Origin: an uncultured Siphonobacter sp.
GTDB lineage: Bacteria; Bacteroidota; Bacteroidia; Cytophagales; Spirosomataceae
DNA: 64,000 nucleotides
NCBI GenBank assembly: GCA_913775095.1
Contig: CAJYIW010000017.1
Coordinates: forward strand, 62,001-126,000
Reading direction: 5' to 3'
The notes under the pieces are model-generated. The model had not been told where the DNA came from, did no database searches, and saw only the letters and a program-made list of their open reading frames with translations. How positions within the stretch are numbered: position 1 is the first letter of the stretch; the number at the start of each line of letters is the position of its first letter. This document shows positions 1 to 64,000 of this stretch, piece by piece. Both the position numbers and the translations under genes were made by a program.

Positions 1-591
1 CTTGGTTAAGTTATCTTTGATTGATTGTCCATAAATGGTATTCAGTGCATTGTATAAAAAGTGGGGATTGATCTGTGATTTAAGTAACGCCAGCTCAGCT
101 TGTCGATTGGAAATCAATAACTTTTTTCGCTTTTCATACACATCCACTAATAGATACACAAACCCCGAAATCAGGAATAATAAAACATAGTGTAAGGATC
201 CCGTCAGTATTACTTTTCGCTCGGGCTCACTTCGCATGCCTCTTTCAAAAAGTTTAATAGTTTCGTTCAAATCAACAACAGCAGCAAGATATTCAGTAAT
301 GTCATGGGTAGCCTGATTACCTATGGACAAGTCTACTATTATGCTTATGCTTAAAACAAGAAAGAATAACAGAATCTTTACCAGGTATTTCCCCCCGTAT
401 TCTCCCTTAAAAACCGGATTAATGAGTAATCGATAACTCACATATCCCATCGTAGAATATAATAAAGCAAACAGACTATGCTTTATATAGAAAGACCCTT
501 CATGTTCGCCAATGATGGTTATTTGAAAAAATAGTACGATTACGCAAACCTGGGCGAAAAAGACGAGTAAATGGCGTGGGAGACTTAGCAT
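1..591 (-). CDS. LytS/YehU-type sensor histidine kinase, C-terminus outside window
   Basis: The minus-strand frame opens with ATG at 591-589 and stays open to base 1, giving the first 197 residues. Hydrophobic stretches in the first ~150 residues look like several membrane helices. They are followed by a charged linker and the motif LKSQINPHFLYNALNTIYG (about residues 171-189), which is the phospho-acceptor His box of the His_kinase family (LytS, YehU). Such kinases autophosphorylate and signal to LytTR-type regulators; the ATPase domain and any partner gene lie outside the window. I am confident of the family. The signal sensed is unknown. Confidence 0.85.
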   Translation of the reverse strand, partial: MLSLPRHLLVFFAQVCVIVLFFQITIIGEHEGSFYIKHSLFALLYSTMGYVSYRLLINPVFKGEYGGKYLVKILLFFLVLSISIIVDLSIGNQATHDITEYLAAVVDLNETIKLFERGMRSEPERKVILTGSLHYVLLFLISGFVYLLVDVYEKRKKLLISNRQAELALLKSQINPHFLYNALNTIYGQSIKDNLTK

Positions 592-806
592 GAGTCTTTA
601 ATTTTGTTTCGAAAGCAAAAGAAGCTGTTCACTTTCCAGGGCGAAAATAAAAGGGATGAAACCTGCTTCTGGTGGGGTAGAAAGAACATTTTCAAAAACA
701 GACAGCCGCTTTGTCAGCTTATCGGGTATTTTCACTAATAAAATGAAATAGAAATCCGGTCACTCTCTGGTTTTTACGTATCTTAGATTCATTAATTCCA
801 TCAGCC
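592..806. other. Divergent intergenic region, kinase / LacI-type regulator
   Basis: This 215-base gap separates two divergent genes and must hold both promoters. The regulator's frame is open from 747 but contains no ATG, GTG or TTG before 807. I see no clear TAnnTTTG box. Confidence 0.4.
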
Positions 807-1865
807 ATCGAACATAAGAATAAACACATTGGTATCAAGGATATAGCCCGGCACGCGAATGTGTCCATTGGCCCGGTCGATCGTGTGTTGCACAATCGGG
901 GGGGCGTATCCAAAGCGACCCGGGAGCGTATTCTCAAAGCCATTGAGGAGCTGAACTATCAGCCAAACATCCTGGCCAGCCGCCTTAAATCCAGCAAGCA
1001 ATATTCACTGGCGATTCTGGTTCCCCGGGCTACGGATGCCATTCCGTTCTGGCACGAGCATGCCGTAGGCGTGGATCAGGCCGAAAAGGAAATACGGCAG
1101 TTTGACGTTTCCACCAAACTCTTTTTCTTCGATCAGAACAGTGAAGCTTCTTTCCGGGAAAGCGTAGATGAGATCATCGCTGATAATATCGACGGGGTGT
1201 TCATGGTTCCGGTCTTTTATACCGATGCGATCCGGCTACTACACGCCTGCAGAAAGCGGCAGATTCCCTGCCTGCTTTTCGATACCAATCTTCCTGACCT
1301 TGACGACCTTAGCTTTATCGGGCAAAATGCGTTTGACAGTGGTTTCCTGGCCGGAGAGTTACTCTTTCAGTGCCTGCCCGCCGATGCCTCCATCCTGGTG
1401 GTGAACATCGTTCGGGAACACGATAACCATTTGCAGTTCAGCAAACGGGAAGAAGGCTTTCGAGCCTTTTTTCAGCAACATCAGCCTCAGGTGCTTCTGC
1501 ACAAATTTGAATCCCGCCAGGGAATGAATCCAGACGTTGAGAAAGCCTTGCTTGCTGAACTGACCCAATCGCCTTCCATTCATTCCATCTTTGCGACCAA
1601 TGGGATTCAGTACGTAGCTCAACTGTTTGAAAAACAGGGTATTCGAACCTATAAATTGCTTGGCTACGATATTATCCCCGATACCGTTGAATACTTGCAG
1701 AAAGAATACATTCAGTTTTTGATTAGTCAGCAACCCAAGACGCAGGTGTACGAGGGAATCAAATTACTGTATCAGCACATCATTCTCAAACAGAACCTGG
1801 AGCGTAACTATTTCCTGCCGATTGACATCGTGATGAAATCCAATCTGAAGTATTACGTGAAATGA
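807..1865 (+). CDS. LacI-family transcriptional regulator with sugar-binding domain (start codon uncertain)
   Basis: The N-terminus carries a LacI helix-turn-helix (IGIKDIARHANVS then VDRVLHNRGGVSKATRERI), followed by a hinge (LNYQPNILASRLKS) and a periplasmic-binding-protein-like effector domain to the end. The first GTG start (861) lies inside the helix-turn-helix and would remove its first helix. The homologous reading begins about 18 codons earlier, and the codon at the expected start is ATC at 807 (ATC GAA CAT AAG), with no ATG/GTG/TTG upstream in the open frame. The call at 807 therefore assumes an unusual or mutated start. The gene converges on the carbohydrate block at 1912-15574 and is its likely regulator, probably responding to a sugar. 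It ends at a shared terminator at 1884-1916. Confidence 0.75.
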   Translation: MEHKNKHIGIKDIARHANVSIGPVDRVLHNRGGVSKATRERILKAIEELNYQPNILASRLKSSKQYSLAILVPRATDAIPFWHEHAVGVDQAEKEIRQFDVSTKLFFFDQNSEASFRESVDEIIADNIDGVFMVPVFYTDAIRLLHACRKRQIPCLLFDTNLPDLDDLSFIGQNAFDSGFLAGELLFQCLPADASILVVNIVREHDNHLQFSKREEGFRAFFQQHQPQVLLHKFESRQGMNPDVEKALLAELTQSPSIHSIFATNGIQYVAQLFEKQGIRTYKLLGYDIIPDTVEYLQKEYIQFLISQQPKTQVYEGIKLLYQHIILKQNLERNYFLPIDIVMKSNLKYYVK

Positions 1866-1883
1866 GGCATTCCTAATTTTCAT

Positions 1884-1916
1884 AAAAAAAGCCCGATTGC
1901 CCGGGCTTTTTTTATT
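1884..1916. terminator. Bidirectional intrinsic terminator
   Basis: The arms AAAAAAGCCCG and CGGGCTTTTTT flank a short loop, with A and T tracts on both sides. It sits between the convergent regulator and acetylesterase genes and overlaps the esterase stop codon. Confidence 0.85.
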
Positions 1917-3870
1917 TCTCGTATCTGGCCTGAAGGGTAACCCCCGGCCAGTCGTCGGTGCGGAACGGCGTGAGCGGAAATCCATCCGAAGTAAAGACAT
2001 TCGCCTCCACCGGAGCATCCGACCAGCCATACCGAACCGCCACGGGCTGAGGCACTTTCGGATGTGAAACCTCAATGGTATTCCCATTCACCTGAGCCTG
2101 AGCGTAGTAGAAAACCTTATCGGCTCCAGCAATTTCAAAGCCTTTTACGTAACCGTACTTATCCTTTGCCATTAATCCCTGATCGGCAAATTTGAAAGTT
2201 AAGATTGCCTTATTACCGTTTACCGAAAGCTGGTCGAACATTGGCGAGTGATACGTTCCTTGTTGCCTGTACTCATTATGCAGGGCGTTTACAGCCAGCC
2301 GATGGCCTACATCCTGTTTATTCGTTGGGTGAATGTCCCGGGGATTGCCAATATCCGTGGTAACGGCCATACCCGTATGAGGTACCTGCAAGGTCAGGGT
2401 TTGGGCTTCCCGAAGTTCGGCCCAGCCGCTGCCCTGGTTGCTACTCTGGTCCGGCCCGTAACTGGATAGCTGAACGAAGTAGAAGGGAAATTCGTCATTC
2501 CAGCGTTTCCGCCAGTCATTAATCATCAGGGGGAAACTTTTGCGATACTGGTAGGAACGTCCCGCGTTACTTTCTCCCTGATACCACAAGGCTCCACGAA
2601 TGCCAAAAGGAATCAGCGGAGCCAGTTTCGCATTGTAAATGCTGGTGGCTACGCGGTTAACCATCGGTACATACCGGTGCGGCTCGGCCAGCGAAGGAGC
2701 AATTTTCCAGTCCCGAACCAACTCAATTTTAGTGGCTCCGTCGGATACGTAATAGTCCTGAGCGTTACCCAGTAAGCCGATTCCGAACCAGTCGGGATCT
2801 TTGCGTTTTTCTATTTTCAGCACCAGTTCGTTACGCCCTGGTTTCCAGGCATTGGCTGGTAACTGAATCGTCCGCACGCCTTTACTCACGCCTTCCGATA
2901 CTCGCCTGCCGTTGAGATATACCTCCATGTGGGTATCATTATCCCCCACCGCCAGCGTAGTGGGTTTTGCGGCCAGATCGGCCGGAATTTCCACGTGCCG
3001 ACTCATGTAACCCCAGCCCTGAAAACCCGTCAGGCCTTTCCAGAGCCATTGGCCAAAAGGTTCCTGAATGGTAATCCACTGGCTGAAATCACCCTTACCG
3101 TTCAGGAACCGAGCTTCGTCTGCGGTGGTGGGCTGATGGTTTTTATCTCCGTAAAACTTTTGCCGGAACTCCTTCTCCAGTAAGGTGTCGGCTTCTGCCC
3201 AGGTGTGGGGCAGACGCTGAGCCGAGGCTTTCAATTCCGGTTCCGAAAGCATGGCCTCTTTACTCAGCCAGCTTTCCACGTCGGAGCCCCCCCAGGACGA
3301 ATGCAACAGACCGATAGGCACGTTCAGCTTCTGGTATAACTCCCGGGCAAAGAAGAAACCTACGGCCGTAAAGCCCCCCACCGTAGCCGGAGAACAGACC
3401 TGCCATTCCCCCGTTTTCAGGTCTTCCTGCGGGCTTAATGCAAATTCATACTCCACCTTGAAATGACGAATCTGCGGATAATCCGCGTTGGTTTTCTCTC
3501 TGGCAAAATGATCGGCATTGGCTACCGTCCATTCCATGTTCGACTGCCCGGAACATAACCAGACTTCTCCAATCAGTACATCCGTAATCTGCTGGTTACC
3601 CGATCGCGAAGAGGCTCTTAGCCGATGAGGTCCGCCTGCTTCCAGCGGCGTGAATCGCACCATCCATTTTCCCTGAGCATTGGCTTTGGCTTGCTGGGTT
3701 TGTCCGGCCAGGGAAACGTTTACCTTTTCTCCGGGTTTCGCCCAGCCCCATACGGGAATGGGTTTCTGGCGTTGTAAAACGACGTGATCCGCAAAAATTT
3801 TCGCCAGTTTAACCTGAGCCTGACTGCCAAAGCTAAGGAAGCAGATTAGCAGCAATACACCTTTTTTCAT
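1912..3870 (-). CDS. Secreted SGNH-type sialate O-acetylesterase-like carbohydrate esterase
   Basis: The 652-residue protein has a signal peptide ending near SFGSQAQ. The nucleophile block GEVWLCSGQSNMEW (Ser110), the later WYQGESN block and the DIHPTNK Asp/His block match the sialate O-acetylesterase (SASA, formerly DUF303) family. A beta-sandwich insert lies around residues 270-370 (GWGYMSRHVEIP through LKIEKRKDPDW), as in many Bacteroidota members. These enzymes remove acetyl groups from plant or host glycans in the periplasm or at the cell surface. The gene starts 15 bases after the GH140 gene and probably shares its transcript. The exact acetylated substrate cannot be read from the sequence. 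Confidence 0.88.
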   Translation of the reverse strand: MKKGVLLLICFLSFGSQAQVKLAKIFADHVVLQRQKPIPVWGWAKPGEKVNVSLAGQTQQAKANAQGKWMVRFTPLEAGGPHRLRASSRSGNQQITDVLIGEVWLCSGQSNMEWTVANADHFAREKTNADYPQIRHFKVEYEFALSPQEDLKTGEWQVCSPATVGGFTAVGFFFARELYQKLNVPIGLLHSSWGGSDVESWLSKEAMLSEPELKASAQRLPHTWAEADTLLEKEFRQKFYGDKNHQPTTADEARFLNGKGDFSQWITIQEPFGQWLWKGLTGFQGWGYMSRHVEIPADLAAKPTTLAVGDNDTHMEVYLNGRRVSEGVSKGVRTIQLPANAWKPGRNELVLKIEKRKDPDWFGIGLLGNAQDYYVSDGATKIELVRDWKIAPSLAEPHRYVPMVNRVATSIYNAKLAPLIPFGIRGALWYQGESNAGRSYQYRKSFPLMINDWRKRWNDEFPFYFVQLSSYGPDQSSNQGSGWAELREAQTLTLQVPHTGMAVTTDIGNPRDIHPTNKQDVGHRLAVNALHNEYRQQGTYHSPMFDQLSVNGNKAILTFKFADQGLMAKDKYGYVKGFEIAGADKVFYYAQAQVNGNTIEVSHPKVPQPVAVRYGWSDAPVEANVFTSDGFPLTPFRTDDWPGVTLQARYEK

Positions 3871-3885
3871 CCGTAATGTATGAGT

Positions 3886-5247
3886 TTACAGGGCTTTGAA
3901 TGTTGCCGAAGCATCGTCTAGTACCAGAATCCAGTCCTGATCTTCGCCCTTGCTTGGCGGAGTAAAGGTTCTTGTTTTTTCGTTCGCAAAGGTACCTGCC
4001 GCTTCGGCCTTACCCGTTCGGGGGTTATACCAGGACGCCTTTAGTTTCCTGCCCGAAAGGATTCCCAGTTTCAATTCAAAAGGTAACCCGGAACCGCTGT
4101 AAATAAACGCATAATTTTTTCCTCTTGTAACCTGAATATGTTGCTTATAATCATCTGAATTGTTGCCAATCAGGAGCGACTGATCCGGAATACGATCCAG
4201 GTAAGGTCTGGACTCCATCAGTTTACGCACGTGCTTCATCTCTCCCGCTCCGGGTAAATCCAGTGACTCATACCAGGGTTTATTCGGATCGACGTAACCC
4301 TTCTGACCCGGCACGTACATCTGCCAGATGTTATTACAGCCGTAGGTAAATCCGTGAGCTCCCGCAAACAAGCTCAGGTACGCCCGGCGACGGACTTCAT
4401 AATACTTCACATACCCGTTTTTCAGGTCAAAGCAAATGGGAATTTCTTCGTACACGGGCTCCCCATCCATGGTTGGCTTGGCAGGCTGCAAGGCGTAATC
4501 TCTGGCAATGTGCTCCCAGACTTTGATGTCCATGCAGTGGCCTGTCTGGAACATGTTGAAGTCCAGCCAGTTATCCTGATGAAACCACTGGGACGAACGG
4601 GTCTGTGGGTGAAACGTCATGAGGGCTTTCTCTTTACCGCCGACGCCTTCGGTGATTCCTTTCGCCAAGGCCCGCCAGATGTCCACGTCTCTGGAATCTT
4701 TACGCGGATTGCGATCACCGCCAATTACCCAGATGATGTTCGTGTACTTTTTATAGCGATTGCCTACGTACTTGCCGTATTGATAGGCTTTTTCTTCCGT
4801 GAACACCTCCGGCCCAAGGCCCCATTTGTCCTTGTTGAGTTTATCCCCCCAGGTCGGCAAGACGGCCATGTGCAGCCTTAAGTCACGGGCCTGATTAATG
4901 ACGGCGTCCACGTGTTGAAAGTACGCTTCATTCGGCTGAGTGGGATCTTCGTTTTTGAGCGGAAGTTCGCCATAGGCATTGGGTGTACGCAGGCCATCGT
5001 GTTCGGCCAGGATAACGGCCTGAATAACAGTAAATCCTTTGGCAGCCCGGTTTTTCAAATACGTTCGGGATTCTTCCCGATTGAGCCGGTGAAACAGCTC
5101 CCAGGCGGTGTCGCCCAGGTAAAAGAAGGGCTTACCGTTCTGATGAACCAGATAACGCTGATTGTCGCTTATTTTCAAATCCGTCTGGGCCTGCGTCGTA
5201 AGACAGACCAGCATAAGCATTACTCCTGTTAAAAATCGTAGAATCAT
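3886..5247 (-). CDS. GH140 apiosidase-like glycoside hydrolase (DUF4038)
   Basis: The 453-residue protein has a signal peptide (cleavage near TTQAQ), a TIM-barrel DUF4038 domain (residues ~25-350) and a small C-terminal beta domain of the collagen-binding-like type (PF12904). IIWVIGGDRN holds Asp178 and DGEPVYE holds Glu263. Their spacing fits the two catalytic acids of GH140, whose characterised member cleaves apiose linkages in rhamnogalacturonan II. Family assignment is strong. Apiosidase activity is inferred from the family. It is the first gene of a unit with the acetylesterase downstream. Confidence 0.85.
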   Translation of the reverse strand: MILRFLTGVMLMLVCLTTQAQTDLKISDNQRYLVHQNGKPFFYLGDTAWELFHRLNREESRTYLKNRAAKGFTVIQAVILAEHDGLRTPNAYGELPLKNEDPTQPNEAYFQHVDAVINQARDLRLHMAVLPTWGDKLNKDKWGLGPEVFTEEKAYQYGKYVGNRYKKYTNIIWVIGGDRNPRKDSRDVDIWRALAKGITEGVGGKEKALMTFHPQTRSSQWFHQDNWLDFNMFQTGHCMDIKVWEHIARDYALQPAKPTMDGEPVYEEIPICFDLKNGYVKYYEVRRRAYLSLFAGAHGFTYGCNNIWQMYVPGQKGYVDPNKPWYESLDLPGAGEMKHVRKLMESRPYLDRIPDQSLLIGNNSDDYKQHIQVTRGKNYAFIYSGSGLPFELKLGILSGRKLKASWYNPRTGKAEAAGTFANEKTRTFTPPSKGEDQDWILVLDDASATFKAL

Positions 5248-5369
5248 AGGTATTAACCTTTCACGCGAGGTAACGTTGTCTTCAAAAATAATTAATCGAT
5301 TCTGTGTGGTATTAAATCCAGTAGTCCAGCACGCAAATACGATAAAATACTATCATTTCTTTCGGGTAA

Positions 5370-5405
5370 CTAAAAAAGAAACTTCCCGAAAGTTTCGGGA
5401 AGTTT
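5370..5405 (-). terminator. Intrinsic terminator after the isomerase gene
   Basis: A perfect inverted repeat (AAACTTCCCGAAA / TTTCGGGAAGTTT, 5379-5405) is followed on the minus strand by a T-rich tract (CTTTTTTAG). It ends the PhyH-isomerase unit before the GH140 promoter region. Confidence 0.75.
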
Positions 5406-5430
5406 GATGCATTACATTACTTCATTTTAT

Positions 5431-6333
5431 TCAATAAGATCGCAGAGCCTGCCGGTCACCCATGGCTTTCAATACTTTCTGTAACCCGTTCATATTCAGC
5501 ATCAGTCCTACTTCAGCATCCGGGGCGGTGTCTTCGTTAATGATCCCAATGGGGCCTTTGTAACCACTTTTCTTTACGACTTCCATCATGCCCTGTTCGG
5601 CGTCGCCGTCTCCAATCGGCACTACTTTTACGGGGTTTCCCTTCCGCAGACCGGCCAGGTTCAGGGCTAATAAATGCGGCAGGATTTTAGGGAAAAACTG
5701 CGGAAATCGCTCGATGTGTTCTTCGGCGTGATGAAAGTTATAGACCATGCCGAGGTTCGGCTTTTTCAGGTAATCAATCACCGCCAGCTGATTTTCGGGT
5801 TCACCAAACCAACCGCCGTGGTTATACAAACCCACCGTACATCCCAGAGCCGCCGCCCGCTCTACGACGTATTGCACCGGACGAGCCACGGCTTTGATTT
5901 TCTCCTCCTGCGACATTTGTTCCATTCCCTTGATCCCCCCGATCATCAGCCAGATCTGCGTTTTGACTTTTTTACCTTTCAGCACATCCAGCACCGCCTG
6001 CAAACCCTGATCCTGTTCGGGGTTCGGGCCGGAATACATCCAGAAGGCTTCCAGTTTGATGTGATGACTTCGGCAGGCTTCAATTTCCTCATCAAACGTG
6101 GGAATGTGCTTTTCCCGCCAGTCGTAAGCCAGTCGGGTAATACCCAGTTTATTGAGCATTTCAGCCCGCTCCACGGGTCCCCGGTTCTTCGTATCAAACG
6201 GCACAATGCACCAGGCTACCAGGTTATCTTTCGCGTAAATGGAAGCGGGTTTCCGCTGGGCTAACGAAGTGGTAAGGCTGAGCAGCATCCCAAGAAAACC
6301 CAGGCTTAAGCTACGGATCAAAGGTAAATTCAT
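5431..6333 (-). CDS. Secreted xylose-isomerase-like TIM barrel (sugar phosphate isomerase/epimerase family)
   Basis: The 300-residue protein begins with a signal peptide (MNLPLIRSLSLGFLGMLLSL to SLAQ). It continues as an AP-endonuclease-2-like TIM barrel with strands ending LEAFWM, VGLYNHGGWFG and MVYNFHHAEEH, whose acidic and His residues suit a divalent metal site. Members act on free or phosphorylated sugars, but an exported version cannot meet cytoplasmic sugar phosphates, so a free sugar or keto-sugar is likelier. It lies 27 bases after the PhyH gene and is probably cotranscribed with it. The substrate is unknown. Confidence 0.75.
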   Translation of the reverse strand: MNLPLIRSLSLGFLGMLLSLTTSLAQRKPASIYAKDNLVAWCIVPFDTKNRGPVERAEMLNKLGITRLAYDWREKHIPTFDEEIEACRSHHIKLEAFWMYSGPNPEQDQGLQAVLDVLKGKKVKTQIWLMIGGIKGMEQMSQEEKIKAVARPVQYVVERAAALGCTVGLYNHGGWFGEPENQLAVIDYLKKPNLGMVYNFHHAEEHIERFPQFFPKILPHLLALNLAGLRKGNPVKVVPIGDGDAEQGMMEVVKKSGYKGPIGIINEDTAPDAEVGLMLNMNGLQKVLKAMGDRQALRSY

Positions 6334-6360
6334 CAGAGAATGGGTAATGATTTCAGGTGA

Positions 6361-7248
6361 TTAAACTCGGGATTCTTCGGGAAAGTTATACGCCCGCGTC
6401 CAGGTTTGACTCATGTCCGGATACTCCCGACGGCATTCCAGGTATTCTTCCATCATGGTACGCATGGTCGGGCTCAGCGTCTCAAGGTATTGGGGTGTAA
6501 GCAAGTCCGAATTGAGCAGATAGAAATGCCAGGTTGGCGGATAGCTGGCACTGTGGTAACCCATGTGTAAAGTCCGGCGGGGAATTTTCATTTTTTCGGT
6601 ATAACCCCGGTGAATAAGGTTATTGTTGTACAGCACGGCCTGCCCGGCTTTCAGCGGAACGGGAATACCTCCCGGCATTTCTACGCCCACGGGAGCGTAA
6701 TGCTTCGATCCCTGAAAAGCCTCGTTTTCTTCCGGGGTGTTGGCCCGTTTATGGCTACCCGGAACCACCCACAGCGAATTTTCATCCACCAGCGGCAGGT
6801 TAATCTGAACGCTGTTATGAAAGCGTTCGGGAGAAAACAGCCAGTCTTGAATTTCTGGCTGGGGAATCTGGATGATGTCCCGGTGCCAGCCCAGGGAATA
6901 TTGCGTTCCTTCGTTGGCGGCCAGAATGGATGCGTTATTCACAATCAGATTCGGCCCCAGTAATTCCTCAACCGTTTTCAGGATAACCGGATGGTAAAAC
7001 GCATGGTGAATAGGTTCGGTGCCCGGTTTCGTTAGCAGGTGGAAATAATACTGGCGGGCTTCCTTCCCGAAATCTTTGATCTCATCCCCTAAGTGCTGGA
7101 ACGAGGAACTACGCTTTTCGGTATCCGTGGACTGGATTTTCGGACTAATCAGGGTATCCATTAACTCCCGAAAATTATCAATTTCTTCGGGCGTCAGGAC
7201 ATCCACGATGACAAAGCCATCGGTTTCAAACTGTTCTTTCAGTGTCAT
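6361..7248 (-). CDS. Phytanoyl-CoA dioxygenase (PhyH) family protein
   Basis: The 295-residue protein starts MTLKEQFETDGFVIVDVLTPEEIDNF, the usual opening of the PhyH fold. The iron ligands appear as H-x-D in SLGWHRDIIQIP and a distal His in NNNLIHRGY, with an Arg (MKIPRRTLHMGYH) to bind 2-oxoglutarate. The family consists of non-haem Fe(II)/2-oxoglutarate oxygenases. There is no signal peptide, so it should be cytoplasmic. Such genes recur beside Gfo/Idh oxidoreductases and TIM-barrel isomerases in Bacteroidota sugar loci, which suggests a role in oxidising a sugar derivative. The true substrate is not identifiable. Confidence 0.82.
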   Translation of the reverse strand: MTLKEQFETDGFVIVDVLTPEEIDNFRELMDTLISPKIQSTDTEKRSSSFQHLGDEIKDFGKEARQYYFHLLTKPGTEPIHHAFYHPVILKTVEELLGPNLIVNNASILAANEGTQYSLGWHRDIIQIPQPEIQDWLFSPERFHNSVQINLPLVDENSLWVVPGSHKRANTPEENEAFQGSKHYAPVGVEMPGGIPVPLKAGQAVLYNNNLIHRGYTEKMKIPRRTLHMGYHSASYPPTWHFYLLNSDLLTPQYLETLSPTMRTMMEEYLECRREYPDMSQTWTRAYNFPEESRV

Positions 7249-7313
7249 AAAAAATAGGTTTAGAAATGGTTTTATGGTTTATGAATTTTTGATGAGGATA
7301 CAAGCCTTTCTGT

Positions 7314-7351
7314 ACTACTCCGGGGAAGGCATGGCCCTTGCCCGGAGTAGT
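7314..7351 (-). terminator. Hairpin terminator after the oxidoreductase gene
   Basis: ACTACTCCGGG pairs with CCCGGAGTAGT, and an inner AAGG/CCTT pair extends the stem. It follows the stop of the Gfo/Idh gene and precedes PhyH. There is no long T tract, so termination is likely but may be partial. Confidence 0.55.
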
Positions 7352-7417
7352 TCCTGTTCACTTTCAGTACAATACGCTTCCATACTTCAGCCACCAGTCC
7401 ATTCTAAACGTTACCGT

Positions 7418-8575
7418 TTATAGACGAACCTGCTGATTCTGCTCAGCAGACTGCAAGCCAGCCTCCAGCACTTTAATAATCTGTAAGCCATCGGCGAAAT
7501 TGGGGGCGATGGATTGGTGGTGTTCAATAGCCGTAATGAAGTCCGCCACGGCGTGTACAAATGAATGCTCATACCCGATGATGTGTCCGGCGGGCCACCA
7601 GTGTTCCATGTACGGGTGTGAACTTTCAGTAGCCAGTATGGTACGAAAACCCTTCAGATCTCCGGCTTCTTCATTATCGTAATACCGGAGTTCGTTCATC
7701 CGCTCCAGATCAAAGAGCAGACTCCCTTTGCTACCGTAAATTTCAAAGGTTAACCCGTTTTTCTTACCCGTAGCAAAACGGGTAGCTTCGAACGAACCGA
7801 TGGCTCCGTTTTCAAACTGAACCATCATCAAAGCCGCATCTTCTACCGTTACCTTGCCCTTTTCCGTTCCTTTGGACTCCGCCTTCAGGTTGCCCGACGT
7901 GTTCTCGTCGGCCAACGGTCGTTCCGTAATGAAATGACTGGTCAGGGCCGATACCGTGGCAATGTTCCCAATGAGAAAATGAGCCAGGTCCACGGCGTGA
8001 GAGTTCAGATCCCACTGCGGGCCCGCCTGAGCCGTTTCCTGACGCAGTTGCCAGGTCAAGGGAAAATCCGGATCAACGATCCAGTCCTGCTGATACGCAC
8101 AACGCCAGTGAAAAATGCGTCCGATTTTGCCCTCCTCGATCATTCGTTTGGCCAGGGCTACGGCGGGCGTACGGCGATAGTTGTGGTTGAGGTAATGTAC
8201 GACCTTGTTTTCTTCGCAGACCTTCAGCATTTCTTCCGCCTGGCGGCTGTTCATGGCCAGCGGCTTTTCGCAGAAAATGTGTTTGCCTTCCCGGGCGGCC
8301 GCCAGGGCTACCTCGTAGTGCAGCTGCTGGGGCAGAGCAATGTCAATGATGTCAATATCCGGACGGCTAACGAGTTTTTTCCAGTCGGTTTCGGTTTCCT
8401 GCCAGCCCCATTGTTCGGCAAAACTTTGCAGGGAAGAAGCGTTCCGACCGCAGGCCACTTTCAATACGGGCCGGGCGGGAATATCGAAAAATAATGGTGC
8501 TTTTTTCCAGGCATTACTATGGGCTTTTCCCATAAACTTGGTCCCTACGATGCCTACGTTGAGTTCTTTCGTCAT
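7418..8575 (-). CDS. Gfo/Idh/MocA-family NAD(P)-dependent oxidoreductase
   Basis: The 385-residue protein has an N-terminal Rossmann fold (VGIVGTKFMGKAHSNAW, residues ~7-23), the family motif EKPLAMN (near residue 100) and a C-terminal alpha/beta substrate domain with DLNSHAVDLAHFLIG. These enzymes oxidise or reduce sugars, inositols and related polyols with NAD(P). No signal peptide is seen. Its start is 3 bases after the upstream isomerase stop, so the pair is clearly one operon and probably performs consecutive steps on an imported sugar. Confidence 0.88.
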   Translation of the reverse strand: MTKELNVGIVGTKFMGKAHSNAWKKAPLFFDIPARPVLKVACGRNASSLQSFAEQWGWQETETDWKKLVSRPDIDIIDIALPQQLHYEVALAAAREGKHIFCEKPLAMNSRQAEEMLKVCEENKVVHYLNHNYRRTPAVALAKRMIEEGKIGRIFHWRCAYQQDWIVDPDFPLTWQLRQETAQAGPQWDLNSHAVDLAHFLIGNIATVSALTSHFITERPLADENTSGNLKAESKGTEKGKVTVEDAALMMVQFENGAIGSFEATRFATGKKNGLTFEIYGSKGSLLFDLERMNELRYYDNEEAGDLKGFRTILATESSHPYMEHWWPAGHIIGYEHSFVHAVADFITAIEHHQSIAPNFADGLQIIKVLEAGLQSAEQNQQVRL

Positions 8576-8578
8576 GAG

Positions 8579-9436
8579 TTACAGGTTTTGGGTTAAGGTT
8601 CGTAAGGCCTGAATACTTTGTTTGACCACTTCTTCTTCCTGATCCGTGTAGTCCGGATGAAGGAAGTCAACTTCCACGGCCAGAAAGCCCTGATACTCGT
8701 GACGGTGTAAGATTTCAGCCAGCTTTTCGTTGGGAATCAAGCCTTCGCCTGTGGGCACGCAGGAGAAAAAATACCATTCATTGACCGGTACGCCTTTCGC
8801 GGGTTTCAGGTCTTTGATGTGCGTGGCAAAGACATGTGGAGCCAGCTTTTCCATGGCCTGAATGGGGTCATCCAGCACCCGCAGGAAATTTCCGGAATCA
8901 AAGTTGACACCGAAAGACGGCGAGTTAACCCCTTTGATTAACTGAAGAATTTCGTCAGAATTATAATCGATGTGATTTTCGACGGCCAGCTTTACGCCGT
9001 ATCGCTCTGCGACTTTTGTAGCTTCCGTAAACATCCGCGTCAGCTTTTCCAGCTGGGGTTCGTGCGGTTCAAAGCGGAACATCAGGCTGCTGCCCACCAC
9101 CCGCATCACCGGGGCTCCAATCTGACTGGCATATTCGATATGCTCGACCATTTCGTCGAATGCCTTTTCATTTTTGCCGCCCTCCAGTCCATCGGGGTGA
9201 CCCCAGGCGTAGACCCGGTCCAGTCCGTTTCGGTCCAGGTGAGATTTAATTCCCTGCAAATAAGCCGCGTCAAACTGAGGAATGAAACAGGATTCCAACG
9301 AAACGCCGTCAATGCCGAGCGTTTCCGTTTTCGTTAAAAAATCTTCAAACGTAAGCGGGTTGACCGGCGGGTTCTGACCAGCGTATACTTCTCCGAAGAG
9401 TCGATGGTAACAATAACTGTCAATGCCAATTTTCAT
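8579..9436 (-). CDS. Cytoplasmic sugar phosphate isomerase/epimerase (TIM barrel)
   Basis: The 285-residue TIM barrel begins MKIGIDSYCYHRLFGEVY and carries the metal-ligand pattern of the xylose-isomerase-like family: Glu in LAVENHIDYNSDE, Asp in FGVNFDSGNFL, His in ATHIKDLKP and Glu in AVEVDFLHPDY. The family includes 3-keto-sugar epimerases, inosose and tagatose enzymes. It heads the operon with the Gfo/Idh oxidoreductase. A dehydrogenase plus isomerase pair is the usual layout for keto-sugar conversions. The substrate remains unknown. Confidence 0.85.
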   Translation of the reverse strand: MKIGIDSYCYHRLFGEVYAGQNPPVNPLTFEDFLTKTETLGIDGVSLESCFIPQFDAAYLQGIKSHLDRNGLDRVYAWGHPDGLEGGKNEKAFDEMVEHIEYASQIGAPVMRVVGSSLMFRFEPHEPQLEKLTRMFTEATKVAERYGVKLAVENHIDYNSDEILQLIKGVNSPSFGVNFDSGNFLRVLDDPIQAMEKLAPHVFATHIKDLKPAKGVPVNEWYFFSCVPTGEGLIPNEKLAEILHRHEYQGFLAVEVDFLHPDYTDQEEEVVKQSIQALRTLTQNL

Positions 9437-9522
9437 AAGTATTAGTCACTGGTTTAGGTACGTTTCCTGCAAATAGCTGAAAAAATACCATCTACGCACG
9501 CTCTGATTAGCTAATTTGAAGT

Positions 9523-9564
9523 AGAAGAAAGGGACATTCCTGCGGCCCTGAATGCCCCTTCTCC
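9523..9564 (-). terminator. Probable terminator of the GH5-SusC-SusD unit
   Basis: An imperfect inverted repeat (AGAAAGGGACATTC against GAATGCCCCTTCT) lies 74 bases past the SusD stop, with pyrimidine-rich sequence following on the minus strand. Confidence 0.5.
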
Positions 9565-9637
9565 TGAGGATCAGAAAACTAGGTAATGAACCCGATTCCA
9601 ATCTTTTTCAAACGAAATGAATCCCGTCAACCCTTCC

Positions 9638-11329
9638 TTACCAGCCCGGATTGTTTTCGTTGATACTGGTATTCCCGTTCACTTCATTCAGCGGAATGGG
9701 TAACAGTAAATGTTTGTCCTGGCGGCGTTTGATGATGTTATTGGCATCAATGTCGATGGCATTCATGGCCTGCAGGTAAATTCCCCAGCGACGCAGATCC
9801 CAGGCCCGGTGCCCTTCGAGTGCCAGCTCGCGTTGGCGTTCCTGAAGAATGAAGGAGCGGAGCTGCTGCTGATTCAGGTTTGCGGCATCGGTAGCTCCAC
9901 TGCGTCTACGCACTTTGTTGAGAGCCTCGTATCCTTCAGCCGTTGGGCCGTTTACCTCGTTGTCGGCTTCGGCAAAAATCAGCAGCGTTTCGGCGTAGCG
10001 AATGAACGGGAAAGGAAAATCAGATCGCTGCACATTCCGGTCCGTTACCTGTAAAAACTTCGACAACTTAGCCGTATGGAACTGATCGGCTGAGTACACA
10101 TCGGTAGGCTGATAGCCTTCTTTCGTGGGTACCGCAGCACTGTTTTTTACTTTCAGACTGTCTTTAGCCGGGTAATAATGCCAGGCTGCATTGCTGAACA
10201 TTTTCCAGCGGTGCTGCACGCCCTCGGTAATCCGCTGATCTTTTTCTTCGAACAATTCATACCAGTGATCGGACATGGAATAGAGGTTCCCGTCAATCGA
10301 ACCACTCGGTAAGGTATAGCCCACGTAATGATAAGACAGAAAATTACCGAATACCTCAGAACCCGAGATCGCACTCATCTGCCAGAGGTGTTCACCTTTC
10401 CCCCGGTTGCCGATGGTCCAGGTTTGCATGTAGGTGGGAAACAGGTCAATGGGCGATCCGGCTTTCTGCATGTCGATCACCTCTTTGGCTTTATCGCGGG
10501 CCAGCTTGAAATACTGGGCCGCGTCAAAACCCTCATGCCCCGCCACCACATTTTTGGTGTACGTGGAAGCCGTAGGCGGAATCCGGCGAATAAGGTTACC
10601 CACCCGTTCCGTTTGTCTTCCTCCCATCACCGTGACCTGGGCTCCTTTCAGGGCACCCGAGGCCATGGTCAGGTACACTTTGGAAAGTAAGGTTTTAGCC
10701 GCCTCCTGACTCAAGCGACCCGTTTCATAACCCGAGGTAGTGCGGGTGTAGAGTTTCTCCTCCGCCGTTTTCAGGTTTTCGATAATGTGAGCGTACACCT
10801 CCGGTACCGCAGCCCGGGGCTGATTGGTGCTTTCGCCTTCCGTGACTGATTTTTTAAAGATGGGGACCGGACCAAAAGCCCGAACCAGCATATAATAGGC
10901 CCAGCCCTTCAGAAAATACAACTGACCGAGGGCGTTGTTTTTCACTTTTTCGTCAATCGTCATGGAGCTGATCTTGGTAATAGCATAGTTGCTCCGCTCG
11001 ATCAGCGTATAAGGCCCGGCCCAGAAGGTGTTAATGTCCGAGGTAGACTGAAAGTTACCCGCTCCCATGGCCTGAAACGCGTAATCTTTCCCCGTTATAT
11101 CGTCGGCATCAACCTCTAACGGTCTATTATATACGGCATATTGAAAAAAGGATCCGCTGTTCAGCGTATTCAGGACGCCATTTACCCAGAGTTTCGCATC
11201 TGCTTCGGTAGTGGTACCAATCTGATCGGGGCTAACAAAGTCATAAGGGGTTTCCTGCAGGGCATCTTTACAGGAAAACGTTCCCAGAGCCAGAGCTAAA
11301 ATGCCGATATGTATTAATGTCTTTTTCAT
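9638..11329 (-). CDS. SusD/RagB-family outer-membrane glycan-binding lipoprotein
   Basis: The 563-residue protein has a lipoprotein signal (IGILALALGTFSCKD, lipid Cys near residue 20), TPR-like helices with LGQLYFLKGWAYYMLVRAFG, and the conserved C-terminal block FPFIRYAETLLIFAEADNE followed by RELALEGHRAWDLRRW. SusD proteins cap the SusC channel and bind oligosaccharides at the cell surface. It follows SusC by 11 bases. The ligand is probably the plant polysaccharide handled by the neighbouring GH5, GH140 and esterase, but it cannot be named from sequence. Confidence 0.93.
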   Translation of the reverse strand: MKKTLIHIGILALALGTFSCKDALQETPYDFVSPDQIGTTTEADAKLWVNGVLNTLNSGSFFQYAVYNRPLEVDADDITGKDYAFQAMGAGNFQSTSDINTFWAGPYTLIERSNYAITKISSMTIDEKVKNNALGQLYFLKGWAYYMLVRAFGPVPIFKKSVTEGESTNQPRAAVPEVYAHIIENLKTAEEKLYTRTTSGYETGRLSQEAAKTLLSKVYLTMASGALKGAQVTVMGGRQTERVGNLIRRIPPTASTYTKNVVAGHEGFDAAQYFKLARDKAKEVIDMQKAGSPIDLFPTYMQTWTIGNRGKGEHLWQMSAISGSEVFGNFLSYHYVGYTLPSGSIDGNLYSMSDHWYELFEEKDQRITEGVQHRWKMFSNAAWHYYPAKDSLKVKNSAAVPTKEGYQPTDVYSADQFHTAKLSKFLQVTDRNVQRSDFPFPFIRYAETLLIFAEADNEVNGPTAEGYEALNKVRRRSGATDAANLNQQQLRSFILQERQRELALEGHRAWDLRRWGIYLQAMNAIDIDANNIIKRRQDKHLLLPIPLNEVNGNTSINENNPGW

Positions 11330-11340
11330 GAGGGATCGAG

Positions 11341-14300
11341 TTAAAATGCGGCTTTGAGGCCCAGCGTAATGGTTCGGTTGTTGGGGTAGGAATTCATGTC
11401 AACGCCGCGACGCGAGGCATCGCCACCGAAGGAATTCACGTCGGGATCGTACCAGCTATACTTCGACAGGGTCCACACGTTGCCTATACTGGCGTACACG
11501 TTAAGCGATTCCACGGCTTTTGCGGGCTTGCGGAAGGTGTAACCCAGGTTTACCGTTTTCAGACGTAAGTAGGAAGCATCTTCCAGGTAACGATCCGAGA
11601 ACAACATCACCCGCACCTGCGAAGCATCCGCCCGGGGCCATTTCGCGTTGGCTTTGTTTTCTTCCGTCCAGCGGGTATCGTAGGCCCATTGAGGCGTGTT
11701 ACCCAATTGATTCATCCGAACTTTCAGCAGATTCGTATTCACAATGCTTCCCCCCTGCACGCCCTGAAAGAAGATACTCAGGCTGAATCCTTTGTACGAG
11801 AAATTATTCGTGAATCCGTACGTGTAATTCGGGTTGGTGCTGCCGATGATGGTTCGGTCGGTACTTTCACTGATACTGGCGGGATTGTTATCCATGTTCT
11901 TATACTTGATCTCACCGAGTTTGGAGCGAAGCTGGGTCTCGGTCCAGTTGGCAAACTGGGGATCGGCCTTTACTTCCGCTACGTCGTCGTAATACCCATC
12001 CTCCACTAAACCATAGATCGTTCCAATCGCGTAGCCATTTCTCTGAATGAAGATGTTATCGAAGGAATAATACAACCGCTGGGCGAACTGATCGGCGGGT
12101 AAATCCATGATCTTGTTGCGGTTGAAGGAAATGTTGGCGTTCAGATCCCATTTAAACGTTCCTTTTTGCACGAGTGTACCCGTTGCACTGATTTCCAGTC
12201 CTTTGTTTTCCACGCTTCCGTAATTGGTCAGCATCGTGTTGAAGCCATTACTGGGAGCAATCTGGATGGTCTGTAATAAATCCCGCGTCCGTTTTTTATA
12301 CAGATCGACGGTAACGTTCAGTCGGTTGTTCATGAAACCGAAATCGGCTCCCAGGTCCATCTGCGTAGTCGTCTCCCAGCGGATGTTCGGATCCACCAGT
12401 CCCCGGCCATTGTCAACCGCGTATCCACTTTGTTCAACGCCGTTGATGGGAACATTGGCAATGGTGGTGGTGTAAAGACTTCCGTACGGAGCAATGCCCT
12501 GATTGCCCGTCTGGCCCAGACTACTTCTGATTTTCAGCGTAGAAAAGACATTCAGGTTTTTGATAAACTCTTCTTCACCGGCATTCCAGGCCAGAGCTAC
12601 CGAAGCGAAATTGGCCCATTTATTACGGGTAGCGAACTTACTGGAACCATCCCGGCGGAAGGAGGCCGTGAACAGATACTTTCCGTCGTAACTGTAGTTG
12701 ACCCGGCCCAGCAACGACATCAGGGAGTTATCATTGCGGCCATTTTGCAGGGGCGATGGTCTTAATCCGGCTCTCAGGTTGAAGTTGCGGGTGATGTCCG
12801 TGGGGAAGCCCGTAGCCGACATGGTTTTGTATTCGGAAATGCCGTTTTCGAACGTGTAGGCTGCCACGGCATTAATGGTGTGCTTTTTGGCAAAGGTCTG
12901 ATTGTAGGAAAGGATGGACTCCAGCGTTAACTGGCCGTTGCTGTTATCCGACACCATTCCGTAACCATTCGTTGGCGTGCGACCTTCGTTCAAATCTCTT
13001 CCGTAATAGATTTCCCGCGAGTTCAGGTTGAAATTATAACCCATCCGCTGGCGGAAGTTCAGGGCCGGAGTGAAATTCAGCTGAGCGTAAGCCGTCGTAT
13101 ACACCCGTGTCGCATACGTCATGTCACGGGCCGACTGAGTCGTTTTGTAAGGGTTAGCCAAATTGGAGGTATTAATAAGCGACTCCCGGAAAGCCGAATT
13201 GGGATCATCAACGGGATACGTAGGCGGGAAAAAGATCGTCGAACTGATCAGACTGGGCTGAGCTCCCGAGGTGTTGGTTTTACCCATCTGGTACGTCGTA
13301 TAGGCAATGTTGTTATTCGTACCGATTTGCAGAAGCCTTCCGATTTTACGGTCCAGGTTGAATTGTAAACTATAGCGTTTGAAACCGGAATTCAGGATGA
13401 TTCCCTGCTGATCCAGGTAGTTACCGGAAATCAGGTACGTTCCCCGCTCATTACCTCCCGAAATCGAGAGGGTATAATCCTGGGTAACGGCAGGGCGGAA
13501 AATTTCACTTTGCCAGTTGGTTCCTTTGAAACCAACCGGATACTGCGAGCCTTCGGGCAAACCGTTCCGGTAGTCTTCCGGCCCGGGCAGATACGTGTTG
13601 CCCCCCAGAACCGGGTCTACCCCTACTCGTCCCGGAAAAGGCACTTCCAGCGTAGTACCGATGTATTTACTGGCATTCGCATACGCTTCATTCTGAAAAA
13701 GAGCATACTGATAGGCATTGAGCATCGGGATGGTCTTGGAAACCTTGCCGACACTGATATTCGTGGTAAACTCCACCCGGTCTTTACCCGCTTTGCCTTT
13801 TTTGGTCGTCACCAATACTACGCCATTCGCTCCCCGTGACCCGTAGATAGCCGTGGCCGACGCATCTTTCAGCACTTCAATGCTCTCAATATCCTGAGGA
13901 TTCATGTTGGCCAGAAAGTTAATGGTCTGCATGCTGCCTTCGGCTCCGGCGGGCGTTGCGGCCGACGTAAAGGGAATGCCGTCAATGACGTAAAGCGGCT
14001 CACTACCCGTAAAGGAATTGGCCCCGCGAATGGTCATGCTGATGCCACCGCCGGGAGCACCGTCGCCCTTGTTCACATTAACCCCGGCAATCTGTCCCTG
14101 TAAACTCTGATTGATGCTGGTCGGTACGTTCCGAAGCAGGTCCGTTCCTTTCACCGTAGTTACGGATCCTGTTAAATCTCGTTTTGCCACGGTTCCGTAC
14201 CCAATGACTACGACCTCATCGAGTTTCTTATCGTTTGATTCCAGCGATACATTCAGGGTGGTACGTCCCGCCAGTAATAGTTCCTGCGGAGAATACCCTA

Positions 14301-14526
14301 CAAACGAGAAAATCAGTACGGGAGCAGAGGATGGTACCGAAAGTGTATAGGCTCCCTCGCTATTGGTAACCGTCCCCGACGTGGTTCCTTTGATCAGGAT
14401 ACTCACTCCGGGCAAAGGCTCGCCGCTTTCCTTTGCCGTTACCAGGCCCTTCACCGTCAGGTTCTGAGCCCAGACCGCCGGACACAGCAGGATCATTGCC
14501 ACCAACCATAGATAGTGTTGCTTCAT
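11341..14526 (-). CDS. SusC/RagA-family TonB-dependent outer-membrane transporter
   Basis: The 1061-residue protein has a signal peptide (ending AVWAQ) and a carboxypeptidase-regulatory-like domain (VKGLVTAKESGEPLPGVSIL). A TonB-box-like segment (LDEVVVIGYGT) comes next, then a plug with GQIAGVNVN and VLKDASATAIYGSRGANGV, and a 22-strand barrel ending in aromatic-rich LGLKAAF. It imports oligosaccharides using TonB energy. It lies between the GH5 gene (34 bases upstream) and SusD and is the import pore of this locus. Confidence 0.95.
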   Translation of the reverse strand: MKQHYLWLVAMILLCPAVWAQNLTVKGLVTAKESGEPLPGVSILIKGTTSGTVTNSEGAYTLSVPSSAPVLIFSFVGYSPQELLLAGRTTLNVSLESNDKKLDEVVVIGYGTVAKRDLTGSVTTVKGTDLLRNVPTSINQSLQGQIAGVNVNKGDGAPGGGISMTIRGANSFTGSEPLYVIDGIPFTSAATPAGAEGSMQTINFLANMNPQDIESIEVLKDASATAIYGSRGANGVVLVTTKKGKAGKDRVEFTTNISVGKVSKTIPMLNAYQYALFQNEAYANASKYIGTTLEVPFPGRVGVDPVLGGNTYLPGPEDYRNGLPEGSQYPVGFKGTNWQSEIFRPAVTQDYTLSISGGNERGTYLISGNYLDQQGIILNSGFKRYSLQFNLDRKIGRLLQIGTNNNIAYTTYQMGKTNTSGAQPSLISSTIFFPPTYPVDDPNSAFRESLINTSNLANPYKTTQSARDMTYATRVYTTAYAQLNFTPALNFRQRMGYNFNLNSREIYYGRDLNEGRTPTNGYGMVSDNSNGQLTLESILSYNQTFAKKHTINAVAAYTFENGISEYKTMSATGFPTDITRNFNLRAGLRPSPLQNGRNDNSLMSLLGRVNYSYDGKYLFTASFRRDGSSKFATRNKWANFASVALAWNAGEEEFIKNLNVFSTLKIRSSLGQTGNQGIAPYGSLYTTTIANVPINGVEQSGYAVDNGRGLVDPNIRWETTTQMDLGADFGFMNNRLNVTVDLYKKRTRDLLQTIQIAPSNGFNTMLTNYGSVENKGLEISATGTLVQKGTFKWDLNANISFNRNKIMDLPADQFAQRLYYSFDNIFIQRNGYAIGTIYGLVEDGYYDDVAEVKADPQFANWTETQLRSKLGEIKYKNMDNNPASISESTDRTIIGSTNPNYTYGFTNNFSYKGFSLSIFFQGVQGGSIVNTNLLKVRMNQLGNTPQWAYDTRWTEENKANAKWPRADASQVRVMLFSDRYLEDASYLRLKTVNLGYTFRKPAKAVESLNVYASIGNVWTLSKYSWYDPDVNSFGGDASRRGVDMNSYPNNRTITLGLKAAF

Positions 14527-14560
14527 CGTATTAGAATTTATAGTAAAAAGGTTTAGAGGA

Positions 14561-15574
14561 TTAATTAGTCTTCAGGTACGATTGCAGTACCTTCATCTGA
14601 GGACGTTCGGTTTTGCTGGTGGAACCAACGGCCAGCGGGTAATCTCCCCAGCGGGAGCCGCCTGCCCAGTAGGTTCCGTTCACTCCTTCTTTCTGGATGT
14701 ATCTTAGAAATCGATCCAGTACCACCAGCCATCGGGGATCATGGTCAGGCACGCCGTACTCCCCCACAAAGCCCTTCAGTTGATGTTTCTTCAACCAGTT
14801 AATGAAAGGACTGACGCGGGCAACGCCCGTGTTTTCCGTTGCCTGTTCCTCTTCATAGGAATGCTTGTACGTTCCGGAACCGTCCTTATCGAAATAGAGG
14901 TGAGCTTCAAAAATGAGCTTGCGGGCAGGATCCCGCAGATACCGGAGCGAATCGCTGGCCTGCGGCCAGCGTTCCGCCGAACTCCAGCTATTTCCGGCCA
15001 CCAGAATACTCGTTTTCCGATCGGTTTTCCGGATATTATCAATAGCATTCTGAGCCATCTCAAACCAACTTGTGCCGGGTAATAAATCATGGGGTTCGTT
15101 CATGAGCCCATACCCGTACAGATTACGGAAACCTTTCATTTCCTGAGCAATACGTTTCCAGGCATCGCCCAGAGCCGCAACGGGCAGTTCTTCGGAGCCA
15201 ATCATGGACTCGGTTGTACCCTCATACCGGCGACAGTAATTGTGCATGTCCAGAATGACCGGCATATTCTTCTTTTCCGCCTGCTGTACGACCTCTTTCA
15301 TCCGGGCCAGTTCGGCGGTGTCGAGTTCACCATACAGGCGGGGTTGCAATCGTTCCCACCGAAAGGGCAAACGAACCAGCATTAACTGTTTGGTGCGGTA
15401 ATATTCCAGGTCTTTTTCCTCGGGATACGCGTAATCTTTTCCATAGACACCCGGCATTGTCGATCCAAAATCGGCTCCTGCCAGATTCACTCCGAAGGGC
15501 AATGACTGAGCATACGAACCAGAAGTGATAGCCCATAGCATACCCAGGAAAATCGCAGTAAAGCGTTTCTTCAT
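14561..15574 (-). CDS. Secreted GH5-family endoglycanase (cellulase superfamily)
   Basis: The 337-residue protein has a signal peptide (MKKRFTAIFLGMLWAITSGS to YAQ) and a GH5 TIM barrel. YGYGLMNEPHD carries the acid/base Glu160 and KGFVGEYGVP the nucleophile Glu272. VRLPFRWERLQP and DMHNYCRRY are the usual earlier strands. GH5 enzymes cut beta-1,4-glucans, mannans or xylans internally, and the subfamily is not resolvable by eye. As first gene of a GH5-SusC-SusD unit it probably trims polysaccharide at the cell surface or in the periplasm. A TACATTTG -7 box lies about 200 bases upstream. Confidence 0.9.
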   Translation of the reverse strand: MKKRFTAIFLGMLWAITSGSYAQSLPFGVNLAGADFGSTMPGVYGKDYAYPEEKDLEYYRTKQLMLVRLPFRWERLQPRLYGELDTAELARMKEVVQQAEKKNMPVILDMHNYCRRYEGTTESMIGSEELPVAALGDAWKRIAQEMKGFRNLYGYGLMNEPHDLLPGTSWFEMAQNAIDNIRKTDRKTSILVAGNSWSSAERWPQASDSLRYLRDPARKLIFEAHLYFDKDGSGTYKHSYEEEQATENTGVARVSPFINWLKKHQLKGFVGEYGVPDHDPRWLVVLDRFLRYIQKEGVNGTYWAGGSRWGDYPLAVGSTSKTERPQMKVLQSYLKTN

Positions 15575-15749
15575 AGATAATCAAAACGTGTTTAGAGAAC
15601 TCAGGAGTTTAGTAACTATTAGTCATATACGTAACAATTGAAATACAATTCAGATCCTATCTGTCAGGACTTCAGAGAGACATTCAAACAGTGAAAGCAA
15701 AGACGGCGATATCACCTGCGGTGCCAAAAAACGAAGGGCGATTGTCTGA

Positions 15750-15783
15750 AATAGTGTACGTTAACTATATCTATTCAAATGTA
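15750..15783 (-). promoter_or_regulatory. Candidate promoter and operator of GH5-SusC-SusD unit
   Basis: On the minus strand a Bacteroidota -7 box TACATTTG (15783-15776) is followed 14 bases later by ACGTACACTATT (15761-15750). The same 12-mer occurs just after the TACATTTG box of the PQQ dehydrogenase gene, suggesting a shared regulator. Confidence 0.5.
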
Positions 15784-15853
15784 ATGAACCTGCCTTAGTT
15801 CAGCAAACTTTTTTACTGTTATTTATTCAAAAAATCATACTTATTTTCCGGTT

Positions 15854-17986
15854 TTATTCCAGAGCGAAAGCAACGTATGCATCACCGGTTTTGGTACCCA
15901 ATTTGCCTCCACCCGTAGCGGCAATGACGAGGTATTGTTTACCTTCGATCATGTACGTGCTGGGAGTAGCGTAGCCGCCAAAGGGAAGATCTGCTTCCCA
16001 GAGTTTTTTACCCGAATCCTTATCGAAGGCCCGGATTTTTTCATCCCCCGTGGCTGCAATGAATACCAGTCCGCCTTTGGTGACGATGCATCCGCCAAAG
16101 TTCTCCCGACCCGTTACCGGAATTCCCCGGACGGTTAGTTCGGGGTATTCGCCCAAAGGCTGTTTCCACACCATTTTGCCCGAATGAAGATTAATGGCAT
16201 TCAGGGTTCCCCAGGGGGCTTTGGTGGCAGGGTAATGGTCTTTGTCCAGAAATTTAGTGTAGTTCATAGCCCGGTATACGGGTGGTAAGTTCTGCTCTTT
16301 CTGTGGCTTATGGCTTTCCATATCCAGCAAAAACTCAGCCAGTGCCTGTACCTCATCTTCTGAAATCTGCGAAAAAGCGGGCATGGCTCCGCGACCATTT
16401 TTGACGATCTGAACGACATCGGGCTGTTTGTATTTTCTGGATAAATTGACCAGAGCCGGAATGCCCCCATTTCCCTGACGTTCCGAACCGTGACAGCCTA
16501 CGCAGCCTTTTTCCAAATACACCCGCCGGCCCGGATGCTGAGCCAGGGCCGTAGCGGATTTTTCTTTAGCGTTGATGTCAATCATGGTAATGTGCCAGGC
16601 TAACTCATTGGCATTGACGTAGAGGTTACCCGTCGTGGGGTCATAGGCTCCCCCGCTCCATTCCGCTCCACCGTGAATGCCGTAATAAATCACTCCTTTC
16701 TGAGTCGGAGGTACGTACCAGCCCGTATCTGCTGATCGGAAACGGCTTAACGCTTCCTGATGCACCTCTGGATTGCGATCCGTGAGGTCCTTTTCAGTAA
16801 CGACCTGCCGTGAGAAAGACTGGGGCCATTGCACATAAGGCTGAGTGGGATACGCATTTTCTCCCCAGAGCTGAGATTTCGGGACGGGCCGCTCCTCTAC
16901 TTCCGATAATAACTCACCCGTCTGACGGTTGAACAAAAAGATATTTCCGGTTTTGGTGAGTTGCACCACTCCCGCTACGGGCTTACCCTTATGCGTGAAG
17001 TCAGCTAAAATCGGAGCACATGGCAAGTCCAGATCCCATAAATCCCGGTGAATGACCTGATAGTGCCAGGCGTGTTTTCCGGTAGCGGCGTTCAGAGCCA
17101 CAATACTGTTTCCGTATAACTGCGAGCCGGGCTTACCGGGTCGATAAAAGTCATTTTTAGGCTGACCAGTGGCGAAATAAACCATCCCCAGCTCCGTGTC
17201 TACGGACAATCCGCCCCAGACGTTCACCCCGGCTCCTTCCCGCCAGAAATCCGCGTCGCCCCAGGTTTCATAGCCGGGCTCCGAGGGCTGGGGAATCGTG
17301 TTGAAGAGCCAGGTGCGTTTTCCGGTTTTAACGTCAAATCCACTCACGTTAGCCGGAGCACTCCAGCTCATGCAACCGACAATAATGGTATTCCGGTAAA
17401 CCACGGGGGAAGCCGGAGCCGTAATTTTCATTTCGGATGCAGGCCGGACCAGTCCTTCATTGAGATCAACCCGTCCCTCCTGACCAAACGACTCGATGCT
17501 TTTTCCGGTACGGGCATCAATGGCTACTAAATAGTTATTGGCCGTAAAAAGCAGTCGTCGGTCTGACCCTTCTTTCCAGAAAGCAATTCCCCGGTTAATA
17601 CCGCCCAGTCGTTCGCCCTTCCGGGCAGGATTATGTCGCCAGATTTCCTGGCCAGTTTTCGCATTGACAGCAATAATTTCGTGGTCGGGCGTGGTTACAT
17701 ACATGATTCCCTCCACCACGAGTGGATTCATCTGAATGTTTCCTTTTGAATTCCCGGAATGATACACCCAGGCAACTTTCAGCTTTGAGACGTTCTCTTT
17801 CGTGATTTCATCCGCTTTGGAAAAACGCGTTACTCCTTCATCGCCTCCCGTAACCGACCAGTCCAGACTGGTCGGGTTTTGTGAGGGGCGGCTGGCTTGC
17901 TGACAGGCCATCATTAACAGTACCGCGACCAGAAGCCAGAGGTACGGTTTTCCAGTTTTCCAGGTAAGGCTGAACCTTTCTGGCAT
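15854..17986 (-). CDS. PQQ-dependent dehydrogenase lipoprotein with embedded cytochrome c domain
   Basis: The start at 17986 (MPERFSLTWKTGKPYLWLL) was chosen because a lipoprotein signal follows directly (LLVAVLLMMAC); an open frame extends 32 codons upstream without typical coding. The mature protein is a quinoprotein beta-propeller of the membrane glucose dehydrogenase type (DWSVTGGDEGVTRFS, repeated W-motif strands, AATGGGKLGT near the end). It is interrupted by a cytochrome c domain with CVGCH (Cys495, Cys498, His499) and a distal Met in GAMPAFSQI. Such enzymes oxidise sugars or alcohols in the periplasm and pass electrons through haem c to the respiratory chain. No PQQ synthesis genes are present here, so the cofactor must come from elsewhere. 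Confidence 0.88.
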   Translation of the reverse strand: MPERFSLTWKTGKPYLWLLVAVLLMMACQQASRPSQNPTSLDWSVTGGDEGVTRFSKADEITKENVSKLKVAWVYHSGNSKGNIQMNPLVVEGIMYVTTPDHEIIAVNAKTGQEIWRHNPARKGERLGGINRGIAFWKEGSDRRLLFTANNYLVAIDARTGKSIESFGQEGRVDLNEGLVRPASEMKITAPASPVVYRNTIIVGCMSWSAPANVSGFDVKTGKRTWLFNTIPQPSEPGYETWGDADFWREGAGVNVWGGLSVDTELGMVYFATGQPKNDFYRPGKPGSQLYGNSIVALNAATGKHAWHYQVIHRDLWDLDLPCAPILADFTHKGKPVAGVVQLTKTGNIFLFNRQTGELLSEVEERPVPKSQLWGENAYPTQPYVQWPQSFSRQVVTEKDLTDRNPEVHQEALSRFRSADTGWYVPPTQKGVIYYGIHGGAEWSGGAYDPTTGNLYVNANELAWHITMIDINAKEKSATALAQHPGRRVYLEKGCVGCHGSERQGNGGIPALVNLSRKYKQPDVVQIVKNGRGAMPAFSQISEDEVQALAEFLLDMESHKPQKEQNLPPVYRAMNYTKFLDKDHYPATKAPWGTLNAINLHSGKMVWKQPLGEYPELTVRGIPVTGRENFGGCIVTKGGLVFIAATGDEKIRAFDKDSGKKLWEADLPFGGYATPSTYMIEGKQYLVIAATGGGKLGTKTGDAYVAFALE

Positions 17987-18063
17987 AGGTTTAGAGAATA
18001 AGGGGATCATTCCGTGCTCGTCGTACCGTACTCTGTCGTCAAACAAACTCGTATTTGCAAAGC

Positions 18064-18087
18064 AATAGTGTACGTACACCAAATGTA
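18064..18087 (-). promoter_or_regulatory. Promoter of the PQQ dehydrogenase with palindromic operator
   Basis: The minus strand reads TACATTTG (18087-18080), the Bacteroidota -7 consensus. The perfect 12-base palindrome GTGTACGTACAC (18068-18079) follows immediately. The palindrome sits near the expected transcription start and overlaps the 12-mer shared with the GH5 promoter. Confidence 0.6.
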
Positions 18088-18294
18088 ATTACAATTTTCT
18101 CAATTGTTGAAATAATTTCATTTAATATGTTATTTATTCAAGTAACAACTCTGATAATATTCTGATATCCAGTAACTTTTCAAAAAGTAAAAAGACTAAA
18201 ATAAATGCAGGGTATTCGACTACGCTGAAACTACAGAACCATCCGAAGCCTTCTCTTTCTGCGTTCGTAGTGAATGCAATCAAAGCCAAAGTTC

Positions 18295-18302
18295 TATATT
18301 TG
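18295..18302 (+). promoter_or_regulatory. -7 promoter box of the sigma54 activator gene
   Basis: TATATTTG fits TAnnTTTG and lies 31 bases before the chosen ATG at 18334. No clear -33 TTTG is visible. Confidence 0.5.
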
Positions 18303-18333
18303 ACGACCCCCTTCTATGGGGATACTTCTTCAT

Positions 18334-19668
18334 ATGCAAACCAAAATTCTGCTTGTAGACGATGAAACCCGGCTACGAAACCTGCTGGCCCGTCTGCTTC
18401 GACTGGAAGATTACGAAGTACTGGAAGCAGAAAATATCCAGTCGGGATTGAATCTGCTCCGCCAGCATCCGGATATCAAGTCCGTTCTTCTCGATGTACG
18501 TTTACCCGACGGAAGTGGGCTGGATACGATTCCCAGGGTCAAAGAAATTAATCCCGGTGCCGAAATATTATTGCTTACGGCCTATGGCACCATTCCGGAT
18601 AGTGTACAGGCGATCAAAAACGGAGCCTTTGATTACCTGGTTAAGGGCGACGATAATGACAAGATTATCACGCTGGTGGCGAAAGCCGTTGAAAAAGCCC
18701 GGCTTCAATTCCGAATCCGTGAGCTGGAAAATCAGATTACCGAAAAACTAATCTCTTTTGATGAAATTCAGGGGGAATCTGCCGGGATTCTGAAAGCAAA
18801 AGAACTGGCCCGCAAAGTGGCCCCTACGGATACTACGGTCCTGTTGATCGGAGAAACCGGAACCGGGAAAGAACTTTTTGCTCAGGCTATTCACCGGGAA
18901 AGTAGCCGCCGCAACAAGACCTTTCTGGCCATCAACTGCGGTGCTTTCTCGCGGGAATTGCTGGAAAGCGAGTTATTTGGCCATCGGGCAGGTGCTTTCA
19001 CCGGAGCGACCAAAGACAAAAAAGGGCTTTTTGAGGAAGCCAGCGGAGGCACACTTTTTCTGGATGAAATGGGTGAGATGTCGCTGGATCTTCAGGCCAA
19101 ACTATTGCGGGTTCTTGAAAACCGGGAATTCATCCGCGTGGGTGATACCAAACCGACGCAGGTTAACGTCCGCATCATTGCGGCGACGAACCGGGATTTG
19201 TTAAAAGAAAGTCAGGAAGGTCACTTCAGGGCGGATCTGTACTATCGCTTATCCGTTTTTCAGATGGAATTACCGCCGCTTCGGGAACGTCTGGAAGATG
19301 TGCCCTTGCTGGCTCAGGGACTGGCCCGAAGTCTTTCTCAACGCCTACGCCTTCCTTTTCAGCGGATTGACCCGGATTTTCTGCAACTGCTGGGTCGTCA
19401 TCAGTGGCCGGGAAATATTCGGGAACTTCGGAACGTCATCGAACGGGCTCTCATTCTGGCTGACGGTGGCGTACTTCGTTCGGACAGCCTGCCTTTTCAG
19501 TCGCAGGATCATTCCGTGGATTCCTTCGAATTGTCAACTGTTGAACAGCAGCACATTCGGAAAGTATTGCAATACACGAAAGGGAATAAAACCGAAGCAG
19601 CCCGCCTGCTGGGAATTGGCTTAACTACCCTGTATCGAAAAATTGAAGAATATCAGTTGCATTCGTAA
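18334..19668 (+). CDS. NtrC-type sigma54-dependent response regulator, probable Kdp regulator
   Basis: The start at 18334 (MQTKILLVDDETRL) is preferred over 18316 because the receiver domain begins here. The receiver domain (1-120) has acidic pair DD, phospho-acceptor Asp54 in LLDVRLPDGS and Lys104. The AAA+ domain has Walker A GETGTGKE (173-180) and the sigma54-contact loop GAFTGA (220-225). A Fis-type helix-turn-helix closes the protein (KTEAARLLGIGLTTLYRKI). It activates sigma54 promoters after phosphorylation. No sensor is adjacent; the nearest kinase is at 30312. A near-consensus sigma54 promoter precedes kdp at 22964, and no KdpE is present, so control of kdp is the best inference. Confidence 0.9.
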   Translation: MQTKILLVDDETRLRNLLARLLRLEDYEVLEAENIQSGLNLLRQHPDIKSVLLDVRLPDGSGLDTIPRVKEINPGAEILLLTAYGTIPDSVQAIKNGAFDYLVKGDDNDKIITLVAKAVEKARLQFRIRELENQITEKLISFDEIQGESAGILKAKELARKVAPTDTTVLLIGETGTGKELFAQAIHRESSRRNKTFLAINCGAFSRELLESELFGHRAGAFTGATKDKKGLFEEASGGTLFLDEMGEMSLDLQAKLLRVLENREFIRVGDTKPTQVNVRIIAATNRDLLKESQEGHFRADLYYRLSVFQMELPPLRERLEDVPLLAQGLARSLSQRLRLPFQRIDPDFLQLLGRHQWPGNIRELRNVIERALILADGGVLRSDSLPFQSQDHSVDSFELSTVEQQHIRKVLQYTKGNKTEAARLLGIGLTTLYRKIEEYQLHS

Positions 19669-19689
19669 AAGTATTTAACTCCGAAAGCC

Positions 19690-20061
19690 ATGAGTGAGCT
19701 CATTAAAGCCTACATCGAAGCTTATAATGCCAGGGATGTGCCGGGCATGCTGGCCTTACTGGACGATAAGGTCGTTTTCGAAAACATTTCCAGTCATTCC
19801 GGCTTGACTCGAACCCAATCAAAAAAGGAGTTTGAGCACCTGGCCGTGCAATCACTGGCTTATTTTACTGAACGCAAACAGACCATCCGCTTCCTGATTG
19901 AAACCGAAAATGCCGTTTCCGTAGAAATTGACTACTACGCAGTTGTTGCAGCGGATTTTCCTGATGCTTCAAAAGCAGGGCAAACCCTGCAAATGCGTGG
20001 CGTCAGTATATTTGAAATCAGGGAAAATAAAATTACCCGTATTAGTGATTATGGCTCTTAA
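19690..20061 (+). CDS. SnoaL-like / NTF2-family protein
   Basis: The 123-residue protein starts MSELIKAYIEAYNARDVPGMLALLDDKVVFEN, the typical cone-fold opening of the SnoaL/NTF2 superfamily. It continues with alternating strands ending RGVSIFEIRENKITRISDYGS. Members bind small hydrophobic ligands or catalyse isomerisations, and many have no known role. It lies 21 bases after the sigma54 activator and is likely cotranscribed with it. There is no signal peptide. A specific function is not identifiable. Confidence 0.8.
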   Translation: MSELIKAYIEAYNARDVPGMLALLDDKVVFENISSHSGLTRTQSKKEFEHLAVQSLAYFTERKQTIRFLIETENAVSVEIDYYAVVAADFPDASKAGQTLQMRGVSIFEIRENKITRISDYGS

Positions 20062-20282
20062 ATGGCCAGAGTCCCTTTATTTAAACAGAGTCGGCATGGA
20101 AGCCGTCTCCATCATATCGTCACTTACTATCCATTTTGAAGGCAAAACCTTTTATTTAAAACACCAGTGCAGTGCGTTTCAGCTTCCCTGCCAATCATAA
20201 ACCCTTTTCCACCTGCTTTCAACCTTTCAGAAGCGTTTGGTGTCCTGCGTATAATAAGATCAACCTCTGTCTTTTCTACGTT

Positions 20283-20804
20283 ATGAAACTATTCTGGACC
20301 TTCGTCCTCACTTTCGTCTCCGGCACCATTGCTCAGGCTCAGCAACGTATCAAATTTGAATCGACGTTAGCCGTTGAATATTTTAATCACCTCACCACAA
20401 CTTTACAGGTTGATCCCGGCCCCGACTGGAAAGGGTATTATTTGCCCGAAGATAGTCAGGGATTCAAGGTAACTTCCACGAACGGAATCGTCAAAAATGA
20501 ATCGCTGCATGTGGGACTGGGGCTTAGTTATGCCCGCCTGGCTCAAATCAATGGGGTGCTGGGGTTTGCGGATCTACGGCTTGACATATCCCGAAAACGC
20601 TTTGCTCCTTATCTGTATCTGAATCCCGGTTACTCGCATTTCTGGAACCAGTACGAAGGTGGAACCGGAGGGTTCAACTGGGAAAATGGCCTGGGTGGCC
20701 GCTATCGTATCAAAAATACAGGTAGCATTCTGGCTTCGGCGGGTCTGGCCTTCATGCAGCAAGGCAGCATTTTTTTTACTACCAAAGTGGGTTATACCTT
20801 CTGA
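20283..20804 (+). CDS. Small outer-membrane beta-barrel-like protein, unknown function
   Basis: The chosen ATG at 20283 gives MKLFWTFVLTFVSGTIAQAQ, a clean signal peptide; the open frame reaches back to 20172 without coding character. The 173-residue product has alternating hydrophobic strands (YLYLNPGYSHFWNQ, GLGGRYRIKN, GLAFMQQGSIFFTTKVGYTF) and a terminal Phe, typical of outer-membrane barrels. I do not recognise a named family. It follows the NTF2-like gene by 221 bases and may be separately transcribed. Confidence 0.65.
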   Translation: MKLFWTFVLTFVSGTIAQAQQRIKFESTLAVEYFNHLTTTLQVDPGPDWKGYYLPEDSQGFKVTSTNGIVKNESLHVGLGLSYARLAQINGVLGFADLRLDISRKRFAPYLYLNPGYSHFWNQYEGGTGGFNWENGLGGRYRIKNTGSILASAGLAFMQQGSIFFTTKVGYTF

Positions 20805-21973
20805 AGATGTAGCTGCGTCGGGTTTGATTATCCTGAATAGAATAGTATCCTGAAACCCACCAGTTCAGCAATCTCTTCCCAGCACGCTTTCGAGCATGTC
20901 CAGTATTTTTTGGACGATTAACAGTCCATCTGACTTATTGAAAACTGTATAAATGAGACAGCCTGTCCGGATTCCGAACAGGCTGTTTGTAGGTGCGTTT
21001 AAACCGCCAGGATTAAACACAGAGTAATGAATTCTTAATGACTAAATTATAAACATACGTCAATAAAACCAAGTATAGTTGAGGAAATATAGATTTTCGT
21101 CGACCAAAGGTAAGAATGCGTATACCCAGAACCAGAATTTACGTATAATAATAACGGTTAAATTCTTAATTCAGAATTTTTATAGCAGTAACTTCACTTT
21201 TAAATAATCAGGAATTGGTCGTAAGTTTTTTGAAGCTAATTCCAAACAATAAATCCTAACCGGAAACCAGTCAGGATTTATAGGAACTTAAAGTCTGTAT
21301 GAATCAATACGTATGGATTCATACTAACCCCAAGTGTTTACGGCGTTAATATGAAATATTTTTTCTGAATATCAAACGGTATAACGATTATTTTAAAGGG
21401 TATTCCTTTATTAAGCCCTCTTACAATCAATTACTTAAGCTAGCTATCGGACCATCAGACGAACGTATGCTCATGAGTAGGAAAGCAGGGAAGAAACTCC
21501 TTTATATTTTTCAGAGGTAATTCGTATTCTTTCATACCTGAACACCAGTAGTTACCTCAACACTTCCGTACTAGTTACACATATTTTCATCTACCAATGT
21601 TTATGATTGCTGAGTTACAAAGAAACTGGAAGGGAATTCATCCCTTTTTCATAGTAGTACCTATCAAAAAAATAAGCATATACGTAAATAAATCATTTTC
21701 ACTTATTCTCAGTAACTGATTTCAATAAAATCAGTACGATTCATCAGACTGGTAAGATCGTTTTTAGTCTGGCATCGATTGGTTAGCAGCCCTGCTAATT
21801 TAGGTAGCATGAGTAATTATCATTAAATAATTTATTTTTATCGGTAACTATTTTCTCAGGCCATACTTCCTGCAAACGCTGCTTTTTGTAGGAAATCTCT
21901 TAGTAATTTAAGGCCGAACTTGCATGGATCACGTCTGGATACCACGTAATTTTGCCGTTGATTAAACATTTGC
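20805..21973. other. Long AT-rich intergenic region
   Basis: No coding frame above about 40 codons looks genuine. It holds a terminator at 20958-20986 and a weaker hairpin at about 21250-21281 (AAATCCT against AGGATTT with two mismatches). The rest is AT-rich with no recognised structure. Confidence 0.5.
20958..20986 (+). terminator. Intrinsic terminator
   Basis: ACAGCCTGTCCGG pairs with CCGAACAGGCTGT across a 3-base loop with one mismatch, 154 bases past the barrel gene. The T tract is short. Confidence 0.6.
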
Positions 21974-22705
21974 ATGCTTATGCTGGGATTATTACTATCT
22001 GCCATGGGGCTTCTGAGTACTGCCTCGGATAGCCTCCCTAACGCTCCGGTAGTACCGATGGTAGTAGAAGATACCTTACTCCCATCCCACCACCCCATCA
22101 AAGCGGTTTTCAATCTGGATTCCCGAAGTTCATTCATTCAGCGTCAGCCCGTCAACATTTGGGGGGTGAATGCAGGTATTGCCTTTGGAGCTAAACGCAA
22201 TCAGCTTACGCTGGGGTATTACTGGATGAGTTACGCCGCGTATATCAAACTTATCAACTGGCGAAAAGAAGCCGCTCACCGGATTAATCTCGACTATTAC
22301 ACCCGAACCGATTTATGGTTCATGAGTCTGCTCTACTGGTGGAACCTCAAGAACAGCACCCACTGGATGATCAGCCTGCCCCTGGAAGTGGGCGGAGGTC
22401 TGGCCTATGCCATGCCGCACGATTTGATGAAAGACCAGCCCATCGATCGCACGACCCGCCACTTTTTCGCCCCCGTTCAGATGGGCCTGTATGTACAATG
22501 GAAGGCTACCCGATGGGTTGGCTTTGGGGTTCAGGGTGGTTACCGCTATTCCGTTTTTCAGACCGATCTCGATCAGCATTTCAATGGGACGTATTACAGC
22601 ATTGGGATGACGATTTATCCTGCATTACTCAAAGATTCCTGGCGGTGGATCAAGCATAAGGAACGCATTTCTCCCTTTCATCCTCCCCTTCCCGCCCAAA
22701 AGTAA
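21974..22705 (+). CDS. Predicted outer-membrane barrel protein, unknown
   Basis: The 243-residue product begins with a hydrophobic signal-like segment (MLMLGLLLSAMGLLSTA). It then shows alternating aromatic-rich strands (NQLTLGYYWMSYAAYIKL, RTDLWFMSLLYWWNL, WMISLPLEVGGGLAYAM, VGFGVQGGYRYSVF) characteristic of outer-membrane barrels. I do not recognise the family. It is the last gene before the kdp operon, separated by 303 bases that contain a palindrome and the sigma54 promoter. Confidence 0.65.
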   Translation: MLMLGLLLSAMGLLSTASDSLPNAPVVPMVVEDTLLPSHHPIKAVFNLDSRSSFIQRQPVNIWGVNAGIAFGAKRNQLTLGYYWMSYAAYIKLINWRKEAAHRINLDYYTRTDLWFMSLLYWWNLKNSTHWMISLPLEVGGGLAYAMPHDLMKDQPIDRTTRHFFAPVQMGLYVQWKATRWVGFGVQGGYRYSVFQTDLDQHFNGTYYSIGMTIYPALLKDSWRWIKHKERISPFHPPLPAQK

Positions 22706-22851
22706 GTCGCCTGATTTCCTGCGAAACGCCCTTCTTCAAAACTGGCAATTCATGCCATTTTATGCCTTCCTCTCTACGTTTAGCAGGGGCTTCCCAGGGT
22801 TATTTCACTGCCCTGAATCACTTCCATCCGCAGACCTTTTCCATCACCTAC

Positions 22852-22890
22852 CCTACCAAAATGAAAAACTGACCTTTTCATTTTGGTAGG
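22852..22890. promoter_or_regulatory. 16-bp perfect palindrome upstream of kdp: activator site or terminator
   Basis: CCTACCAAAATGAAAA (22852-22867) and TTTTCATTTTGGTAGG (22875-22890) pair perfectly around a 7-base spacer. The centre lies about 95 bases before the -24 element, a usual distance for an NtrC-type upstream activating sequence. No T tract follows the second arm, which weakens but does not exclude a terminator of the gene ending at 22705. Confidence 0.5.
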
Positions 22891-22963
22891 AATTCCAGGA
22901 TATGTCAAAAACAGCAAATCTTGTATATACTGATTATCAGATAGTTAATAACGTTTTTTCAAT

Positions 22964-22980
22964 TTGGCACGGGGCTTGAA
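22964..22980 (+). promoter_or_regulatory. Sigma54 (-24/-12) promoter of the kdp operon
   Basis: TTGGCACGGGGCTTGAA matches the RpoN consensus YTGGCACGrNNNTTGCW at every fixed base except C to A in the -12 dinucleotide. The GG at 22966-22967 and the G at 22978 keep the required 10-base spacing. The predicted start is near 22991, 18 bases before the first micro-ORF. Confidence 0.75.
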
Positions 22981-23008
22981 TTAACGTTGGCGTACAAACT
23001 TTTTTCCC

Positions 23009-23095
23009 ATGCTCATTACCATCGCATATCTACTGGCCGGCCTGCTTTGCTTCGGGCTCTTTTTCAAATCCGTCGACTATTTCGAAAAAATCTGA
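23009..23095 (+). CDS. 28-residue membrane microprotein at head of kdp operon
   Basis: The ATG at 23009 opens a 28-codon frame (MLITIAYLLAGLLCFG then LFFKSVDYFEKI) ending at 23095. It is one hydrophobic helix with a charged aromatic tail. It begins 18 bases after the predicted sigma54 start and ends 4 bases before the KdpF ATG, so it is well placed to be translated. KdpF is the next frame, so this is a second single-helix protein of the operon, perhaps another small stabilising subunit of the pump. A non-coding leader remains possible. Confidence 0.6.
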   Translation: MLITIAYLLAGLLCFGLFFKSVDYFEKI

Positions 23096-23099
23096 CGCC

Positions 23100-23180
23100 A
23101 TGTTTATCGCACTTTTCATTCTGTCGCTACTGGTTTTTGCTTACATGATTTACGTATTGCTGAAACCCGAAAATTTCTGA
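23100..23180 (+). CDS. kdpF: KdpF, small subunit of the potassium-transporting ATPase
   Basis: The 26-residue frame reads MFIALFILSLLVFAYMIYVL then LKPENF. One transmembrane helix followed by a LKPE-F tail is the signature of KdpF, which stabilises the KdpFABC complex in the inner membrane. It ends 3 bases before the kdpA ATG, the usual coupling in kdp operons. Confidence 0.85.
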   Translation: MFIALFILSLLVFAYMIYVLLKPENF

Positions 23181-23183
23181 GAA

Positions 23184-24920
23184 ATGAATACTGAACTATT
23201 GGGTGTTGGTTTAATTTTTCTGATAACCCTTGTCCTTTCCATACCGCTGGGTCGTTACATGGCCCGATTGTATTCCGGAGAACGTACTTTTCTGGATCGA
23301 ATTTTAGGTCCGGTTGAACGATTATTTTTCAGGATTTCCGGCATCGACTCACGCCGCGAAATGACCTGGCAGGAACACCTGAAAGCCTTACTGACCATTA
23401 ACATGGTTTGGTTCCTGTGGGCCATGTTTGTATTAACGAACCAGAGCTGGCTCCCCTGGAACCCCGATGGTAACCCGGACATGACCGCCGATCTGGCGTT
23501 CAATACGGCCATTAGCTTCCTGGTGAACTGCAACCTGCAACACTACTCCGGCGAAACGGGCGTCTCCTACTTTAGCCAGATTTTCTGTCTGAATTTCCTG
23601 CAGTTTGTTTCGGCGGGTACGGGTATGGCCGCAGCCGTAATCGTCTTCAAAGCCATTCGGGATCGTCAGACGACCCAGCTGGGTAACTTTTACGATTTCT
23701 TCCTGAAATCCTGCACCCGGGTTTTGTTACCGCTGTCACTCATCGTTGCCACGGTTCTGGTATTCAACGGAACGCCCATGAATACCCGGGGTAAGGCCTC
23801 TTACGTAACCATGCAGGGCGATAGCGTACAGGTATCGCAGGGACCGGCTGCCGCCATGATCGCCATCAAACATATCGGAACGAACGGCGGGGGTTACTTT
23901 GGCGTTAACTCCGCTCATCCGCTGGAGAACCCCAGTTACCTCACCATGATTGTGGAGTTACTGGCTCAGACGATCATTCCGCTGGGGATGATTTTTGCCC
24001 TGGGCTATTACATTCGTAACCGTCGCTTTAGTTACATGGTTTTCGGGGTTATGACGCTGGGTTTTCTGCTGCTGCTGACTCCGGCCATTTACAGCGAGAC
24101 GCAGGGTAATCCGGCCATCGCTCAGCTGGGCATCAGTCAGCCCTCGGGAGCCATGGAAGGCAAAGAAGTACGCTTTGGCTCAGTAGCTTCGGCTTACTGG
24201 AGCATCATTACTACGGTTATTTCCACGGGATCCGTCAACTCCATGCACGACAGTACCATGCCGCTTTCAGGAATGGCTCAGTTGCTGAGTATGATGACCA
24301 ATGCTTTTTACGGAGGCTGCGGGGTCGGTATTCTGAATTTCTATGTTTTCATCATTCTGGCGGTATTTATTTCCGGTCTGATGGTCGGACGAACGCCCGA
24401 ATTCATGGGTAAGAAAGTAGAAGGCCGCGAGATGAAAATTGCCATGATCGTGGCTCTTTTACACCCGCTCCTGATCATGGCCGGAACGGCGATTGCCAGT
24501 TATCTGGCGGCTAACGACGTGAGCATGGGCTGGTGGTATCTCAATGCCGACGGACAACCCAACACCGCCACGGCCTGGTTAAACAACTCCGGTTTTCACG
24601 GTTTCTCGGAAATGCTTTACGAGTACACCTCATCCTCTGCTAACAATGGTTCAGGCTTTGAAGGACTGGGAGACAATAACCCATTCTGGAACATCACTAC
24701 TGGTATCTGTCTGATTTTCAGCCGATTTATTCCCATCATTGGCCCCGTGGCCATTGCCGGCTTATTAGGTTCGAAAAAATACATTCCCGAATCGGCCGGA
24801 ACCTTACGTACTGATACCGGAACCTTCGGAATTATGGTTTTCGCGGTCATTGTCATTCTGGCGGCCCTGGCCTTCTTCCCGGCTCTGGCTCTGGGTCCTT
24901 TAGCTGAATATTTCTCTTAA
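23184..24920 (+). CDS. kdpA: KdpA, potassium-binding channel subunit
   Basis: The 578-residue protein is of normal length and has about ten membrane helices. The pore-loop motifs of the KdpA/SKT family are present: NTAISFLVNCNLQHYSGE, TNGGGYFGVNSAHPLENP, a third around GSVNSMHDSTMP, and NNSGFHGFSEMLYEYTSS. KdpA selects potassium and passes it to KdpB, giving high-affinity ATP-driven uptake. It is the third frame of the kdp operon. A structured 162-base gap separates it from kdpB. Confidence 0.97.
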   Translation: MNTELLGVGLIFLITLVLSIPLGRYMARLYSGERTFLDRILGPVERLFFRISGIDSRREMTWQEHLKALLTINMVWFLWAMFVLTNQSWLPWNPDGNPDMTADLAFNTAISFLVNCNLQHYSGETGVSYFSQIFCLNFLQFVSAGTGMAAAVIVFKAIRDRQTTQLGNFYDFFLKSCTRVLLPLSLIVATVLVFNGTPMNTRGKASYVTMQGDSVQVSQGPAAAMIAIKHIGTNGGGYFGVNSAHPLENPSYLTMIVELLAQTIIPLGMIFALGYYIRNRRFSYMVFGVMTLGFLLLLTPAIYSETQGNPAIAQLGISQPSGAMEGKEVRFGSVASAYWSIITTVISTGSVNSMHDSTMPLSGMAQLLSMMTNAFYGGCGVGILNFYVFIILAVFISGLMVGRTPEFMGKKVEGREMKIAMIVALLHPLLIMAGTAIASYLAANDVSMGWWYLNADGQPNTATAWLNNSGFHGFSEMLYEYTSSSANNGSGFEGLGDNNPFWNITTGICLIFSRFIPIIGPVAIAGLLGSKKYIPESAGTLRTDTGTFGIMVFAVIVILAALAFFPALALGPLAEYFS

Positions 24921-24922
24921 TT

Positions 24923-25075
24923 GAGTTTAGAGTTTTGGGTTAAGGGGTTTGGAGTGTATGCTTCACCCAAACCCCTGAGTCCCTGAATTCTAGCATAATT
25001 TACATGATTGGGTGAAGAGTTTTGGACGCAGAGATTAGGATCAACTCATAACCCAAAACACTAAACCCCAAACTC
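24923..25075 (+). repeat. Nested inverted repeats between kdpA and kdpB
   Basis: AGGGGTTTGG (24943-24952) pairs perfectly with CCAAACCCCT (24967-24976), and a GTG/CAC pair extends the hairpin. An outer pair GTTTTGGGTTA (24932-24942) and TAACCCAAAAC (25049-25059) encloses the whole gap. The RNA could be strongly folded and may affect kdpB expression or protect the upstream message. Confidence 0.6.
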
Positions 25076-25082
25076 AAATCTC

Positions 25083-27128
25083 ATGAACAATTCCACCCGG
25101 CTGTTTGAACCTGCGTTGGTTCAGACGGCCATCCGGCAGGCTTTCATTAAATTAGATCCCCGTAGTCAGTTCCGAAATCCGGTCATGTTTACCGTGGAGC
25201 TGGGTACGCTGGTGATGCTGCTGGTCACCTTATACATTGTCGCTACGGGCGACCAGAGTCAGGGATCGCTGGCTTACAACCTGATTGTTTTCTTTGTTCT
25301 GTTACTTACCTTACTTTTCGCCAACTTCGCCGAAGCTCTGGCGGAAGCCCGCGGAAAAGCTCAGGCCGATAGCTTACGCAAAACCCGGGAAGAAACGCCC
25401 GCCCGGCTGGTTCAGCCCATTGGCGAAATGTACGTCGGTGAGATTAAAACCGTGCCCTCGTCGCAGTTACGAAAAGGCGACGTATTCATTTGCGAAACGG
25501 GGGATATCATTCCTTCCGACGGTGAAATCATCGAAGGCATCGCTACGATTGACGAATCAGCCATTACCGGAGAATCGGCTCCGGTCATTCGCGAAGCCGG
25601 GGGAGATCGGTCCAGTGTCACGGGCGGAACGAAAGTCCTTTCCGATCAGATTAAAGTACTGGTGACTACCGAACCGGGCGAAAGTTTTCTGGACAAAATG
25701 ATCGCTCTGGTCGAGGGAGCATCCCGCCAGAAGACACCTAATGAAATTGCCCTGACGATTCTGCTGGCCGGTTTTACGCTGGTGTTCGTGATCGTGTGCA
25801 TTACCCTGAAACCCTTCGCCGACTACGCTCAGACGCCGATTCCGATTGCGGCCTTCATTTCCTTGTTTGTCTGTCTGATTCCTACGACCATTGGTGGCCT
25901 GTTATCGGCCATTGGGATCGCCGGAATGGACCGGGCCCTGCGGGCTAACGTGATTACCAAATCGGGAAAAGCCGTGGAGACCGCCGGAGACGTGGACACG
26001 CTTCTGCTGGACAAAACCGGTACGATTACGCTGGGGAATCGCCGGGCTACTCATTTCTGGCCAGCTGCGGGGGTCAGTGAAGAATCCTTTATGGAAACGG
26101 CTCTGCTATCCTCGCTGTCTGACGACACCCCGGAGGGTAAGTCCATTGTGGAACTGGCTCAGCAAAAGGGCATTCGGGCCAGTCTTCCCGAAGGCGTAGA
26201 GCTGATTCGTTTCACCGCCGAAACCCGTTCGTCCGGCGTAAATCTTCCTTCGGGTTTACGCATTCGAAAAGGAGCTCAGGATTCCATTCGCAATTTAGTT
26301 ACCCGGCAGGGTAACGCCGTTCCTGCCGACATGAGTGAACGCGTAAAAGCGATCTCGCAAAATGGGGGAACGCCTTTGGTGGTCGCTCAAAATGAACAGG
26401 TCCAGGGGGTCATTGAATTGCAGGACATCATTAAACCCGGCATGCAGGAACGCTTTGACCGCCTGCGGAAAATGGGCGTCAAAACGGTAATGGTTACGGG
26501 TGATAACCCTCTCACGGCAGAATACATTGCTAAAAAAGCCGGGGTCGATGATTTCATTGCCGAAGCCAAGCCCGAAGATAAAATGCAGTACATCCGCATG
26601 GAACAGGCGAATGGAAAGCTGGTAGCCATGATGGGCGACGGTACTAATGATGCTCCGGCTCTGGCTCAGGCGGATGTTGGAGTAGCCATGAACTCGGGAA
26701 CGCAGGCCGCCAAAGAAGCTGGTAACATGGTCGATCTGGACAATGACCCCACCAAGTTAATCGAGATCGTGGAAATCGGTAAGCAGCTGTTAATGACTCG
26801 CGGTACCTTAACCACTTTCTCCATTGCCAACGACGTGGCCAAGTATTTTGCCATTGTTCCGGCACTGTTCATCCTGAGTATTCCGGGCTTGCAAAGTCTG
26901 AATATCATGCACCTGCACAGTCCGGAATCGGCAATTCTGTCGGCCGTTATCTTTAACGCCATCATTATCCCCATGCTTATACCGCTGGCGTTGAAAGGAG
27001 TTGCCTACAAACCCATTGGGGCCAGTGCCTTACTTCGCCGAAATCTGTTCATGTATGGTCTGGGCGGGGTGGTCATTCCCTTCATCGGGATCAAAGCCAT
27101 TGATTTAGCGGTCTCACTATTTTTTTAA
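25083..27128 (+). CDS. kdpB: KdpB, catalytic P-type ATPase subunit
   Basis: The 681-residue protein contains the P-type ATPase motifs in order: actuator loop ITGES, phosphorylation site [11 protein letters not shown], nucleotide-domain [10 protein letters not shown], and hinge [21 protein letters not shown]. About seven membrane helices frame these domains. Length matches the family. It hydrolyses ATP to drive potassium import through KdpA. Confidence 0.97.
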
Positions 27129-27154
27129 TATCCGATCAAACGCATTCATAGCTC

Positions 27155-27700
27155 ATGAAAACGCATCTGTTGCCCGCTCTCAAATTAACGATTCTGAGTA
27201 TCGTATTTTTTAGCGTCATTTATCCGGCAATGGTCTGGGGCATTGCCCAGCTCAGTCCGACGAAAGGTAATGTCGCCTGGTTTGAACACAAAGGCAAAGT
27301 GGTTGGTGCCCAGCTGATCGGGCAATCCTTCACCCAGGACCAATACTTTCAGGGCCGGCCTTCGGCGGCGGGGTACAATGCCGCCGCTTCCGCGGGTTCG
27401 AATAAAGGCCCTACTAATGCCGATTACCTCAAAGATGTTCAGGCCCGGATTGATACCTTTCTGGTTCATAATCCCGGCGTTCAGAAAAGCCAGATTCCGT
27501 CTGATTTAGTGACGGCTTCGGGTTCCGGTCTTGATCCCGACATCAGCGTACAGGGAGCTCTGATTCAGATTCCACGCATTGCCCGGATTCGCAGAATTTC
27601 CGAAGAAAGGCTTCAGCAGCTCGTAAAAGAACAGACGAAAACCTCTCCCATCGGCGGCGTTGAAACGGTCAATGTACTGGCCTTAAATGCAGCACTTTGA
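27155..27700 (+). CDS. kdpC: KdpC, potassium-transporting ATPase accessory subunit
   Basis: The 181-residue protein has one N-terminal membrane helix (LLPALKLTILSIVFFSVIYP) and the family blocks QYFQGRPSAAGYNAAASAGSN and LVTASGSGLDPDISVQGAL. KdpC stabilises the complex and assists nucleotide binding by KdpB. It follows kdpB by 26 bases. Confidence 0.96.
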   Translation: MKTHLLPALKLTILSIVFFSVIYPAMVWGIAQLSPTKGNVAWFEHKGKVVGAQLIGQSFTQDQYFQGRPSAAGYNAAASAGSNKGPTNADYLKDVQARIDTFLVHNPGVQKSQIPSDLVTASGSGLDPDISVQGALIQIPRIARIRRISEERLQQLVKEQTKTSPIGGVETVNVLALNAAL

Positions 27701-27851
27701 GTCTGGTGTTCTGAGTTTTGTCTCATTACCCCTGCTGTTGCCTGACACGTCAGTCATAAAACTGGTTACCCAGGAATAGTCTGCCTGCTAGCCCGGTAAT
27801 AGCTGCCAGCCGAGAAGATTATTAAAGAAACCAGCCTTCTACCTGAATATG

Positions 27852-27875
27852 GCTGCCAGCGTTTGGGCTGGCAGC
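27852..27875. repeat. REP-like palindrome, copy A
   Basis: GCTGCCAGC and GCTGGCAGC are perfect arms around a GTTTGG loop, in the kdpC-porin gap. It belongs to the family also found at 43733, 43779, 60269 and 63705. Confidence 0.65.
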
Positions 27876-27962
27876 ACCGCCAGTAAGCCTTTTTTATCAG
27901 TAACCACGATTGGTTCGGTCATAGGCCGAATAACCGTACATTCCCATATTCATCTTTCATTC

Positions 27963-29021
27963 ATGAAAACCATTCTTGCCGCCTTCGTACTAAGTTCTTT
28001 TGCCAGTACTGTTCAGGCTCAGTCTGATTCTACCAAAGCCCTGACCATCAGCGGGTACGCTGAAGTTTATTACGGATATGATTTTAACCGTCCTGCCAGT
28101 CATACCATGGATGGTTTCCTGTATAACCACAACCGCCACAATGAATTCAACCTCAATCTGGGTTTTGTGAAGGCCGCTTATCAAACGGATCGCGTTCGGG
28201 GAAATATCGCTTTGATGGCTGGCACCTATGCCCAGTACAACCTGGCCGCCGAGCCGGAGTTACTTCGTCATGTGTTTGAAGCCAACGTGGGAGTAAAACT
28301 GGCCAAGGATTTCTGGCTGGATGCCGGAATCATGCCCTCACACATTGGTTTTGAGAGTGCTGTCGGTAAAGACAACTGGACCCTGAGCCGCAGTCTGCTG
28401 GCTGAAAACTCACCCTATTACGAAACCGGAGCCAAGCTTTCGTATGCCACCGGAAAATGGTCATTCTCGGGCCTGGTCCTCAATGGCTGGCAACGCATTC
28501 GTCGGGTGGATGGCAATCAAACGCCTGCTTTTGGCTGGCAGGTACAATACAAACCTTCGGATCGGGTAACGCTGAATTCCAGCAGTTTCATTGGGAACGA
28601 CAAACCCGACTCCACCCGCCAGATGCGATACTTCCATAACTTATACGGCATTTTTCAGCTCAGCTCCCGGTTGGGGCTCATTGCGGGGGTTGATAGTGGC
28701 TGGGAACAACTGGCCAAAGGTTCCGGTAAACTAAAATCCTGGTATTCTCCCGTCGCCATTCTCCGCTATGCCGTCTCCGACGCCTTTGCTCTGGCCGCTC
28801 GTGGTGAATATTATCAGGATAAAGAAGGCGTTATTATTTCTTCTCCGGCCCCCTTTAAGGTTTATGGCTTTTCCCTCAACGCCGACTATCGGGTCAGTCC
28901 GGAAGTGCTCGTTCGGTTCGAAGCCCGACAACTCAGCAGTACGGAAGAGGTTTTCCAGAAGAATGGTTCTTATACGAAATCCAACACCAGTGTAAAAACC
29001 GCCCTGTGCATTGCTTTGTAA
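27963..29021 (+). CDS. Outer-membrane porin of the bbp2/OmpL-like type in the kdp operon
   Basis: The ATG at 27963 gives a good signal peptide (MKTILAAFVLSSFASTVQAQ); the open frame back to 27849 runs through a REP-like palindrome and is not coding. The 352-residue protein begins its mature part with LTISGYAEVYYGYDFNRP and continues with strands such as KLSYATGKWSFSGLVLNGWQR, typical of the beta-barrel porin-2 family in Bacteroidota. Its place between kdpC and kdpD suggests a channel helping potassium cross the outer membrane when it is scarce. That role is inferred. Confidence 0.75.
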   Translation: MKTILAAFVLSSFASTVQAQSDSTKALTISGYAEVYYGYDFNRPASHTMDGFLYNHNRHNEFNLNLGFVKAAYQTDRVRGNIALMAGTYAQYNLAAEPELLRHVFEANVGVKLAKDFWLDAGIMPSHIGFESAVGKDNWTLSRSLLAENSPYYETGAKLSYATGKWSFSGLVLNGWQRIRRVDGNQTPAFGWQVQYKPSDRVTLNSSSFIGNDKPDSTRQMRYFHNLYGIFQLSSRLGLIAGVDSGWEQLAKGSGKLKSWYSPVAILRYAVSDAFALAARGEYYQDKEGVIISSPAPFKVYGFSLNADYRVSPEVLVRFEARQLSSTEEVFQKNGSYTKSNTSVKTALCIAL

Positions 29022-29040
29022 TTCTTTAACCTAAATAAAC

Positions 29041-29195
29041 GTAGAGACGCGATTCCGTTTTTTTGAATGCAGAGCCTACGATTGTATCGCGTTTCCCCCG
29101 GAGAGGAAGTGCCGTTCAGGAGAGCGTATTTTTCTCTGGCTCTACGATTGGTAAAAATACTGCCTTTACCCAGATGCGATCAATCGCGTCTCTAC
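29041..29195. mobile_element. MITE-like element with 14-bp terminal inverted repeats
   Basis: GTAGAGACGCGATT (29041-29054) and AATCGCGTCTCTAC (29182-29195) are perfect inverted ends of a 155-base non-coding segment. An internal word TACGATTG occurs twice. The element fills most of the porin-kdpD gap and ends 10 bases before the kdpD ATG. No transposase is present, so any movement would need one in trans. Confidence 0.55.
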
Positions 29196-29205
29196 TCTTT
29201 GCACC

Positions 29206-30315
29206 ATGGAATCGAACAACAGCCATTTCCTGGAACTCATCCAGAAATCCCGGCGGGGCAAATTCAAAATTTACATCGGGATGAGTGCCGGCGTGGGGAA
29301 AACCTTCCGGATGTTGCAGGAAGCTCATTCCCTGCACCGAAATGGTCTGGATGTTCGCATTGCCTATATCGAAACCCATCGCCGGGCCGAAACCGAGGCC
29401 CTGGTCGAAGGTCTCCCCCTGTTGCCCCGCAGAAAAGTTTTTTACAAGGGGAAAGAACTGGATGAAATGGATTTGCCAGCCGTGCTGGCGGCTCAGCCCC
29501 AGCTGGTGCTGGTGGATGAACTCGCTCATACGAATATTCCCGGCAGTAAAAACGAAAAACGCTGGCAGGATGTACTTGAGATTCTGGATCAGGGCATCAG
29601 CGTCATTTCAGCCGTCAATATCCAGCACCTGGAAAGCCTCAACGAATCCGTCGAACGCATTTCAGGCGTTCCGATCACGGAGCGGATTCCTGATCATTTG
29701 CTGCGACTGGCCGATGAGGTTGTAAACATTGACCTCACCGCCGATGAGCTGATTACCCGCCTGCAGGAGGGGAAAATTTACTCGCGGGAAAAGGTCGAAC
29801 AGGCCATGCGGAATTTCTTTCAGCCCGAGAAAATCCTGCAACTTCGGGAGTTAGCCCTGCGGGAAGTGGCCACACAGGTCGAACGTAAGATTGAAAAGGA
29901 GTTACCCGGCACCTTCGAAGCCGAGCGTCTGCTGGCCTGCATCAGTTCTTCTGAAAAAACGGCCCGTAAAATCATCCGTAAAACCGCCCGGCTTGCTTCG
30001 TATTACAACGCCCAGTGGTATCTTCTTTACGTACATACCCCTCACGAAAATCAGGATAACATTTCACTGGCCCTGCAACGTCATCTGATTAATAACTTCA
30101 AATTAGCAACGGAATTAGGGGCCGAAATTATTCAGGTGCACGATCCGGACATTGCCCAGACCATCACGGCCACCGCCGAAAAATATAAAGTAACGACCGT
30201 TTGCATCGGTAAGCCTCACCTCAATCTGTTTCAGGTTATCTTGCGTACCAATGTTTTCAATCGACTGCTGAAACAACTCAGTGCGTCGGATATCGATTTG
30301 ATCATTTTATCATGA
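29206..30315 (+). CDS. kdpD: Stand-alone KdpD sensor half (KdpD plus Usp domains, no kinase)
   Basis: The 369-residue protein carries the KdpD domain with Walker A GMSAGVGKT (25-33) and LVLVDELAHTN (100-110), and a universal-stress-protein domain (~235-369, ending IDLIILS). It stops there; the four-helix DUF4118 membrane segment and histidine-kinase core of full-length KdpD (~900 residues) are absent. The following kinase gene overlaps its stop by four bases, so the sensor is split into two coupled proteins. In KdpD this part binds ATP and second messengers and modulates kinase output. Confidence 0.9.
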   Translation: MESNNSHFLELIQKSRRGKFKIYIGMSAGVGKTFRMLQEAHSLHRNGLDVRIAYIETHRRAETEALVEGLPLLPRRKVFYKGKELDEMDLPAVLAAQPQLVLVDELAHTNIPGSKNEKRWQDVLEILDQGISVISAVNIQHLESLNESVERISGVPITERIPDHLLRLADEVVNIDLTADELITRLQEGKIYSREKVEQAMRNFFQPEKILQLRELALREVATQVERKIEKELPGTFEAERLLACISSSEKTARKIIRKTARLASYYNAQWYLLYVHTPHENQDNISLALQRHLINNFKLATELGAEIIQVHDPDIAQTITATAEKYKVTTVCIGKPHLNLFQVILRTNVFNRLLKQLSASDIDLIILS

Positions 30316-32006
30316 AACTCAAGCTCAAACTTTCCCTCGGCTTATGGTTTCTGTTTCTGGTGAGCGGTGCCCTGGGTTTGCTGGGCGTTTACTTTTTGCG
30401 GGAACTGGCTCAGGATTCGCAGGATATTTTGAAAGCCAATTATGAATCCCTGACGTACGTAGAAGAATTAACTTCGTTCATTGACGCTCAGGAAACGAAG
30501 TCATCCGTTCCTGATTTTCAGCGATTTGAATCCATCCTGGCCCGGCAGGAAAAGAACATTACCGAGTTGGGCGAACAGGATCTAACCCGCCAGATCCGGC
30601 TGGGATATTACCAGTGGAAACGGGATACTGCCCAGTTCCAATACCTGAAAAACCTGCGTCAGCCGCTTCACCGTATTTCGGATTTAAACCGGGAAGCTAT
30701 TTTCAGAAAAAGTGAAACCGCCCGTGAAACGGCCGAATCTGCTCTGTTATTACTTACCTGTATTGCCACTTTATGCCTGCTTGTAACCTTTTCTTTTGCC
30801 GTTAACTTTCCGTCTTTCATTGCGAATCCGCTCCGGGAATTAACCCAGAAGATGAAGGATGTGGCCGCCCGTAATTATACCACCCGACTGGGTTTTCGCT
30901 CCGATGACGAGTTGGGAGAACTGGCCGAAGCCTTCAATACGATGGCCATCAAACTCGATCAGTGGGAAAACAGTAATCTGGCGAAAGTACAGTTTGAAAA
31001 ACGCCGCATCGAAACCGTCATTGCGTCCATGCCCGAGGCTATTATTGGACTGGATGATCAACGCACTATTCTTTTCGTTAATGAACTGGCCTTAGGATTG
31101 CTGGGCATGAAAGAATCCGATCTGGTCGGAAAATATGCTCCCGATGTGGCCCTGCGTAATGACCTGCTGCGAACGCTGTTGCAGGAAAAAACGGAAGATT
31201 TACCCATTGTGGTTGAGGGGGAAGAACAGTACTTCAGCCGGGAAAAACAATCGGTCCTCAATGGTTCTACGGTTATTGGCGAAGTCATCGTTTTGAAAAA
31301 TGTAACCCGTTTTCATCAGCTGGACCAGGCAAAAACGCATTTCATTGCCACGGTATCGCACGAATTAAAAACGCCCATTTCGGCCATAAAAATGAGTCTT
31401 CAACTGCTCAGTGACCCCCGGATTGGTTCGCTCTCGGGGGATCAGCAACAGTTGTTGTCCAGCATTCAGGCGGATACTCATCGACTGCTTCGCATCACGG
31501 GCGAGCTACTGGAACTCTCCCAGGTAGAAACGGGGAACATTCAGCTTCAAATGGCCCCGGTAGGAATCGAGCAAATCGTTCAGCTCGCTCAGGACAGCAT
31601 TGAGAGCACCGCCCGGCAACGCCACATCGCTATCATTACCCAATTGCCCGAAAGTCAGTTAATGATTCACGCGGATGCGGAGAAAACAGCCTGGGTCCTG
31701 ATTAATCTGCTCACGAATGCCATTCGATACAGTCCGGAACATGGACAGGTCGAGGTGAGCGTTCAAACCCAGGCTAATTGGGCAGAATTCAGAGTAAAGG
31801 ATCAGGGTAAGGGCATTGAAGCCCCCTACCTCACCAAGATATTTGACCGATATTTTCAGATTCCCAATGGAAATGGTAAGACGGGCACGGGGCTGGGACT
31901 TGCCATTTCCAAAGACTTTATCGAAGCTCAGAATGGAAGCATCTGGGCTCAAAGTCAGGGCTTAGGCTACGGAAGCGTGTTTGCTTTTCGTCTGCCGCTG
32001 GCTTAA
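30312..32006 (+). CDS. Membrane histidine kinase (HAMP-PAS-HisKA-HATPase), KdpD partner
   Basis: The 564-residue kinase has a first membrane helix (~9-31), an extracytoplasmic helical segment, a second helix (~143-170), HAMP (~170-225), PAS (~235-330), HisKA with VSHELKTP (His350) and HATPase with INLLTNAIRYSP and GTGLGLAISKDF. It starts within the stop of the KdpD half (ATGA overlap). It probably supplies the kinase activity missing from that protein. The likely target is the NtrC-type regulator at 18334, since no other response regulator is in the window. Confidence 0.9.
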   Translation: MKLKLKLSLGLWFLFLVSGALGLLGVYFLRELAQDSQDILKANYESLTYVEELTSFIDAQETKSSVPDFQRFESILARQEKNITELGEQDLTRQIRLGYYQWKRDTAQFQYLKNLRQPLHRISDLNREAIFRKSETARETAESALLLLTCIATLCLLVTFSFAVNFPSFIANPLRELTQKMKDVAARNYTTRLGFRSDDELGELAEAFNTMAIKLDQWENSNLAKVQFEKRRIETVIASMPEAIIGLDDQRTILFVNELALGLLGMKESDLVGKYAPDVALRNDLLRTLLQEKTEDLPIVVEGEEQYFSREKQSVLNGSTVIGEVIVLKNVTRFHQLDQAKTHFIATVSHELKTPISAIKMSLQLLSDPRIGSLSGDQQQLLSSIQADTHRLLRITGELLELSQVETGNIQLQMAPVGIEQIVQLAQDSIESTARQRHIAIITQLPESQLMIHADAEKTAWVLINLLTNAIRYSPEHGQVEVSVQTQANWAEFRVKDQGKGIEAPYLTKIFDRYFQIPNGNGKTGTGLGLAISKDFIEAQNGSIWAQSQGLGYGSVFAFRLPLA

Positions 32007-32137
32007 TGAAACAAAAACTGCCAGAAACGATTAAATACCGGAATAATTACGAAGAAAATAAAGCACAAAGTCAGAAGCATTACCGCTCCCCAGGTATAAA
32101 CATTATACCATTTAATAGACACTTTCTTTTTAGCCAT
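32003..32137 (-). CDS. 44-residue single-helix membrane protein, unknown
   Basis: Minus-strand ATG at 32137 opens a 44-codon frame: a basic N-terminus MAKKKVSIKWYNVYTWG, one hydrophobic helix (VMLLTLCFIFFVIIPVF) and an aromatic tail NRFWQFLFH. Its stop overlaps the convergent kinase stop by four bases. A Bacteroidota -7 box TAAATTTG lies on the minus strand at 32191-32184, about 47 bases before the ATG, supporting expression. No family recognised. Confidence 0.6.
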   Translation of the reverse strand: MAKKKVSIKWYNVYTWGAVMLLTLCFIFFVIIPVFNRFWQFLFH

Positions 32138-32183
32138 GGATAATTATGCTGGGGTTAATTCAGATCCATGGCGGTGGAACGCT

Positions 32184-32191
32184 CAAATTTA
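32184..32191 (-). promoter_or_regulatory. -7 promoter box of the 44-residue membrane protein
   Basis: The minus strand reads TAAATTTG, matching TAnnTTTG, at a suitable distance from the ATG at 32137. Confidence 0.45.
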
Positions 32192-32300
32192 TAAGATTTT
32201 TTGTATTTGTTTTACATCCCTGACGACTTAATCGCTACGCTTTTAGACGGACGGGAGAACAGTCCATCAGATTTTCTGCGAACTCCCCTACCCCTGATGT

Positions 32301-34055
32301 TCATTGCTTCCCTTTCAGCAGAGGCACTATGCGTTCAGCCAGCTTTTCATACCCCTGCTCGTTGGGATGCAATCCGTCCGTAAATAAAGATTCGTCAATT
32401 TTACCGCTGGTCAGCAGCAATGATTGCCCCGGCTGAGTATAATATACATTCTCCTGTCCGGCCACGCCCGCTATGAGCTGGTTCAGGTTTTTTACCCGAT
32501 CTTCCTGATCCCGGCGGGGCAGAATTCCAATTAACACCACCCGGGCTTCCGGCTGTTTTTTCTGAATGGCTCGGACCAGAAAACGAAGGCCTTCCGCAAT
32601 TTCCTCATTCGTATTCCATTCCAGGTTATTGGTCCCAATCATGAGGGCGACAGTCCGGGCCTTGTATCCATCCAGTTCGCCATGATACACCCGCCACAGC
32701 ACATTTTCAATACGATCCCAGCCGAAACCCAGATTCTGCACGCCCAGCGGCTCCAGGTATTTTCTCCAGGTTTTGGGACCATTGGCCCGCTCACTGAGCG
32801 GCTCGCCTCCCCAGAAATGAGTAATGGAGTTCCCCAGAAACACAACGGATGGCTGTTGCTTACGTACCCGCGTTAAGAGTTCCCGGTGACGGGTTTCGTA
32901 ATTGTAATAATCGCGATACTGAGGTACGGGCCGCGTCGTAGAGATCACTCCCTGAGGCTCCTCAAGAATCTGGCGAATGATTCGCTGATACGCCTCGGCG
33001 TACGCCTGCATTCCCCAATCGGAAGGGTGCGTGCCATCCACCATGGCGTCGTTATTCATACCAATCGCCGCTTTTGTCAGCAAATACAGACCATCCGGAA
33101 TGGAGGACTTCAACTCCTGAAAGGCCGTCTGCAGAATGCCGTTTACCTGAGTCACGTAATCCGCCCGGAGCTGATTCATGGCTCCGTCGGTATAGCCTGC
33201 GTGTTCCACGAGAAGAATGGGCGTTGAAGGATGTTTCTGTCTCAGGGATCGGACGGTTTCCAATATCCTTTTTTTGATTTCTTCCGGGGCAATGCCGACG
33301 GTAGCGACCAGGTTGGGTAAACAGTCGAGGACAAACAGACGGGCGTCCAGTTGATTCACGTACTGTACCACTTCTTTTTCCAGTCTTCCATTGCCCGAAA
33401 AACCCAGATTAATGACGGGATGATCGATCTGTCTTTCCAGCATGGAAGTCCAGGCCATGCCGGGCCGGGAAGCACAGGCTCCCTGAGCAATCGACGTTCC
33501 GTACACCACAATGGGCGGGTCCTTCCGAAGAGGCAGGGGATTGATCTTATCCTTCGCGGGAACTCCAATTTCCAGCCATTCCACGGAATTGTACAAAGGA
33601 AAATAAAGCCGGAATTCTTTTCCTTTTTCGTAGGTACTCAGGTTCGAAAACTGATAGGTGATGGTATCGCCAAAAGTATACTTACCTCCGCACCAGGCAA
33701 AAGCCCCGTGAGCATCGCGGGCGTACAGATCTATGCCGCTTACGCCCGTGGCCGGCATGTGCGGGAGGGCGTGTTGTTTTTTTCCAACGGTATATCGAAC
33801 CGTAATTTGAGCAGCATTACTGGTAAAGCGAAAGAACAAACCGGCAGACTGCCGCGACAAATCCCAGACAGCCGGACGGACTTCTTGCTCGGCCGGGGCG
33901 GGCAGGCGGTCATAGGGCTTTTGCAGGCCTTCCGACCAACCCTGCCCTTCCATCACGGGAAATGAATTCCGGGCCGGGTTCCACCAGGAAAGAGTAGTTT
34001 GTGCCTGAGTAGTGAAACTCATCCATACTAAAAAGACAACGCTAAGTTTATGCAT
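32301..34055 (-). CDS. Secreted protein with two SGNH/GDSL hydrolase domains
   Basis: The 584-residue protein has a signal peptide (MHKLSVVFLVWMSFTTQAQ) and a beta-sandwich N-terminal region (~20-170). A first SGNH domain follows with PPIVVYGTSIAQGACASRPG and the terminal GTHPSDWG block (~180-370). A second SGNH domain (~390-584) has VVFLGNSITHFWGGE, IGTNN and DGLHPNEQGY. Each has its own Ser and Asp-x-x-His, so both may be active. Families of this fold deacetylate or de-esterify glycans. The gene stands alone on its strand, and the substrate is unknown. Confidence 0.85.
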   Translation of the reverse strand: MHKLSVVFLVWMSFTTQAQTTLSWWNPARNSFPVMEGQGWSEGLQKPYDRLPAPAEQEVRPAVWDLSRQSAGLFFRFTSNAAQITVRYTVGKKQHALPHMPATGVSGIDLYARDAHGAFAWCGGKYTFGDTITYQFSNLSTYEKGKEFRLYFPLYNSVEWLEIGVPAKDKINPLPLRKDPPIVVYGTSIAQGACASRPGMAWTSMLERQIDHPVINLGFSGNGRLEKEVVQYVNQLDARLFVLDCLPNLVATVGIAPEEIKKRILETVRSLRQKHPSTPILLVEHAGYTDGAMNQLRADYVTQVNGILQTAFQELKSSIPDGLYLLTKAAIGMNNDAMVDGTHPSDWGMQAYAEAYQRIIRQILEEPQGVISTTRPVPQYRDYYNYETRHRELLTRVRKQQPSVVFLGNSITHFWGGEPLSERANGPKTWRKYLEPLGVQNLGFGWDRIENVLWRVYHGELDGYKARTVALMIGTNNLEWNTNEEIAEGLRFLVRAIQKKQPEARVVLIGILPRRDQEDRVKNLNQLIAGVAGQENVYYTQPGQSLLLTSGKIDESLFTDGLHPNEQGYEKLAERIVPLLKGKQ

Positions 34056-34217
34056 AAAAAAATGGTTTCAGCCCTGAAAAACCCATAACCCCGCCATCAA
34101 CAGGGAATGATGCCGGGGATAAGACTCATGACACCCGTTTAAATACCTACTTTTTCCTAAGCTTTTTGGCCCAAAAGGTTTCGTTCATCGAGTAAAAGGT
34201 AACGTTTATCGAAGATT

Positions 34218-34255
34218 TTTGACAAACGCCGCCATTCCTACGCAAGTTTGTCAAA
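34218..34255. promoter_or_regulatory. Inverted repeat upstream of a secreted-protein gene
   Basis: TTTGACAAAC (34218-34227) and GTTTGTCAAA (34246-34255) form a perfect 10-base pair with an 18-base spacer, ending 21 bases before the ATG at 34277. It could be an operator or leader hairpin. Confidence 0.4.
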
Positions 34256-34276
34256 CACCCTTTAACAAGCAACGCA

Positions 34277-34768
34277 ATGATCCGCCAATTTTTACTTGCT
34301 GCTCTCTTACTGACGTTTTACGTCAGCTCCGCTACTACACCAAAATCCCTGCACTTGCCCTTAGGGCTGAAGTTTGGAATGAATGTGAAGGAAATCACTC
34401 ATTTGCTGGGCAAAAAACCTTCGTCTGAATCGACCAGTGAAGTAGTTCAATACGCTGGAGTTAAGTATCAGAACCGTCCGGCTGTCGTAAAAAGCTACTT
34501 CAAAAAAAATCAATTGTATCTGGTTTCCATTGAAATGCAGGCGGACGTGAATGCTCAGGCGGATTTCAGTCATTTAAAACAGGCTTTTATTGATCAGTAC
34601 GGTCATTCTTCTACTGAGGCTGCATTTGATACGCAGTTACAGGCAGCCACCTGCCAGTGGACTTATAAGAACGGATTTACTTCCCTGGTAATCGCCGACG
34701 GAACTATTGAAATCTTTTTCGCCAATACCGCACTGTCCGACTCCTTGTCTACGCAGGTGCTTCCCTAG
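34277..34768 (+). CDS. Secreted hypothetical protein
   Basis: The 163-residue protein has a signal peptide (MIRQFLLAALLLTFYVSSAT) and a compact mature part with LGLKFGMNVKEITHLLGKKP, reminiscent of small periplasmic proteins with a helix-strand repeat. No catalytic motif or named family is recognised. It is a single-gene unit with a strong terminator 25 bases after the stop. Confidence 0.7.
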   Translation: MIRQFLLAALLLTFYVSSATTPKSLHLPLGLKFGMNVKEITHLLGKKPSSESTSEVVQYAGVKYQNRPAVVKSYFKKNQLYLVSIEMQADVNAQADFSHLKQAFIDQYGHSSTEAAFDTQLQAATCQWTYKNGFTSLVIADGTIEIFFANTALSDSLSTQVLP

Positions 34769-34792
34769 AGATTCCACCTACCCTATATAATG

Positions 34793-34826
34793 AAAGCCGG
34801 TAAGAAATGCTTGCCGGCTTTTTTAT
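34793..34826 (+). terminator. Intrinsic terminator
   Basis: AAAGCCGGTAAG and CTTGCCGGCTTT pair with one wobble around a 5-base loop and are followed by a T tract. Confidence 0.9.
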
Positions 34827-34930
34827 TGGACGAAACCTTCCCGCTGGCTTTCGGTTTGAGGCGTAAATGTATACCTTAGTACTTCTGCTGTATATACATC
34901 CGAACGTCTACTCTACTTCCCTCCTTACTC

Positions 34931-36229
34931 ATGCCCGCTCCCGTTCAGGAAAAACCTGCCTTCAAAACGCAACTTAGATCTATTATTGGAGGTTCGATAG
35001 GCAACATGATTGAGTGGTACGACTGGTACGCCTATTCGGTATTCTCCCTTTATTTCGCCAGTTCTTTTTTTCCGAAAGAAGACGAGACGGCCCAGTTACT
35101 GAATACCGCCGGAATTTTTGCCATTGGCTTTCTGATGCGGCCCGTCGGCGGCTGGATTATGGGAGCTTATTCCGACCGAAGAGGTAGAAAAGCCGCCCTG
35201 ACCTTATCCGTTCTCCTGATGAGTGCCGGGTCGCTGATGATCACCTTTGTGCCCAGTTACGAGAAAATCGGACTGGCGGCTCCACTCATTCTGGTGATAG
35301 CCCGCATGATTCAGGGCATCAGCATTGGCGGAGAGTACGGTACGGCCGCTACGTACTTAAGTGAAATGGCCCCCCCCCATCAACGCGGATTTTATTCCAG
35401 TTTCCAATACGTTTCCACTACCCTGGGGCAACTCATGGCTCTGTCCATTCTACTGATCCTGCAACGCTTTCTGTTAACGGAACAGGAATTGAGTGACTGG
35501 GGCTGGCGAATTCCTTTTGGCATTGGGGCCATCCTGGCGTTATCGGCGATTTACTTACGAAAAGAGATGACAGAAACCGATTCCTTTACCCAAAGTCAGG
35601 TCGGGACGGAACAACGCGGGACGTTCAGGGAATTGATAGGTTATCGTCGCGAATCCCTGCTGGTGGTGGGCTTTACCATTGGCATGACGGTAGCTTATTA
35701 TACCTTCACCACGTATATGCAGAAATTTCTGGTGAATACCGCGGGCTTCAGTAAGCGTGAATCAACAACCATTACCATCATTACCCTCATTCTGTTCATG
35801 ATCGTTCAGCCCTTTTTCGGAGCTTTAGGCGATAAAATCGGGCGGAAACGTCAGATGATTATTTACGGAGTAACGGGCGTATGTACCAGCATTCCGATTC
35901 TGACCTGGATTGGCGAAACGCACCATTTCTGGATGGCCACGGCTCTCATTACCCTGGCCTTACTCATCACGAGTTTGTGTACGTCGATTTCGGCTATTAT
36001 TAAGGCCGAACTGTTCCCAGCGAACATCCGCTCGCTGGGGGTTAGTTTTCCCTACGCCTTAGCTGTAGCCCTGTTTGGCGGAACGGCCGAATACATAGCT
36101 TTACTTTTCAAAAATGCCGGACACGCCCATTGGTTTTACTGGTACTTAACGGGCTGTCTGGCTCTTTCCCTGATCGTTAGTATCAACATGCGGGATACGG
36201 AAAAGCATTCACAAATGAAAAAAAACTAG
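34931..36229 (+). CDS. MFS transporter, metabolite:H+ symporter (MHS) family
   Basis: The 432-residue protein has 12 predicted helices. It opens with the MHS signature GSIGNMIEWYDWYAYSVFSLYFASSFFP, has the loop-2 motif GAYSDRRGRKAAL and the second-half motif GALGDKIGRKRQM. Relatives carry 2-oxoglutarate, citrate, proline/betaine or shikimate with protons. The nearest visible resemblance is to the 2-oxoglutarate permease type, but the substrate is not certain. It converges on the amino-acid permease with a 4-base overlap of stops. Confidence 0.88.
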   Translation: MPAPVQEKPAFKTQLRSIIGGSIGNMIEWYDWYAYSVFSLYFASSFFPKEDETAQLLNTAGIFAIGFLMRPVGGWIMGAYSDRRGRKAALTLSVLLMSAGSLMITFVPSYEKIGLAAPLILVIARMIQGISIGGEYGTAATYLSEMAPPHQRGFYSSFQYVSTTLGQLMALSILLILQRFLLTEQELSDWGWRIPFGIGAILALSAIYLRKEMTETDSFTQSQVGTEQRGTFRELIGYRRESLLVVGFTIGMTVAYYTFTTYMQKFLVNTAGFSKRESTTITIITLILFMIVQPFFGALGDKIGRKRQMIIYGVTGVCTSIPILTWIGETHHFWMATALITLALLITSLCTSISAIIKAELFPANIRSLGVSFPYALAVALFGGTAEYIALLFKNAGHAHWFYWYLTGCLALSLIVSINMRDTEKHSQMKKN

Positions 36230-37653
36230 TGGATCGCATCTCTTTTGAGAACGAAGTAATAGACCGGAATGCCGAGCAGAATCAATCCAAGACCGGGCAG
36301 GGTATATTCAGCTTCAAAAATTAACAGTAACACGGCCAGTGTAGTGGCTACCAGCACATACACTGCCGGTAAGAAGGGGTATCCAAAGGCTTTATAGGGG
36401 CGATCCATCTCTGGTCTTTTGAAGCGTAGAATGTAGATTCCGATGATGGTCAGGATGTAAAAGATCAGTACGCCAAAAATGACCAGAGCCAGCAGACGAT
36501 TATACTCACCCGTCAGGCATAACAGACTCGCCCAGGCACACTGAATCCAGAGGCTATACGCCGGCACCTGCTTATCGTTGAGCGTTCCGGCTTTTTTAAA
36601 AAACAGTCCGTCTTTGGCCATGGTATAATAAACCCGTGCTCCGGAAAGAATCAGTCCGTTGTTACAGCCAAAGGTTGAAATCATAATCATAATGGCGATG
36701 GCAATCGTGCCTCCCGATCCGAAAATATAGTCCGCAGCGACCACTCCTACCCGATCATTCGGAGCAAAAGCAATTTCCTTTAAAGGGACCACGGCCAGAT
36801 ACATGATATTGGTCGACATATACACGACCGTCACAATAATTGTCCCCAGCAACAGACTTAATCCAATGTTACGCTGCGGATTTTTTACTTCTCCCGCAAT
36901 AGACGTAATAGAATGCCAGGCATCACTGGAGAACAGAGTTCCCTTCATGGCAATGGCAATGGCACCCCAGAAGGCCAGGCCCGTCAGAGCGGTCTGCTGA
37001 AGATCGCCATTAGTAAGCGTAAGACTCGAGAGGGTCCAGGCATTCTGCCAGTTCTGCTCCCAGATTTCCGCTTTGGCTCCCCAGATGAATCCGGCAATGG
37101 TTAAGCCAATCAGCGAGATGATTTTTATACTGGTTAAAAACGTCTGGATAAACACGCCGTTTTCGACGCCACGACTGTTAATATACGTGAGGATAATGAT
37201 GGTAACTATGGCTACCAGCTGAGCCGCCGTGAATTGAAAACTTCCGATGGCAAATAATAGTTGTTTGTCGCTAAAGGCGGGAATCAGGTAGGCCGCGAAC
37301 TTGGCGAAGGCTACGCCGACGGCGGCAATGGTTCCCGTTTGAATGACGGTAAAAAAGGCCCAGCCGTAGAGGAAGCCAATCAGCGAATTGTACGCTTCCC
37401 GAAGGTAGACGTACTGTCCTCCCGCCCGGGGAAACATGGCGGCCAGTTCGCCGTAACTCACCGCAGCAATGACCGTTACCAGTCCCGCCAGCAACCACAT
37501 GGCGAGCATCCAGCCGGCTCCGCCCACACTGCGGGTGATTTCGGCACTGACGATAAAAATTCCCGATCCAATCATGGACCCGGCTACGACCATTGTCGCA
37601 TCCAGCAAGTTTACCCTGGGTTTGAAGCCCGGCTCGTTTGTTTGTGAAGTCAT
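36226..37653 (-). CDS. APC-superfamily amino-acid permease
   Basis: The 475-residue protein has 12 helices and the APC opening LLDATMVVAGSMIGSGIFIVSAEI, where the unwound GSGIF of helix 1 binds the amino acid backbone. AMFPRAGGQYVYLREAY on helix 2-3 and IMIMISTFGCNNGLILSGARV on helix 8 follow the LAT/YbaT-like pattern. It imports or exchanges an amino acid across the inner membrane. The substrate cannot be read. A long gap upstream holds its promoter. Confidence 0.9.
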   Translation of the reverse strand: MTSQTNEPGFKPRVNLLDATMVVAGSMIGSGIFIVSAEITRSVGGAGWMLAMWLLAGLVTVIAAVSYGELAAMFPRAGGQYVYLREAYNSLIGFLYGWAFFTVIQTGTIAAVGVAFAKFAAYLIPAFSDKQLLFAIGSFQFTAAQLVAIVTIIILTYINSRGVENGVFIQTFLTSIKIISLIGLTIAGFIWGAKAEIWEQNWQNAWTLSSLTLTNGDLQQTALTGLAFWGAIAIAMKGTLFSSDAWHSITSIAGEVKNPQRNIGLSLLLGTIIVTVVYMSTNIMYLAVVPLKEIAFAPNDRVGVVAADYIFGSGGTIAIAIMIMISTFGCNNGLILSGARVYYTMAKDGLFFKKAGTLNDKQVPAYSLWIQCAWASLLCLTGEYNRLLALVIFGVLIFYILTIIGIYILRFKRPEMDRPYKAFGYPFLPAVYVLVATTLAVLLLIFEAEYTLPGLGLILLGIPVYYFVLKRDAIH

Positions 37654-37867
37654 TTTAAGAATGAAAGCTCAACGTAGGACTTGTACGCAACGTCTTTTTG
37701 TAAAGAAAACAGGTTCTGTCGGTTTTTAAAGCAATTAGCGATGAAACTGCTCAAGTCAGAGTGATTCAGGAAACCCTTGTCGAGTAATCGGGTATTCAGC
37801 ATTCGTTGCTGCAACGCTTTGGAAGGAAGGACTTATTCCTCTCATCATAGCATGGGGGAGTTTAAAT

Positions 37868-37900
37868 CAAAAAAAAATGGCCTTGCACCCAAGACCATTT
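37868..37900 (-). terminator. Intrinsic terminator of the 67-residue membrane protein gene
   Basis: AAATGG-C-CTTG pairs with CAAG-A-CCATTT, and the minus strand continues with a run of T. It lies 36 bases past the stop at 37936. Confidence 0.75.
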
Positions 37901-37935
37901 ACCATCCCTATCAAACCTTCGGCTGTAGAGCCGGG

Positions 37936-38139
37936 TTAGATGAATTTTGCCGTGAAAAACCACACGACCCAGAAACCAATTCCGAGCAGACAGATGGCAT
38001 TTAAACTCAGGGTGTACAGTTGAACCTGACGCATTTTCGTCACTTTACGATTCCCGTGAACTTTCAAATAGCAGTGGCTACCCAGGATGATGCAAATCAG
38101 AATAAAATAATTACAGTTTTCCGCTAAGAACGTAAACAT
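37936..38139 (-). CDS. Small two-helix membrane protein, unknown
   Basis: The 67-residue frame encodes two hydrophobic helices (CNYFILICIILGSHCYL and LNAICLLGIGFWVVWFF) separated by a basic loop KVHGNRKVTKMRQ. The positive-inside rule puts the loop in the cytoplasm. A terminator on the same strand directly downstream supports a real gene. I do not recognise the family. Confidence 0.6.
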   Translation of the reverse strand: MFTFLAENCNYFILICIILGSHCYLKVHGNRKVTKMRQVQLYTLSLNAICLLGIGFWVVWFFTAKFI

Positions 38140-38565
38140 GGGATTCTGTTTTAAGTTAGGTATGCTCCATAAAGATAGAGCGGATATAACAAATATAAAG
38201 ACAAGTCCTCAAGAGAACAGTATGGTCCTGAGGTTTTAACATTTTCAATTATTATAAATTTGGTCCCTGCTCTTCCTATTCCATTCATGCCCATTAGCAG
38301 AAAGTAATCTATTAGAGGACTTTTTTAAATTAAACGTATATAATTTAACGTTCAGACAATTACCTCATGCAGGGTTGATTTCTGAGTAGGCAACTCTGAT
38401 AAATCGTTTTACTATCTTCTTCTTTACTCCCAGGCAAAACGGAGTTTTCTTTTTCCTAAGATTGCTGAGAGAATAGGCCTGCCAAGGTCTACTATTGCAA
38501 CCTTGATCAAAAGGCTCATTTCTTATCGTTTCTATGGGGTTGAAGATTAACTACGGGGTAAAACC
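38140..38565. other. Intergenic region, nothing recognised
   Basis: AT-rich sequence with no frame, hairpin or repeat I can support beyond the decayed gene that starts at its right edge. Confidence 0.4.
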
Positions 38566-38718
38566 ATGCTGACGGGTGGTTCCAGCAGTTCCCCTGCCTC
38601 TACTTAGTATACGGATCAGGCTTGAAGTTATGTCGATGCTACGTACCAAGAAATTTACTTTTACCGGGAAGACGTTCTGAAACACGTTGAGAAAAAATAT
38701 CGTCCCGGTGATCAATAA
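38566..38718 (+). pseudogene. Decayed small gene with two in-frame stops
   Basis: One frame reads MLTGGSSSSPAST, TAG (38605), YTDQA, TGA (38623), then SYVDATYQEIYFYREDVLKH and on to YRPGDQ with a stop at 38716. The protein-like composition after the stops, and a strong terminator beginning four bases after the end, suggest a former gene with two nonsense mutations. The family is not recognised. Confidence 0.45.
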
Positions 38719-38721
38719 ACG

Positions 38722-38760
38722 AAAGGGCTGGTCCGCCTTGAAGGCGGACCAGCCCTTTTA
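38722..38760. terminator. Strong bidirectional terminator
   Basis: AAAGGGCTGGTCCGCC pairs perfectly with GGCGGACCAGCCCTTT. T tracts occur on the plus side, and partially on the minus side after the lipoprotein gene. Confidence 0.85.
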
Positions 38761-38790
38761 CAGGTGTTTTCATATATATTGACGAAGCAC

Positions 38791-39138
38791 CTAATACCTG
38801 AAAACCAGGTAACTTACAATGAAGGGTGGATAGGAGCCATCATGGGTACGAAAAGCTCCGTTAGCTCCTAATTTTTGACAATCTTTCTTCAACTGTGTTT
38901 TTACATAGCCATCCATGTTCATTCCGGCGTTATTATTTATTCGCATGGAAACGATACCCAGTTTCTTTATATTTTGAGGAATATCTCGTTCCAGAAGAAA
39001 AATCGTGACCCCTGACGTATCTATCGCCGAAGTGCTATTCTCCTGAGCATAAGGCTTAATTCGGGACGAAACGCAGGATAAAAAGCCCACACTTAAGGCG
39101 GATGCCAGCACGAGATGCTTGAGGTTATTTTTTTTCAT
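38791..39138 (-). CDS. Small lipoprotein, unknown function
   Basis: The 115-residue protein has a lipoprotein signal (HLVLASALSVGFLSCVSS, lipid Cys at 22). Its short mature domain has SGVTIFLLERDIPQNIKKLG and LKKDCQKLGANGAFRTHDG, resembling small heavy-metal-binding-like or YbjQ/SecG-type folds only loosely. No catalytic residues stand out. It is followed by the strong terminator at 38722-38760. Confidence 0.7.
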   Translation of the reverse strand: MKKNNLKHLVLASALSVGFLSCVSSRIKPYAQENSTSAIDTSGVTIFLLERDIPQNIKKLGIVSMRINNNAGMNMDGYVKTQLKKDCQKLGANGAFRTHDGSYPPFIVSYLVFRY

Positions 39139-39403
39139 AAGTAGTCGTTGATCGGTTATGAGTAAGTACTATTTTCTTGCGTATAACGATTGGCCCTGAA
39201 TGGATATGTTCGATCATTCCCTGAAGGTTTCGGTAACACGAACCGTATTTCTCCTCAACAAAAGTGGTCTTCCATTCTTCTTCCGGCCTTTGCCGAACCA
39301 ACTCAGCTAAGGCATTAACGTCCGCCCCTATCTTGTCGATCCGTTTTTTCCGAAATAAACTTCCCGAAGATGCCTGGCCAATTGAGTGGAAAGCTGGATC
39401 ATG
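39125..39403 (-). pseudogene. DinB-family (DUF1572-like) protein remnant with deletion and frameshift
   Basis: Minus-strand ATG at 39403 begins MIQLSTQLARHLREVYFGKN, the usual start of Bacteroidota DinB-like proteins, but the frame stops six codons later. A second frame directly downstream reads ALAELVRQRPEEEWKTTF then VEEKYGSCYRNLQGMIEHIH, the typical C-terminal part. The middle ~80 residues are missing and the frame differs, so the gene is broken. Intact relatives are four-helix metal-binding proteins. Confidence 0.65.
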
Positions 39404-39868
39404 TAAAACTATAGTTACCGTTTACAAATGATTTCGCGGAGGAATGGCTGACACCCTTTACCAAACCCCACCTTTTCTGTTCAAATTTCTACAGTCAGCC
39501 TTCCTTAATGACTGGCAAGACGCAGAGGGATTATTCACCCTCCGTTACCTAAAGTAAACACAAAAACTCAAAAGATAAAACTGGATGATCATCAGCCGTA
39601 AGCAAGGTATGCTTAGGTGATTTGATTGAGTGTTTTACAGCATTTATAGTAAGAAATCAGTATTACTAAACATTCTTTAAAGGGATTAAAAATTGATCGA
39701 GAAAACTAAAAGTAAGTTCAATTATTATCATAACTCTTTGATTATAAAGGAGTAGAAGTAAAAATAAACTGCATTTTTTTGTTAACCTTTTGATCTCAAT
39801 GGATATAGAAAAATTAAGGTATAATTACCTATTTTTAAATCATTTCCCACCGCCTTAACTGACTTTGT
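39404..39868. other. Intergenic region, nothing recognised
   Basis: Very AT-rich towards the LuxR-type gene. It must contain that gene's promoter, but I cannot point to a convincing -7 box. Confidence 0.4.
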
Positions 39869-40642
39869 ATGAATGAGATCGATGCCTACCACGAGGCCAG
39901 AAAATTCTGGCAAAAAGCAGCCCACTATCAGGACGCTACCGACATTAATCCTGAGTTTGAACTAAGGCTGCACAAGAAGCTACTAAACATCTTTCACGTC
40001 GGGCCTTACTTTTATTTCATCTTTAACTTAACGAATGGGGAAGTGGAATACGTGAGCGACTCCGTTACGCAGGTGCTGGGTTGTGCTCCGGAAAACTTTG
40101 GCGTCAAGCACACCCTCTCTCACATTCACCCGGATGATTTAACCGTCTTCCTGAATTTTGAAAATACGGCCGTTGAATTCTTTAGTCAGCTCGCTCCCGA
40201 TCAGGTTCTTCGGTATAAAGTCAGCTATGATTATCGCATCAGACGGGCCGACGGGCAGTACATTCGGATTCTGCACCAGCTGGTGGCCATTCAGACCGGT
40301 AACGATGGAAGCGTGCTTCGCACCCTGGGCGTTCACACGGACATCAGCGAACTCAAAAAAGACCCCAAACCCACTCTTTCCTTCATTGACCTCGACGAGA
40401 AGGAATCTTTCATCGATATCAAGCCACAAACCACCTTTACCCCTTCCAAATCTGCGTTGACGCCCCGGGAAAAGGAAATTCTGAAAGCTCTGATTGCGGG
40501 CTATCCCAGTAAACAGATCGCCGGGTTATTTAACATCACCAAAGAAACCGTAGATCGCCACCGGAAAAACATGCTTGCCAAAACGGGCGTAAAAAGCTCC
40601 GCCGAACTGGTCGGGAAAGCCATTCGTGAGGGTTGGCTCTAG
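39869..40642 (+). CDS. PAS-domain LuxR-type transcriptional regulator
   Basis: The 257-residue protein has a PAS/PAC sensor (~45-165: YFYFIFNLTNGEVEYVSDSV, YDYRIRRADGQYIRILHQ, GVHTDISELK). A linker leads to a LuxR/GerE helix-turn-helix (~190-257: LTPREKEILKALIAGYPSKQ, TKETVDRHRKNMLAKTGVKS). No receiver domain or membrane helix is present, so it is a cytoplasmic single-component sensor. Ligand and targets are unknown. A large hairpin lies 12 bases past the stop. Confidence 0.88.
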   Translation: MNEIDAYHEARKFWQKAAHYQDATDINPEFELRLHKKLLNIFHVGPYFYFIFNLTNGEVEYVSDSVTQVLGCAPENFGVKHTLSHIHPDDLTVFLNFENTAVEFFSQLAPDQVLRYKVSYDYRIRRADGQYIRILHQLVAIQTGNDGSVLRTLGVHTDISELKKDPKPTLSFIDLDEKESFIDIKPQTTFTPSKSALTPREKEILKALIAGYPSKQIAGLFNITKETVDRHRKNMLAKTGVKSSAELVGKAIREGWL

Positions 40643-40654
40643 CGTGCTGTGTTC

Positions 40655-40709
40655 CGCAGGGATGCATCGTTCCGAAAATTTAAACCTTTCGGAACGATAC
40701 CTCCCTGCG
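40655..40709. repeat. Long interrupted hairpin after the LuxR-type gene
   Basis: CGCAGGGA and ATCGTTCCGAAA pair with TTTCGGAACGAT and TCCCTGCG around a 9-base loop, with a small internal bulge. No T tract follows, so it may stabilise RNA or be a repeat unit more than a terminator. Confidence 0.55.
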
Positions 40710-40775
40710 TCTGTCCTGATTCGGATTGAACCGACCGTTTCAAATTTTCTTGCTGAAATAGTTGGCTGAAGGCTT

Positions 40776-40803
40776 TTGTTTATAATTAGTCTTAATACAT
40801 TTG
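40776..40803 (+). promoter_or_regulatory. Promoter of the PepSY protein gene
   Basis: TACATTTG (40796-40803) fits the Bacteroidota -7 box and TTTG (40776-40779) may be the -33 element, though the 16-base spacing is short. It lies 93 bases before the ATG. Confidence 0.5.
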
Positions 40804-40896
40804 TAAATAGAAGCGACCGATTATTCGATCCTTCGCCCTTATCCCGTTTATCCTCTGCCATTCACACGTATTCTGGGTTTCTCACCATACGTTTTC

Positions 40897-42180
40897 ATGA
40901 ACAAAACATACACGTTCCGTAAAATACTTCATACCCTGCACCTCTGGGTGGGTCTTCCGTGCACGCTGGTAATCTTCATCATGTGTCTGACCGGAACCAT
41001 GTATGCCTTCAATCGTGAACTTACGCAATGGATCGATCACGATAAGTTTCAGATTACCGCTCCAGCCGAGGCACACGTTTTGCCGATTTCAGAACTGATT
41101 AATATCGTTGAACAGCAAAAGAAAGACTCCCGGGTTTCGGTGATTCAGATACCTGAAAGCTCCACTGAAGCCTGGACCTTCGGCTTCCTGCCCAAAGGCA
41201 AAGAGGTAAAAAAGGAGAACATCAGAACTGCACCGGGAAAGGAAGCGAAAGCTCCGAAAAAAGAGAAGCCTAAAAACTTCTGGGTGAATCCTTACACCGG
41301 AGCTATTCAGGGCGATGCCCAAACACCGACGGTAAAGTTTTTTGCCTCAACCCTGCAAATGCACCGCTGGCTGATGATCGAAAATCACGACATCGGCGGT
41401 CTCATTACGGGTACTGCCTGTTTTGGCATGCTTTTCCTTTGTATTTCCGGCATTATCCTCTGGCTGCCAGCTAAAATCAGCAGCTGGAAAAAATGGAACG
41501 TCTGGAAACCGGGATTTGCTATTAAAACCGACGCCAGCGGCAAACGCCTCAATTTTGATTTACATAAAACGCTGGGTTTTTACGCGTTTATTTTTGTGAC
41601 CATCATGGCCCTGACCGGCCCCATCTTTGCTTACGAGTGGTACCGCGAAGGTTACCGGAAGCTACTGGGCTATAAAGCACCCGAAGAGCAGACAGAGGTG
41701 TCGGTAAGGGGGAAAGCCGTAGCGTATGAGCAACTCATTTCCGAAGCCAATCGGGTGTACCCTTACTCCGGAGCCATTCGACTGACGATTCCAAAGAAAG
41801 CAGAGGGAGCGGTTTCCATTCAGAAAAATCAGACTGGATTTTTTGCTTCCGCCGGCACGGATCGCATCCTGCTTAATCCGTACTCGGGGCAGGTGCTTCT
41901 GGTGGATCGGTTTGCCGACAAACCCCTCGGTGAGCAAATAACCGCTTCTTCCAAGCTTATTCATACGGGAGAGATCTTCGGCACCTTTACTAAAATCCTC
42001 TATTTCCTGGCCTGCCTGATTGCGACCAGCCTACCCATTACCGGCTTTTTCATCTGGTGGAACCGGGTAAAATCCGAAAAAGGACAGGCGAGAATCCGGG
42101 CAAACACGGCCTCCGTAACGCCACGTCCGGTTCGGGCCGTTCGCTCCCGCCCGGTCATGCAGACTTCTGCGAAAGCGTAA
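40897..42180 (+). CDS. PepSY-associated membrane protein
   Basis: The 427-residue protein has the PepSY_TM pattern: helix 1 (LHTLHLWVGLPCTLVIFIMCLTG region), a long periplasmic domain, helices near 190 (HDIGGLITGTACFGMLFLCI) and 240, and a terminal helix with LPITGFFIWWNRV. Paired His residues in helices 1 and 2 (KILHTLHLW; MHRWLM) are typical. Relatives sit beside siderophore receptors and are thought to act as ferric-siderophore or metal reductases. No such receptor is adjacent here. A basic tail ends the protein. Confidence 0.85.
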   Translation: MNKTYTFRKILHTLHLWVGLPCTLVIFIMCLTGTMYAFNRELTQWIDHDKFQITAPAEAHVLPISELINIVEQQKKDSRVSVIQIPESSTEAWTFGFLPKGKEVKKENIRTAPGKEAKAPKKEKPKNFWVNPYTGAIQGDAQTPTVKFFASTLQMHRWLMIENHDIGGLITGTACFGMLFLCISGIILWLPAKISSWKKWNVWKPGFAIKTDASGKRLNFDLHKTLGFYAFIFVTIMALTGPIFAYEWYREGYRKLLGYKAPEEQTEVSVRGKAVAYEQLISEANRVYPYSGAIRLTIPKKAEGAVSIQKNQTGFFASAGTDRILLNPYSGQVLLVDRFADKPLGEQITASSKLIHTGEIFGTFTKILYFLACLIATSLPITGFFIWWNRVKSEKGQARIRANTASVTPRPVRAVRSRPVMQTSAKA

Positions 42181-42202
42181 ACGGTCTTTATTACATTTTC
42201 GA

Positions 42203-42235
42203 AGAGAGCATTTTATGGAATGCTCTCTTTTTTTA
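42203..42235 (+). terminator. Intrinsic terminator
   Basis: AGAGAGCATT pairs with AATGCTCTCT around a 6-base loop, followed by a T tract. Confidence 0.9.
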
Positions 42236-42303
42236 TCAGGAATGTCGCGAAGCAAAATGAGCCTTTCTGACTTGCGGATGCCAATGTTTTTAAATAAATA
42301 TTT

Positions 42304-42311
42304 TAGGTTTG
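42304..42311 (+). promoter_or_regulatory. -7 promoter box of fabV
   Basis: TAGGTTTG matches TAnnTTTG, 64 bases before the fabV ATG. Confidence 0.5.
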
Positions 42312-42374
42312 CCGGAAGTTTGGGAATCTTCAGTGATTTTTAACGTACGATACCATCTAAAAATTAGATAGATT

Positions 42375-43571
42375 ATGATCATTACCCCTAAAATTCGCGG
42401 GTTCATTTGTTTGACTTCTCATCCGCAGGGATGCGAGCAGAATGTGCTGAATCAGATCAATTATACCAAGTCCAAAGGTGTAGTGGATGGCCCTAAAAAA
42501 GTACTGGTCATCGGAGCTTCGACGGGCTTTGGTCTGGCTTCGCGGATTACGAGTGCCTTTGGTTCCGAGGCCTCTACCATTGGTGTTTATTTTGAAAAGC
42601 CAGCGGCTCCCGGCAAACCCGGTTCAGCGGGCTGGTACAATACCGCTGCTTTTGAAAAGTTTGCTCAGGCCGAAGGTCTATACGCAAAAAGTATCAATGG
42701 CGATGCGTTCTCTAACGAAATCAAACAACAAACCATTGATCTGATCAAAGCCGATTTAGGTCAGATTGATCTGGTCATTTATAGTCTGGCTTCTCCCCGC
42801 CGCACGAACCCCGTAACAGGCATTACCCACCAGTCAACGCTGAAGCCTATCGGTGGAACCTTTACCAACAAAACGGTTGATTTCCACACGGGCACCGTTT
42901 CAGAAATTTCCATTGATCCTGCGAACGAAGAGGAAATTGCCAACACCGTAGCCGTAATGGGTGGCGACGACTGGGAAATGTGGATCGACGCTCTGAAAGC
43001 CGCCGACGTGCTGGCTCCCGGTGCCACGACGGTAGCTTACTCCTACATTGGTCCCAAACTGACTGAGCCGGTGTACCGTAACGGTACGATTGGACGGGCG
43101 AAGGATCACCTCGAAGCAAAAGCATTTGATATTGATGCCAAACTGAAAGAGGTAAACGGCCGTGCTTTTGTTTCTGTAAACAAGGCATTGGTTACTCAGG
43201 CCAGTTCGGCCATTCCGGTTATTCCTCTGTACATTTCCTTACTGTATAAAACCATGAAGGAAAAAGGCATTCACGAAGGTTGTATCGAGCAGATCAACCG
43301 CTTGTTCCGCGATCGCCTGTACACGAATGGAGAGGTTTCGGTTGACGAAAAAGGCCGCATTCGGATTGACGATTGGGAAATGCGGGAAGACGTTCAGTCC
43401 ACCGTTGCGAAACTCTGGGAAGAAGCAACTTCTGAAACCTTACCTGCCATTGGCGATCTGGAAGGATATAAGACGGACTTCTATAACCTTTTCGGTTTCG
43501 AAGTGCCCGGTGTGGATTACGAAGCTGACGTAAATGAAGTAGTAGCCGTTCCCGGCCTGCAACAGGCTTAG
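42375..43571 (+). CDS. fabV: FabV-type trans-2-enoyl-[ACP/CoA] reductase
   Basis: The 398-residue protein opens MIITPKIRGFICLTSHPQGC, the FabV start, with the nucleotide-binding block VLVIGASTGFGLASRI. The catalytic Y-x8-K is in EPVYRNGTIGRAK. SLASPRRTNPVTG and the C-terminal NLFGFEVPGVDYEADV also fit. FabV reduces the enoyl double bond in the last step of fatty-acid elongation with NADH and is characteristically insensitive to triclosan. It is a single-gene unit with its own -7 box and terminator. Confidence 0.95.
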   Translation: MIITPKIRGFICLTSHPQGCEQNVLNQINYTKSKGVVDGPKKVLVIGASTGFGLASRITSAFGSEASTIGVYFEKPAAPGKPGSAGWYNTAAFEKFAQAEGLYAKSINGDAFSNEIKQQTIDLIKADLGQIDLVIYSLASPRRTNPVTGITHQSTLKPIGGTFTNKTVDFHTGTVSEISIDPANEEEIANTVAVMGGDDWEMWIDALKAADVLAPGATTVAYSYIGPKLTEPVYRNGTIGRAKDHLEAKAFDIDAKLKEVNGRAFVSVNKALVTQASSAIPVIPLYISLLYKTMKEKGIHEGCIEQINRLFRDRLYTNGEVSVDEKGRIRIDDWEMREDVQSTVAKLWEEATSETLPAIGDLEGYKTDFYNLFGFEVPGVDYEADVNEVVAVPGLQQA

Positions 43572-43589
43572 TTCTTCTAATCGAACGAC

Positions 43590-43626
43590 AGGAAAGCCTC
43601 CTCTCCAGTGGAGAGGAGGCTTTCCT
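43590..43626 (+). terminator. Intrinsic terminator of fabV
   Basis: AGGAAAGCCTCCTCTCC pairs perfectly with GGAGAGGAGGCTTTCCT around a 3-base loop. Confidence 0.9.
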
Positions 43627-43732
43627 ATTTTAATTCGTGTCTGTTATGCAGTGCACTATGCTTAGCATTGCATCTGGGTAATCGCTATTGTCGAGTAACG
43701 GTAGTTGATTCAACAGCTATCCTGCCAGTCAT

Positions 43733-43756
43733 GCTACCAGCGAAAAAGCTGGCAGC
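43733..43756. repeat. REP-like palindrome, copy B
   Basis: GCTACCAGC and GCTGGCAGC flank GAAAAA. With copy C it forms an inverted pair 22 bases apart (a BIME-like arrangement) matching over about 28 bases with one change. Confidence 0.75.
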
Positions 43757-43778
43757 GGCAAAGATTACTTGAGTAACC

Positions 43779-43802
43779 GCTACCAGCTTTTTCGCTGGTA
43801 GC
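43779..43802. repeat. REP-like palindrome, copy C
   Basis: GCTACCAGC (43779-43787) and GCTGGTAGC (43794-43802) are perfect arms around TTTTTC, inverted relative to copy B. Confidence 0.75.
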
Positions 43803-43833
43803 ATCGCATCCATCAAATCGTTTTTTGTACCTA

Positions 43834-43869
43834 CAAAAAAACGTGGCTGGTGAGAATACCAGCCACGTT
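43834..43869 (-). terminator. Intrinsic terminator of the second SusC-SusD unit
   Basis: AACGTGGCTGGT pairs with ACCAGCCACGTT. On the minus strand a T run follows. Confidence 0.9.
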
Positions 43870-43892
43870 CAGCCCATTAACAAAAAGCAAGC

Positions 43893-45455
43893 CTAAATCT
43901 CAGGATAGCCCGGATTCTGCGGACGCAGGTTGGGGTTGTTCAACATTTCCTGACGGCCCAGGGGCAGCAGTAAATGTTTTTCCTGTAAAGGACGGTTGGA
44001 ACTCAGGTTCACGTGTCCGACGAAATCATCAAAGCCTTTGGTTTTTACATTGAATACCTTCCGAAGACGTACCATGTCATACCAGATGATTCCTTCGTAC
44101 GAAAGTTCGTACCAACGTTCCCGCCAGACGGCTTCCCGGAAGCTGTTCTGCGTAAAGGCACCCAAAGCCGGAGTCGTCAGTTTGGCCCGATCTCTCACTT
44201 TTTTCAGGGCATCGTAAGCCGCCTGCGTGGGAGCTCCCAGCTCGTTCTGAGCTTCTGCGTAAATCAACAGCGTTTCGGCGTATCGGATCTGAGGTACGTT
44301 CAGGTTGTTTTGACGGGTACCTGGCACGCCCTGCGTTCCGTTGGCCGTTACGTTAAAGTGTTTGAATACATAAGGAGCACCTAAATCGAACTGAGCACCG
44401 TTACCGTTGGTAAAATACGTCGAGTAGAAATACCCTTCCCGATCCTTCGCCCGTAAATCTCCCGTTTCATAGGAACGATAGAAGTTGATTTCAGGTACCG
44501 TACTACCCGTACCTGAAGGACCATTGTAGGTAACAGGTTTGAAGTTAGGATAGTAGTTATCCAAGGGATTGGCCGCCACTACCGTATTATACTGCAACAT
44601 GAACAAATGCTCCGTGCGATTTTTCAGGCTTTCCTGGTGTACTTCACCATACGTGGAAAACAGGTTGATCGTTCCGGGATTTGAGTTTGCATACGTAACT
44701 ACCTCCAAAGCTTTATCCGCCGCCAGTTTGTAGTGCGTCGCTCCTTTTCTCAACGGGAAACCCGCCATCGTCAGGTACACTTTCGCCAGCTGCGTTTTTA
44801 CGGCCGCCATGTTCACGTGACCGGATACGTCCATCCAGGGTAAGCCTGCTCCTTCCGCAAAAGTCAAGTCTTCAATGATCAGGTTGTACACCTGCTCCGA
44901 AGGCGTCCGTGAAGGACGAAAATCCGCTGAAGTGATGGACTGGGGTTTGGTTACCAACGGAACGTCGCCCCAGAGACGGACGGCATGGAAGTAAGCCCAG
45001 GCCCGCAGGAAACGGGCTTCGCCCAGGATTTTCTTTTTGGCCACTTCGTCCATGGTAATGCCCGGCACCTTATCCAGCACCTGATTGGTCTGGGCGATTA
45101 CCCGGTATAATCCGTTCCAGTAATTCACTACGTGAGCGGTGTTCCCGTCGTGAATCAAACCGTACAGGTTATTCAGATCCGAGTTTTGAGCCGTTTCCGT
45201 GGTGGCGTTACCCGTTAACGCTTCCAGTAACTGCCAGTTGGATGAGAAAATACCGGCGTCATTGCCAATGAATCGAAGATCGGCGTAAGCGGCATTTAAA
45301 GCAGCCGTGGCGTGATCAGGTATGTTGTAAAAAGCAGCCTCCGTCAGGTTGGAAGGAGCTTCTTCGGCCAGGAATTTATTACAGCCCGTTGCCGCCAGCA
45401 TAAGCGTACAGGCGAGGGCCGCTTTCCCTATATTTTGACGAATATGTAATTTCAT
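43893..45455 (-). CDS. SusD/RagB-family glycan-binding lipoprotein (second locus)
   Basis: The start at 45455 (MKLHIRQNIGKAALACTL) places a lipoprotein signal directly (MLAATGC); an ATG eight codons earlier also exists. The 520-residue protein shows the SusD core ARFLRAWAYFHAVRLWGDVP, PQIRYAETLLIYAEAQNE and WRERWYELSYEGIIWYDMVR. It binds oligosaccharides at the surface with its SusC partner. It follows SusC by 24 bases. No glycoside hydrolase is attached to this pair; the nearest is the GH127 gene at 51356. Confidence 0.92.
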   Translation of the reverse strand: MKLHIRQNIGKAALACTLMLAATGCNKFLAEEAPSNLTEAAFYNIPDHATAALNAAYADLRFIGNDAGIFSSNWQLLEALTGNATTETAQNSDLNNLYGLIHDGNTAHVVNYWNGLYRVIAQTNQVLDKVPGITMDEVAKKKILGEARFLRAWAYFHAVRLWGDVPLVTKPQSITSADFRPSRTPSEQVYNLIIEDLTFAEGAGLPWMDVSGHVNMAAVKTQLAKVYLTMAGFPLRKGATHYKLAADKALEVVTYANSNPGTINLFSTYGEVHQESLKNRTEHLFMLQYNTVVAANPLDNYYPNFKPVTYNGPSGTGSTVPEINFYRSYETGDLRAKDREGYFYSTYFTNGNGAQFDLGAPYVFKHFNVTANGTQGVPGTRQNNLNVPQIRYAETLLIYAEAQNELGAPTQAAYDALKKVRDRAKLTTPALGAFTQNSFREAVWRERWYELSYEGIIWYDMVRLRKVFNVKTKGFDDFVGHVNLSSNRPLQEKHLLLPLGRQEMLNNPNLRPQNPGYPEI

Positions 45456-45479
45456 GATTAGTTCTTTAAATACCTTCAA

Positions 45480-48400
45480 TTAGAAACCTACCTGTAAACC
45501 AACCATGTACGTCGTTGGCTTGGGATAGTTATGCCAGATCATACCCTGCGTAAAGGCACTGCTGTTGTCCCCCTGATTGGTAGGAGTAACTTCCGGATCA
45601 CCGATGACGGGATCTTTCACCAGCAGGAAGAAGTTCTGAGCCGAAGCGTACAGGCGTAACCGGCTGATCTTCATTTTGCTCGTCACGGCAGCGGGGAAAT
45701 TGTAGCCGATCAGGGCATTTCTACCTCTCAGGAAGGAACCGTCCTTGATCCAGTGGCTGTCTACGTTGGTTACGTAACCCGCCCGCGTTTCACGGATTTC
45801 AGCGATCGGCGTATTCTGGTTGGTTGGCGTCCAGGCGTTCAGTACCGTTGTGTAGCTGTTGGCCAGAGCCTGACGGTCTTCACTGGCGTGCAGGTTCATC
45901 AGCATGACGTCATTGCCGAACATGTACTGAAGTTCCAGCGTGAAATCTACGTTTTTGAAACGCAACGTGTTCGTTAAAGCTCCCCAGCCTTTTGGGTTAC
46001 CGTTACCGATGATCGAACGATCCGCATCCGTGATGGCACGGTCTCCGTTTACGTCCAGATATTTGATATCACCGGGTAACATCGTCAGACCATTCCGGTA
46101 ACTCGTGAAACGAGCGGCTTCTTCACGTTCGGCTTCGCTCCAGGTTCCCAGACGGGTCAGGCCCCAGTACGAACCTACGGATTCACCGATCCGGATGATG
46201 TTCGTCTGGTTGGTGAAGTTAGGTCCACCTACCCCGAAGATATCCGAAGGCGTGGCCAGCGACAGAACTTTGTTGCGGTTCATCGAGATATTGAAAATCG
46301 TGCTCCAGGAGAAGTTCGGACGTTCAATGTTCGTGCTGTTTACGCTAAATTCCAGACCCTTGTTTTCCATCGACCCTACGTTCTGACGAATCGTGGCGTA
46401 ACCGCTGGTACGGGGAACGGGAGCATCCAATAACATATCCGTCGTCTTCCGATAGTATAAATCGAATTCAACGTTGATGCGGTTTTTCAGTAACCCCACT
46501 TCTAAACCCAAATCTGCCTGAGCCGTTTTTTCCCAGCGTAGATCGGGGTTAGCCAGACGATTCAGACCCGTTCCACCCTGACGCGTATCGTTGAATACCG
46601 TTGAGAAGTTCGCACTCAGCAGAGCCAGCGAGCTATAGGGAGGAATTTCGGAGTTACCCGTCATACCGAAACTTGTGCGAAGTTTCAGATTTGAAATCAC
46701 ATTATTACTTTTCAGGAATTGCTCTTCCGAAACCCGCCAGGCCAGGGCCGCCGAGGGGAAGAACGCGTATTTGTGGTTAGCTCCGAATTTGGACGAACCA
46801 TCCACCCGGCCCGTTACCGTCAGCAAATACTTATCCATGAAGCCGTAATTAACCCGACCGAAGTAAGAGTTAAAGGCATACCGCGATGCTTCGGATTCCA
46901 CCGTTGGAAGCAGGGCTCCGGCACCCAGGTTATTGAACCCAAAGTAATCCGTAGCAAACGTCCGAACACTGGCACCCACCCGGAAGAAGTTAGTCTCCTG
47001 CCAGGATACCCCTAACAGGGCATTCAGCGAGTGGTTTTCGGCAATTTGCTTGTTATAGGTCAGGTAGTTCTCCAGCGACCAGAAGCTCTCTTTCCGGTTC
47101 CGGGCCGAAGCCGTTCCCTGAGCACCGATTTCAAGTGTACGGGTGCTGGATTCGTTTTGTTCCTGAGTCAATACGTTAACCCCCAGAACCGTCCGCATTT
47201 CCAGACCTTTGGCCAGATTGATGTTCGAGTACAAACTTCCCAGCGTAGTCTGGGTATTGAGAATGTACTTACGACCCATCAGCCGGTGAACTGAACTCAT
47301 CGTTCCTTCCGCGTAAGGGTAATCACGGTTATTGGCATACGTTCCGTCGGCATACTTTACGGGCAGGAAGGGGAAATCTTCCACAATCTGGCGGGCAACG
47401 GCGTCATTCTGATCGACGATGTTCTCCGACTGATTGTTGTAACTCAGCGTACCGCCAATTTTCAACCATTTCTTCACCTGGTCGTCAATGGTTACCCGGC
47501 CTGAATAACGCTTCAGATAAGACGTTTTGATCAGACCCTGATCGTCCCGGTATCCCAGTGATAAGGAATACTGCGTACGCTCATTTCCGCCACTGAAACC
47601 TAACTGGTGATTCTGTGAAATTTTGTTCTGAGTGGATTCTTTAAACCAGTCAGTATCGTACAGGGGATTGCCATTGCTATCGAAAACCCGTGGATCCGTG
47701 CGGCGAAGTTTAGGGTTCAGGTACGCCCATTTGCCCGATGCCCAGCCCGCGGGATCATACTTGGCGATATTGGCGTAAGCCAGATCTTCCGTAGCCAGGT
47801 ATTCTTTGGCATTCAGTACGCGGGGACGGTTAGGTCCGATGGTGTTCACGCTTAAATCCGTGCTGTAGGTTACCGTACCTTCGCCTGCTTTCCCTTTTTT
47901 GGTTTGCACGAGGATAACGCCGTTCGCTCCACGAGCCCCGTAAATCGCCGTCGATGAAGCATCTTTCAATACTTCCACTGACACGATATCGTTCGGGTTG
48001 ATGTAATCAATGGCCGAAGTGAACTGAGCCTGGTTGCCCTGGGGCATCATGACTCCGTCAATTACGTATAAGGGGTTGTTTGAAGAGTTAATCGAGCTGA
48101 ACCCGCGAATCCGTACGGTAGTTCTCCCACCGGGACGACCGGAGTTCGTATTCACCTGAACGCCGGATACCTTGCCAGACAAAGCCTGATTCAGCGAAGG
48201 AGCCGGACGTTCCCGCAACTGAGCTTCTTTAACCGAGCCCACGGCACCCGTCAAATCGGATTTCTTCGCCGTACCGTAACCCACGACCACCACTTCGTCC
48301 AGAACTTTGTCATCAGCCGATAACACCACATTCAGGGACGTCTGATTACCAACGGCTACTTCTTTCGAAGCAAAACCAACGGATGAAAAAACCAGAGTTG

Positions 48401-48680
48401 CCCCGTTGTCAGGCACTTCAAACCTAAAGCTACCGGTTCCGTCGGTTACGGCTCCGCGTTGCGTACCTTTCAGAATGACACTGACGCCGGGAAGAGGTTC
48501 GTTATTTTCATCGGTGACTTTCCCGGTAATCGTTCTATCAACGCTCCGGGTTTGAACGGGGTGATTGCCCCGATCCGTAGCAAAACTAACCTGAAAGCCC
48601 AGGCAGGTCAATAACAGATGACCCAGAGAAAGCCGCGTCAGCCTGCCCAACTTTTTGAGATCAAGTAAGGGTTTAAACAT
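45480..48680 (-). CDS. SusC/RagA-family TonB-dependent transporter (second locus)
   Basis: The 1066-residue protein has a signal segment (LGHLLLTCLGFQVSFA), a carboxypeptidase-regulatory-like domain (ITGKVTDENNEPLPGVSVIL), the TonB-box-like LDEVVVVGYGT, and a plug with GKVSGVQVN and VEVLKDASSTAIYGARG. The barrel ends MVGLQVGF. A second import system, separate in sequence from the one at 11341. The imported glycan is unknown. Confidence 0.95.
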   Translation of the reverse strand: MFKPLLDLKKLGRLTRLSLGHLLLTCLGFQVSFATDRGNHPVQTRSVDRTITGKVTDENNEPLPGVSVILKGTQRGAVTDGTGSFRFEVPDNGATLVFSSVGFASKEVAVGNQTSLNVVLSADDKVLDEVVVVGYGTAKKSDLTGAVGSVKEAQLRERPAPSLNQALSGKVSGVQVNTNSGRPGGRTTVRIRGFSSINSSNNPLYVIDGVMMPQGNQAQFTSAIDYINPNDIVSVEVLKDASSTAIYGARGANGVILVQTKKGKAGEGTVTYSTDLSVNTIGPNRPRVLNAKEYLATEDLAYANIAKYDPAGWASGKWAYLNPKLRRTDPRVFDSNGNPLYDTDWFKESTQNKISQNHQLGFSGGNERTQYSLSLGYRDDQGLIKTSYLKRYSGRVTIDDQVKKWLKIGGTLSYNNQSENIVDQNDAVARQIVEDFPFLPVKYADGTYANNRDYPYAEGTMSSVHRLMGRKYILNTQTTLGSLYSNINLAKGLEMRTVLGVNVLTQEQNESSTRTLEIGAQGTASARNRKESFWSLENYLTYNKQIAENHSLNALLGVSWQETNFFRVGASVRTFATDYFGFNNLGAGALLPTVESEASRYAFNSYFGRVNYGFMDKYLLTVTGRVDGSSKFGANHKYAFFPSAALAWRVSEEQFLKSNNVISNLKLRTSFGMTGNSEIPPYSSLALLSANFSTVFNDTRQGGTGLNRLANPDLRWEKTAQADLGLEVGLLKNRINVEFDLYYRKTTDMLLDAPVPRTSGYATIRQNVGSMENKGLEFSVNSTNIERPNFSWSTIFNISMNRNKVLSLATPSDIFGVGGPNFTNQTNIIRIGESVGSYWGLTRLGTWSEAEREEAARFTSYRNGLTMLPGDIKYLDVNGDRAITDADRSIIGNGNPKGWGALTNTLRFKNVDFTLELQYMFGNDVMLMNLHASEDRQALANSYTTVLNAWTPTNQNTPIAEIRETRAGYVTNVDSHWIKDGSFLRGRNALIGYNFPAAVTSKMKISRLRLYASAQNFFLLVKDPVIGDPEVTPTNQGDNSSAFTQGMIWHNYPKPTTYMVGLQVGF

Positions 48681-49231
48681 AGTTGCTGAAATGTTGTAAA
48701 GGATTCGTTAAGTTGTAAAAGTCAAAATCAACCCTGACAGGCACCAGCCGGTGCCTGCATTAAAGGTAATTTCAGAGGTATGGCAGAGTAATTCAAAGGT
48801 GAGTTTAACTAGCAAAAGACATAGTTCTTTCACCCCAAAGCAGCTTTAGGTTTTTGGTTAACAGTTCAATAATTATTCATCTGTTTTCTAGCCTTCCGCA
48901 CAAAGCAGCGGTAGAATTGAAGTATTGATTAGGCAAAAAAGTAAAGAGAGAGTAGTACTACTTAAGCGACGCTGTATCCAGGTAAGAGTATTTAATCAGG
49001 TGGTAAAAATGGTTCATAGAAATGTTCAGGTTATCAGAGTTCACTGGCAAATGTATTCTTTTTCAAATCACATTTCCTAGCCTTTTTCTTAAATTATTAA
49101 AATTTTTACTTAATAAAATTAAATAAGTACGATTAGTATTAACCGCAGGAATTGCATTTGCATTCTTGCAAGTTCCGCAAGAAACGGGTTTAATTCCCTG
49201 CGATTCGCTGATAATTTTGCAAGAAAAAGAC
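48681..49231. other. Divergent intergenic region between SusC and Ada-like genes
   Basis: It holds promoters for both genes. The only structure seen on the left is a 12-base palindrome AGTAGTACTACT at 48951-48962. Near the right end CTTGCAAG, CGCAAGAAA and TTGCAAGAAA recur before the Ada-like ATG and could be self-regulatory sites. Confidence 0.45.
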
Positions 49232-50083
49232 ATGAAAACCCAGCAAGCCATAGACTACCAGAGAATTGCCGAGGCCATTCGTTTTTTGAAAAGTCAATAC
49301 CGAAACCAGCCGAGTCTGGACGAGGCCGCGGCCCATATTAACCTTAGTCCTTTTCACTTTCAGCGAATGTTTAAAGAGTGGGCCGGCATAAGTCCTAAAC
49401 AGTTTTTACAATACCTCAGTATTGAACACGCCAAACGTATTCTGAAAGAAACAGAATGGTCGTTAACGGATGCAGCTTATGAAACCGGACTTTCAGGCAC
49501 GGGCCGCCTGCATGACCTGTTCATTAAAATCGAAGGCATGACTCCCGGTGAATATAAAAACGGCGGAGAATCGCTACGTATTTATTATCAGTTTTCGGAA
49601 AGCCCCTTTGGTCCTATTCTGATCGCCTCTACGGATAAAGGAATCTGCTATATAACCTTTGTGGACTCTGATGACGCAACTTCGCTGGAGGGTCTGAAAA
49701 ACCTGTTTCCCAGGGCTCATTATCTGGAACAAACGCACTCGCTTCAGCAGGAAGGATTATCCATTTTTCGTCAGGACTGGACTCAGCCCACCTCCCTTAA
49801 GTTACACCTGAAGGGTACGCCCTTCCAGATAAAAATCTGGGAAACACTTTTAAAGATTCCCTCAGGCGGACTGACTACGTATGGAACGTTAGCCGAAAAA
49901 GCGGGCTATCCCGGAGCTTCTCGGGCCGTAGGAACAGCGGTGGGGAATAACCCGATTGCGGTAATCATTCCCTGTCATCGGGTGATTAAATCAACGGGCG
50001 AAACGGGACAGTACCACTGGGGAAGGGAACGTAAAAACGCCATTATTGGCTGGGAAGCGGCCCGTACAGAAGCAATGGAATGA
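49232..50083 (+). CDS. Ada-like AraC regulator fused to O6-methylguanine-DNA methyltransferase
   Basis: The start at 49232 (MKTQQAIDYQRIAEAIRFLK) was chosen over 49166 because the AraC domain begins here. An AraC-type helix-turn-helix (~10-105: LSPFHFQRMFKEWAGISPKQ) joins an alkyltransferase domain with PFQIKIWETLLKIPSG and the active site IPCHRVI (Cys248). The N-terminal zinc/phosphotriester Cys domain of E. coli Ada is absent, so it cannot sense methylphosphotriesters in that way. It repairs O6-alkylguanine by irreversible transfer to Cys and probably regulates its own gene. Confidence 0.92.
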   Translation: MKTQQAIDYQRIAEAIRFLKSQYRNQPSLDEAAAHINLSPFHFQRMFKEWAGISPKQFLQYLSIEHAKRILKETEWSLTDAAYETGLSGTGRLHDLFIKIEGMTPGEYKNGGESLRIYYQFSESPFGPILIASTDKGICYITFVDSDDATSLEGLKNLFPRAHYLEQTHSLQQEGLSIFRQDWTQPTSLKLHLKGTPFQIKIWETLLKIPSGGLTTYGTLAEKAGYPGASRAVGTAVGNNPIAVIIPCHRVIKSTGETGQYHWGRERKNAIIGWEAARTEAME

Positions 50084-50086
50084 AAA

Positions 50087-50114
50087 GAAGCGATTCAGAA
50101 ATCTGAATCGCTTC
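50087..50114. terminator. Bidirectional terminator
   Basis: GAAGCGATTCAG pairs perfectly with CTGAATCGCTTC around a 4-base loop between convergent genes. Confidence 0.8.
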
Positions 50115-50128
50115 GCGGGTTTACACGT

Positions 50129-51028
50129 TTAGTTAGACTGATAATTTCCGTATAGCCTGATCAATCGATCCGGATAGTTTGAAATGATTCCGTCAACGCC
50201 GTACGAAGCCAGTTGTTCCATATCCTTCACTTCATCTACTGTCCAGGGCATCATTTTAATTTTTTGCTGATGCACCTGGTCTACCATTTCCCTGGTTACC
50301 AAAGAGTAATGCGGACTCAGATACTCCGGCACAAAGCCCAGTCGCTTCAGGTTATCCGCTACGCTATCTTTATTATAAAACAGCAGGGATAATGATTGCT
50401 TCGGAAATTTCTCATGAATATTCTGTAAGGTGCGAATGTCAAAAGATTGAATGGTCACCCGGTTTGCTATACCTTTCTGAGTAATCACTTTCATCAGTAA
50501 GTCTACGAATACTTCAGGCTTTGGGTTGTACTTCCCGTCTCCCTGCGGCGAACATTTGGTCTCGATGTTATAGGCAACGGGTTTTAGTCGGTTAACCCTG
50601 ATGTAGGTTTCAACGCTATCTATCATTTCCGAAAGTAAGGGCTTATGGACCTTCATTTTTCGCTGAACCGGGAAATTGGGGTGTGGTTTCGTTCCCGCAT
50701 CGTAGCTCCTGATCTCGTTATACGTCATCTGGTAGAGCGACAACTCTTTTTCTTCTTCCTTCGTAATTGGAGATCCATCGGGTTTCAGCATAAACACCGA
50801 CGACATGTAAGGATCATGGGAAACGACTACCTGGTGATCAGAAGAAATAACACAATCCAGTTCCAGGGTCCGGCTGCCCATCTTCACGGCATTGATCATA
50901 GAGGCAACCGTGTTCTCCGGCATCAGGCCCATGCCGCCCCGGTGAGCCTGAACGTCTAGTTTTTGCTGAGCCGAAACTCCTGACATTACCGCTGCACTCA
51001 GCAACAGCGTACCAATTACTTTTTTCAT
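50129..51028 (-). CDS. Secreted glycerophosphodiester phosphodiesterase
   Basis: The 299-residue protein has a signal peptide (ending SGVSAQ). The GDPD catalytic pattern is VQAHRGGMGLMPENTVASM, then LELDCVISSDHQVVVSHD (His pair and Glu/Asp metal ligands), and later NIETKC. PWTVDEVKDMEQLASYGVDG is the usual end block. It hydrolyses glycerophosphodiesters to an alcohol and glycerol-3-phosphate in the periplasm, scavenging phosphate and glycerol. It stands alone on its strand. Confidence 0.92.
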   Translation of the reverse strand: MKKVIGTLLLSAAVMSGVSAQQKLDVQAHRGGMGLMPENTVASMINAVKMGSRTLELDCVISSDHQVVVSHDPYMSSVFMLKPDGSPITKEEEKELSLYQMTYNEIRSYDAGTKPHPNFPVQRKMKVHKPLLSEMIDSVETYIRVNRLKPVAYNIETKCSPQGDGKYNPKPEVFVDLLMKVITQKGIANRVTIQSFDIRTLQNIHEKFPKQSLSLLFYNKDSVADNLKRLGFVPEYLSPHYSLVTREMVDQVHQQKIKMMPWTVDEVKDMEQLASYGVDGIISNYPDRLIRLYGNYQSN

Positions 51029-51355
51029 TAGAGAATAGGGTGTTTCAATGGGATAAAAAGGAGGTTCTGATCATTCAGGCGTGGTACTAGTCACGTGCTT
51101 ATTCAAATACAGGGTAAAAAATCGGGTTTTAACCGGGCATTTCGAATCGGTGTGTGATGCCTTCATTCCCATCCTTTCTTCCCGCCGTCGTTGCAGAAAC
51201 CACAAAAGTAAAGAGTGAAATTTCGCAGTGAGTTACGCCTTCATTAAATCCTGAAGCCTTGGCTTAATGCTAGGGTAATATGTTTAAATTTCCAGAGAAT
51301 CAGGGTTTCTCTGACGTCACTTGTCTTTCATTGCGTCATTACCTCTCAATTATCT
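51029..51355. other. Divergent intergenic region
   Basis: Sequence between the phosphodiesterase and GH127 genes. I see no strong hairpin. TATGTTTA at about 51275 is an imperfect -7 box for GH127. Confidence 0.35.
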
Positions 51356-53353
51356 ATGAAAAAACTACTAGTTGCCCTGGGGCTGAGTGCGTCATTTACG
51401 GCTGCTGCTCAAACCCTGCCTACCCTCTCCTACAGCCGGGCTCCACTGCACCAGAATCCCTATCAGGAGTTACCCATTGGAGCCATTAAACCCAAAGGCT
51501 GGCTCAGGGAAATGCTGGTTCGCCAGAAAAATGGAGCTACCGGTCACCTGGACGAGCTTTATCCGCTGGTGATGAATCAAAGAAACGGCTGGTTGGGCGG
51601 CGATGGCGACCAGTGGGAACGGGGGCCTTACTGGATTGACGGTTTATTGCCGCTGGCCTATCTCCTTGATGATGCCGAGTTAATTTCTAAAACCAAGCCC
51701 TGGGTTGAATGGGCCCTTAAAAGTCAGCAAGCCGACGGCTACTTTGGGCCAGCAAAAGATTATAGTCCTGAACCGGGCATTCAACGCGACAATAGCCGTG
51801 ACTGGTGGCCTAAAATGGTCATGCTGAAGGTATTAAAACAGTACTATTCGGCTACGGGCGATCAGCGGGTAATTAAACTAATGACGAATTATTTCCGGTA
51901 TCAGTTAAAGGAGTTACCGACCAAACCTCTGGATCACTGGACTTTATGGGCCCGTTACCGGGGCGGAGACAATTTGATGATGGTGTATTGGCTGTACAAT
52001 CAAACCGGCGATGCCTTTCTGCTGGAGCTCGGAGATTTAATCCATAAACAGACCTTTGATTATACCGACGGTTTTCTGAACACCGACTTTCTAACCCGGG
52101 CGGGTAGCATTCACTGCGTCAATCTGGCTCAGGGCATTAAATCGCCTATCATTTATTATCAGCATCATCCGGAGCAGAAATACATTCAGGCCGTTGACAA
52201 AGGATTCGCGGATATTCGGAAATTCAATGGCATGGCTCACGGACTCTACGGCGGCGATGAAGCCCTGCACGGAAATAATCCTACCCAGGGTTCTGAATTG
52301 TGTTCGGCCGTTGAAATGATGTATTCCCTGGAAAGTATGCTGGAGATTACGGGCAAGGTAAGCTTCGCTGATCATCTGGAAAAAATTGCTTTCAATGCCC
52401 TACCCGCTCAGGTTTCAGAAGATTATCTGTCGCGTCAATATTTCCAGCAGGCGAATCAGGTCATGGCTACCCGACAGACCCGAAATTTTGACGTGAATCA
52501 CGGCGGCACTGATGTGTGTTTTGGCCTGCTTTCCGGCTATCCCTGCTGCACTTCAAACATGCATCAGGGCTGGCCAAAGTTCACGCAAAACTTGTGGTAC
52601 ACCACGCCCGATCATGGCTTGGCCGCCCTGGTCTATGCTCCTAGTCAGGTAAAGACAAAAGTAGGTTCGGGAACGGAAGTTACATTTACCGAAGAAACAA
52701 ATTATCCTTTCGAAGAGTCGGTGCGATTTACCCTTAGCATGAAAGAAAAATCCGTAACGTTTTCCTTCCAGCTACGCATGCCGGAATGGTGCACTCAGGG
52801 TCAGATTCTGATTAATGGAAAAGTAGTTCAGGAGCCTAGGGGAGACCAGATCGTAACGTTAAATCGAACCTGGAAAACCGGTGATGTCGTAGAGTTAAAA
52901 TTACCCATGCATATTTCTCATAGCACCTGGTACGAAAACTCCAGATCTGTCGAACGCGGGCCTCTTGTCTATGCTCTGAAGATTGGAGAGTCGATGAAGA
53001 AGATCAGGAACGACAAAGACCCCATTGACTACGGAGATTCGTATGTAGAAGTGCGTCCAACAACTCCCTGGAATTATGGGTTAGTTAATGTTTCTCCGGA
53101 AAAGATTGATCAGCATTATTTGGTTGTAAAAACTGGAAAGGTTTCCAATTTTCCATGGAAATCGGAAGAGGCTCCTATCCTACTTAAGACGAAAGCAAAA
53201 CGCATTCCGTCCTGGGGACTATACAACGACATGACTGGACAGGTTCCTTATAGCATTACCTATAATCTGGAAACCGGAGAAACTGAAGAGATCGAACTCA
53301 TTCCATACGGATGCACGAAGCTTCGTATCTCTCAATTTCCTGTTGTTCATTAA
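51356..53353 (+). CDS. GH127-type beta-L-arabinofuranosidase (DUF1680)
   Basis: The 665-residue protein has a signal peptide (MKKLLVALGLSASFTAAAQT), an (alpha/alpha)6 barrel and C-terminal beta-sandwich domains. The zinc/nucleophile set of GH127 is visible: Glu314 and Cys316 in GSELCSAVE, and Cys397-Cys398 in GYPCCTSNMHQGWPKF. The E-x-C spacing and paired Cys match the characterised beta-L-arabinofuranosidase, where one Cys is the nucleophile. It would release arabinofuranose from plant glycans in the periplasm. It has no SusC/D directly attached. Confidence 0.9.
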   Translation: MKKLLVALGLSASFTAAAQTLPTLSYSRAPLHQNPYQELPIGAIKPKGWLREMLVRQKNGATGHLDELYPLVMNQRNGWLGGDGDQWERGPYWIDGLLPLAYLLDDAELISKTKPWVEWALKSQQADGYFGPAKDYSPEPGIQRDNSRDWWPKMVMLKVLKQYYSATGDQRVIKLMTNYFRYQLKELPTKPLDHWTLWARYRGGDNLMMVYWLYNQTGDAFLLELGDLIHKQTFDYTDGFLNTDFLTRAGSIHCVNLAQGIKSPIIYYQHHPEQKYIQAVDKGFADIRKFNGMAHGLYGGDEALHGNNPTQGSELCSAVEMMYSLESMLEITGKVSFADHLEKIAFNALPAQVSEDYLSRQYFQQANQVMATRQTRNFDVNHGGTDVCFGLLSGYPCCTSNMHQGWPKFTQNLWYTTPDHGLAALVYAPSQVKTKVGSGTEVTFTEETNYPFEESVRFTLSMKEKSVTFSFQLRMPEWCTQGQILINGKVVQEPRGDQIVTLNRTWKTGDVVELKLPMHISHSTWYENSRSVERGPLVYALKIGESMKKIRNDKDPIDYGDSYVEVRPTTPWNYGLVNVSPEKIDQHYLVVKTGKVSNFPWKSEEAPILLKTKAKRIPSWGLYNDMTGQVPYSITYNLETGETEEIELIPYGCTKLRISQFPVVH

Positions 53354-53390
53354 ATTTTAATAATACACTTATTGTCAATTATTTATATTA

Positions 53391-54035
53391 TATTTTTAAC
53401 ATTAAAATAAGAACTATTATTAGTGTCTTTTGAATAAGAACTCTATCCATATTCAGAGTTATTTTTGACGTTAAAAAGTACATCGATTTGTTAAATTTGT
53501 TTTTAAAAAGCGTTAAAGGTATAAAGCTACTTTTAACGCTTTTTTTAGCTCTAAATTCAGAGGTATTATATCTGACCTTATCGATAAATTTTAACGTCAA
53601 AATTAAAGGTAAAATTAACTTTATTCAAAATCGGTTTGTTTCTAAAAACAAGTTCAATTAAAGAGCTTTTTTTAACGTTAAAATATACGTTCATTTCATA
53701 AGAATGTAAACTTCAAATTCAGATCTATTTTTAGCGTTAAATTTAGCTCTTTTTTGTACGTTGAATTCAGATTCTTTTATGGAGTCTGAATTCACTCTAC
53801 TTCAGACGTCTATTTTAAATCTAAGTATGGCGTCCTTAATACCTCTGAATATGACGCCAGTATTCATTCCAAAAATACCTCCTGCTTACAAGTCAAAAAT
53901 AGCGTGAGTAAAGAAGTTTATTTGAAATCTATTTTTACCTTTGTAACTGACATATCAAAAGACGTTCATTTAAAAGGTATTTTTAACGTCTTTTCTAACT
54001 CTATTTTTACATTTTTATCTAACGCTATTTTTAAA
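53391..54035. repeat. AT-rich TTTTTAACG repeat array before parA, candidate centromere
   Basis: A gene-free stretch with about ten degenerate copies of TTTTTAACGTTAAAA-type words, for example at 53391, 53462, 53504 (inverted), 53529, 53586, 53667, 53726, 53978 and 54014. Three further copies follow parA. The spacing is irregular. The last copy ends 4 bases before the parA ATG, so the array could be both the partition site and the parA operator. Confidence 0.65.
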
Positions 54036-54039
54036 GGCT

Positions 54040-54699
54040 ATGGTATTCACCGTTGGAGGAATCAAAGGAGGGAGTGGCAAAACCACCATCGCAACCAACT
54101 TGACCGTTTTACTTTCCAAACAGGGTTTTGACGTACTTCTGGTAGACGCCGATGAACAGGAAACATCGACTGATTTTACGACCTGGCGGGAAGAGAACTT
54201 GCAGGGCGAAGTGGGGTACACGGCCATTAAGCTTTCAGGGGAGGCGGTACGTAGTCAGATTTTAAAACTCATCCCGAAGTACGATCACATCGTCATTGAT
54301 ACGGGCGGCAGGGATACCACCAGCCAGCGGGCTGCGATGACTGTTTCTGACGTCTATCTGGTTCCTTTCAATCCGAGGAGTTTCGATTTGTGGACGCTCA
54401 ATAAAGTTGAAAAACTCGTACAGGAAATACGGGCCGTGAAGTCGGCTCCCCTGACTGCTTATGCCTTCCTGAATCGGGCAGACCCAAAAGGATCAGATAA
54501 TAGCGACGCTGCTGAGCTTCTCAAAGATTCGGAGGTATTTACTTATCTGCCCACGGCCCTGGTAAACCGGAAGGCCTATTCCAATGCTGCCTCTCAGGGA
54601 TTGGGGGTAGTAGAACTTGAAGTAAAAGACGCGAAGGCTATCACCGAGATTACTACTCTATTTGATTCATTTAAAGAGTTAATTTCCAGCGAGTCATAA
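54040..54699 (+). CDS. parA: ParA-family plasmid partition ATPase
   Basis: The 219-residue ATPase starts with the deviant Walker A GGIKGGSGKTTIATNL (residues ~6-21), has Walker B HIVIDTGGRD and a short C-terminal end. It lacks an N-terminal DNA-binding domain, which makes it the small type Ib ParA. It would position plasmid copies through dynamic binding to the nucleoid with a centromere-binding partner. Repeats flank it on both sides, and the partner candidate lies 139 bases downstream. Confidence 0.93.
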   Translation: MVFTVGGIKGGSGKTTIATNLTVLLSKQGFDVLLVDADEQETSTDFTTWREENLQGEVGYTAIKLSGEAVRSQILKLIPKYDHIVIDTGGRDTTSQRAAMTVSDVYLVPFNPRSFDLWTLNKVEKLVQEIRAVKSAPLTAYAFLNRADPKGSDNSDAAELLKDSEVFTYLPTALVNRKAYSNAASQGLGVVELEVKDAKAITEITTLFDSFKELISSES

Positions 54700-54700
54700 T

Positions 54701-54803
54701 CTATTTTTAACGCTATAATTTACGCTTTTTTAAACGTTATAAGTCGTTAGATCAGAAGTTAAATATCAAACTAAAATTGACGTTATATTTAACGCTGTTT
54801 TTA
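54701..54803. repeat. TTTTTAACG repeats between parA and its partner gene
   Basis: Copies at 54701 (CTATTTTTAACGCTATAA), 54724 (TTTTTTAAACGTTATAAG) and 54777 (GACGTTATATTTAACGCTG) continue the array seen before parA. Confidence 0.6.
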
Positions 54804-54838
54804 GAATTAATTAAAACGCCAGTTAAGAATCCGAACGT

Positions 54839-55213
54839 ATGGCTATATCCTCAGCACCCAAGAAAAAGACTCAACCCGAGGTCGTTAATGAAGATGAAAT
54901 CCTGCAAGTGATTAACCGGGGGGGATCTACGACCCGCCCCGTGACAGAATCCGATCAGACGGAGGAACCTGTCAGGGCGGTCAAAACGAAGAAAACTACA
55001 GAAAAGAAAGTTCTGCCTGAACCCGAACCGGAGGTGCTGAAACGCTTTTCGATCGAACTGACGGAATCAGAAACCCAGATGATCAAACAACTTCGCACCC
55101 ACCGTCCTCCACGCGGCCGTGCCCGTAAAATCACCATTTCCGTTACGGACTGGATTGTAGAAGCTGTACAGGAAAAAATAGACCGCGAAAAGCGTAAATA
55201 CGGCGTCGAGTAA
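54839..55213 (+). CDS. Small basic DNA-binding protein, candidate ParB-type centromere-binding partner
   Basis: The 124-residue protein has a flexible charged N-terminal half (residues 1-65, rich in Lys, Glu and Thr). A C-terminal segment RGRARKITISVTDWIVEAVQ then EKIDREKRKYGVE looks like a ribbon-helix-helix fold (strand KITISV followed by two helices). Type Ib ParA partners such as ParG or omega share this layout: disordered tail that stimulates ParA, then ribbon-helix-helix. Position directly after parA and its repeats supports this. The fold is inferred by eye. Confidence 0.6.
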   Translation: MAISSAPKKKTQPEVVNEDEILQVINRGGSTTRPVTESDQTEEPVRAVKTKKTTEKKVLPEPEPEVLKRFSIELTESETQMIKQLRTHRPPRGRARKITISVTDWIVEAVQEKIDREKRKYGVE

Positions 55214-55238
55214 TGAATCCGCCGGGGTAGGGGAGGGG

Positions 55239-56147
55239 TTAGGAAAGGCCGAAAGACTTAGCCGTGTAACTCCCCACATTTTTTATCTCGTTGTTAGCCA
55301 GTCTGATTTCGATGTCGTACAGAATCTTATTGATTTTTTCGATGGGGAATGACTCAATGACTTCTTCCGCCTGATCGGCTCTGAGTTTGAATCGGGTCAT
55401 CAATCGGTTCATCAGAGGATTAAGATCAATGACACTGGGCTTGTTGAGGTAAGATACCTCAAACTCAACCTGCTCAACGGGCTTACGACCCCGCCCGGGG
55501 CGATCCCCAAGAATGGGAGCATAGGTAAACGTTAAATCCGTATTTCCATTGATTTCGCGACTGGCCACTTCCAGTACATCCCGCTGAAATTGGGTCCAGA
55601 TGGGATACTTATCCTTACCCGTCTTGGTGTCCATAACTCCAAGCATCAGCTTCAGGTCTACCAGATTGCGGCGAAAGGTTTTATTCTTCATGTTTTTATA
55701 CATGCAAAGCAGCTCATAAATTCGCTTGGCATAAATGGACTGAAGACTAATGGCCGCCTGTAACTGGATTTTGGTAAATTTTTCTTTCAGATCTACGTAG
55801 AAAGGCCGGATTTCCTGGGAAAGTGCAATTTCAATAATACCGGTTCCTTTCTTGTATCGGGCCGAAGCTGCGAAAGTAGTCTGTAAAAAATCTCCGTTCG
55901 GAAGGTAGCCCTGCACCAGCCGGGTCACGATGCGGGCCGTTGCATTTTTATAGGATTCAAAATTGATTTCGCCGCTGCCCATGATGTGGGCAATTTCTTT
56001 GATGGAAACTTTATACACCTTAAGGGGTGAATCATCCGGACGCACCTGAGCGATCACCATGTACATGATGTTTCGCTCCGTTTCCGTCATTTCATAACGA
56101 GCCTGGGTAATAAAATTATCCTGATAGATTTCAATCGGCGTATTCAT
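55239..56147 (-). CDS. Rep_3-family plasmid replication initiator (RepB/RepE-like)
   Basis: The start at 56147 (MNTPIEIYQDNFITQARYEM) was chosen over 56207, whose extra 20 residues look unrelated. The 302-residue protein has the two winged-helix domains of Rep_3 initiators: ITQARYEMTETERNIMYMVI at the start and FTKIQLQAAISLQSIYAKRIYELLCMYK in the middle. Such proteins bind iterons, open the origin and repress their own gene. Iterons lie directly upstream on its own side (56211-57387), the expected layout. It is convergent with the partition genes. Confidence 0.92.
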   Translation of the reverse strand: MNTPIEIYQDNFITQARYEMTETERNIMYMVIAQVRPDDSPLKVYKVSIKEIAHIMGSGEINFESYKNATARIVTRLVQGYLPNGDFLQTTFAASARYKKGTGIIEIALSQEIRPFYVDLKEKFTKIQLQAAISLQSIYAKRIYELLCMYKNMKNKTFRRNLVDLKLMLGVMDTKTGKDKYPIWTQFQRDVLEVASREINGNTDLTFTYAPILGDRPGRGRKPVEQVEFEVSYLNKPSVIDLNPLMNRLMTRFKLRADQAEEVIESFPIEKINKILYDIEIRLANNEIKNVGSYTAKSFGLS

Positions 56148-56210
56148 TGGCTGAGGATGTGATTTCCAGGCAAATAAAGGTAAAAATGCTAATATAATGT
56201 ACTTCAAATT

Positions 56211-57387
56211 AGTAAATACATTTTTTTACCGACCAAACCTCTTTTTTAAAACCCGGGATACGGACCAAACCACATTTTATTAGACCCTAATTACCAACCG
56301 AAATACATTTTTTTACCAACCAAACTACATTAAATAAAAGTTATCCACAGGATAAAAGTCTAATAATCAATCTTTTACGAGCTAAAAAAATCGCTTCAAG
56401 AGATTATCAAGAGAATATTGAAAATCACAATAGTTTGATAAGGAAAAAAAGCCCCTGCTTTTATCATTGAAAGAAATCAAAATAACTAAATCAAAAAGTC
56501 AAACGAGCGAGGGAATAAAAAGGGCAGAGGGGCGAGAACTAAATACTTAGTTTTAAAGTTCTGCATCAGGAGAAATATGGACGATTCAGCAACAGCCCTG
56601 TATTCCTATCAGATTTCGCTTCTAAGACTCGTTTGCTTACGTGTACATCCAATTCCTCATAAAAGCGTACAATCGCCTTTTCAGGGCATAATACGATTCC
56701 AATCGATCATAACCCAATACAGGGGCGATACCAACCAAAGTACATGTAATTAGCTGTATTACTCCTATTAACCAGGAATACCCTTGTTTTAAAAGCTACT
56801 TTGCCAAACGCTCATCGCCATCCCTTATTGACCAACCAAAATACATTTTATAAAAGCATTGACTGCCGATTTGACTGACTTAGACATCTGATATATAGAT
56901 ACTTATGAAAAATAAATAGTCCTTACCAACTAACCAACCAAACTACATTTTATTACCACTTTTCCATCAGAAAAACTGATGTATCCCCTCCATCTACGGA
57001 TTAAAATACTTTTTTTATGAACGTCGACTTCATCAATCGGATAGTAACTCTTTGATAATCAGGGAACATTCACCAACCAAACTTCATTTTATTAAACTGC
57101 TTTTCATAAACCCGGGTCGATTAAACTACCTGAATTCGTTAAGCATTCCATTAGGTTATAAAATATAAGTAATTGATAATCTGATCATTACACTCATTAT
57201 AGTCAGATCATTACTGATTAATAAAATGGAGTTTGGTTGGTGACCCTTTTGCTTCTGCTAAACACCAATCAAACTCCATTTTATTAGCTCCGGGTGAAAG
57301 CATTGGAGCGGCATTTGAATGCTTGCCGAATCCCTGATACTACTCTCTAAAAGCAGAAACAACCGCCAACCAAACCACATTTTATTT
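56211..57387. repeat. Iteron array upstream of rep
   Basis: Eleven copies of a 23-base repeat with consensus ACCAACCAAACTACATTTT and ending ATTA, plus a half copy at 56211. Starts: 56228, 56261, 56293, 56315, 56730, 56831, 56933, 57072, 57219 (inverted), 57264 and 57365. Four are packed beside rep and the rest are spread over a kilobase. The pair at 57219/57264 faces each other. This is a Rep-binding origin with a possible copy-control set. Confidence 0.85.
56341..56349 (+). promoter_or_regulatory. DnaA box
   Basis: TTATCCACA is the perfect DnaA 9-mer, 3 bases after the fourth iteron of the rep-proximal cluster. Confidence 0.75.
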
Positions 57388-57460
57388 GAAACCAGTGTTC
57401 TGGAAAATATTCAACTGTACGTATAGCCTTCAAACAGACTATCATTTGAGCAAAACAGTT

Positions 57461-58015
57461 TTACTGCTGTCTTGCCCACAGTGGGTTATTCCTTAAGGTC
57501 TGCTGGTAAATGGGACAGGTTTCCGCATGGGCTCCGGGCAGGTAGCCGATACTCATCAAAAACGATTGAACAATTTCTCCACCCGTAAAACGGAATGTCT
57601 TTTTAAACAGCTTCACCCATTCTTCCCTGGATTTGGGATGATGCATCTCCAGCCATTTTTCGAAAGAACCCTGTTCTTCCTGCAACCGCCGGATCGTTCG
57701 GGCATTTTCAATGGCTGCATTAATTTTTAAGCGATTCCGAATAACTCCGGCATCATTCATCAACCGTTCCCGGTCGGCTTCGGTATAAGCGGCTATTTTT
57801 TCAATACTGAACTCATCATAAGCCCGGCGAAAACGATTTTCTTTCTTTAAAATGGTCTCCCAGCTAAGGCCCGCCTGATTGATCTCAAGCAACAGCCTGC
57901 CGAAGAGTTCGTTGTCATCGTGAATGGGAAATCCGTACTGATGATCGTGGTAAGCCTGATGCAGGGCTTTTTGCTCGCCCTTCAGGGTGTCAATGTAGTG
58001 GCAGTAGGAAGACAT
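57461..58015 (-). CDS. tag: DNA-3-methyladenine glycosylase I
   Basis: The start at 58015 (MSSYCHYIDTLKGEQKALHQ) gives 184 residues, the usual Tag length; the open frame 37 codons upstream is not coding-like. AYHDHQYGFPIHDDNELFGRL then LEINQAGLSWETIL and AGVIRNRLKINAAIENA are Tag blocks. The terminal HAETCPIY supplies the His and Cys of the zinc snap, with Cys5 and an early His. It excises 3-methyladenine from alkylated DNA. With the Ada-like gene at 49232, the window carries two alkylation repair functions. Confidence 0.92.
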   Translation of the reverse strand: MSSYCHYIDTLKGEQKALHQAYHDHQYGFPIHDDNELFGRLLLEINQAGLSWETILKKENRFRRAYDEFSIEKIAAYTEADRERLMNDAGVIRNRLKINAAIENARTIRRLQEEQGSFEKWLEMHHPKSREEWVKLFKKTFRFTGGEIVQSFLMSIGYLPGAHAETCPIYQQTLRNNPLWARQQ

Positions 58016-58154
58016 AAGAGTTAGGCTGACCAAGGTGTACGGTATGTAAAAATACAAAGAAAACAAAGGCTTGCTGTTCATTGGATTTCCCGACTGGAGA
58101 ATACAGCAACCAGCGAAGTGTTCCATTAGTAACTCCGCGAACCCTTACAAAAGA

Positions 58155-58201
58155 GTTCGGGCCACTGGTTTTCGCTAATAGCGAAAACCAGTGGCCCGAA
58201 C
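58155..58201 (-). terminator. Strong hairpin terminator after the sugar transporter
   Basis: A perfect 22-bp stem (GTTCGGGCCACTGG and its continuation TTTTCGCT against the mirror arm) with a 3-base loop, directly after the transporter stop on the minus strand. Confidence 0.75.
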
Positions 58202-58219
58202 CTTAATAAACGATTGGTT

Positions 58220-59626
58220 CTAGGAACGAGAAGGCTTATAGCCAACAAATCCGTAGAAAGCGATGTATACGTAGCAAATCAGCGGTAACAGGAAAGAAAG
58301 TTGCAGGTTATGGGTAACGTCCGCGAAAGCTCCCTGCAAGGGGGGCACGATGGCTCCGCCAACAATGGCCATTACCAGCAGGGATGAACCCTGACTGGTG
58401 TGAATACCCAGATTTTTTATAGCTAAATCGAAAATCGTGGGAAACATGATGGAGTTGAACAATCCAATGGAAATAACGGCCCACATCGCTATCGAACCCT
58501 GACCGAAAATTGCCACGGCCAGTAAGGCTACCGTGATCGAAGCAAAAAGTCCGAGGGAACGACTGGGATTGGAGGCCCCCAGAATAAAAGCAAAGATATT
58601 GAAGACCATCAATCCCAGCACGATCATCGCAATGGCGGGATCATACAGCGTATAGACCAGTCCGAAAGCAACCAGACCAATGGCGGCCATGATCCCGTAC
58701 TTGGTAGCCGAAGACTGATACTGGGCCAGGGCAACGGCTCCGAAAAAGCGGCCTACCATGGCTCCACCCCAGAAGAACGAAAGGTAATAAGTAGCCTGTG
58801 CTTCGTTGTATCCGGCAATGTCAGGTAATTCGAGAAAGCCGATGATGCTGGAGCCAATGGAAACTTCACCACCCACATAGGCGAAAATACAGATGATGCC
58901 CAGCACCAGATGGCGGTATTTCAACGCACCGGCATCGCTCACTACGGTTCCCTCACTGCCTACTTTAGGGAGAGGAGAGATTTTGATAATTCCCGCAATC
59001 ACAATCAGCATAACGGCCAGAGCCACGTAGGGTACCCGAACGGAATCGGCTCCGGAAGAGGCATGATCACCGGCGAAAATCAGGTAACCGCCAAGGATGG
59101 GAGCTACCGTAGTTCCCAGAGCATTCAGAGCCTGCGTCAGATTCATGCGGCTGGAAGAACTTTCCGGCGGACCCAGGATGGACACATAGGGGTTAGCCGT
59201 AATCTGAAGCAAGGTAATGCCCGAGGCTAACACAAACAGGGCGAGCAGGAAGAAACCATAGCTTTCCATACTGGCGGCTGGCAAAAACAGCACACACCCC
59301 ACCGCGGCCACCAACAACCCGAGGATGATCCCATTTTTATAACCAATCCGCATGATGGGATCGCCCTTGGTTACCGACAGAATGAAGTAGATGAGTGAAA
59401 TGATAAAATACGCTCCAAAAAAGGCCGTCTGAATCAACATGGCCTGCCAGTGTTGCAGGTCGAAAACCTGCTTCATTTTCGGGATCAGGATGTCGTTGAG
59501 ACAGGTAATAAGCCCCCACATGAAAAAGAGAAGCGTGACGGTGATGAGCGGTCCCCGGTAGTTAGCTCCGTCATTGGAGCCATCACTACGAGCGGCCGAT
59601 GCAGAGGAAACAGGTACTCCAGCCAT
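58220..59626 (-). CDS. FucP-family MFS sugar:H+ symporter
   Basis: The 468-residue protein has 12 helices. After a polar N-terminus it opens with ITVTLLFFMWGLITCLNDIL then IPKMKQVFDLQHWQAMLIQT, the FucP/GluP signature with the helix-1 Asn-Asp pair. ITLLQITANPYVSILGPPES is the helix-5 block. Relatives import L-fucose, glucose, galactose or other hexoses with protons. The sugar is not certain. It may take up monosaccharides released by the secreted hydrolases of this region. Confidence 0.92.
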   Translation of the reverse strand: MAGVPVSSASAARSDGSNDGANYRGPLITVTLLFFMWGLITCLNDILIPKMKQVFDLQHWQAMLIQTAFFGAYFIISLIYFILSVTKGDPIMRIGYKNGIILGLLVAAVGCVLFLPAASMESYGFFLLALFVLASGITLLQITANPYVSILGPPESSSSRMNLTQALNALGTTVAPILGGYLIFAGDHASSGADSVRVPYVALAVMLIVIAGIIKISPLPKVGSEGTVVSDAGALKYRHLVLGIICIFAYVGGEVSIGSSIIGFLELPDIAGYNEAQATYYLSFFWGGAMVGRFFGAVALAQYQSSATKYGIMAAIGLVAFGLVYTLYDPAIAMIVLGLMVFNIFAFILGASNPSRSLGLFASITVALLAVAIFGQGSIAMWAVISIGLFNSIMFPTIFDLAIKNLGIHTSQGSSLLVMAIVGGAIVPPLQGAFADVTHNLQLSFLLPLICYVYIAFYGFVGYKPSRS

Positions 59627-60387
59627 GTTTAATAATTCAGTAATGTGTTGAAATGGAAAGTAGATAATGGTTACGCTGGTACTCGTTCCGTGAATAATTC
59701 CCCGGTGGTAATGCTGAGAGAAGAAAAATGATGGAGAGGAAGATGTGATAAAAACTTCATAACCTACTTCAAATCAGTAACTCGTGGAATTTCGACGCAA
59801 GTCTGAACACCGTAACTAGTTCTTCTGCTGGCTAACCAGAACAGTCAAACTATATAGTATAATCCTTTAAAAGTAGGATTGTTTTTCGCCTTAAGTCAAG
59901 CTTTTATGTGAAAGTTGATCTACCGGACTGCCTTTTCCACCCATTTAGAGGGGATAAAATGGAAAGATTTCAGAGAATCCGACACGGACGCATGGAGATA
60001 AAGTATCCGCTGGGAAAGGCAATCTAACCCACAAAGTCTGGCTTACTTTGGGAGATTACGTCTTGCAAAATACTAAAACGCAGCAGTTGAAGGTACTGGT
60101 TTTTATGGGCCCGTACCCCCTTCGGTGAGGGGTTACATGCTGATGCAGAAAGAACGCCTTAGCGGATTGAAATGCGTATCCATGGAAAGGGCATACGTCG
60201 GGGGAATTGGTTTGGGAATCTTTATCTGGAGATCAGGTCAGATTTTGAAGGAGGAAGTTTGAGAAAAGGCTACCAGCTTTTCCGCTGGTAGCACCATGTC
60301 AGAATACCAGTTGAACAGCCTGGGGTTTCGTAGCGATCCATCACCAGGCATCACTCCTGGTAATACTTTTTGCTTTATTCTTGAAAA
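59627..60387. other. Intergenic region with one REP-like copy
   Basis: Contains the FucP-like promoter region and the repeat at 60269-60292. A GTG frame of 45 codons at 60125-60262 exists but has no supporting context. Confidence 0.45.
60269..60292. repeat. REP-like palindrome, copy D
   Basis: GCTACCAGC and GCTGGTAGC are perfect arms around TTTTCC. Confidence 0.75.
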
Positions 60388-60708
60388 TTAATGCAGTTCC
60401 AGAATATAATTTTTCCAGTCAGCCGATTGGCTTTCGCCTTCCAGTTGGGAATTATCCGAATCATGAATCCGGTACTCGTCTTCGGGAATCTGGTAACTAT
60501 CTTCCCAGTAGCTTTGCATGAAGTGAAGTACTCTCGAAAAGAGATAACGTTTATACGTTTCTGTCTCTTCGCTGTTTTCCGGAGAATGGCCGATGATGTG
60601 AATCTGACGTTCATGACCCCTGTCTCCGTCCAGACTGAGGTAAGTAAAGGTTAGCTGATACTCTTTTTCAGAAGATTCTTCGCAGGCAGTGAATTGATAA
60701 CGCGGCAT
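60388..60708 (-). CDS. Acidic hypothetical protein
   Basis: The 106-residue frame MPRYQFTACEESSEKEYQLT onward is acidic, with hydrophobic strands YQLTFTYLSLDGD and QIHIIGHSP and a helix YKRYLFSRVLHFMQSYW. No signal peptide, membrane helix or known motif is seen. Codon use looks coding and no opposing gene overlaps most of it. I do not recognise the family. Confidence 0.55.
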   Translation of the reverse strand: MPRYQFTACEESSEKEYQLTFTYLSLDGDRGHERQIHIIGHSPENSEETETYKRYLFSRVLHFMQSYWEDSYQIPEDEYRIHDSDNSQLEGESQSADWKNYILELH

Positions 60709-60954
60709 AATAAACGGGTTTTAATACGCATAGAATACCGGATTCCTACCAAAAGTCTGTGCCCATTCCTAAAACTAGCTACAGAAAATGGGTTCGCTAA
60801 GGTCTCCGGAGAAAAAACGCTGGTACTGAAAGTACCCTCCGCCGTTGTACCTGAAGAGCGTAATTTTCCACTTAAAAACAGACACCCGGATTTTTATTCT
60901 AAAGTAAAAGTTATTGAAATACAGTCGTTTGAATGGGACGAACGTTTGCGGTAG
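60694..60954 (+). pseudogene. C-terminal remnant of a RES-domain toxin
   Basis: The frame ends KTLVLKVPSAVVPEERNFPL then NRHPDFYSKVKVIEIQSFEW and DERLR, which matches the end of RES-family proteins (NAD-degrading toxins of Xre-RES pairs). The N-terminal catalytic two thirds is absent and no Xre-type antitoxin gene precedes it. The ATG at 60694 lies in unrelated sequence overlapping the acidic hypothetical gene. An inactive relic is the best reading. Confidence 0.6.
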
Positions 60955-60961
60955 CTCAATA

Positions 60962-61001
60962 AAAGAGCCATCTTCGATACTGATTTCGAAGATGGCTCTT
61001 T
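60962..61001. terminator. Bidirectional terminator
   Basis: AAAGAGCCATCTTCGA pairs perfectly with TCGAAGATGGCTCTTT around an 8-base loop between convergent features. Confidence 0.85.
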
Positions 61002-61017
61002 GGGCAACGTGAGGTGA

Positions 61018-63528
61018 TTAATTCAGTACAGCCCCTTCCGGCGTGAGCTTCCAGCTATTATCAAAGAAGCCAGCCATTTTTACTCCTTTACTCCCCGACT
61101 GTAACATATCCAGGCTGAAAATCATGTAATCGGGAAAACCGCTGGCTCCGGCAAAGTACTGATTGGCCGAAGAAGCCCGGAAGCCTTTTACCCCCGTACC
61201 CGACACTACGGATACCGAAACCCGATCAGAACCACGTAAGGGCCAGACGAAATAAGCCGCGAGGTCGTCTCCGCTCCAGGTGTTCGCTCCGGCCCTGATC
61301 CCGTTGCGATCTACCTGAATGGGGCAGTCGGCCAGTAAAGTTTTCCAGGCGGCGTTGGTGCTGGCGTTGCCAAACAGAACCACCCCCCGATCTGTGTATT
61401 TAGTCAGGGCGTATGCCTTATCAGAAATAACATCCACGGCACCGTTGCCACGGTAATACCAGGTTTCCGCATCAAACCGTGCTTTCTCCAGACTCCACTG
61501 ATTCTCCTCTCTGGTGCCCTGGGTGCCGTAAACAAAAACCATCCGGTGATTAAAACCATCCTTGAACGTGCCGTAGCGATGCGGACCTTTTTCCTGAAGG
61601 GAAGGAGCCGGGACTTTCGTCCAGCCTTTGGCTTCCCGGCGTAAGTAAACGCTGTCCTGGGCCGAAGCCGTAGTGAGGGTAAGGGCAGGTAGGCTGTCGA
61701 GCGTGATGCTTACTTTCGCATTCGAGCCGAACTCATGCAGAGCCAGTTTCAATACCTGTACGTTTTCAGTTTTACCCGTAATTCCACTTTTCGAGCGTTC
61801 CAGCTGAATATGGCTGTATTCCAGCGGCTTAATCTGCTGCTGAATGCCTGCCCAGTAATAAGACGAAGAAATACCCGGATTAGAGGTCATGAAATCGATT
61901 GCGTTCACGGTAGAGTCGGCGGGACGCTGGTGCCACTTGAAAAAATCGAACAGAGGTTTCCAGTCTACACTATGATCGCCAAACCAGTGCGAACCACCGG
62001 GGTATTCGTAGTAACTAAGGTCGGGATGAAAGCCGCCGAGTGCTTTTCGCATCTGTCGGGCGTAGGTAACCGGAACGGTACGGTCGGCATCGCCGTGAAA
62101 GACATAAACGCCCAAAGGCTTATAGTTGGTCACCAGTTTCAATACATCGCTCTGATTGCCCGAACGTAGCAGCATTTGCTCCATCGGCACTTCGCTACTG
62201 GCCGGAATCAGCCCATCCGCCGATCCGTATTCTTTCAGCGTGGGATACCCCGCACAGGGAGCAATGGCTGCCCATTGGTCCGGATAAGTGGCCCCCAGAA
62301 ACCAGGTGCCATGACCACCCATGGAGTGGCCCGTCAGGTACACGCGTTGAGGGTCGGGTTTGAATCGGGTTTTCGCGATATTCAGTACTTCCAGAGCATC
62401 CAGTCGGCCCCAGTCTTCCCAGTTAAAGCCCCGGGGGCGTCGGTTGGTTGCCGCTACCAGGGTACCCCAGTCTTTGGCTTTGTAAGCCCGTGCCTGACCG
62501 CTGGCTTCTACCCCGGCTCCGTGAACCGACAAAAACAGGGCTGACTGAGCCGTGGGAGGCGTCGATTGCGGCGTAACCGCGTAGTACTGCAAACTTCCGT
62601 CAATGCTGCTGATGAACGTGCTGCTATAGGAATCGCCCGGAGCAACGGCTTCGAGCGTAATGGAGGCCTGATCGGCCGGCTTACCTTTACGAATCAGCTG
62701 AAGGGTACCTTCCGTTTTTCCTTTGGCCGTGATACCGCTGGCATCCAGCGTGAAAGGAACTTTCCGGGTAGTGAGAGCCGGAATAGTCGGGAGTTTGGTC
62801 AGGACTTCCCTGCCCTGAAAGGTACTTTTGATCTGTAGATCCGTCAACGCTTCGCTGGAAGTATTGATGATGACCACGCCCGCCTGCAAGGCTTGATTAT
62901 TCCCACCAGCGACGGGTTGGGGTAGAGTCAGATCCTGGGTTTGCAGGAGTATCGGTTTAGCAGGAAACGTCAAACTGGCAATCACTGAAGTTCCGCGAAC
63001 GTAAAAGGTATTCAGTCCTTTTTTTAGTTTCACCGGCACGTCCATGTAGCCCATGCTGTAGGCATCGCCCATGTGCAGCTCTTCATTCACGTAGACGTGA
63101 CTGTTTCCTTTGATATTCAGGATAGCCACCTGTTCTTTGGGAGACTGATAACTCAGGTAGATGTAGGCTCCCGTGCCGGCAATGCCTCCCCGGAGGGCAC
63201 CGGGCGTAATACCGGGTCCGGCAGGGCCACCGGAACCACCCCGAAACCCGAAACGTCCCCGCAAACGGTGCAGACTGTCGGCGGTAAGGGCCTGCCACTT
63301 GAGTTCATCGCCCTGTTCACTCTTCCCAAAAACGGATCCTTCCGAGGGCGTTTTGAGCGTGTGTGTGTACAATTGATACGCCAGCTGATCCGTATAAATG
63401 GCTTCCCGGCCGTATCGCTGCGGAACGCTGGCCATCAGTCCCTTATCAAAATAATGAACCTGCTGAGCAAACCCAGCCGGGCTGAACGCCGAAATGAGTA
63501 ATCCTAAAGCACCAATCCTGGCACGCAT
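61018..63528 (-). CDS. Secreted alpha/beta-hydrolase esterase with N-terminal accessory domains
   Basis: The 836-residue protein has a signal peptide (MRARIGALGLLISAFSPAGF then AQ). A Gly-rich stretch around residues 91-117 comes first, then beta-sandwich domains (~120-310) and an esterase domain (~330-550). YLTGHSMGGHGTW holds Ser402; FHGDADRTVPVTYARQ supplies the Asp and GGSHWFGDHS the His. A further beta-rich C-terminal region follows. The core resembles prolyl-oligopeptidase/feruloyl-esterase-like secreted hydrolases. The substrate is unknown. Confidence 0.8.
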   Translation of the reverse strand: MRARIGALGLLISAFSPAGFAQQVHYFDKGLMASVPQRYGREAIYTDQLAYQLYTHTLKTPSEGSVFGKSEQGDELKWQALTADSLHRLRGRFGFRGGSGGPAGPGITPGALRGGIAGTGAYIYLSYQSPKEQVAILNIKGNSHVYVNEELHMGDAYSMGYMDVPVKLKKGLNTFYVRGTSVIASLTFPAKPILLQTQDLTLPQPVAGGNNQALQAGVVIINTSSEALTDLQIKSTFQGREVLTKLPTIPALTTRKVPFTLDASGITAKGKTEGTLQLIRKGKPADQASITLEAVAPGDSYSSTFISSIDGSLQYYAVTPQSTPPTAQSALFLSVHGAGVEASGQARAYKAKDWGTLVAATNRRPRGFNWEDWGRLDALEVLNIAKTRFKPDPQRVYLTGHSMGGHGTWFLGATYPDQWAAIAPCAGYPTLKEYGSADGLIPASSEVPMEQMLLRSGNQSDVLKLVTNYKPLGVYVFHGDADRTVPVTYARQMRKALGGFHPDLSYYEYPGGSHWFGDHSVDWKPLFDFFKWHQRPADSTVNAIDFMTSNPGISSSYYWAGIQQQIKPLEYSHIQLERSKSGITGKTENVQVLKLALHEFGSNAKVSITLDSLPALTLTTASAQDSVYLRREAKGWTKVPAPSLQEKGPHRYGTFKDGFNHRMVFVYGTQGTREENQWSLEKARFDAETWYYRGNGAVDVISDKAYALTKYTDRGVVLFGNASTNAAWKTLLADCPIQVDRNGIRAGANTWSGDDLAAYFVWPLRGSDRVSVSVVSGTGVKGFRASSANQYFAGASGFPDYMIFSLDMLQSGSKGVKMAGFFDNSWKLTPEGAVLN

Positions 63529-63704
63529 AGAGTTAAGTTTTATATCGAGTAGAATGTATAGAATGGATACTAAAAGTAGAGTCAGTCCAGTGAAATCAGG
63601 CTGAATAGCGATGAAAGACGGATTAGGGGCGATTAGAAATAGATTTGTGCGAACTCAGTCGCCAGGTTCCTGACAATGGCAGGTTCAGGGGGTATTCAAT
63701 GAAA

Positions 63705-63728
63705 GTTGCCAGCGGAAAAGCTGGCAAC
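63705..63728. repeat. REP-like palindrome, copy E
   Basis: GTTGCCAGC and GCTGGCAAC are perfect arms around GGAAAA. Confidence 0.7.
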
Positions 63729-63740
63729 GCTATGTTAGTT

Positions 63741-64000
63741 TTATTCAAACACCGCCACTGCCCGCACGGGCGAACCCGTGCCGCCGCGAATCCTGAGGGG
63801 TAAGGCAATGAAACGAAAACGCCCCCGGCCAACGAGCAAATGCAGGTTGATCATGTTTTCGTAATGGGTAAAACCCATTTCACCGCAAATCCGGTGAACT
63901 TCTGTATTGGAAACCTTCGGCACTCCCGGTGACATGGTTTCCACGCCAAAAGCAGACACTCCCTGATGGCCCAGCCAGCGGGTAGCCCCGGCGGTGAGAC
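63741..64000 (-). CDS. Cyclase-family (kynurenine-formamidase-like) hydrolase, N-terminus outside window
   Basis: The minus-strand frame enters at 64000 and ends at 63741. It reads LTAGATRWLGHQGVSAFGVE, then TMSPG, ENMINLHLLVGRGRFRFIAL and GGTGSPVRAVAVFE. This is the C-terminal part of the PF04199 cyclase family, where the conserved ending GSGSPVRA follows the E-N-L block. Members hydrolyse formyl-kynurenine or similar amides using a metal. Only the last 85 residues are seen. The substrate is not determined. Confidence 0.75.
   Translation of the reverse strand, partial: LTAGATRWLGHQGVSAFGVETMSPGVPKVSNTEVHRICGEMGFTHYENMINLHLLVGRGRFRFIALPLRIRGGTGSPVRAVAVFE

Follow-up and report, generated by a model that had tools for sequence, protein, structure and literature searches.

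The emergency potassium pump of a Siphonobacter and of many of its relatives appears to be controlled by an ATP-driven activator, sigma54 and a separate kinase

Introduction

Sigma54-dependent wiring of the kdp potassium pump genes is already known from Desulfovibrio vulgaris. The accessible text of two studies (PMC3333781, PMC4641369) describes DVU3334 as a GAFTGA-bearing two-component regulator whose target is the kdp operon it belongs to and which was included in a sigma54 regulome. According to the same text, the DVU3334-DVU3339 operon encodes a Usp-domain sensor protein and a separate kinase ORF and is also targeted by two further regulators, and DVU3334 orthologs are reported in only two other species. 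A 2024 survey of KdpD (PMC11018627), in the part that is accessible, assigns mainly short KdpD to Bacteroidota, associates kinase-less forms with the absence of KdpE, and describes KdpD without its kinase part (KdpD and Usp domains), of the Deinococcus geothermalis type, as an atypical serine kinase. A literature search that lay mostly outside subscription journals gave no recognised description of sigma54 control of kdp in Bacteroidota. What appears to be new here is thus a Bacteroidota version of this wiring, apparently spread over many families.

We analysed a stretch of 64,000 nucleotides (the window) from an uncultured Siphonobacter sp. together with the rest of its genome and kdp loci of other Bacteroidota. 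Judging from sequence and conservation, we consider it very probable that a separate kinase activates an NtrC-type regulator, which would act with sigma54 on kdp, and that a short KdpD would serve as a serine-kinase brake.

Results

Gene content of the locus

The features are listed in window coordinates.

18295 to 18302, + strand: possible housekeeping -7 box of the regulator gene, TATATTTG, a single weak match to the consensus stated in the initial annotation
18334 to 19668, + strand: NtrC-type response regulator, proposed kdp activator (Pfam domains and regulator tree clade)
22853 to 22889, + strand: putative upstream activating element, inverted repeat CTACCAAAATGAAAA-7 bp-TTTTCATTTTGGTAG
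22857 to 22864 and 22878 to 22885, + strand: half sites of the upstream element
22964 to 22980, + strand: predicted sigma54-type -24/-12 promoter, TTGGCACG-GGGC-TTGAA
23009 to 23095, + strand: conserved micro-ORF for a 28-aa hydrophobic peptide ending in YFEKI
23100 to 23180, + strand: kdpF, 26 aa (PF09604, 23.2 bits, cut-off 21.2)
23184 to 24920, + strand: kdpA (PF03814)
25083 to 27128, + strand: kdpB, with TGES motif
27155 to 27700, + strand: kdpC (PF02669)
27963 to 29021, + strand: BBP2-type outer-membrane beta-barrel porin (PF07642); the ORF was called from 27849, and the start at 27963 was judged likelier by eye
29206 to 30315, + strand: short KdpD with KdpD and Usp domains, probable serine-kinase brake
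30312 to 32006, + strand: HAMP-PAS histidine kinase, proposed partner of the regulator, with an ATGA overlap with the short KdpD gene

The KdpFABC pump is complete in the window, all four subunits being identified by profile matches, and 114 of 128 short-KdpD loci have a porin 3 to 7 kb past the start of kdpA. The YFEKI peptide matched no Pfam or NCBIfam family. It is nearly confined to the short-KdpD arrangement, a FEKI-like ORF being found in 121/128 such loci versus 1/16 loci with full-length KdpD.

The absence of KdpE noted in the initial annotation held when checked across the genome, where the best match to the KdpE model NF007820 reached 136.8 bits, versus 259.8, 251.4 and 213.6 bits for the kdp-linked KdpE of three control genomes and 144.1 bits for the best other OmpR protein of these controls; the curated cut-off of 325 was reached by none, control KdpEs included. 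The genome also holds two rpoN matches over cut-off and one diadenylate cyclase gene.

An NtrC-type regulator linked to short-KdpD loci

The regulator consists of Response_reg, Sigma54_activat and HTH_8 domains (Pfam), that is, a receiver, an AAA+ domain with GAFTGA in its translation and a Fis-type HTH, which confirms the NtrC-type sigma54 activator proposed upstream of kdp. The distance to the promoter, previously given as 4.6 kb, was counted from the regulator start codon; as the gene stops at 19668, the actual gap is 3.3 kb.

The predicted co-occurrence across Bacteroidota was borne out. In an even Bacteroidota sample, 47 of 53 short-KdpD loci have the regulator no more than 5 kb upstream, as do 67 of 74 named short-KdpD loci; none of 16 full-KdpD loci does, and in 14 of these a KdpE-sized (OmpR-sized) regulator is found downstream instead. 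All six exceptions of the even sample have a regulator ortholog elsewhere, in every case within the kdp regulator clade: 7.4 kb upstream in L060, joined to the kinase in L074 and L077, and recovered by genome search at 57 to 63% identity in G249, G371 and G363. This clade, which includes the regulator of the window, comprises 53 rows (49 kdp-linked rows and 4 from the genome search, one of these being that of L060) with a support of 100/100 and none of 25 paralog rows inside; the tree took in 29 of 30 genome-search loci, the missing one being the window's own copy. No regulator is in reach at five named loci with several kb of upstream sequence (L139, L143, L186, L187 and L191). In family f18, which accounts for 36 of 112 kdpA-bearing genomes, the kdp regulator is of other descent.

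Short KdpD and the separate kinase

The short KdpD contains KdpD and Usp domains only (Pfam), and the protein encoded next to it HAMP, PAS, HisKA and HATPase domains; no KdpD that includes a histidine kinase half was found in the window. The initial annotation had read the two genes as a split KdpD. The ATGA overlap of the two ORFs stands, but KdpD is not split, because the kinase core groups apart from the kinase core of full-length KdpD; gene fission was therefore rejected. The tree behind this grouping holds rows from 68 of 161 loci and 13 of 16 full KdpDs, and its long branches and few outside kinases restrict the claim to separate lineages, not to origin.

The best NCBIfam match of the short KdpD, over residues 7 to 366 of 369, is NF038185, "KdpD-like non-kinase potassium sensor", at 362.5 bits, under the curated cut-off of 550. 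The protein carries a Walker A motif (G-x5-GKT), with F instead of W after GKT, and a Walker B motif (DE), and KdpB carries TGES, which are the sequence hallmarks of the atypical serine kinase (ASK); the G-x5-GKT pattern is missing in 15 of 128 short KdpDs. Short KdpD also matches 436 plasmid records, the one examined being from Bacteroidota.

The initial annotation had inferred that regulator and kinase form a pair, and this pairing is strengthened by L074 and L077, in which the ORFs orthologous to the two genes overlap, and by joint evolution. Regulator, kinase and short KdpD co-evolve more closely with one another than with KdpA, with partial distance correlations of 0.56 for receiver and kinase, 0.52 for receiver and short KdpD and -0.09 for receiver and KdpA. 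As the second value is close to the first, the correlation does not single out the pair, which leaves room for another kinase feeding the regulator while the local kinase modulates short KdpD or the pump. Such an arrangement would agree with the overlap of the window kinase with short KdpD instead of the regulator, and with the many receiver proteins in the genome. We nevertheless regard it as unlikely in view of the overlapping ORFs in L074 and L077, of the kinase position, which is downstream at 124 of 128 short-KdpD loci, a side on which OmpR-sized regulators are missing, and of family f18, where kdpA is likewise preceded by an NtrC-type regulator and a kinase in 6 of 7 loci.

A predicted sigma54-type promoter with an upstream element

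The promoter noted ahead of the two micro-ORFs was recovered at 22964-22980, with GG at -24 and TTG at -12 in correct spacing; its -12 element reads GA, whereas the usual sigma54 consensus there is GC. Transcription of kdp is predicted to start near 22991.

The bare promoter pattern is weak evidence. Scanned over 450 bp upstream of kdpA, a strict sigma54 matrix gave a mean best score of 10.5 versus 10.09 in shuffled sequence; scores of at least 13 were reached by a fraction of 0.048 of 124 NtrC loci versus 0.0056 shuffled, and by 0/16 of the full-KdpD group versus 0.0219 shuffled. The pattern TGGCA[CT]N5TTG[CAG] occurs in 6 of 124 NtrC loci versus 0.7 shuffled. Looser promoter patterns were picked after viewing the same loci, which makes the enrichment of these patterns themselves circular in part. 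The matrix was then replaced by an analysis based on the upstream element.

Combined with this element at fixed spacing, the promoter signal is far beyond chance. In the window the element is a perfect inverted repeat whose inner half site lies 88 bp before the -24 GG, and spacings of 86 to 94 bp, as for an activator site, were found in 69 of 97 element-promoter pairs. A paired palindromic TCATTTTGA-type element at 86 to 94 bp before the -24 GG is present in 72 of 128 short-KdpD loci; the module of element and promoter is absent from the reverse strand (0) and from full-KdpD loci (0/16), and shuffled controls gave a mean of 0.02 and a maximum of 1 in 200 rounds. The half site alone occurs in 107/124 NtrC loci versus 0/16 full-KdpD loci. 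In the even sample plus the window, 23 of 54 short-KdpD loci, from 7 of 15 families, have the full module, with no such locus in families f3, f23, f24, f29, f35, f37, f46 and f47; in f18, none of the 7 loci seen has it. Within the window's own genome, half site plus promoter gave 3+5 matches versus 2+3 in a backward control (8 versus 5), so that a module with a single half site lacks specificity on its own, and we claim no wider regulon.

A housekeeping sigma factor could drive kdp instead, the NtrC-type regulator controlling something nearby and the linkage being inherited gene order. The few loci picked by the strict matrix, the strong shared ancestry within the sample, the 3.3 kb between regulator gene and kdp in the window and the lack of the module in 8 of 15 families would all fit. 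This explanation is very unlikely, however, given that the TAnnTTTG box that would betray such a promoter does not occur on the + strand in 22701-23008, that element and promoter stay at fixed spacing beside kdp, including at loci whose regulator gene now lies elsewhere (the window, L097), and that the regulator is within 5 kb upstream in none of the 16 full-KdpD loci. That the TCATTTTGA element is merely the terminator of the regulator gene and no binding site, as many Flavobacterium loci could suggest by placing the inner half site in a hairpin (GCTTATCATTTTGATAGGC) followed by T's, is highly improbable, the window element lying 3.2 kb from that gene, with no T run behind it and with the 88 bp spacing to the -24 GG retained, and the element being kept at L097, L143, L151 and L187, where no regulator is in reach.

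Discussion

We propose that potassium shortage would lead the membrane HAMP-PAS kinase to phosphorylate the NtrC-type regulator (18334-19668). Bound to the two half sites of the element at 22853-22889, some 90 bp ahead of the -24 box, the regulator would then open the promoter for RpoN in an ATP-consuming step that depends on its GAFTGA loop. The resulting operon would run from this promoter through the YFEKI peptide, kdpF, kdpA, kdpB, kdpC, the porin and the short KdpD to the kinase. Short KdpD, which would not be the sensor half of the kinase, most likely phosphorylates KdpB (TGES) as a serine kinase and switches the pump off once potassium is available again, possibly under the influence of c-di-AMP at its Usp domain. 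The initial proposal that potassium limitation acts through RpoN with this regulator is supported by linkage across families, the conserved module and the absence of KdpE, while the split KdpD that was part of it is not.

Beyond this locus, kdp control without KdpE in many Bacteroidota families may have two arms, a kinase/sigma54 on-switch and a post-translational off-switch by the kinase-less KdpD, with the YFEKI peptide as an additional part in the membrane, either a subunit of the pump or a signal that feeds back on the kinase, a generalization that we would stop short of calling probable. For the induction of kdp in short-KdpD bacteria, our analysis offers a concrete testable answer, namely an RpoN switch that depends on ATP and whose regulator, kinase and DNA element can each be named. 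Moreover, related genomes could be searched for potassium control with a marker, a TCATTTTGA-type half site located roughly 90 bp ahead of GG-N10-TTG.

The pump is that of the E. coli KdpD/KdpE system, and the purpose is presumably the same, two-component induction of kdpFABC at low potassium. E. coli uses the OmpR-type KdpE, not found in the window's genome, and a one-piece KdpD, whereas the window combines an NtrC-type activator with a promoter of sigma54 type, and its kinase belongs to a different lineage. With the short KdpD of the Deinococcus geothermalis type, as far as the accessible description goes, the window shares domain content, Walker A and B motifs, the TGES substrate motif and a diadenylate cyclase gene; the accessible part of PMC11018627 proposes post-translational control as the sole role of kinase-less KdpD, whereas here the kinase and the NtrC-type regulator would add transcriptional control. 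Likened by published description, the gene content of the DVU3334-type circuit is present in the window (sigma54-type regulator, short KdpD, separate kinase and kdpFABC). Desulfovibrio belongs to another phylum, the accessible text on its system mentions neither porin nor YFEKI peptide (PMC3333781, PMC4641369), and its regulator is described inside the kdp operon, whereas that of the window lies 3.3 kb upstream of the promoter.

Results

The kdp genes of the window follow an NtrC-type regulator gene at a distance of 3.3 kb, an interval holding a SnoaL-like gene and two more ORFs, all on the + strand:

18334-19668, +, NtrC-type response regulator (receiver, sigma54 AAA+ domain with GAFTGA, Fis-type HTH)
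23009-23095, +, micro-ORF 1, a 28-aa hydrophobic peptide ending in FEKI
23100-23180, +, micro-ORF 2, KdpF
27963-29021, +, BBP2 outer-membrane porin within the kdp gene row

The micro-ORFs are followed on the + strand by kdpA, kdpB, kdpC, the porin gene, and the genes for a short KdpD, which consists of KdpD and Usp domains alone, and for a HAMP-PAS histidine kinase; the ATG of the kinase gene overlaps the stop of the short KdpD. The FEKI peptide matched no Pfam or NCBIfam family. By eye, the large ORF divergent from the regulator gene (15854-18082, - strand) has features resembling those of PQQ dehydrogenases and cytochromes (CVGCH), and the spacer 5' of the short kdpD (29040-29200) carries terminal inverted repeats, TAGAGACGCGATT ... 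AATCGCGTCTCTA, like those of a small repeat element.

Judged by KdpA (87%), Siphonobacter aquaeclarae is the closest named relative of the window genome (G000; 5.65 Mb). This genome encodes one KdpA and one diadenylate cyclase and has two genes matching the DNA-binding domain of sigma54, both rpoN, on its contigs C24 (C24:290903) and C23 (C23:83723); the latter adjoins another sigma54-activator match (C23:82410-83603). The absence of KdpE claimed in the initial annotation was supported in this 99.04% complete genome, where the best match to the KdpE model scored 136.8 bits versus 259.8, 251.4, and 213.6 bits for the KdpE genes linked to kdp in three control genomes (best other OmpR protein in these, 144.1 bits), the curated cut-off of 325 being reached by none, the controls' KdpE included.

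KdpA was present in 112 of 395 evenly drawn Bacteroidota genomes (111 over the cut-off; the window's own counted). From 79 of the remaining 111 we took 80 regions; 29 of the 36 members of family f18 and the genomes G041, G200, and G280 (32 in all) were left out. Named loci were then added by taking, out of 381 relatives of the window's KdpA, the 80 best, which biases the sample toward the window. The total, window included, is 161 loci. All have a KdpA ORF, and their genes were identified by phmmer comparison with the proteins of the window. KdpD was short in 128, full-length (with its own kinase half) in 16, intermediate in 9, and undetermined in 8. The Walker A pattern G-x5-GKT is missing from 15 of the 128 short KdpDs.

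The NtrC-type regulator lies within 5 kb upstream in 115/128 short-KdpD loci (47/53 in the even sample, 67/74 in the named set) versus 0/16 full-length loci, the co-occurrence that had been proposed as a check, although these counts are not independent events since genomes share ancestry. A separate kinase follows downstream in 124/128 versus 0/16, a FEKI-like peptide ORF is found in 121/128 versus 1/16, and an OmpR-sized regulator lies downstream in 0/128 versus 14/16. A porin 3 to 7 kb after the kdpA start (114/128 versus 2/16) suggests an outer-membrane route for the pump.

Among the even-sample exceptions, the regulator is 7.4 kb upstream in L060 and directly 3' of the kinase in L074 and L077, where the kinase ORFs (16839-18710 and 16853-18724) overlap the regulator ORFs (from 18700 and 18714, respectively). 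Genomes G249, G371, and G363 carry regulator homologs of 63%, 60%, and 57%, which lie ~9 kb, ~14 kb, and ~240 kb away from kdpA, respectively, compared with 40% for the best-scoring paralog in the window genome. Of the named-set exceptions, L151 and L158 extend only a short way upstream; the others are L139, L143, L186, L187 (all Dyadobacter), and L191. As for the two full-length loci not among the 14, the regulator of L034 is cut by the edge of the stretch, and KdpD and the regulator of L038 are on the other strand; among the 14, the downstream regulator of L041 best matches, among solved structures, a KdpE chain.

In a regulator tree of 86 rows, one clade (100/100) gathers 49 kdp-linked regulators, those of the window, L074, and L077 among them, with four genome-search rows (L204-L207) and none of the 25 paralog rows; the L037 regulator falls outside. 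The receiver of this clade has K-G where other NtrC proteins often have K-P: K-G occurs in 111 of 118 regulators from the 128 short-KdpD loci (the pattern did not read the other 7), and the 25 paralog rows show 9 K-P, 2 another residue, and 14 not read.

KdpD had been described as split into two, a view that the 75-row kinase tree contradicts. The separate kdp kinases, the window's included, group together (54 rows, 98/80, f18 included), apart from all 13 full-KdpD kinase halves entered, which join the L046 kinase and one of L131 behind a branch whose length is 2.37 changes per column (100/100); deeper joins are unsafe because branches are long. The arrangement is thus a short KdpD accompanied by a kinase from a different lineage. 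Across 37 nonredundant of 112 loci, partial distance correlations controlled for pump proteins were 0.56 (receiver-kinase), 0.52 (receiver-short KdpD), and 0.54 (kinase-short KdpD), each with 0/200 permutations as high; pump pairs gave 0.15 (receiver-KdpC), 0.33 (kinase-KdpC, 1/200 permutations), and -0.09 (receiver-KdpA). The regulator, kinase, and short KdpD genes travel together, and these correlations do not identify which of them form the phospho-pair.

Few loci were recovered with a strict sigma54 matrix. On reading the intergenic stretches, a repeated half site, TCATTTTGA/TCAAAATGA, was seen; among loci that have a regulator upstream it occurs in 107/124 (shuffled, 15.0), and among full-KdpD loci in 0/16 (shuffled, 1.4). 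The loose promoter GG[CTA]A[CT]N4-5TTG occurs in 90/124 (reverse strand, 28; shuffled, 12.4) and 4/16 (shuffled, 2.1), respectively. Both patterns were picked after the loci had been seen, and their spacing says more: of 97 half-site/promoter pairs, 69 are separated by 86 to 94 bp. The combined module is found in 72/128 short-KdpD loci (shuffled mean, 0.02; maximum, 1 in 200 rounds), namely, 23/54 in the even sample with the window and 49/74 named loci, with 0 on their reverse strand and 0/16 in full-KdpD loci. By family, it appears in 7 of the 15 of the even sample and window; the other eight have none. The window has its own putative element:

22853-22889, perfect 15+7+15 bp inverted repeat

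This lies 88 bp 5' of the GG in the predicted promoter TTGGCACG-GGGC-TTGAA, and a housekeeping TAnnTTTG box, the alternative raised in the initial annotation, is absent from the + strand of 22701-23008. The inner half site of Flavobacterium loci often lies within a hairpin preceding T's; that of the window is far from the regulator gene and without a T run. By eye, the Flavobacterium loci L122 and L118 have an extra ORF of ~94 aa (starting MKNQVT) between the module and the FEKI peptide, 5' of kdpF. Beside kdp on a Parabacteroides distasonis plasmid record (L245), an annotated helix-turn-helix ORF (3084-3269) resembles, by eye, only the C-terminal HTH of the kdp regulator, and a half site (3344) and GGCAC-type promoter (3456-3470) follow 3' of it; the regulator may be decayed or elsewhere.

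Family f18 accounts for 36 of the 112 genomes with kdpA. Upstream of kdpA, 6 of the 7 f18 loci sampled have an NtrC-type regulator and 7/7 a kinase; these regulators are of other descent, outside the kdp clade, and 0/7 loci have the module. Its KdpD can be fused, possibly linking the nitrogen PTS and Kdp:

L095, 5317-6996, -, KdpD (with Usp) fused to a PTS EIIA type 2 domain
L104, 5323-6993, -, KdpD fused to a PTS EIIA type 2 domain

Discussion

We propose a model, based on the protein families, in which low potassium would lead to autophosphorylation of the kinase and transfer of the phosphate to the NtrC-type regulator, which would bind the upstream element and open the RpoN promoter in an ATP-driven manner. 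Passages of PMC11018627 report that Bacteroidota have mainly short KdpD, that forms lacking the kinase part occur mostly where KdpE is missing, and that c-di-AMP-stimulated phosphorylation of E. coli KdpB was shown with the kinase-less KdpD of Deinococcus geothermalis. The window's short KdpD matches the latter in form and keeps G-x5-GKT and the Walker B DE, KdpB keeps TGES, and the genome has the cyclase gene.

The main texts of PMC12316311 and PMC9723704, which cover sigma54 in Bacteroidota among others, contain neither "kdp" nor "potassium." This kind of circuit is already known from Desulfovibrio vulgaris: according to PMC3333781, DVU3334 regulates its own kdp operon, also targeted by two other regulators, the kinase of the operon "appears to be split", one ORF being the K+-sensor/UspA part and the other the kinase, and D. 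vulgaris Miyazaki and S. fumaroxidans alone have orthologs of DVU3334; in the sigma54 regulome of PMC4641369, DVU3334 appears as a response regulator of potassium uptake with GAFTGA. Compared with these reports, and as far as our literature searches show, what is new is that the proposed sigma54 kdp circuit is the common one in many Bacteroidota families, together with the upstream element, the distance that it keeps from the promoter, the descent of the kdp kinase from a separate lineage, and the peptide and porin linked to kdp.
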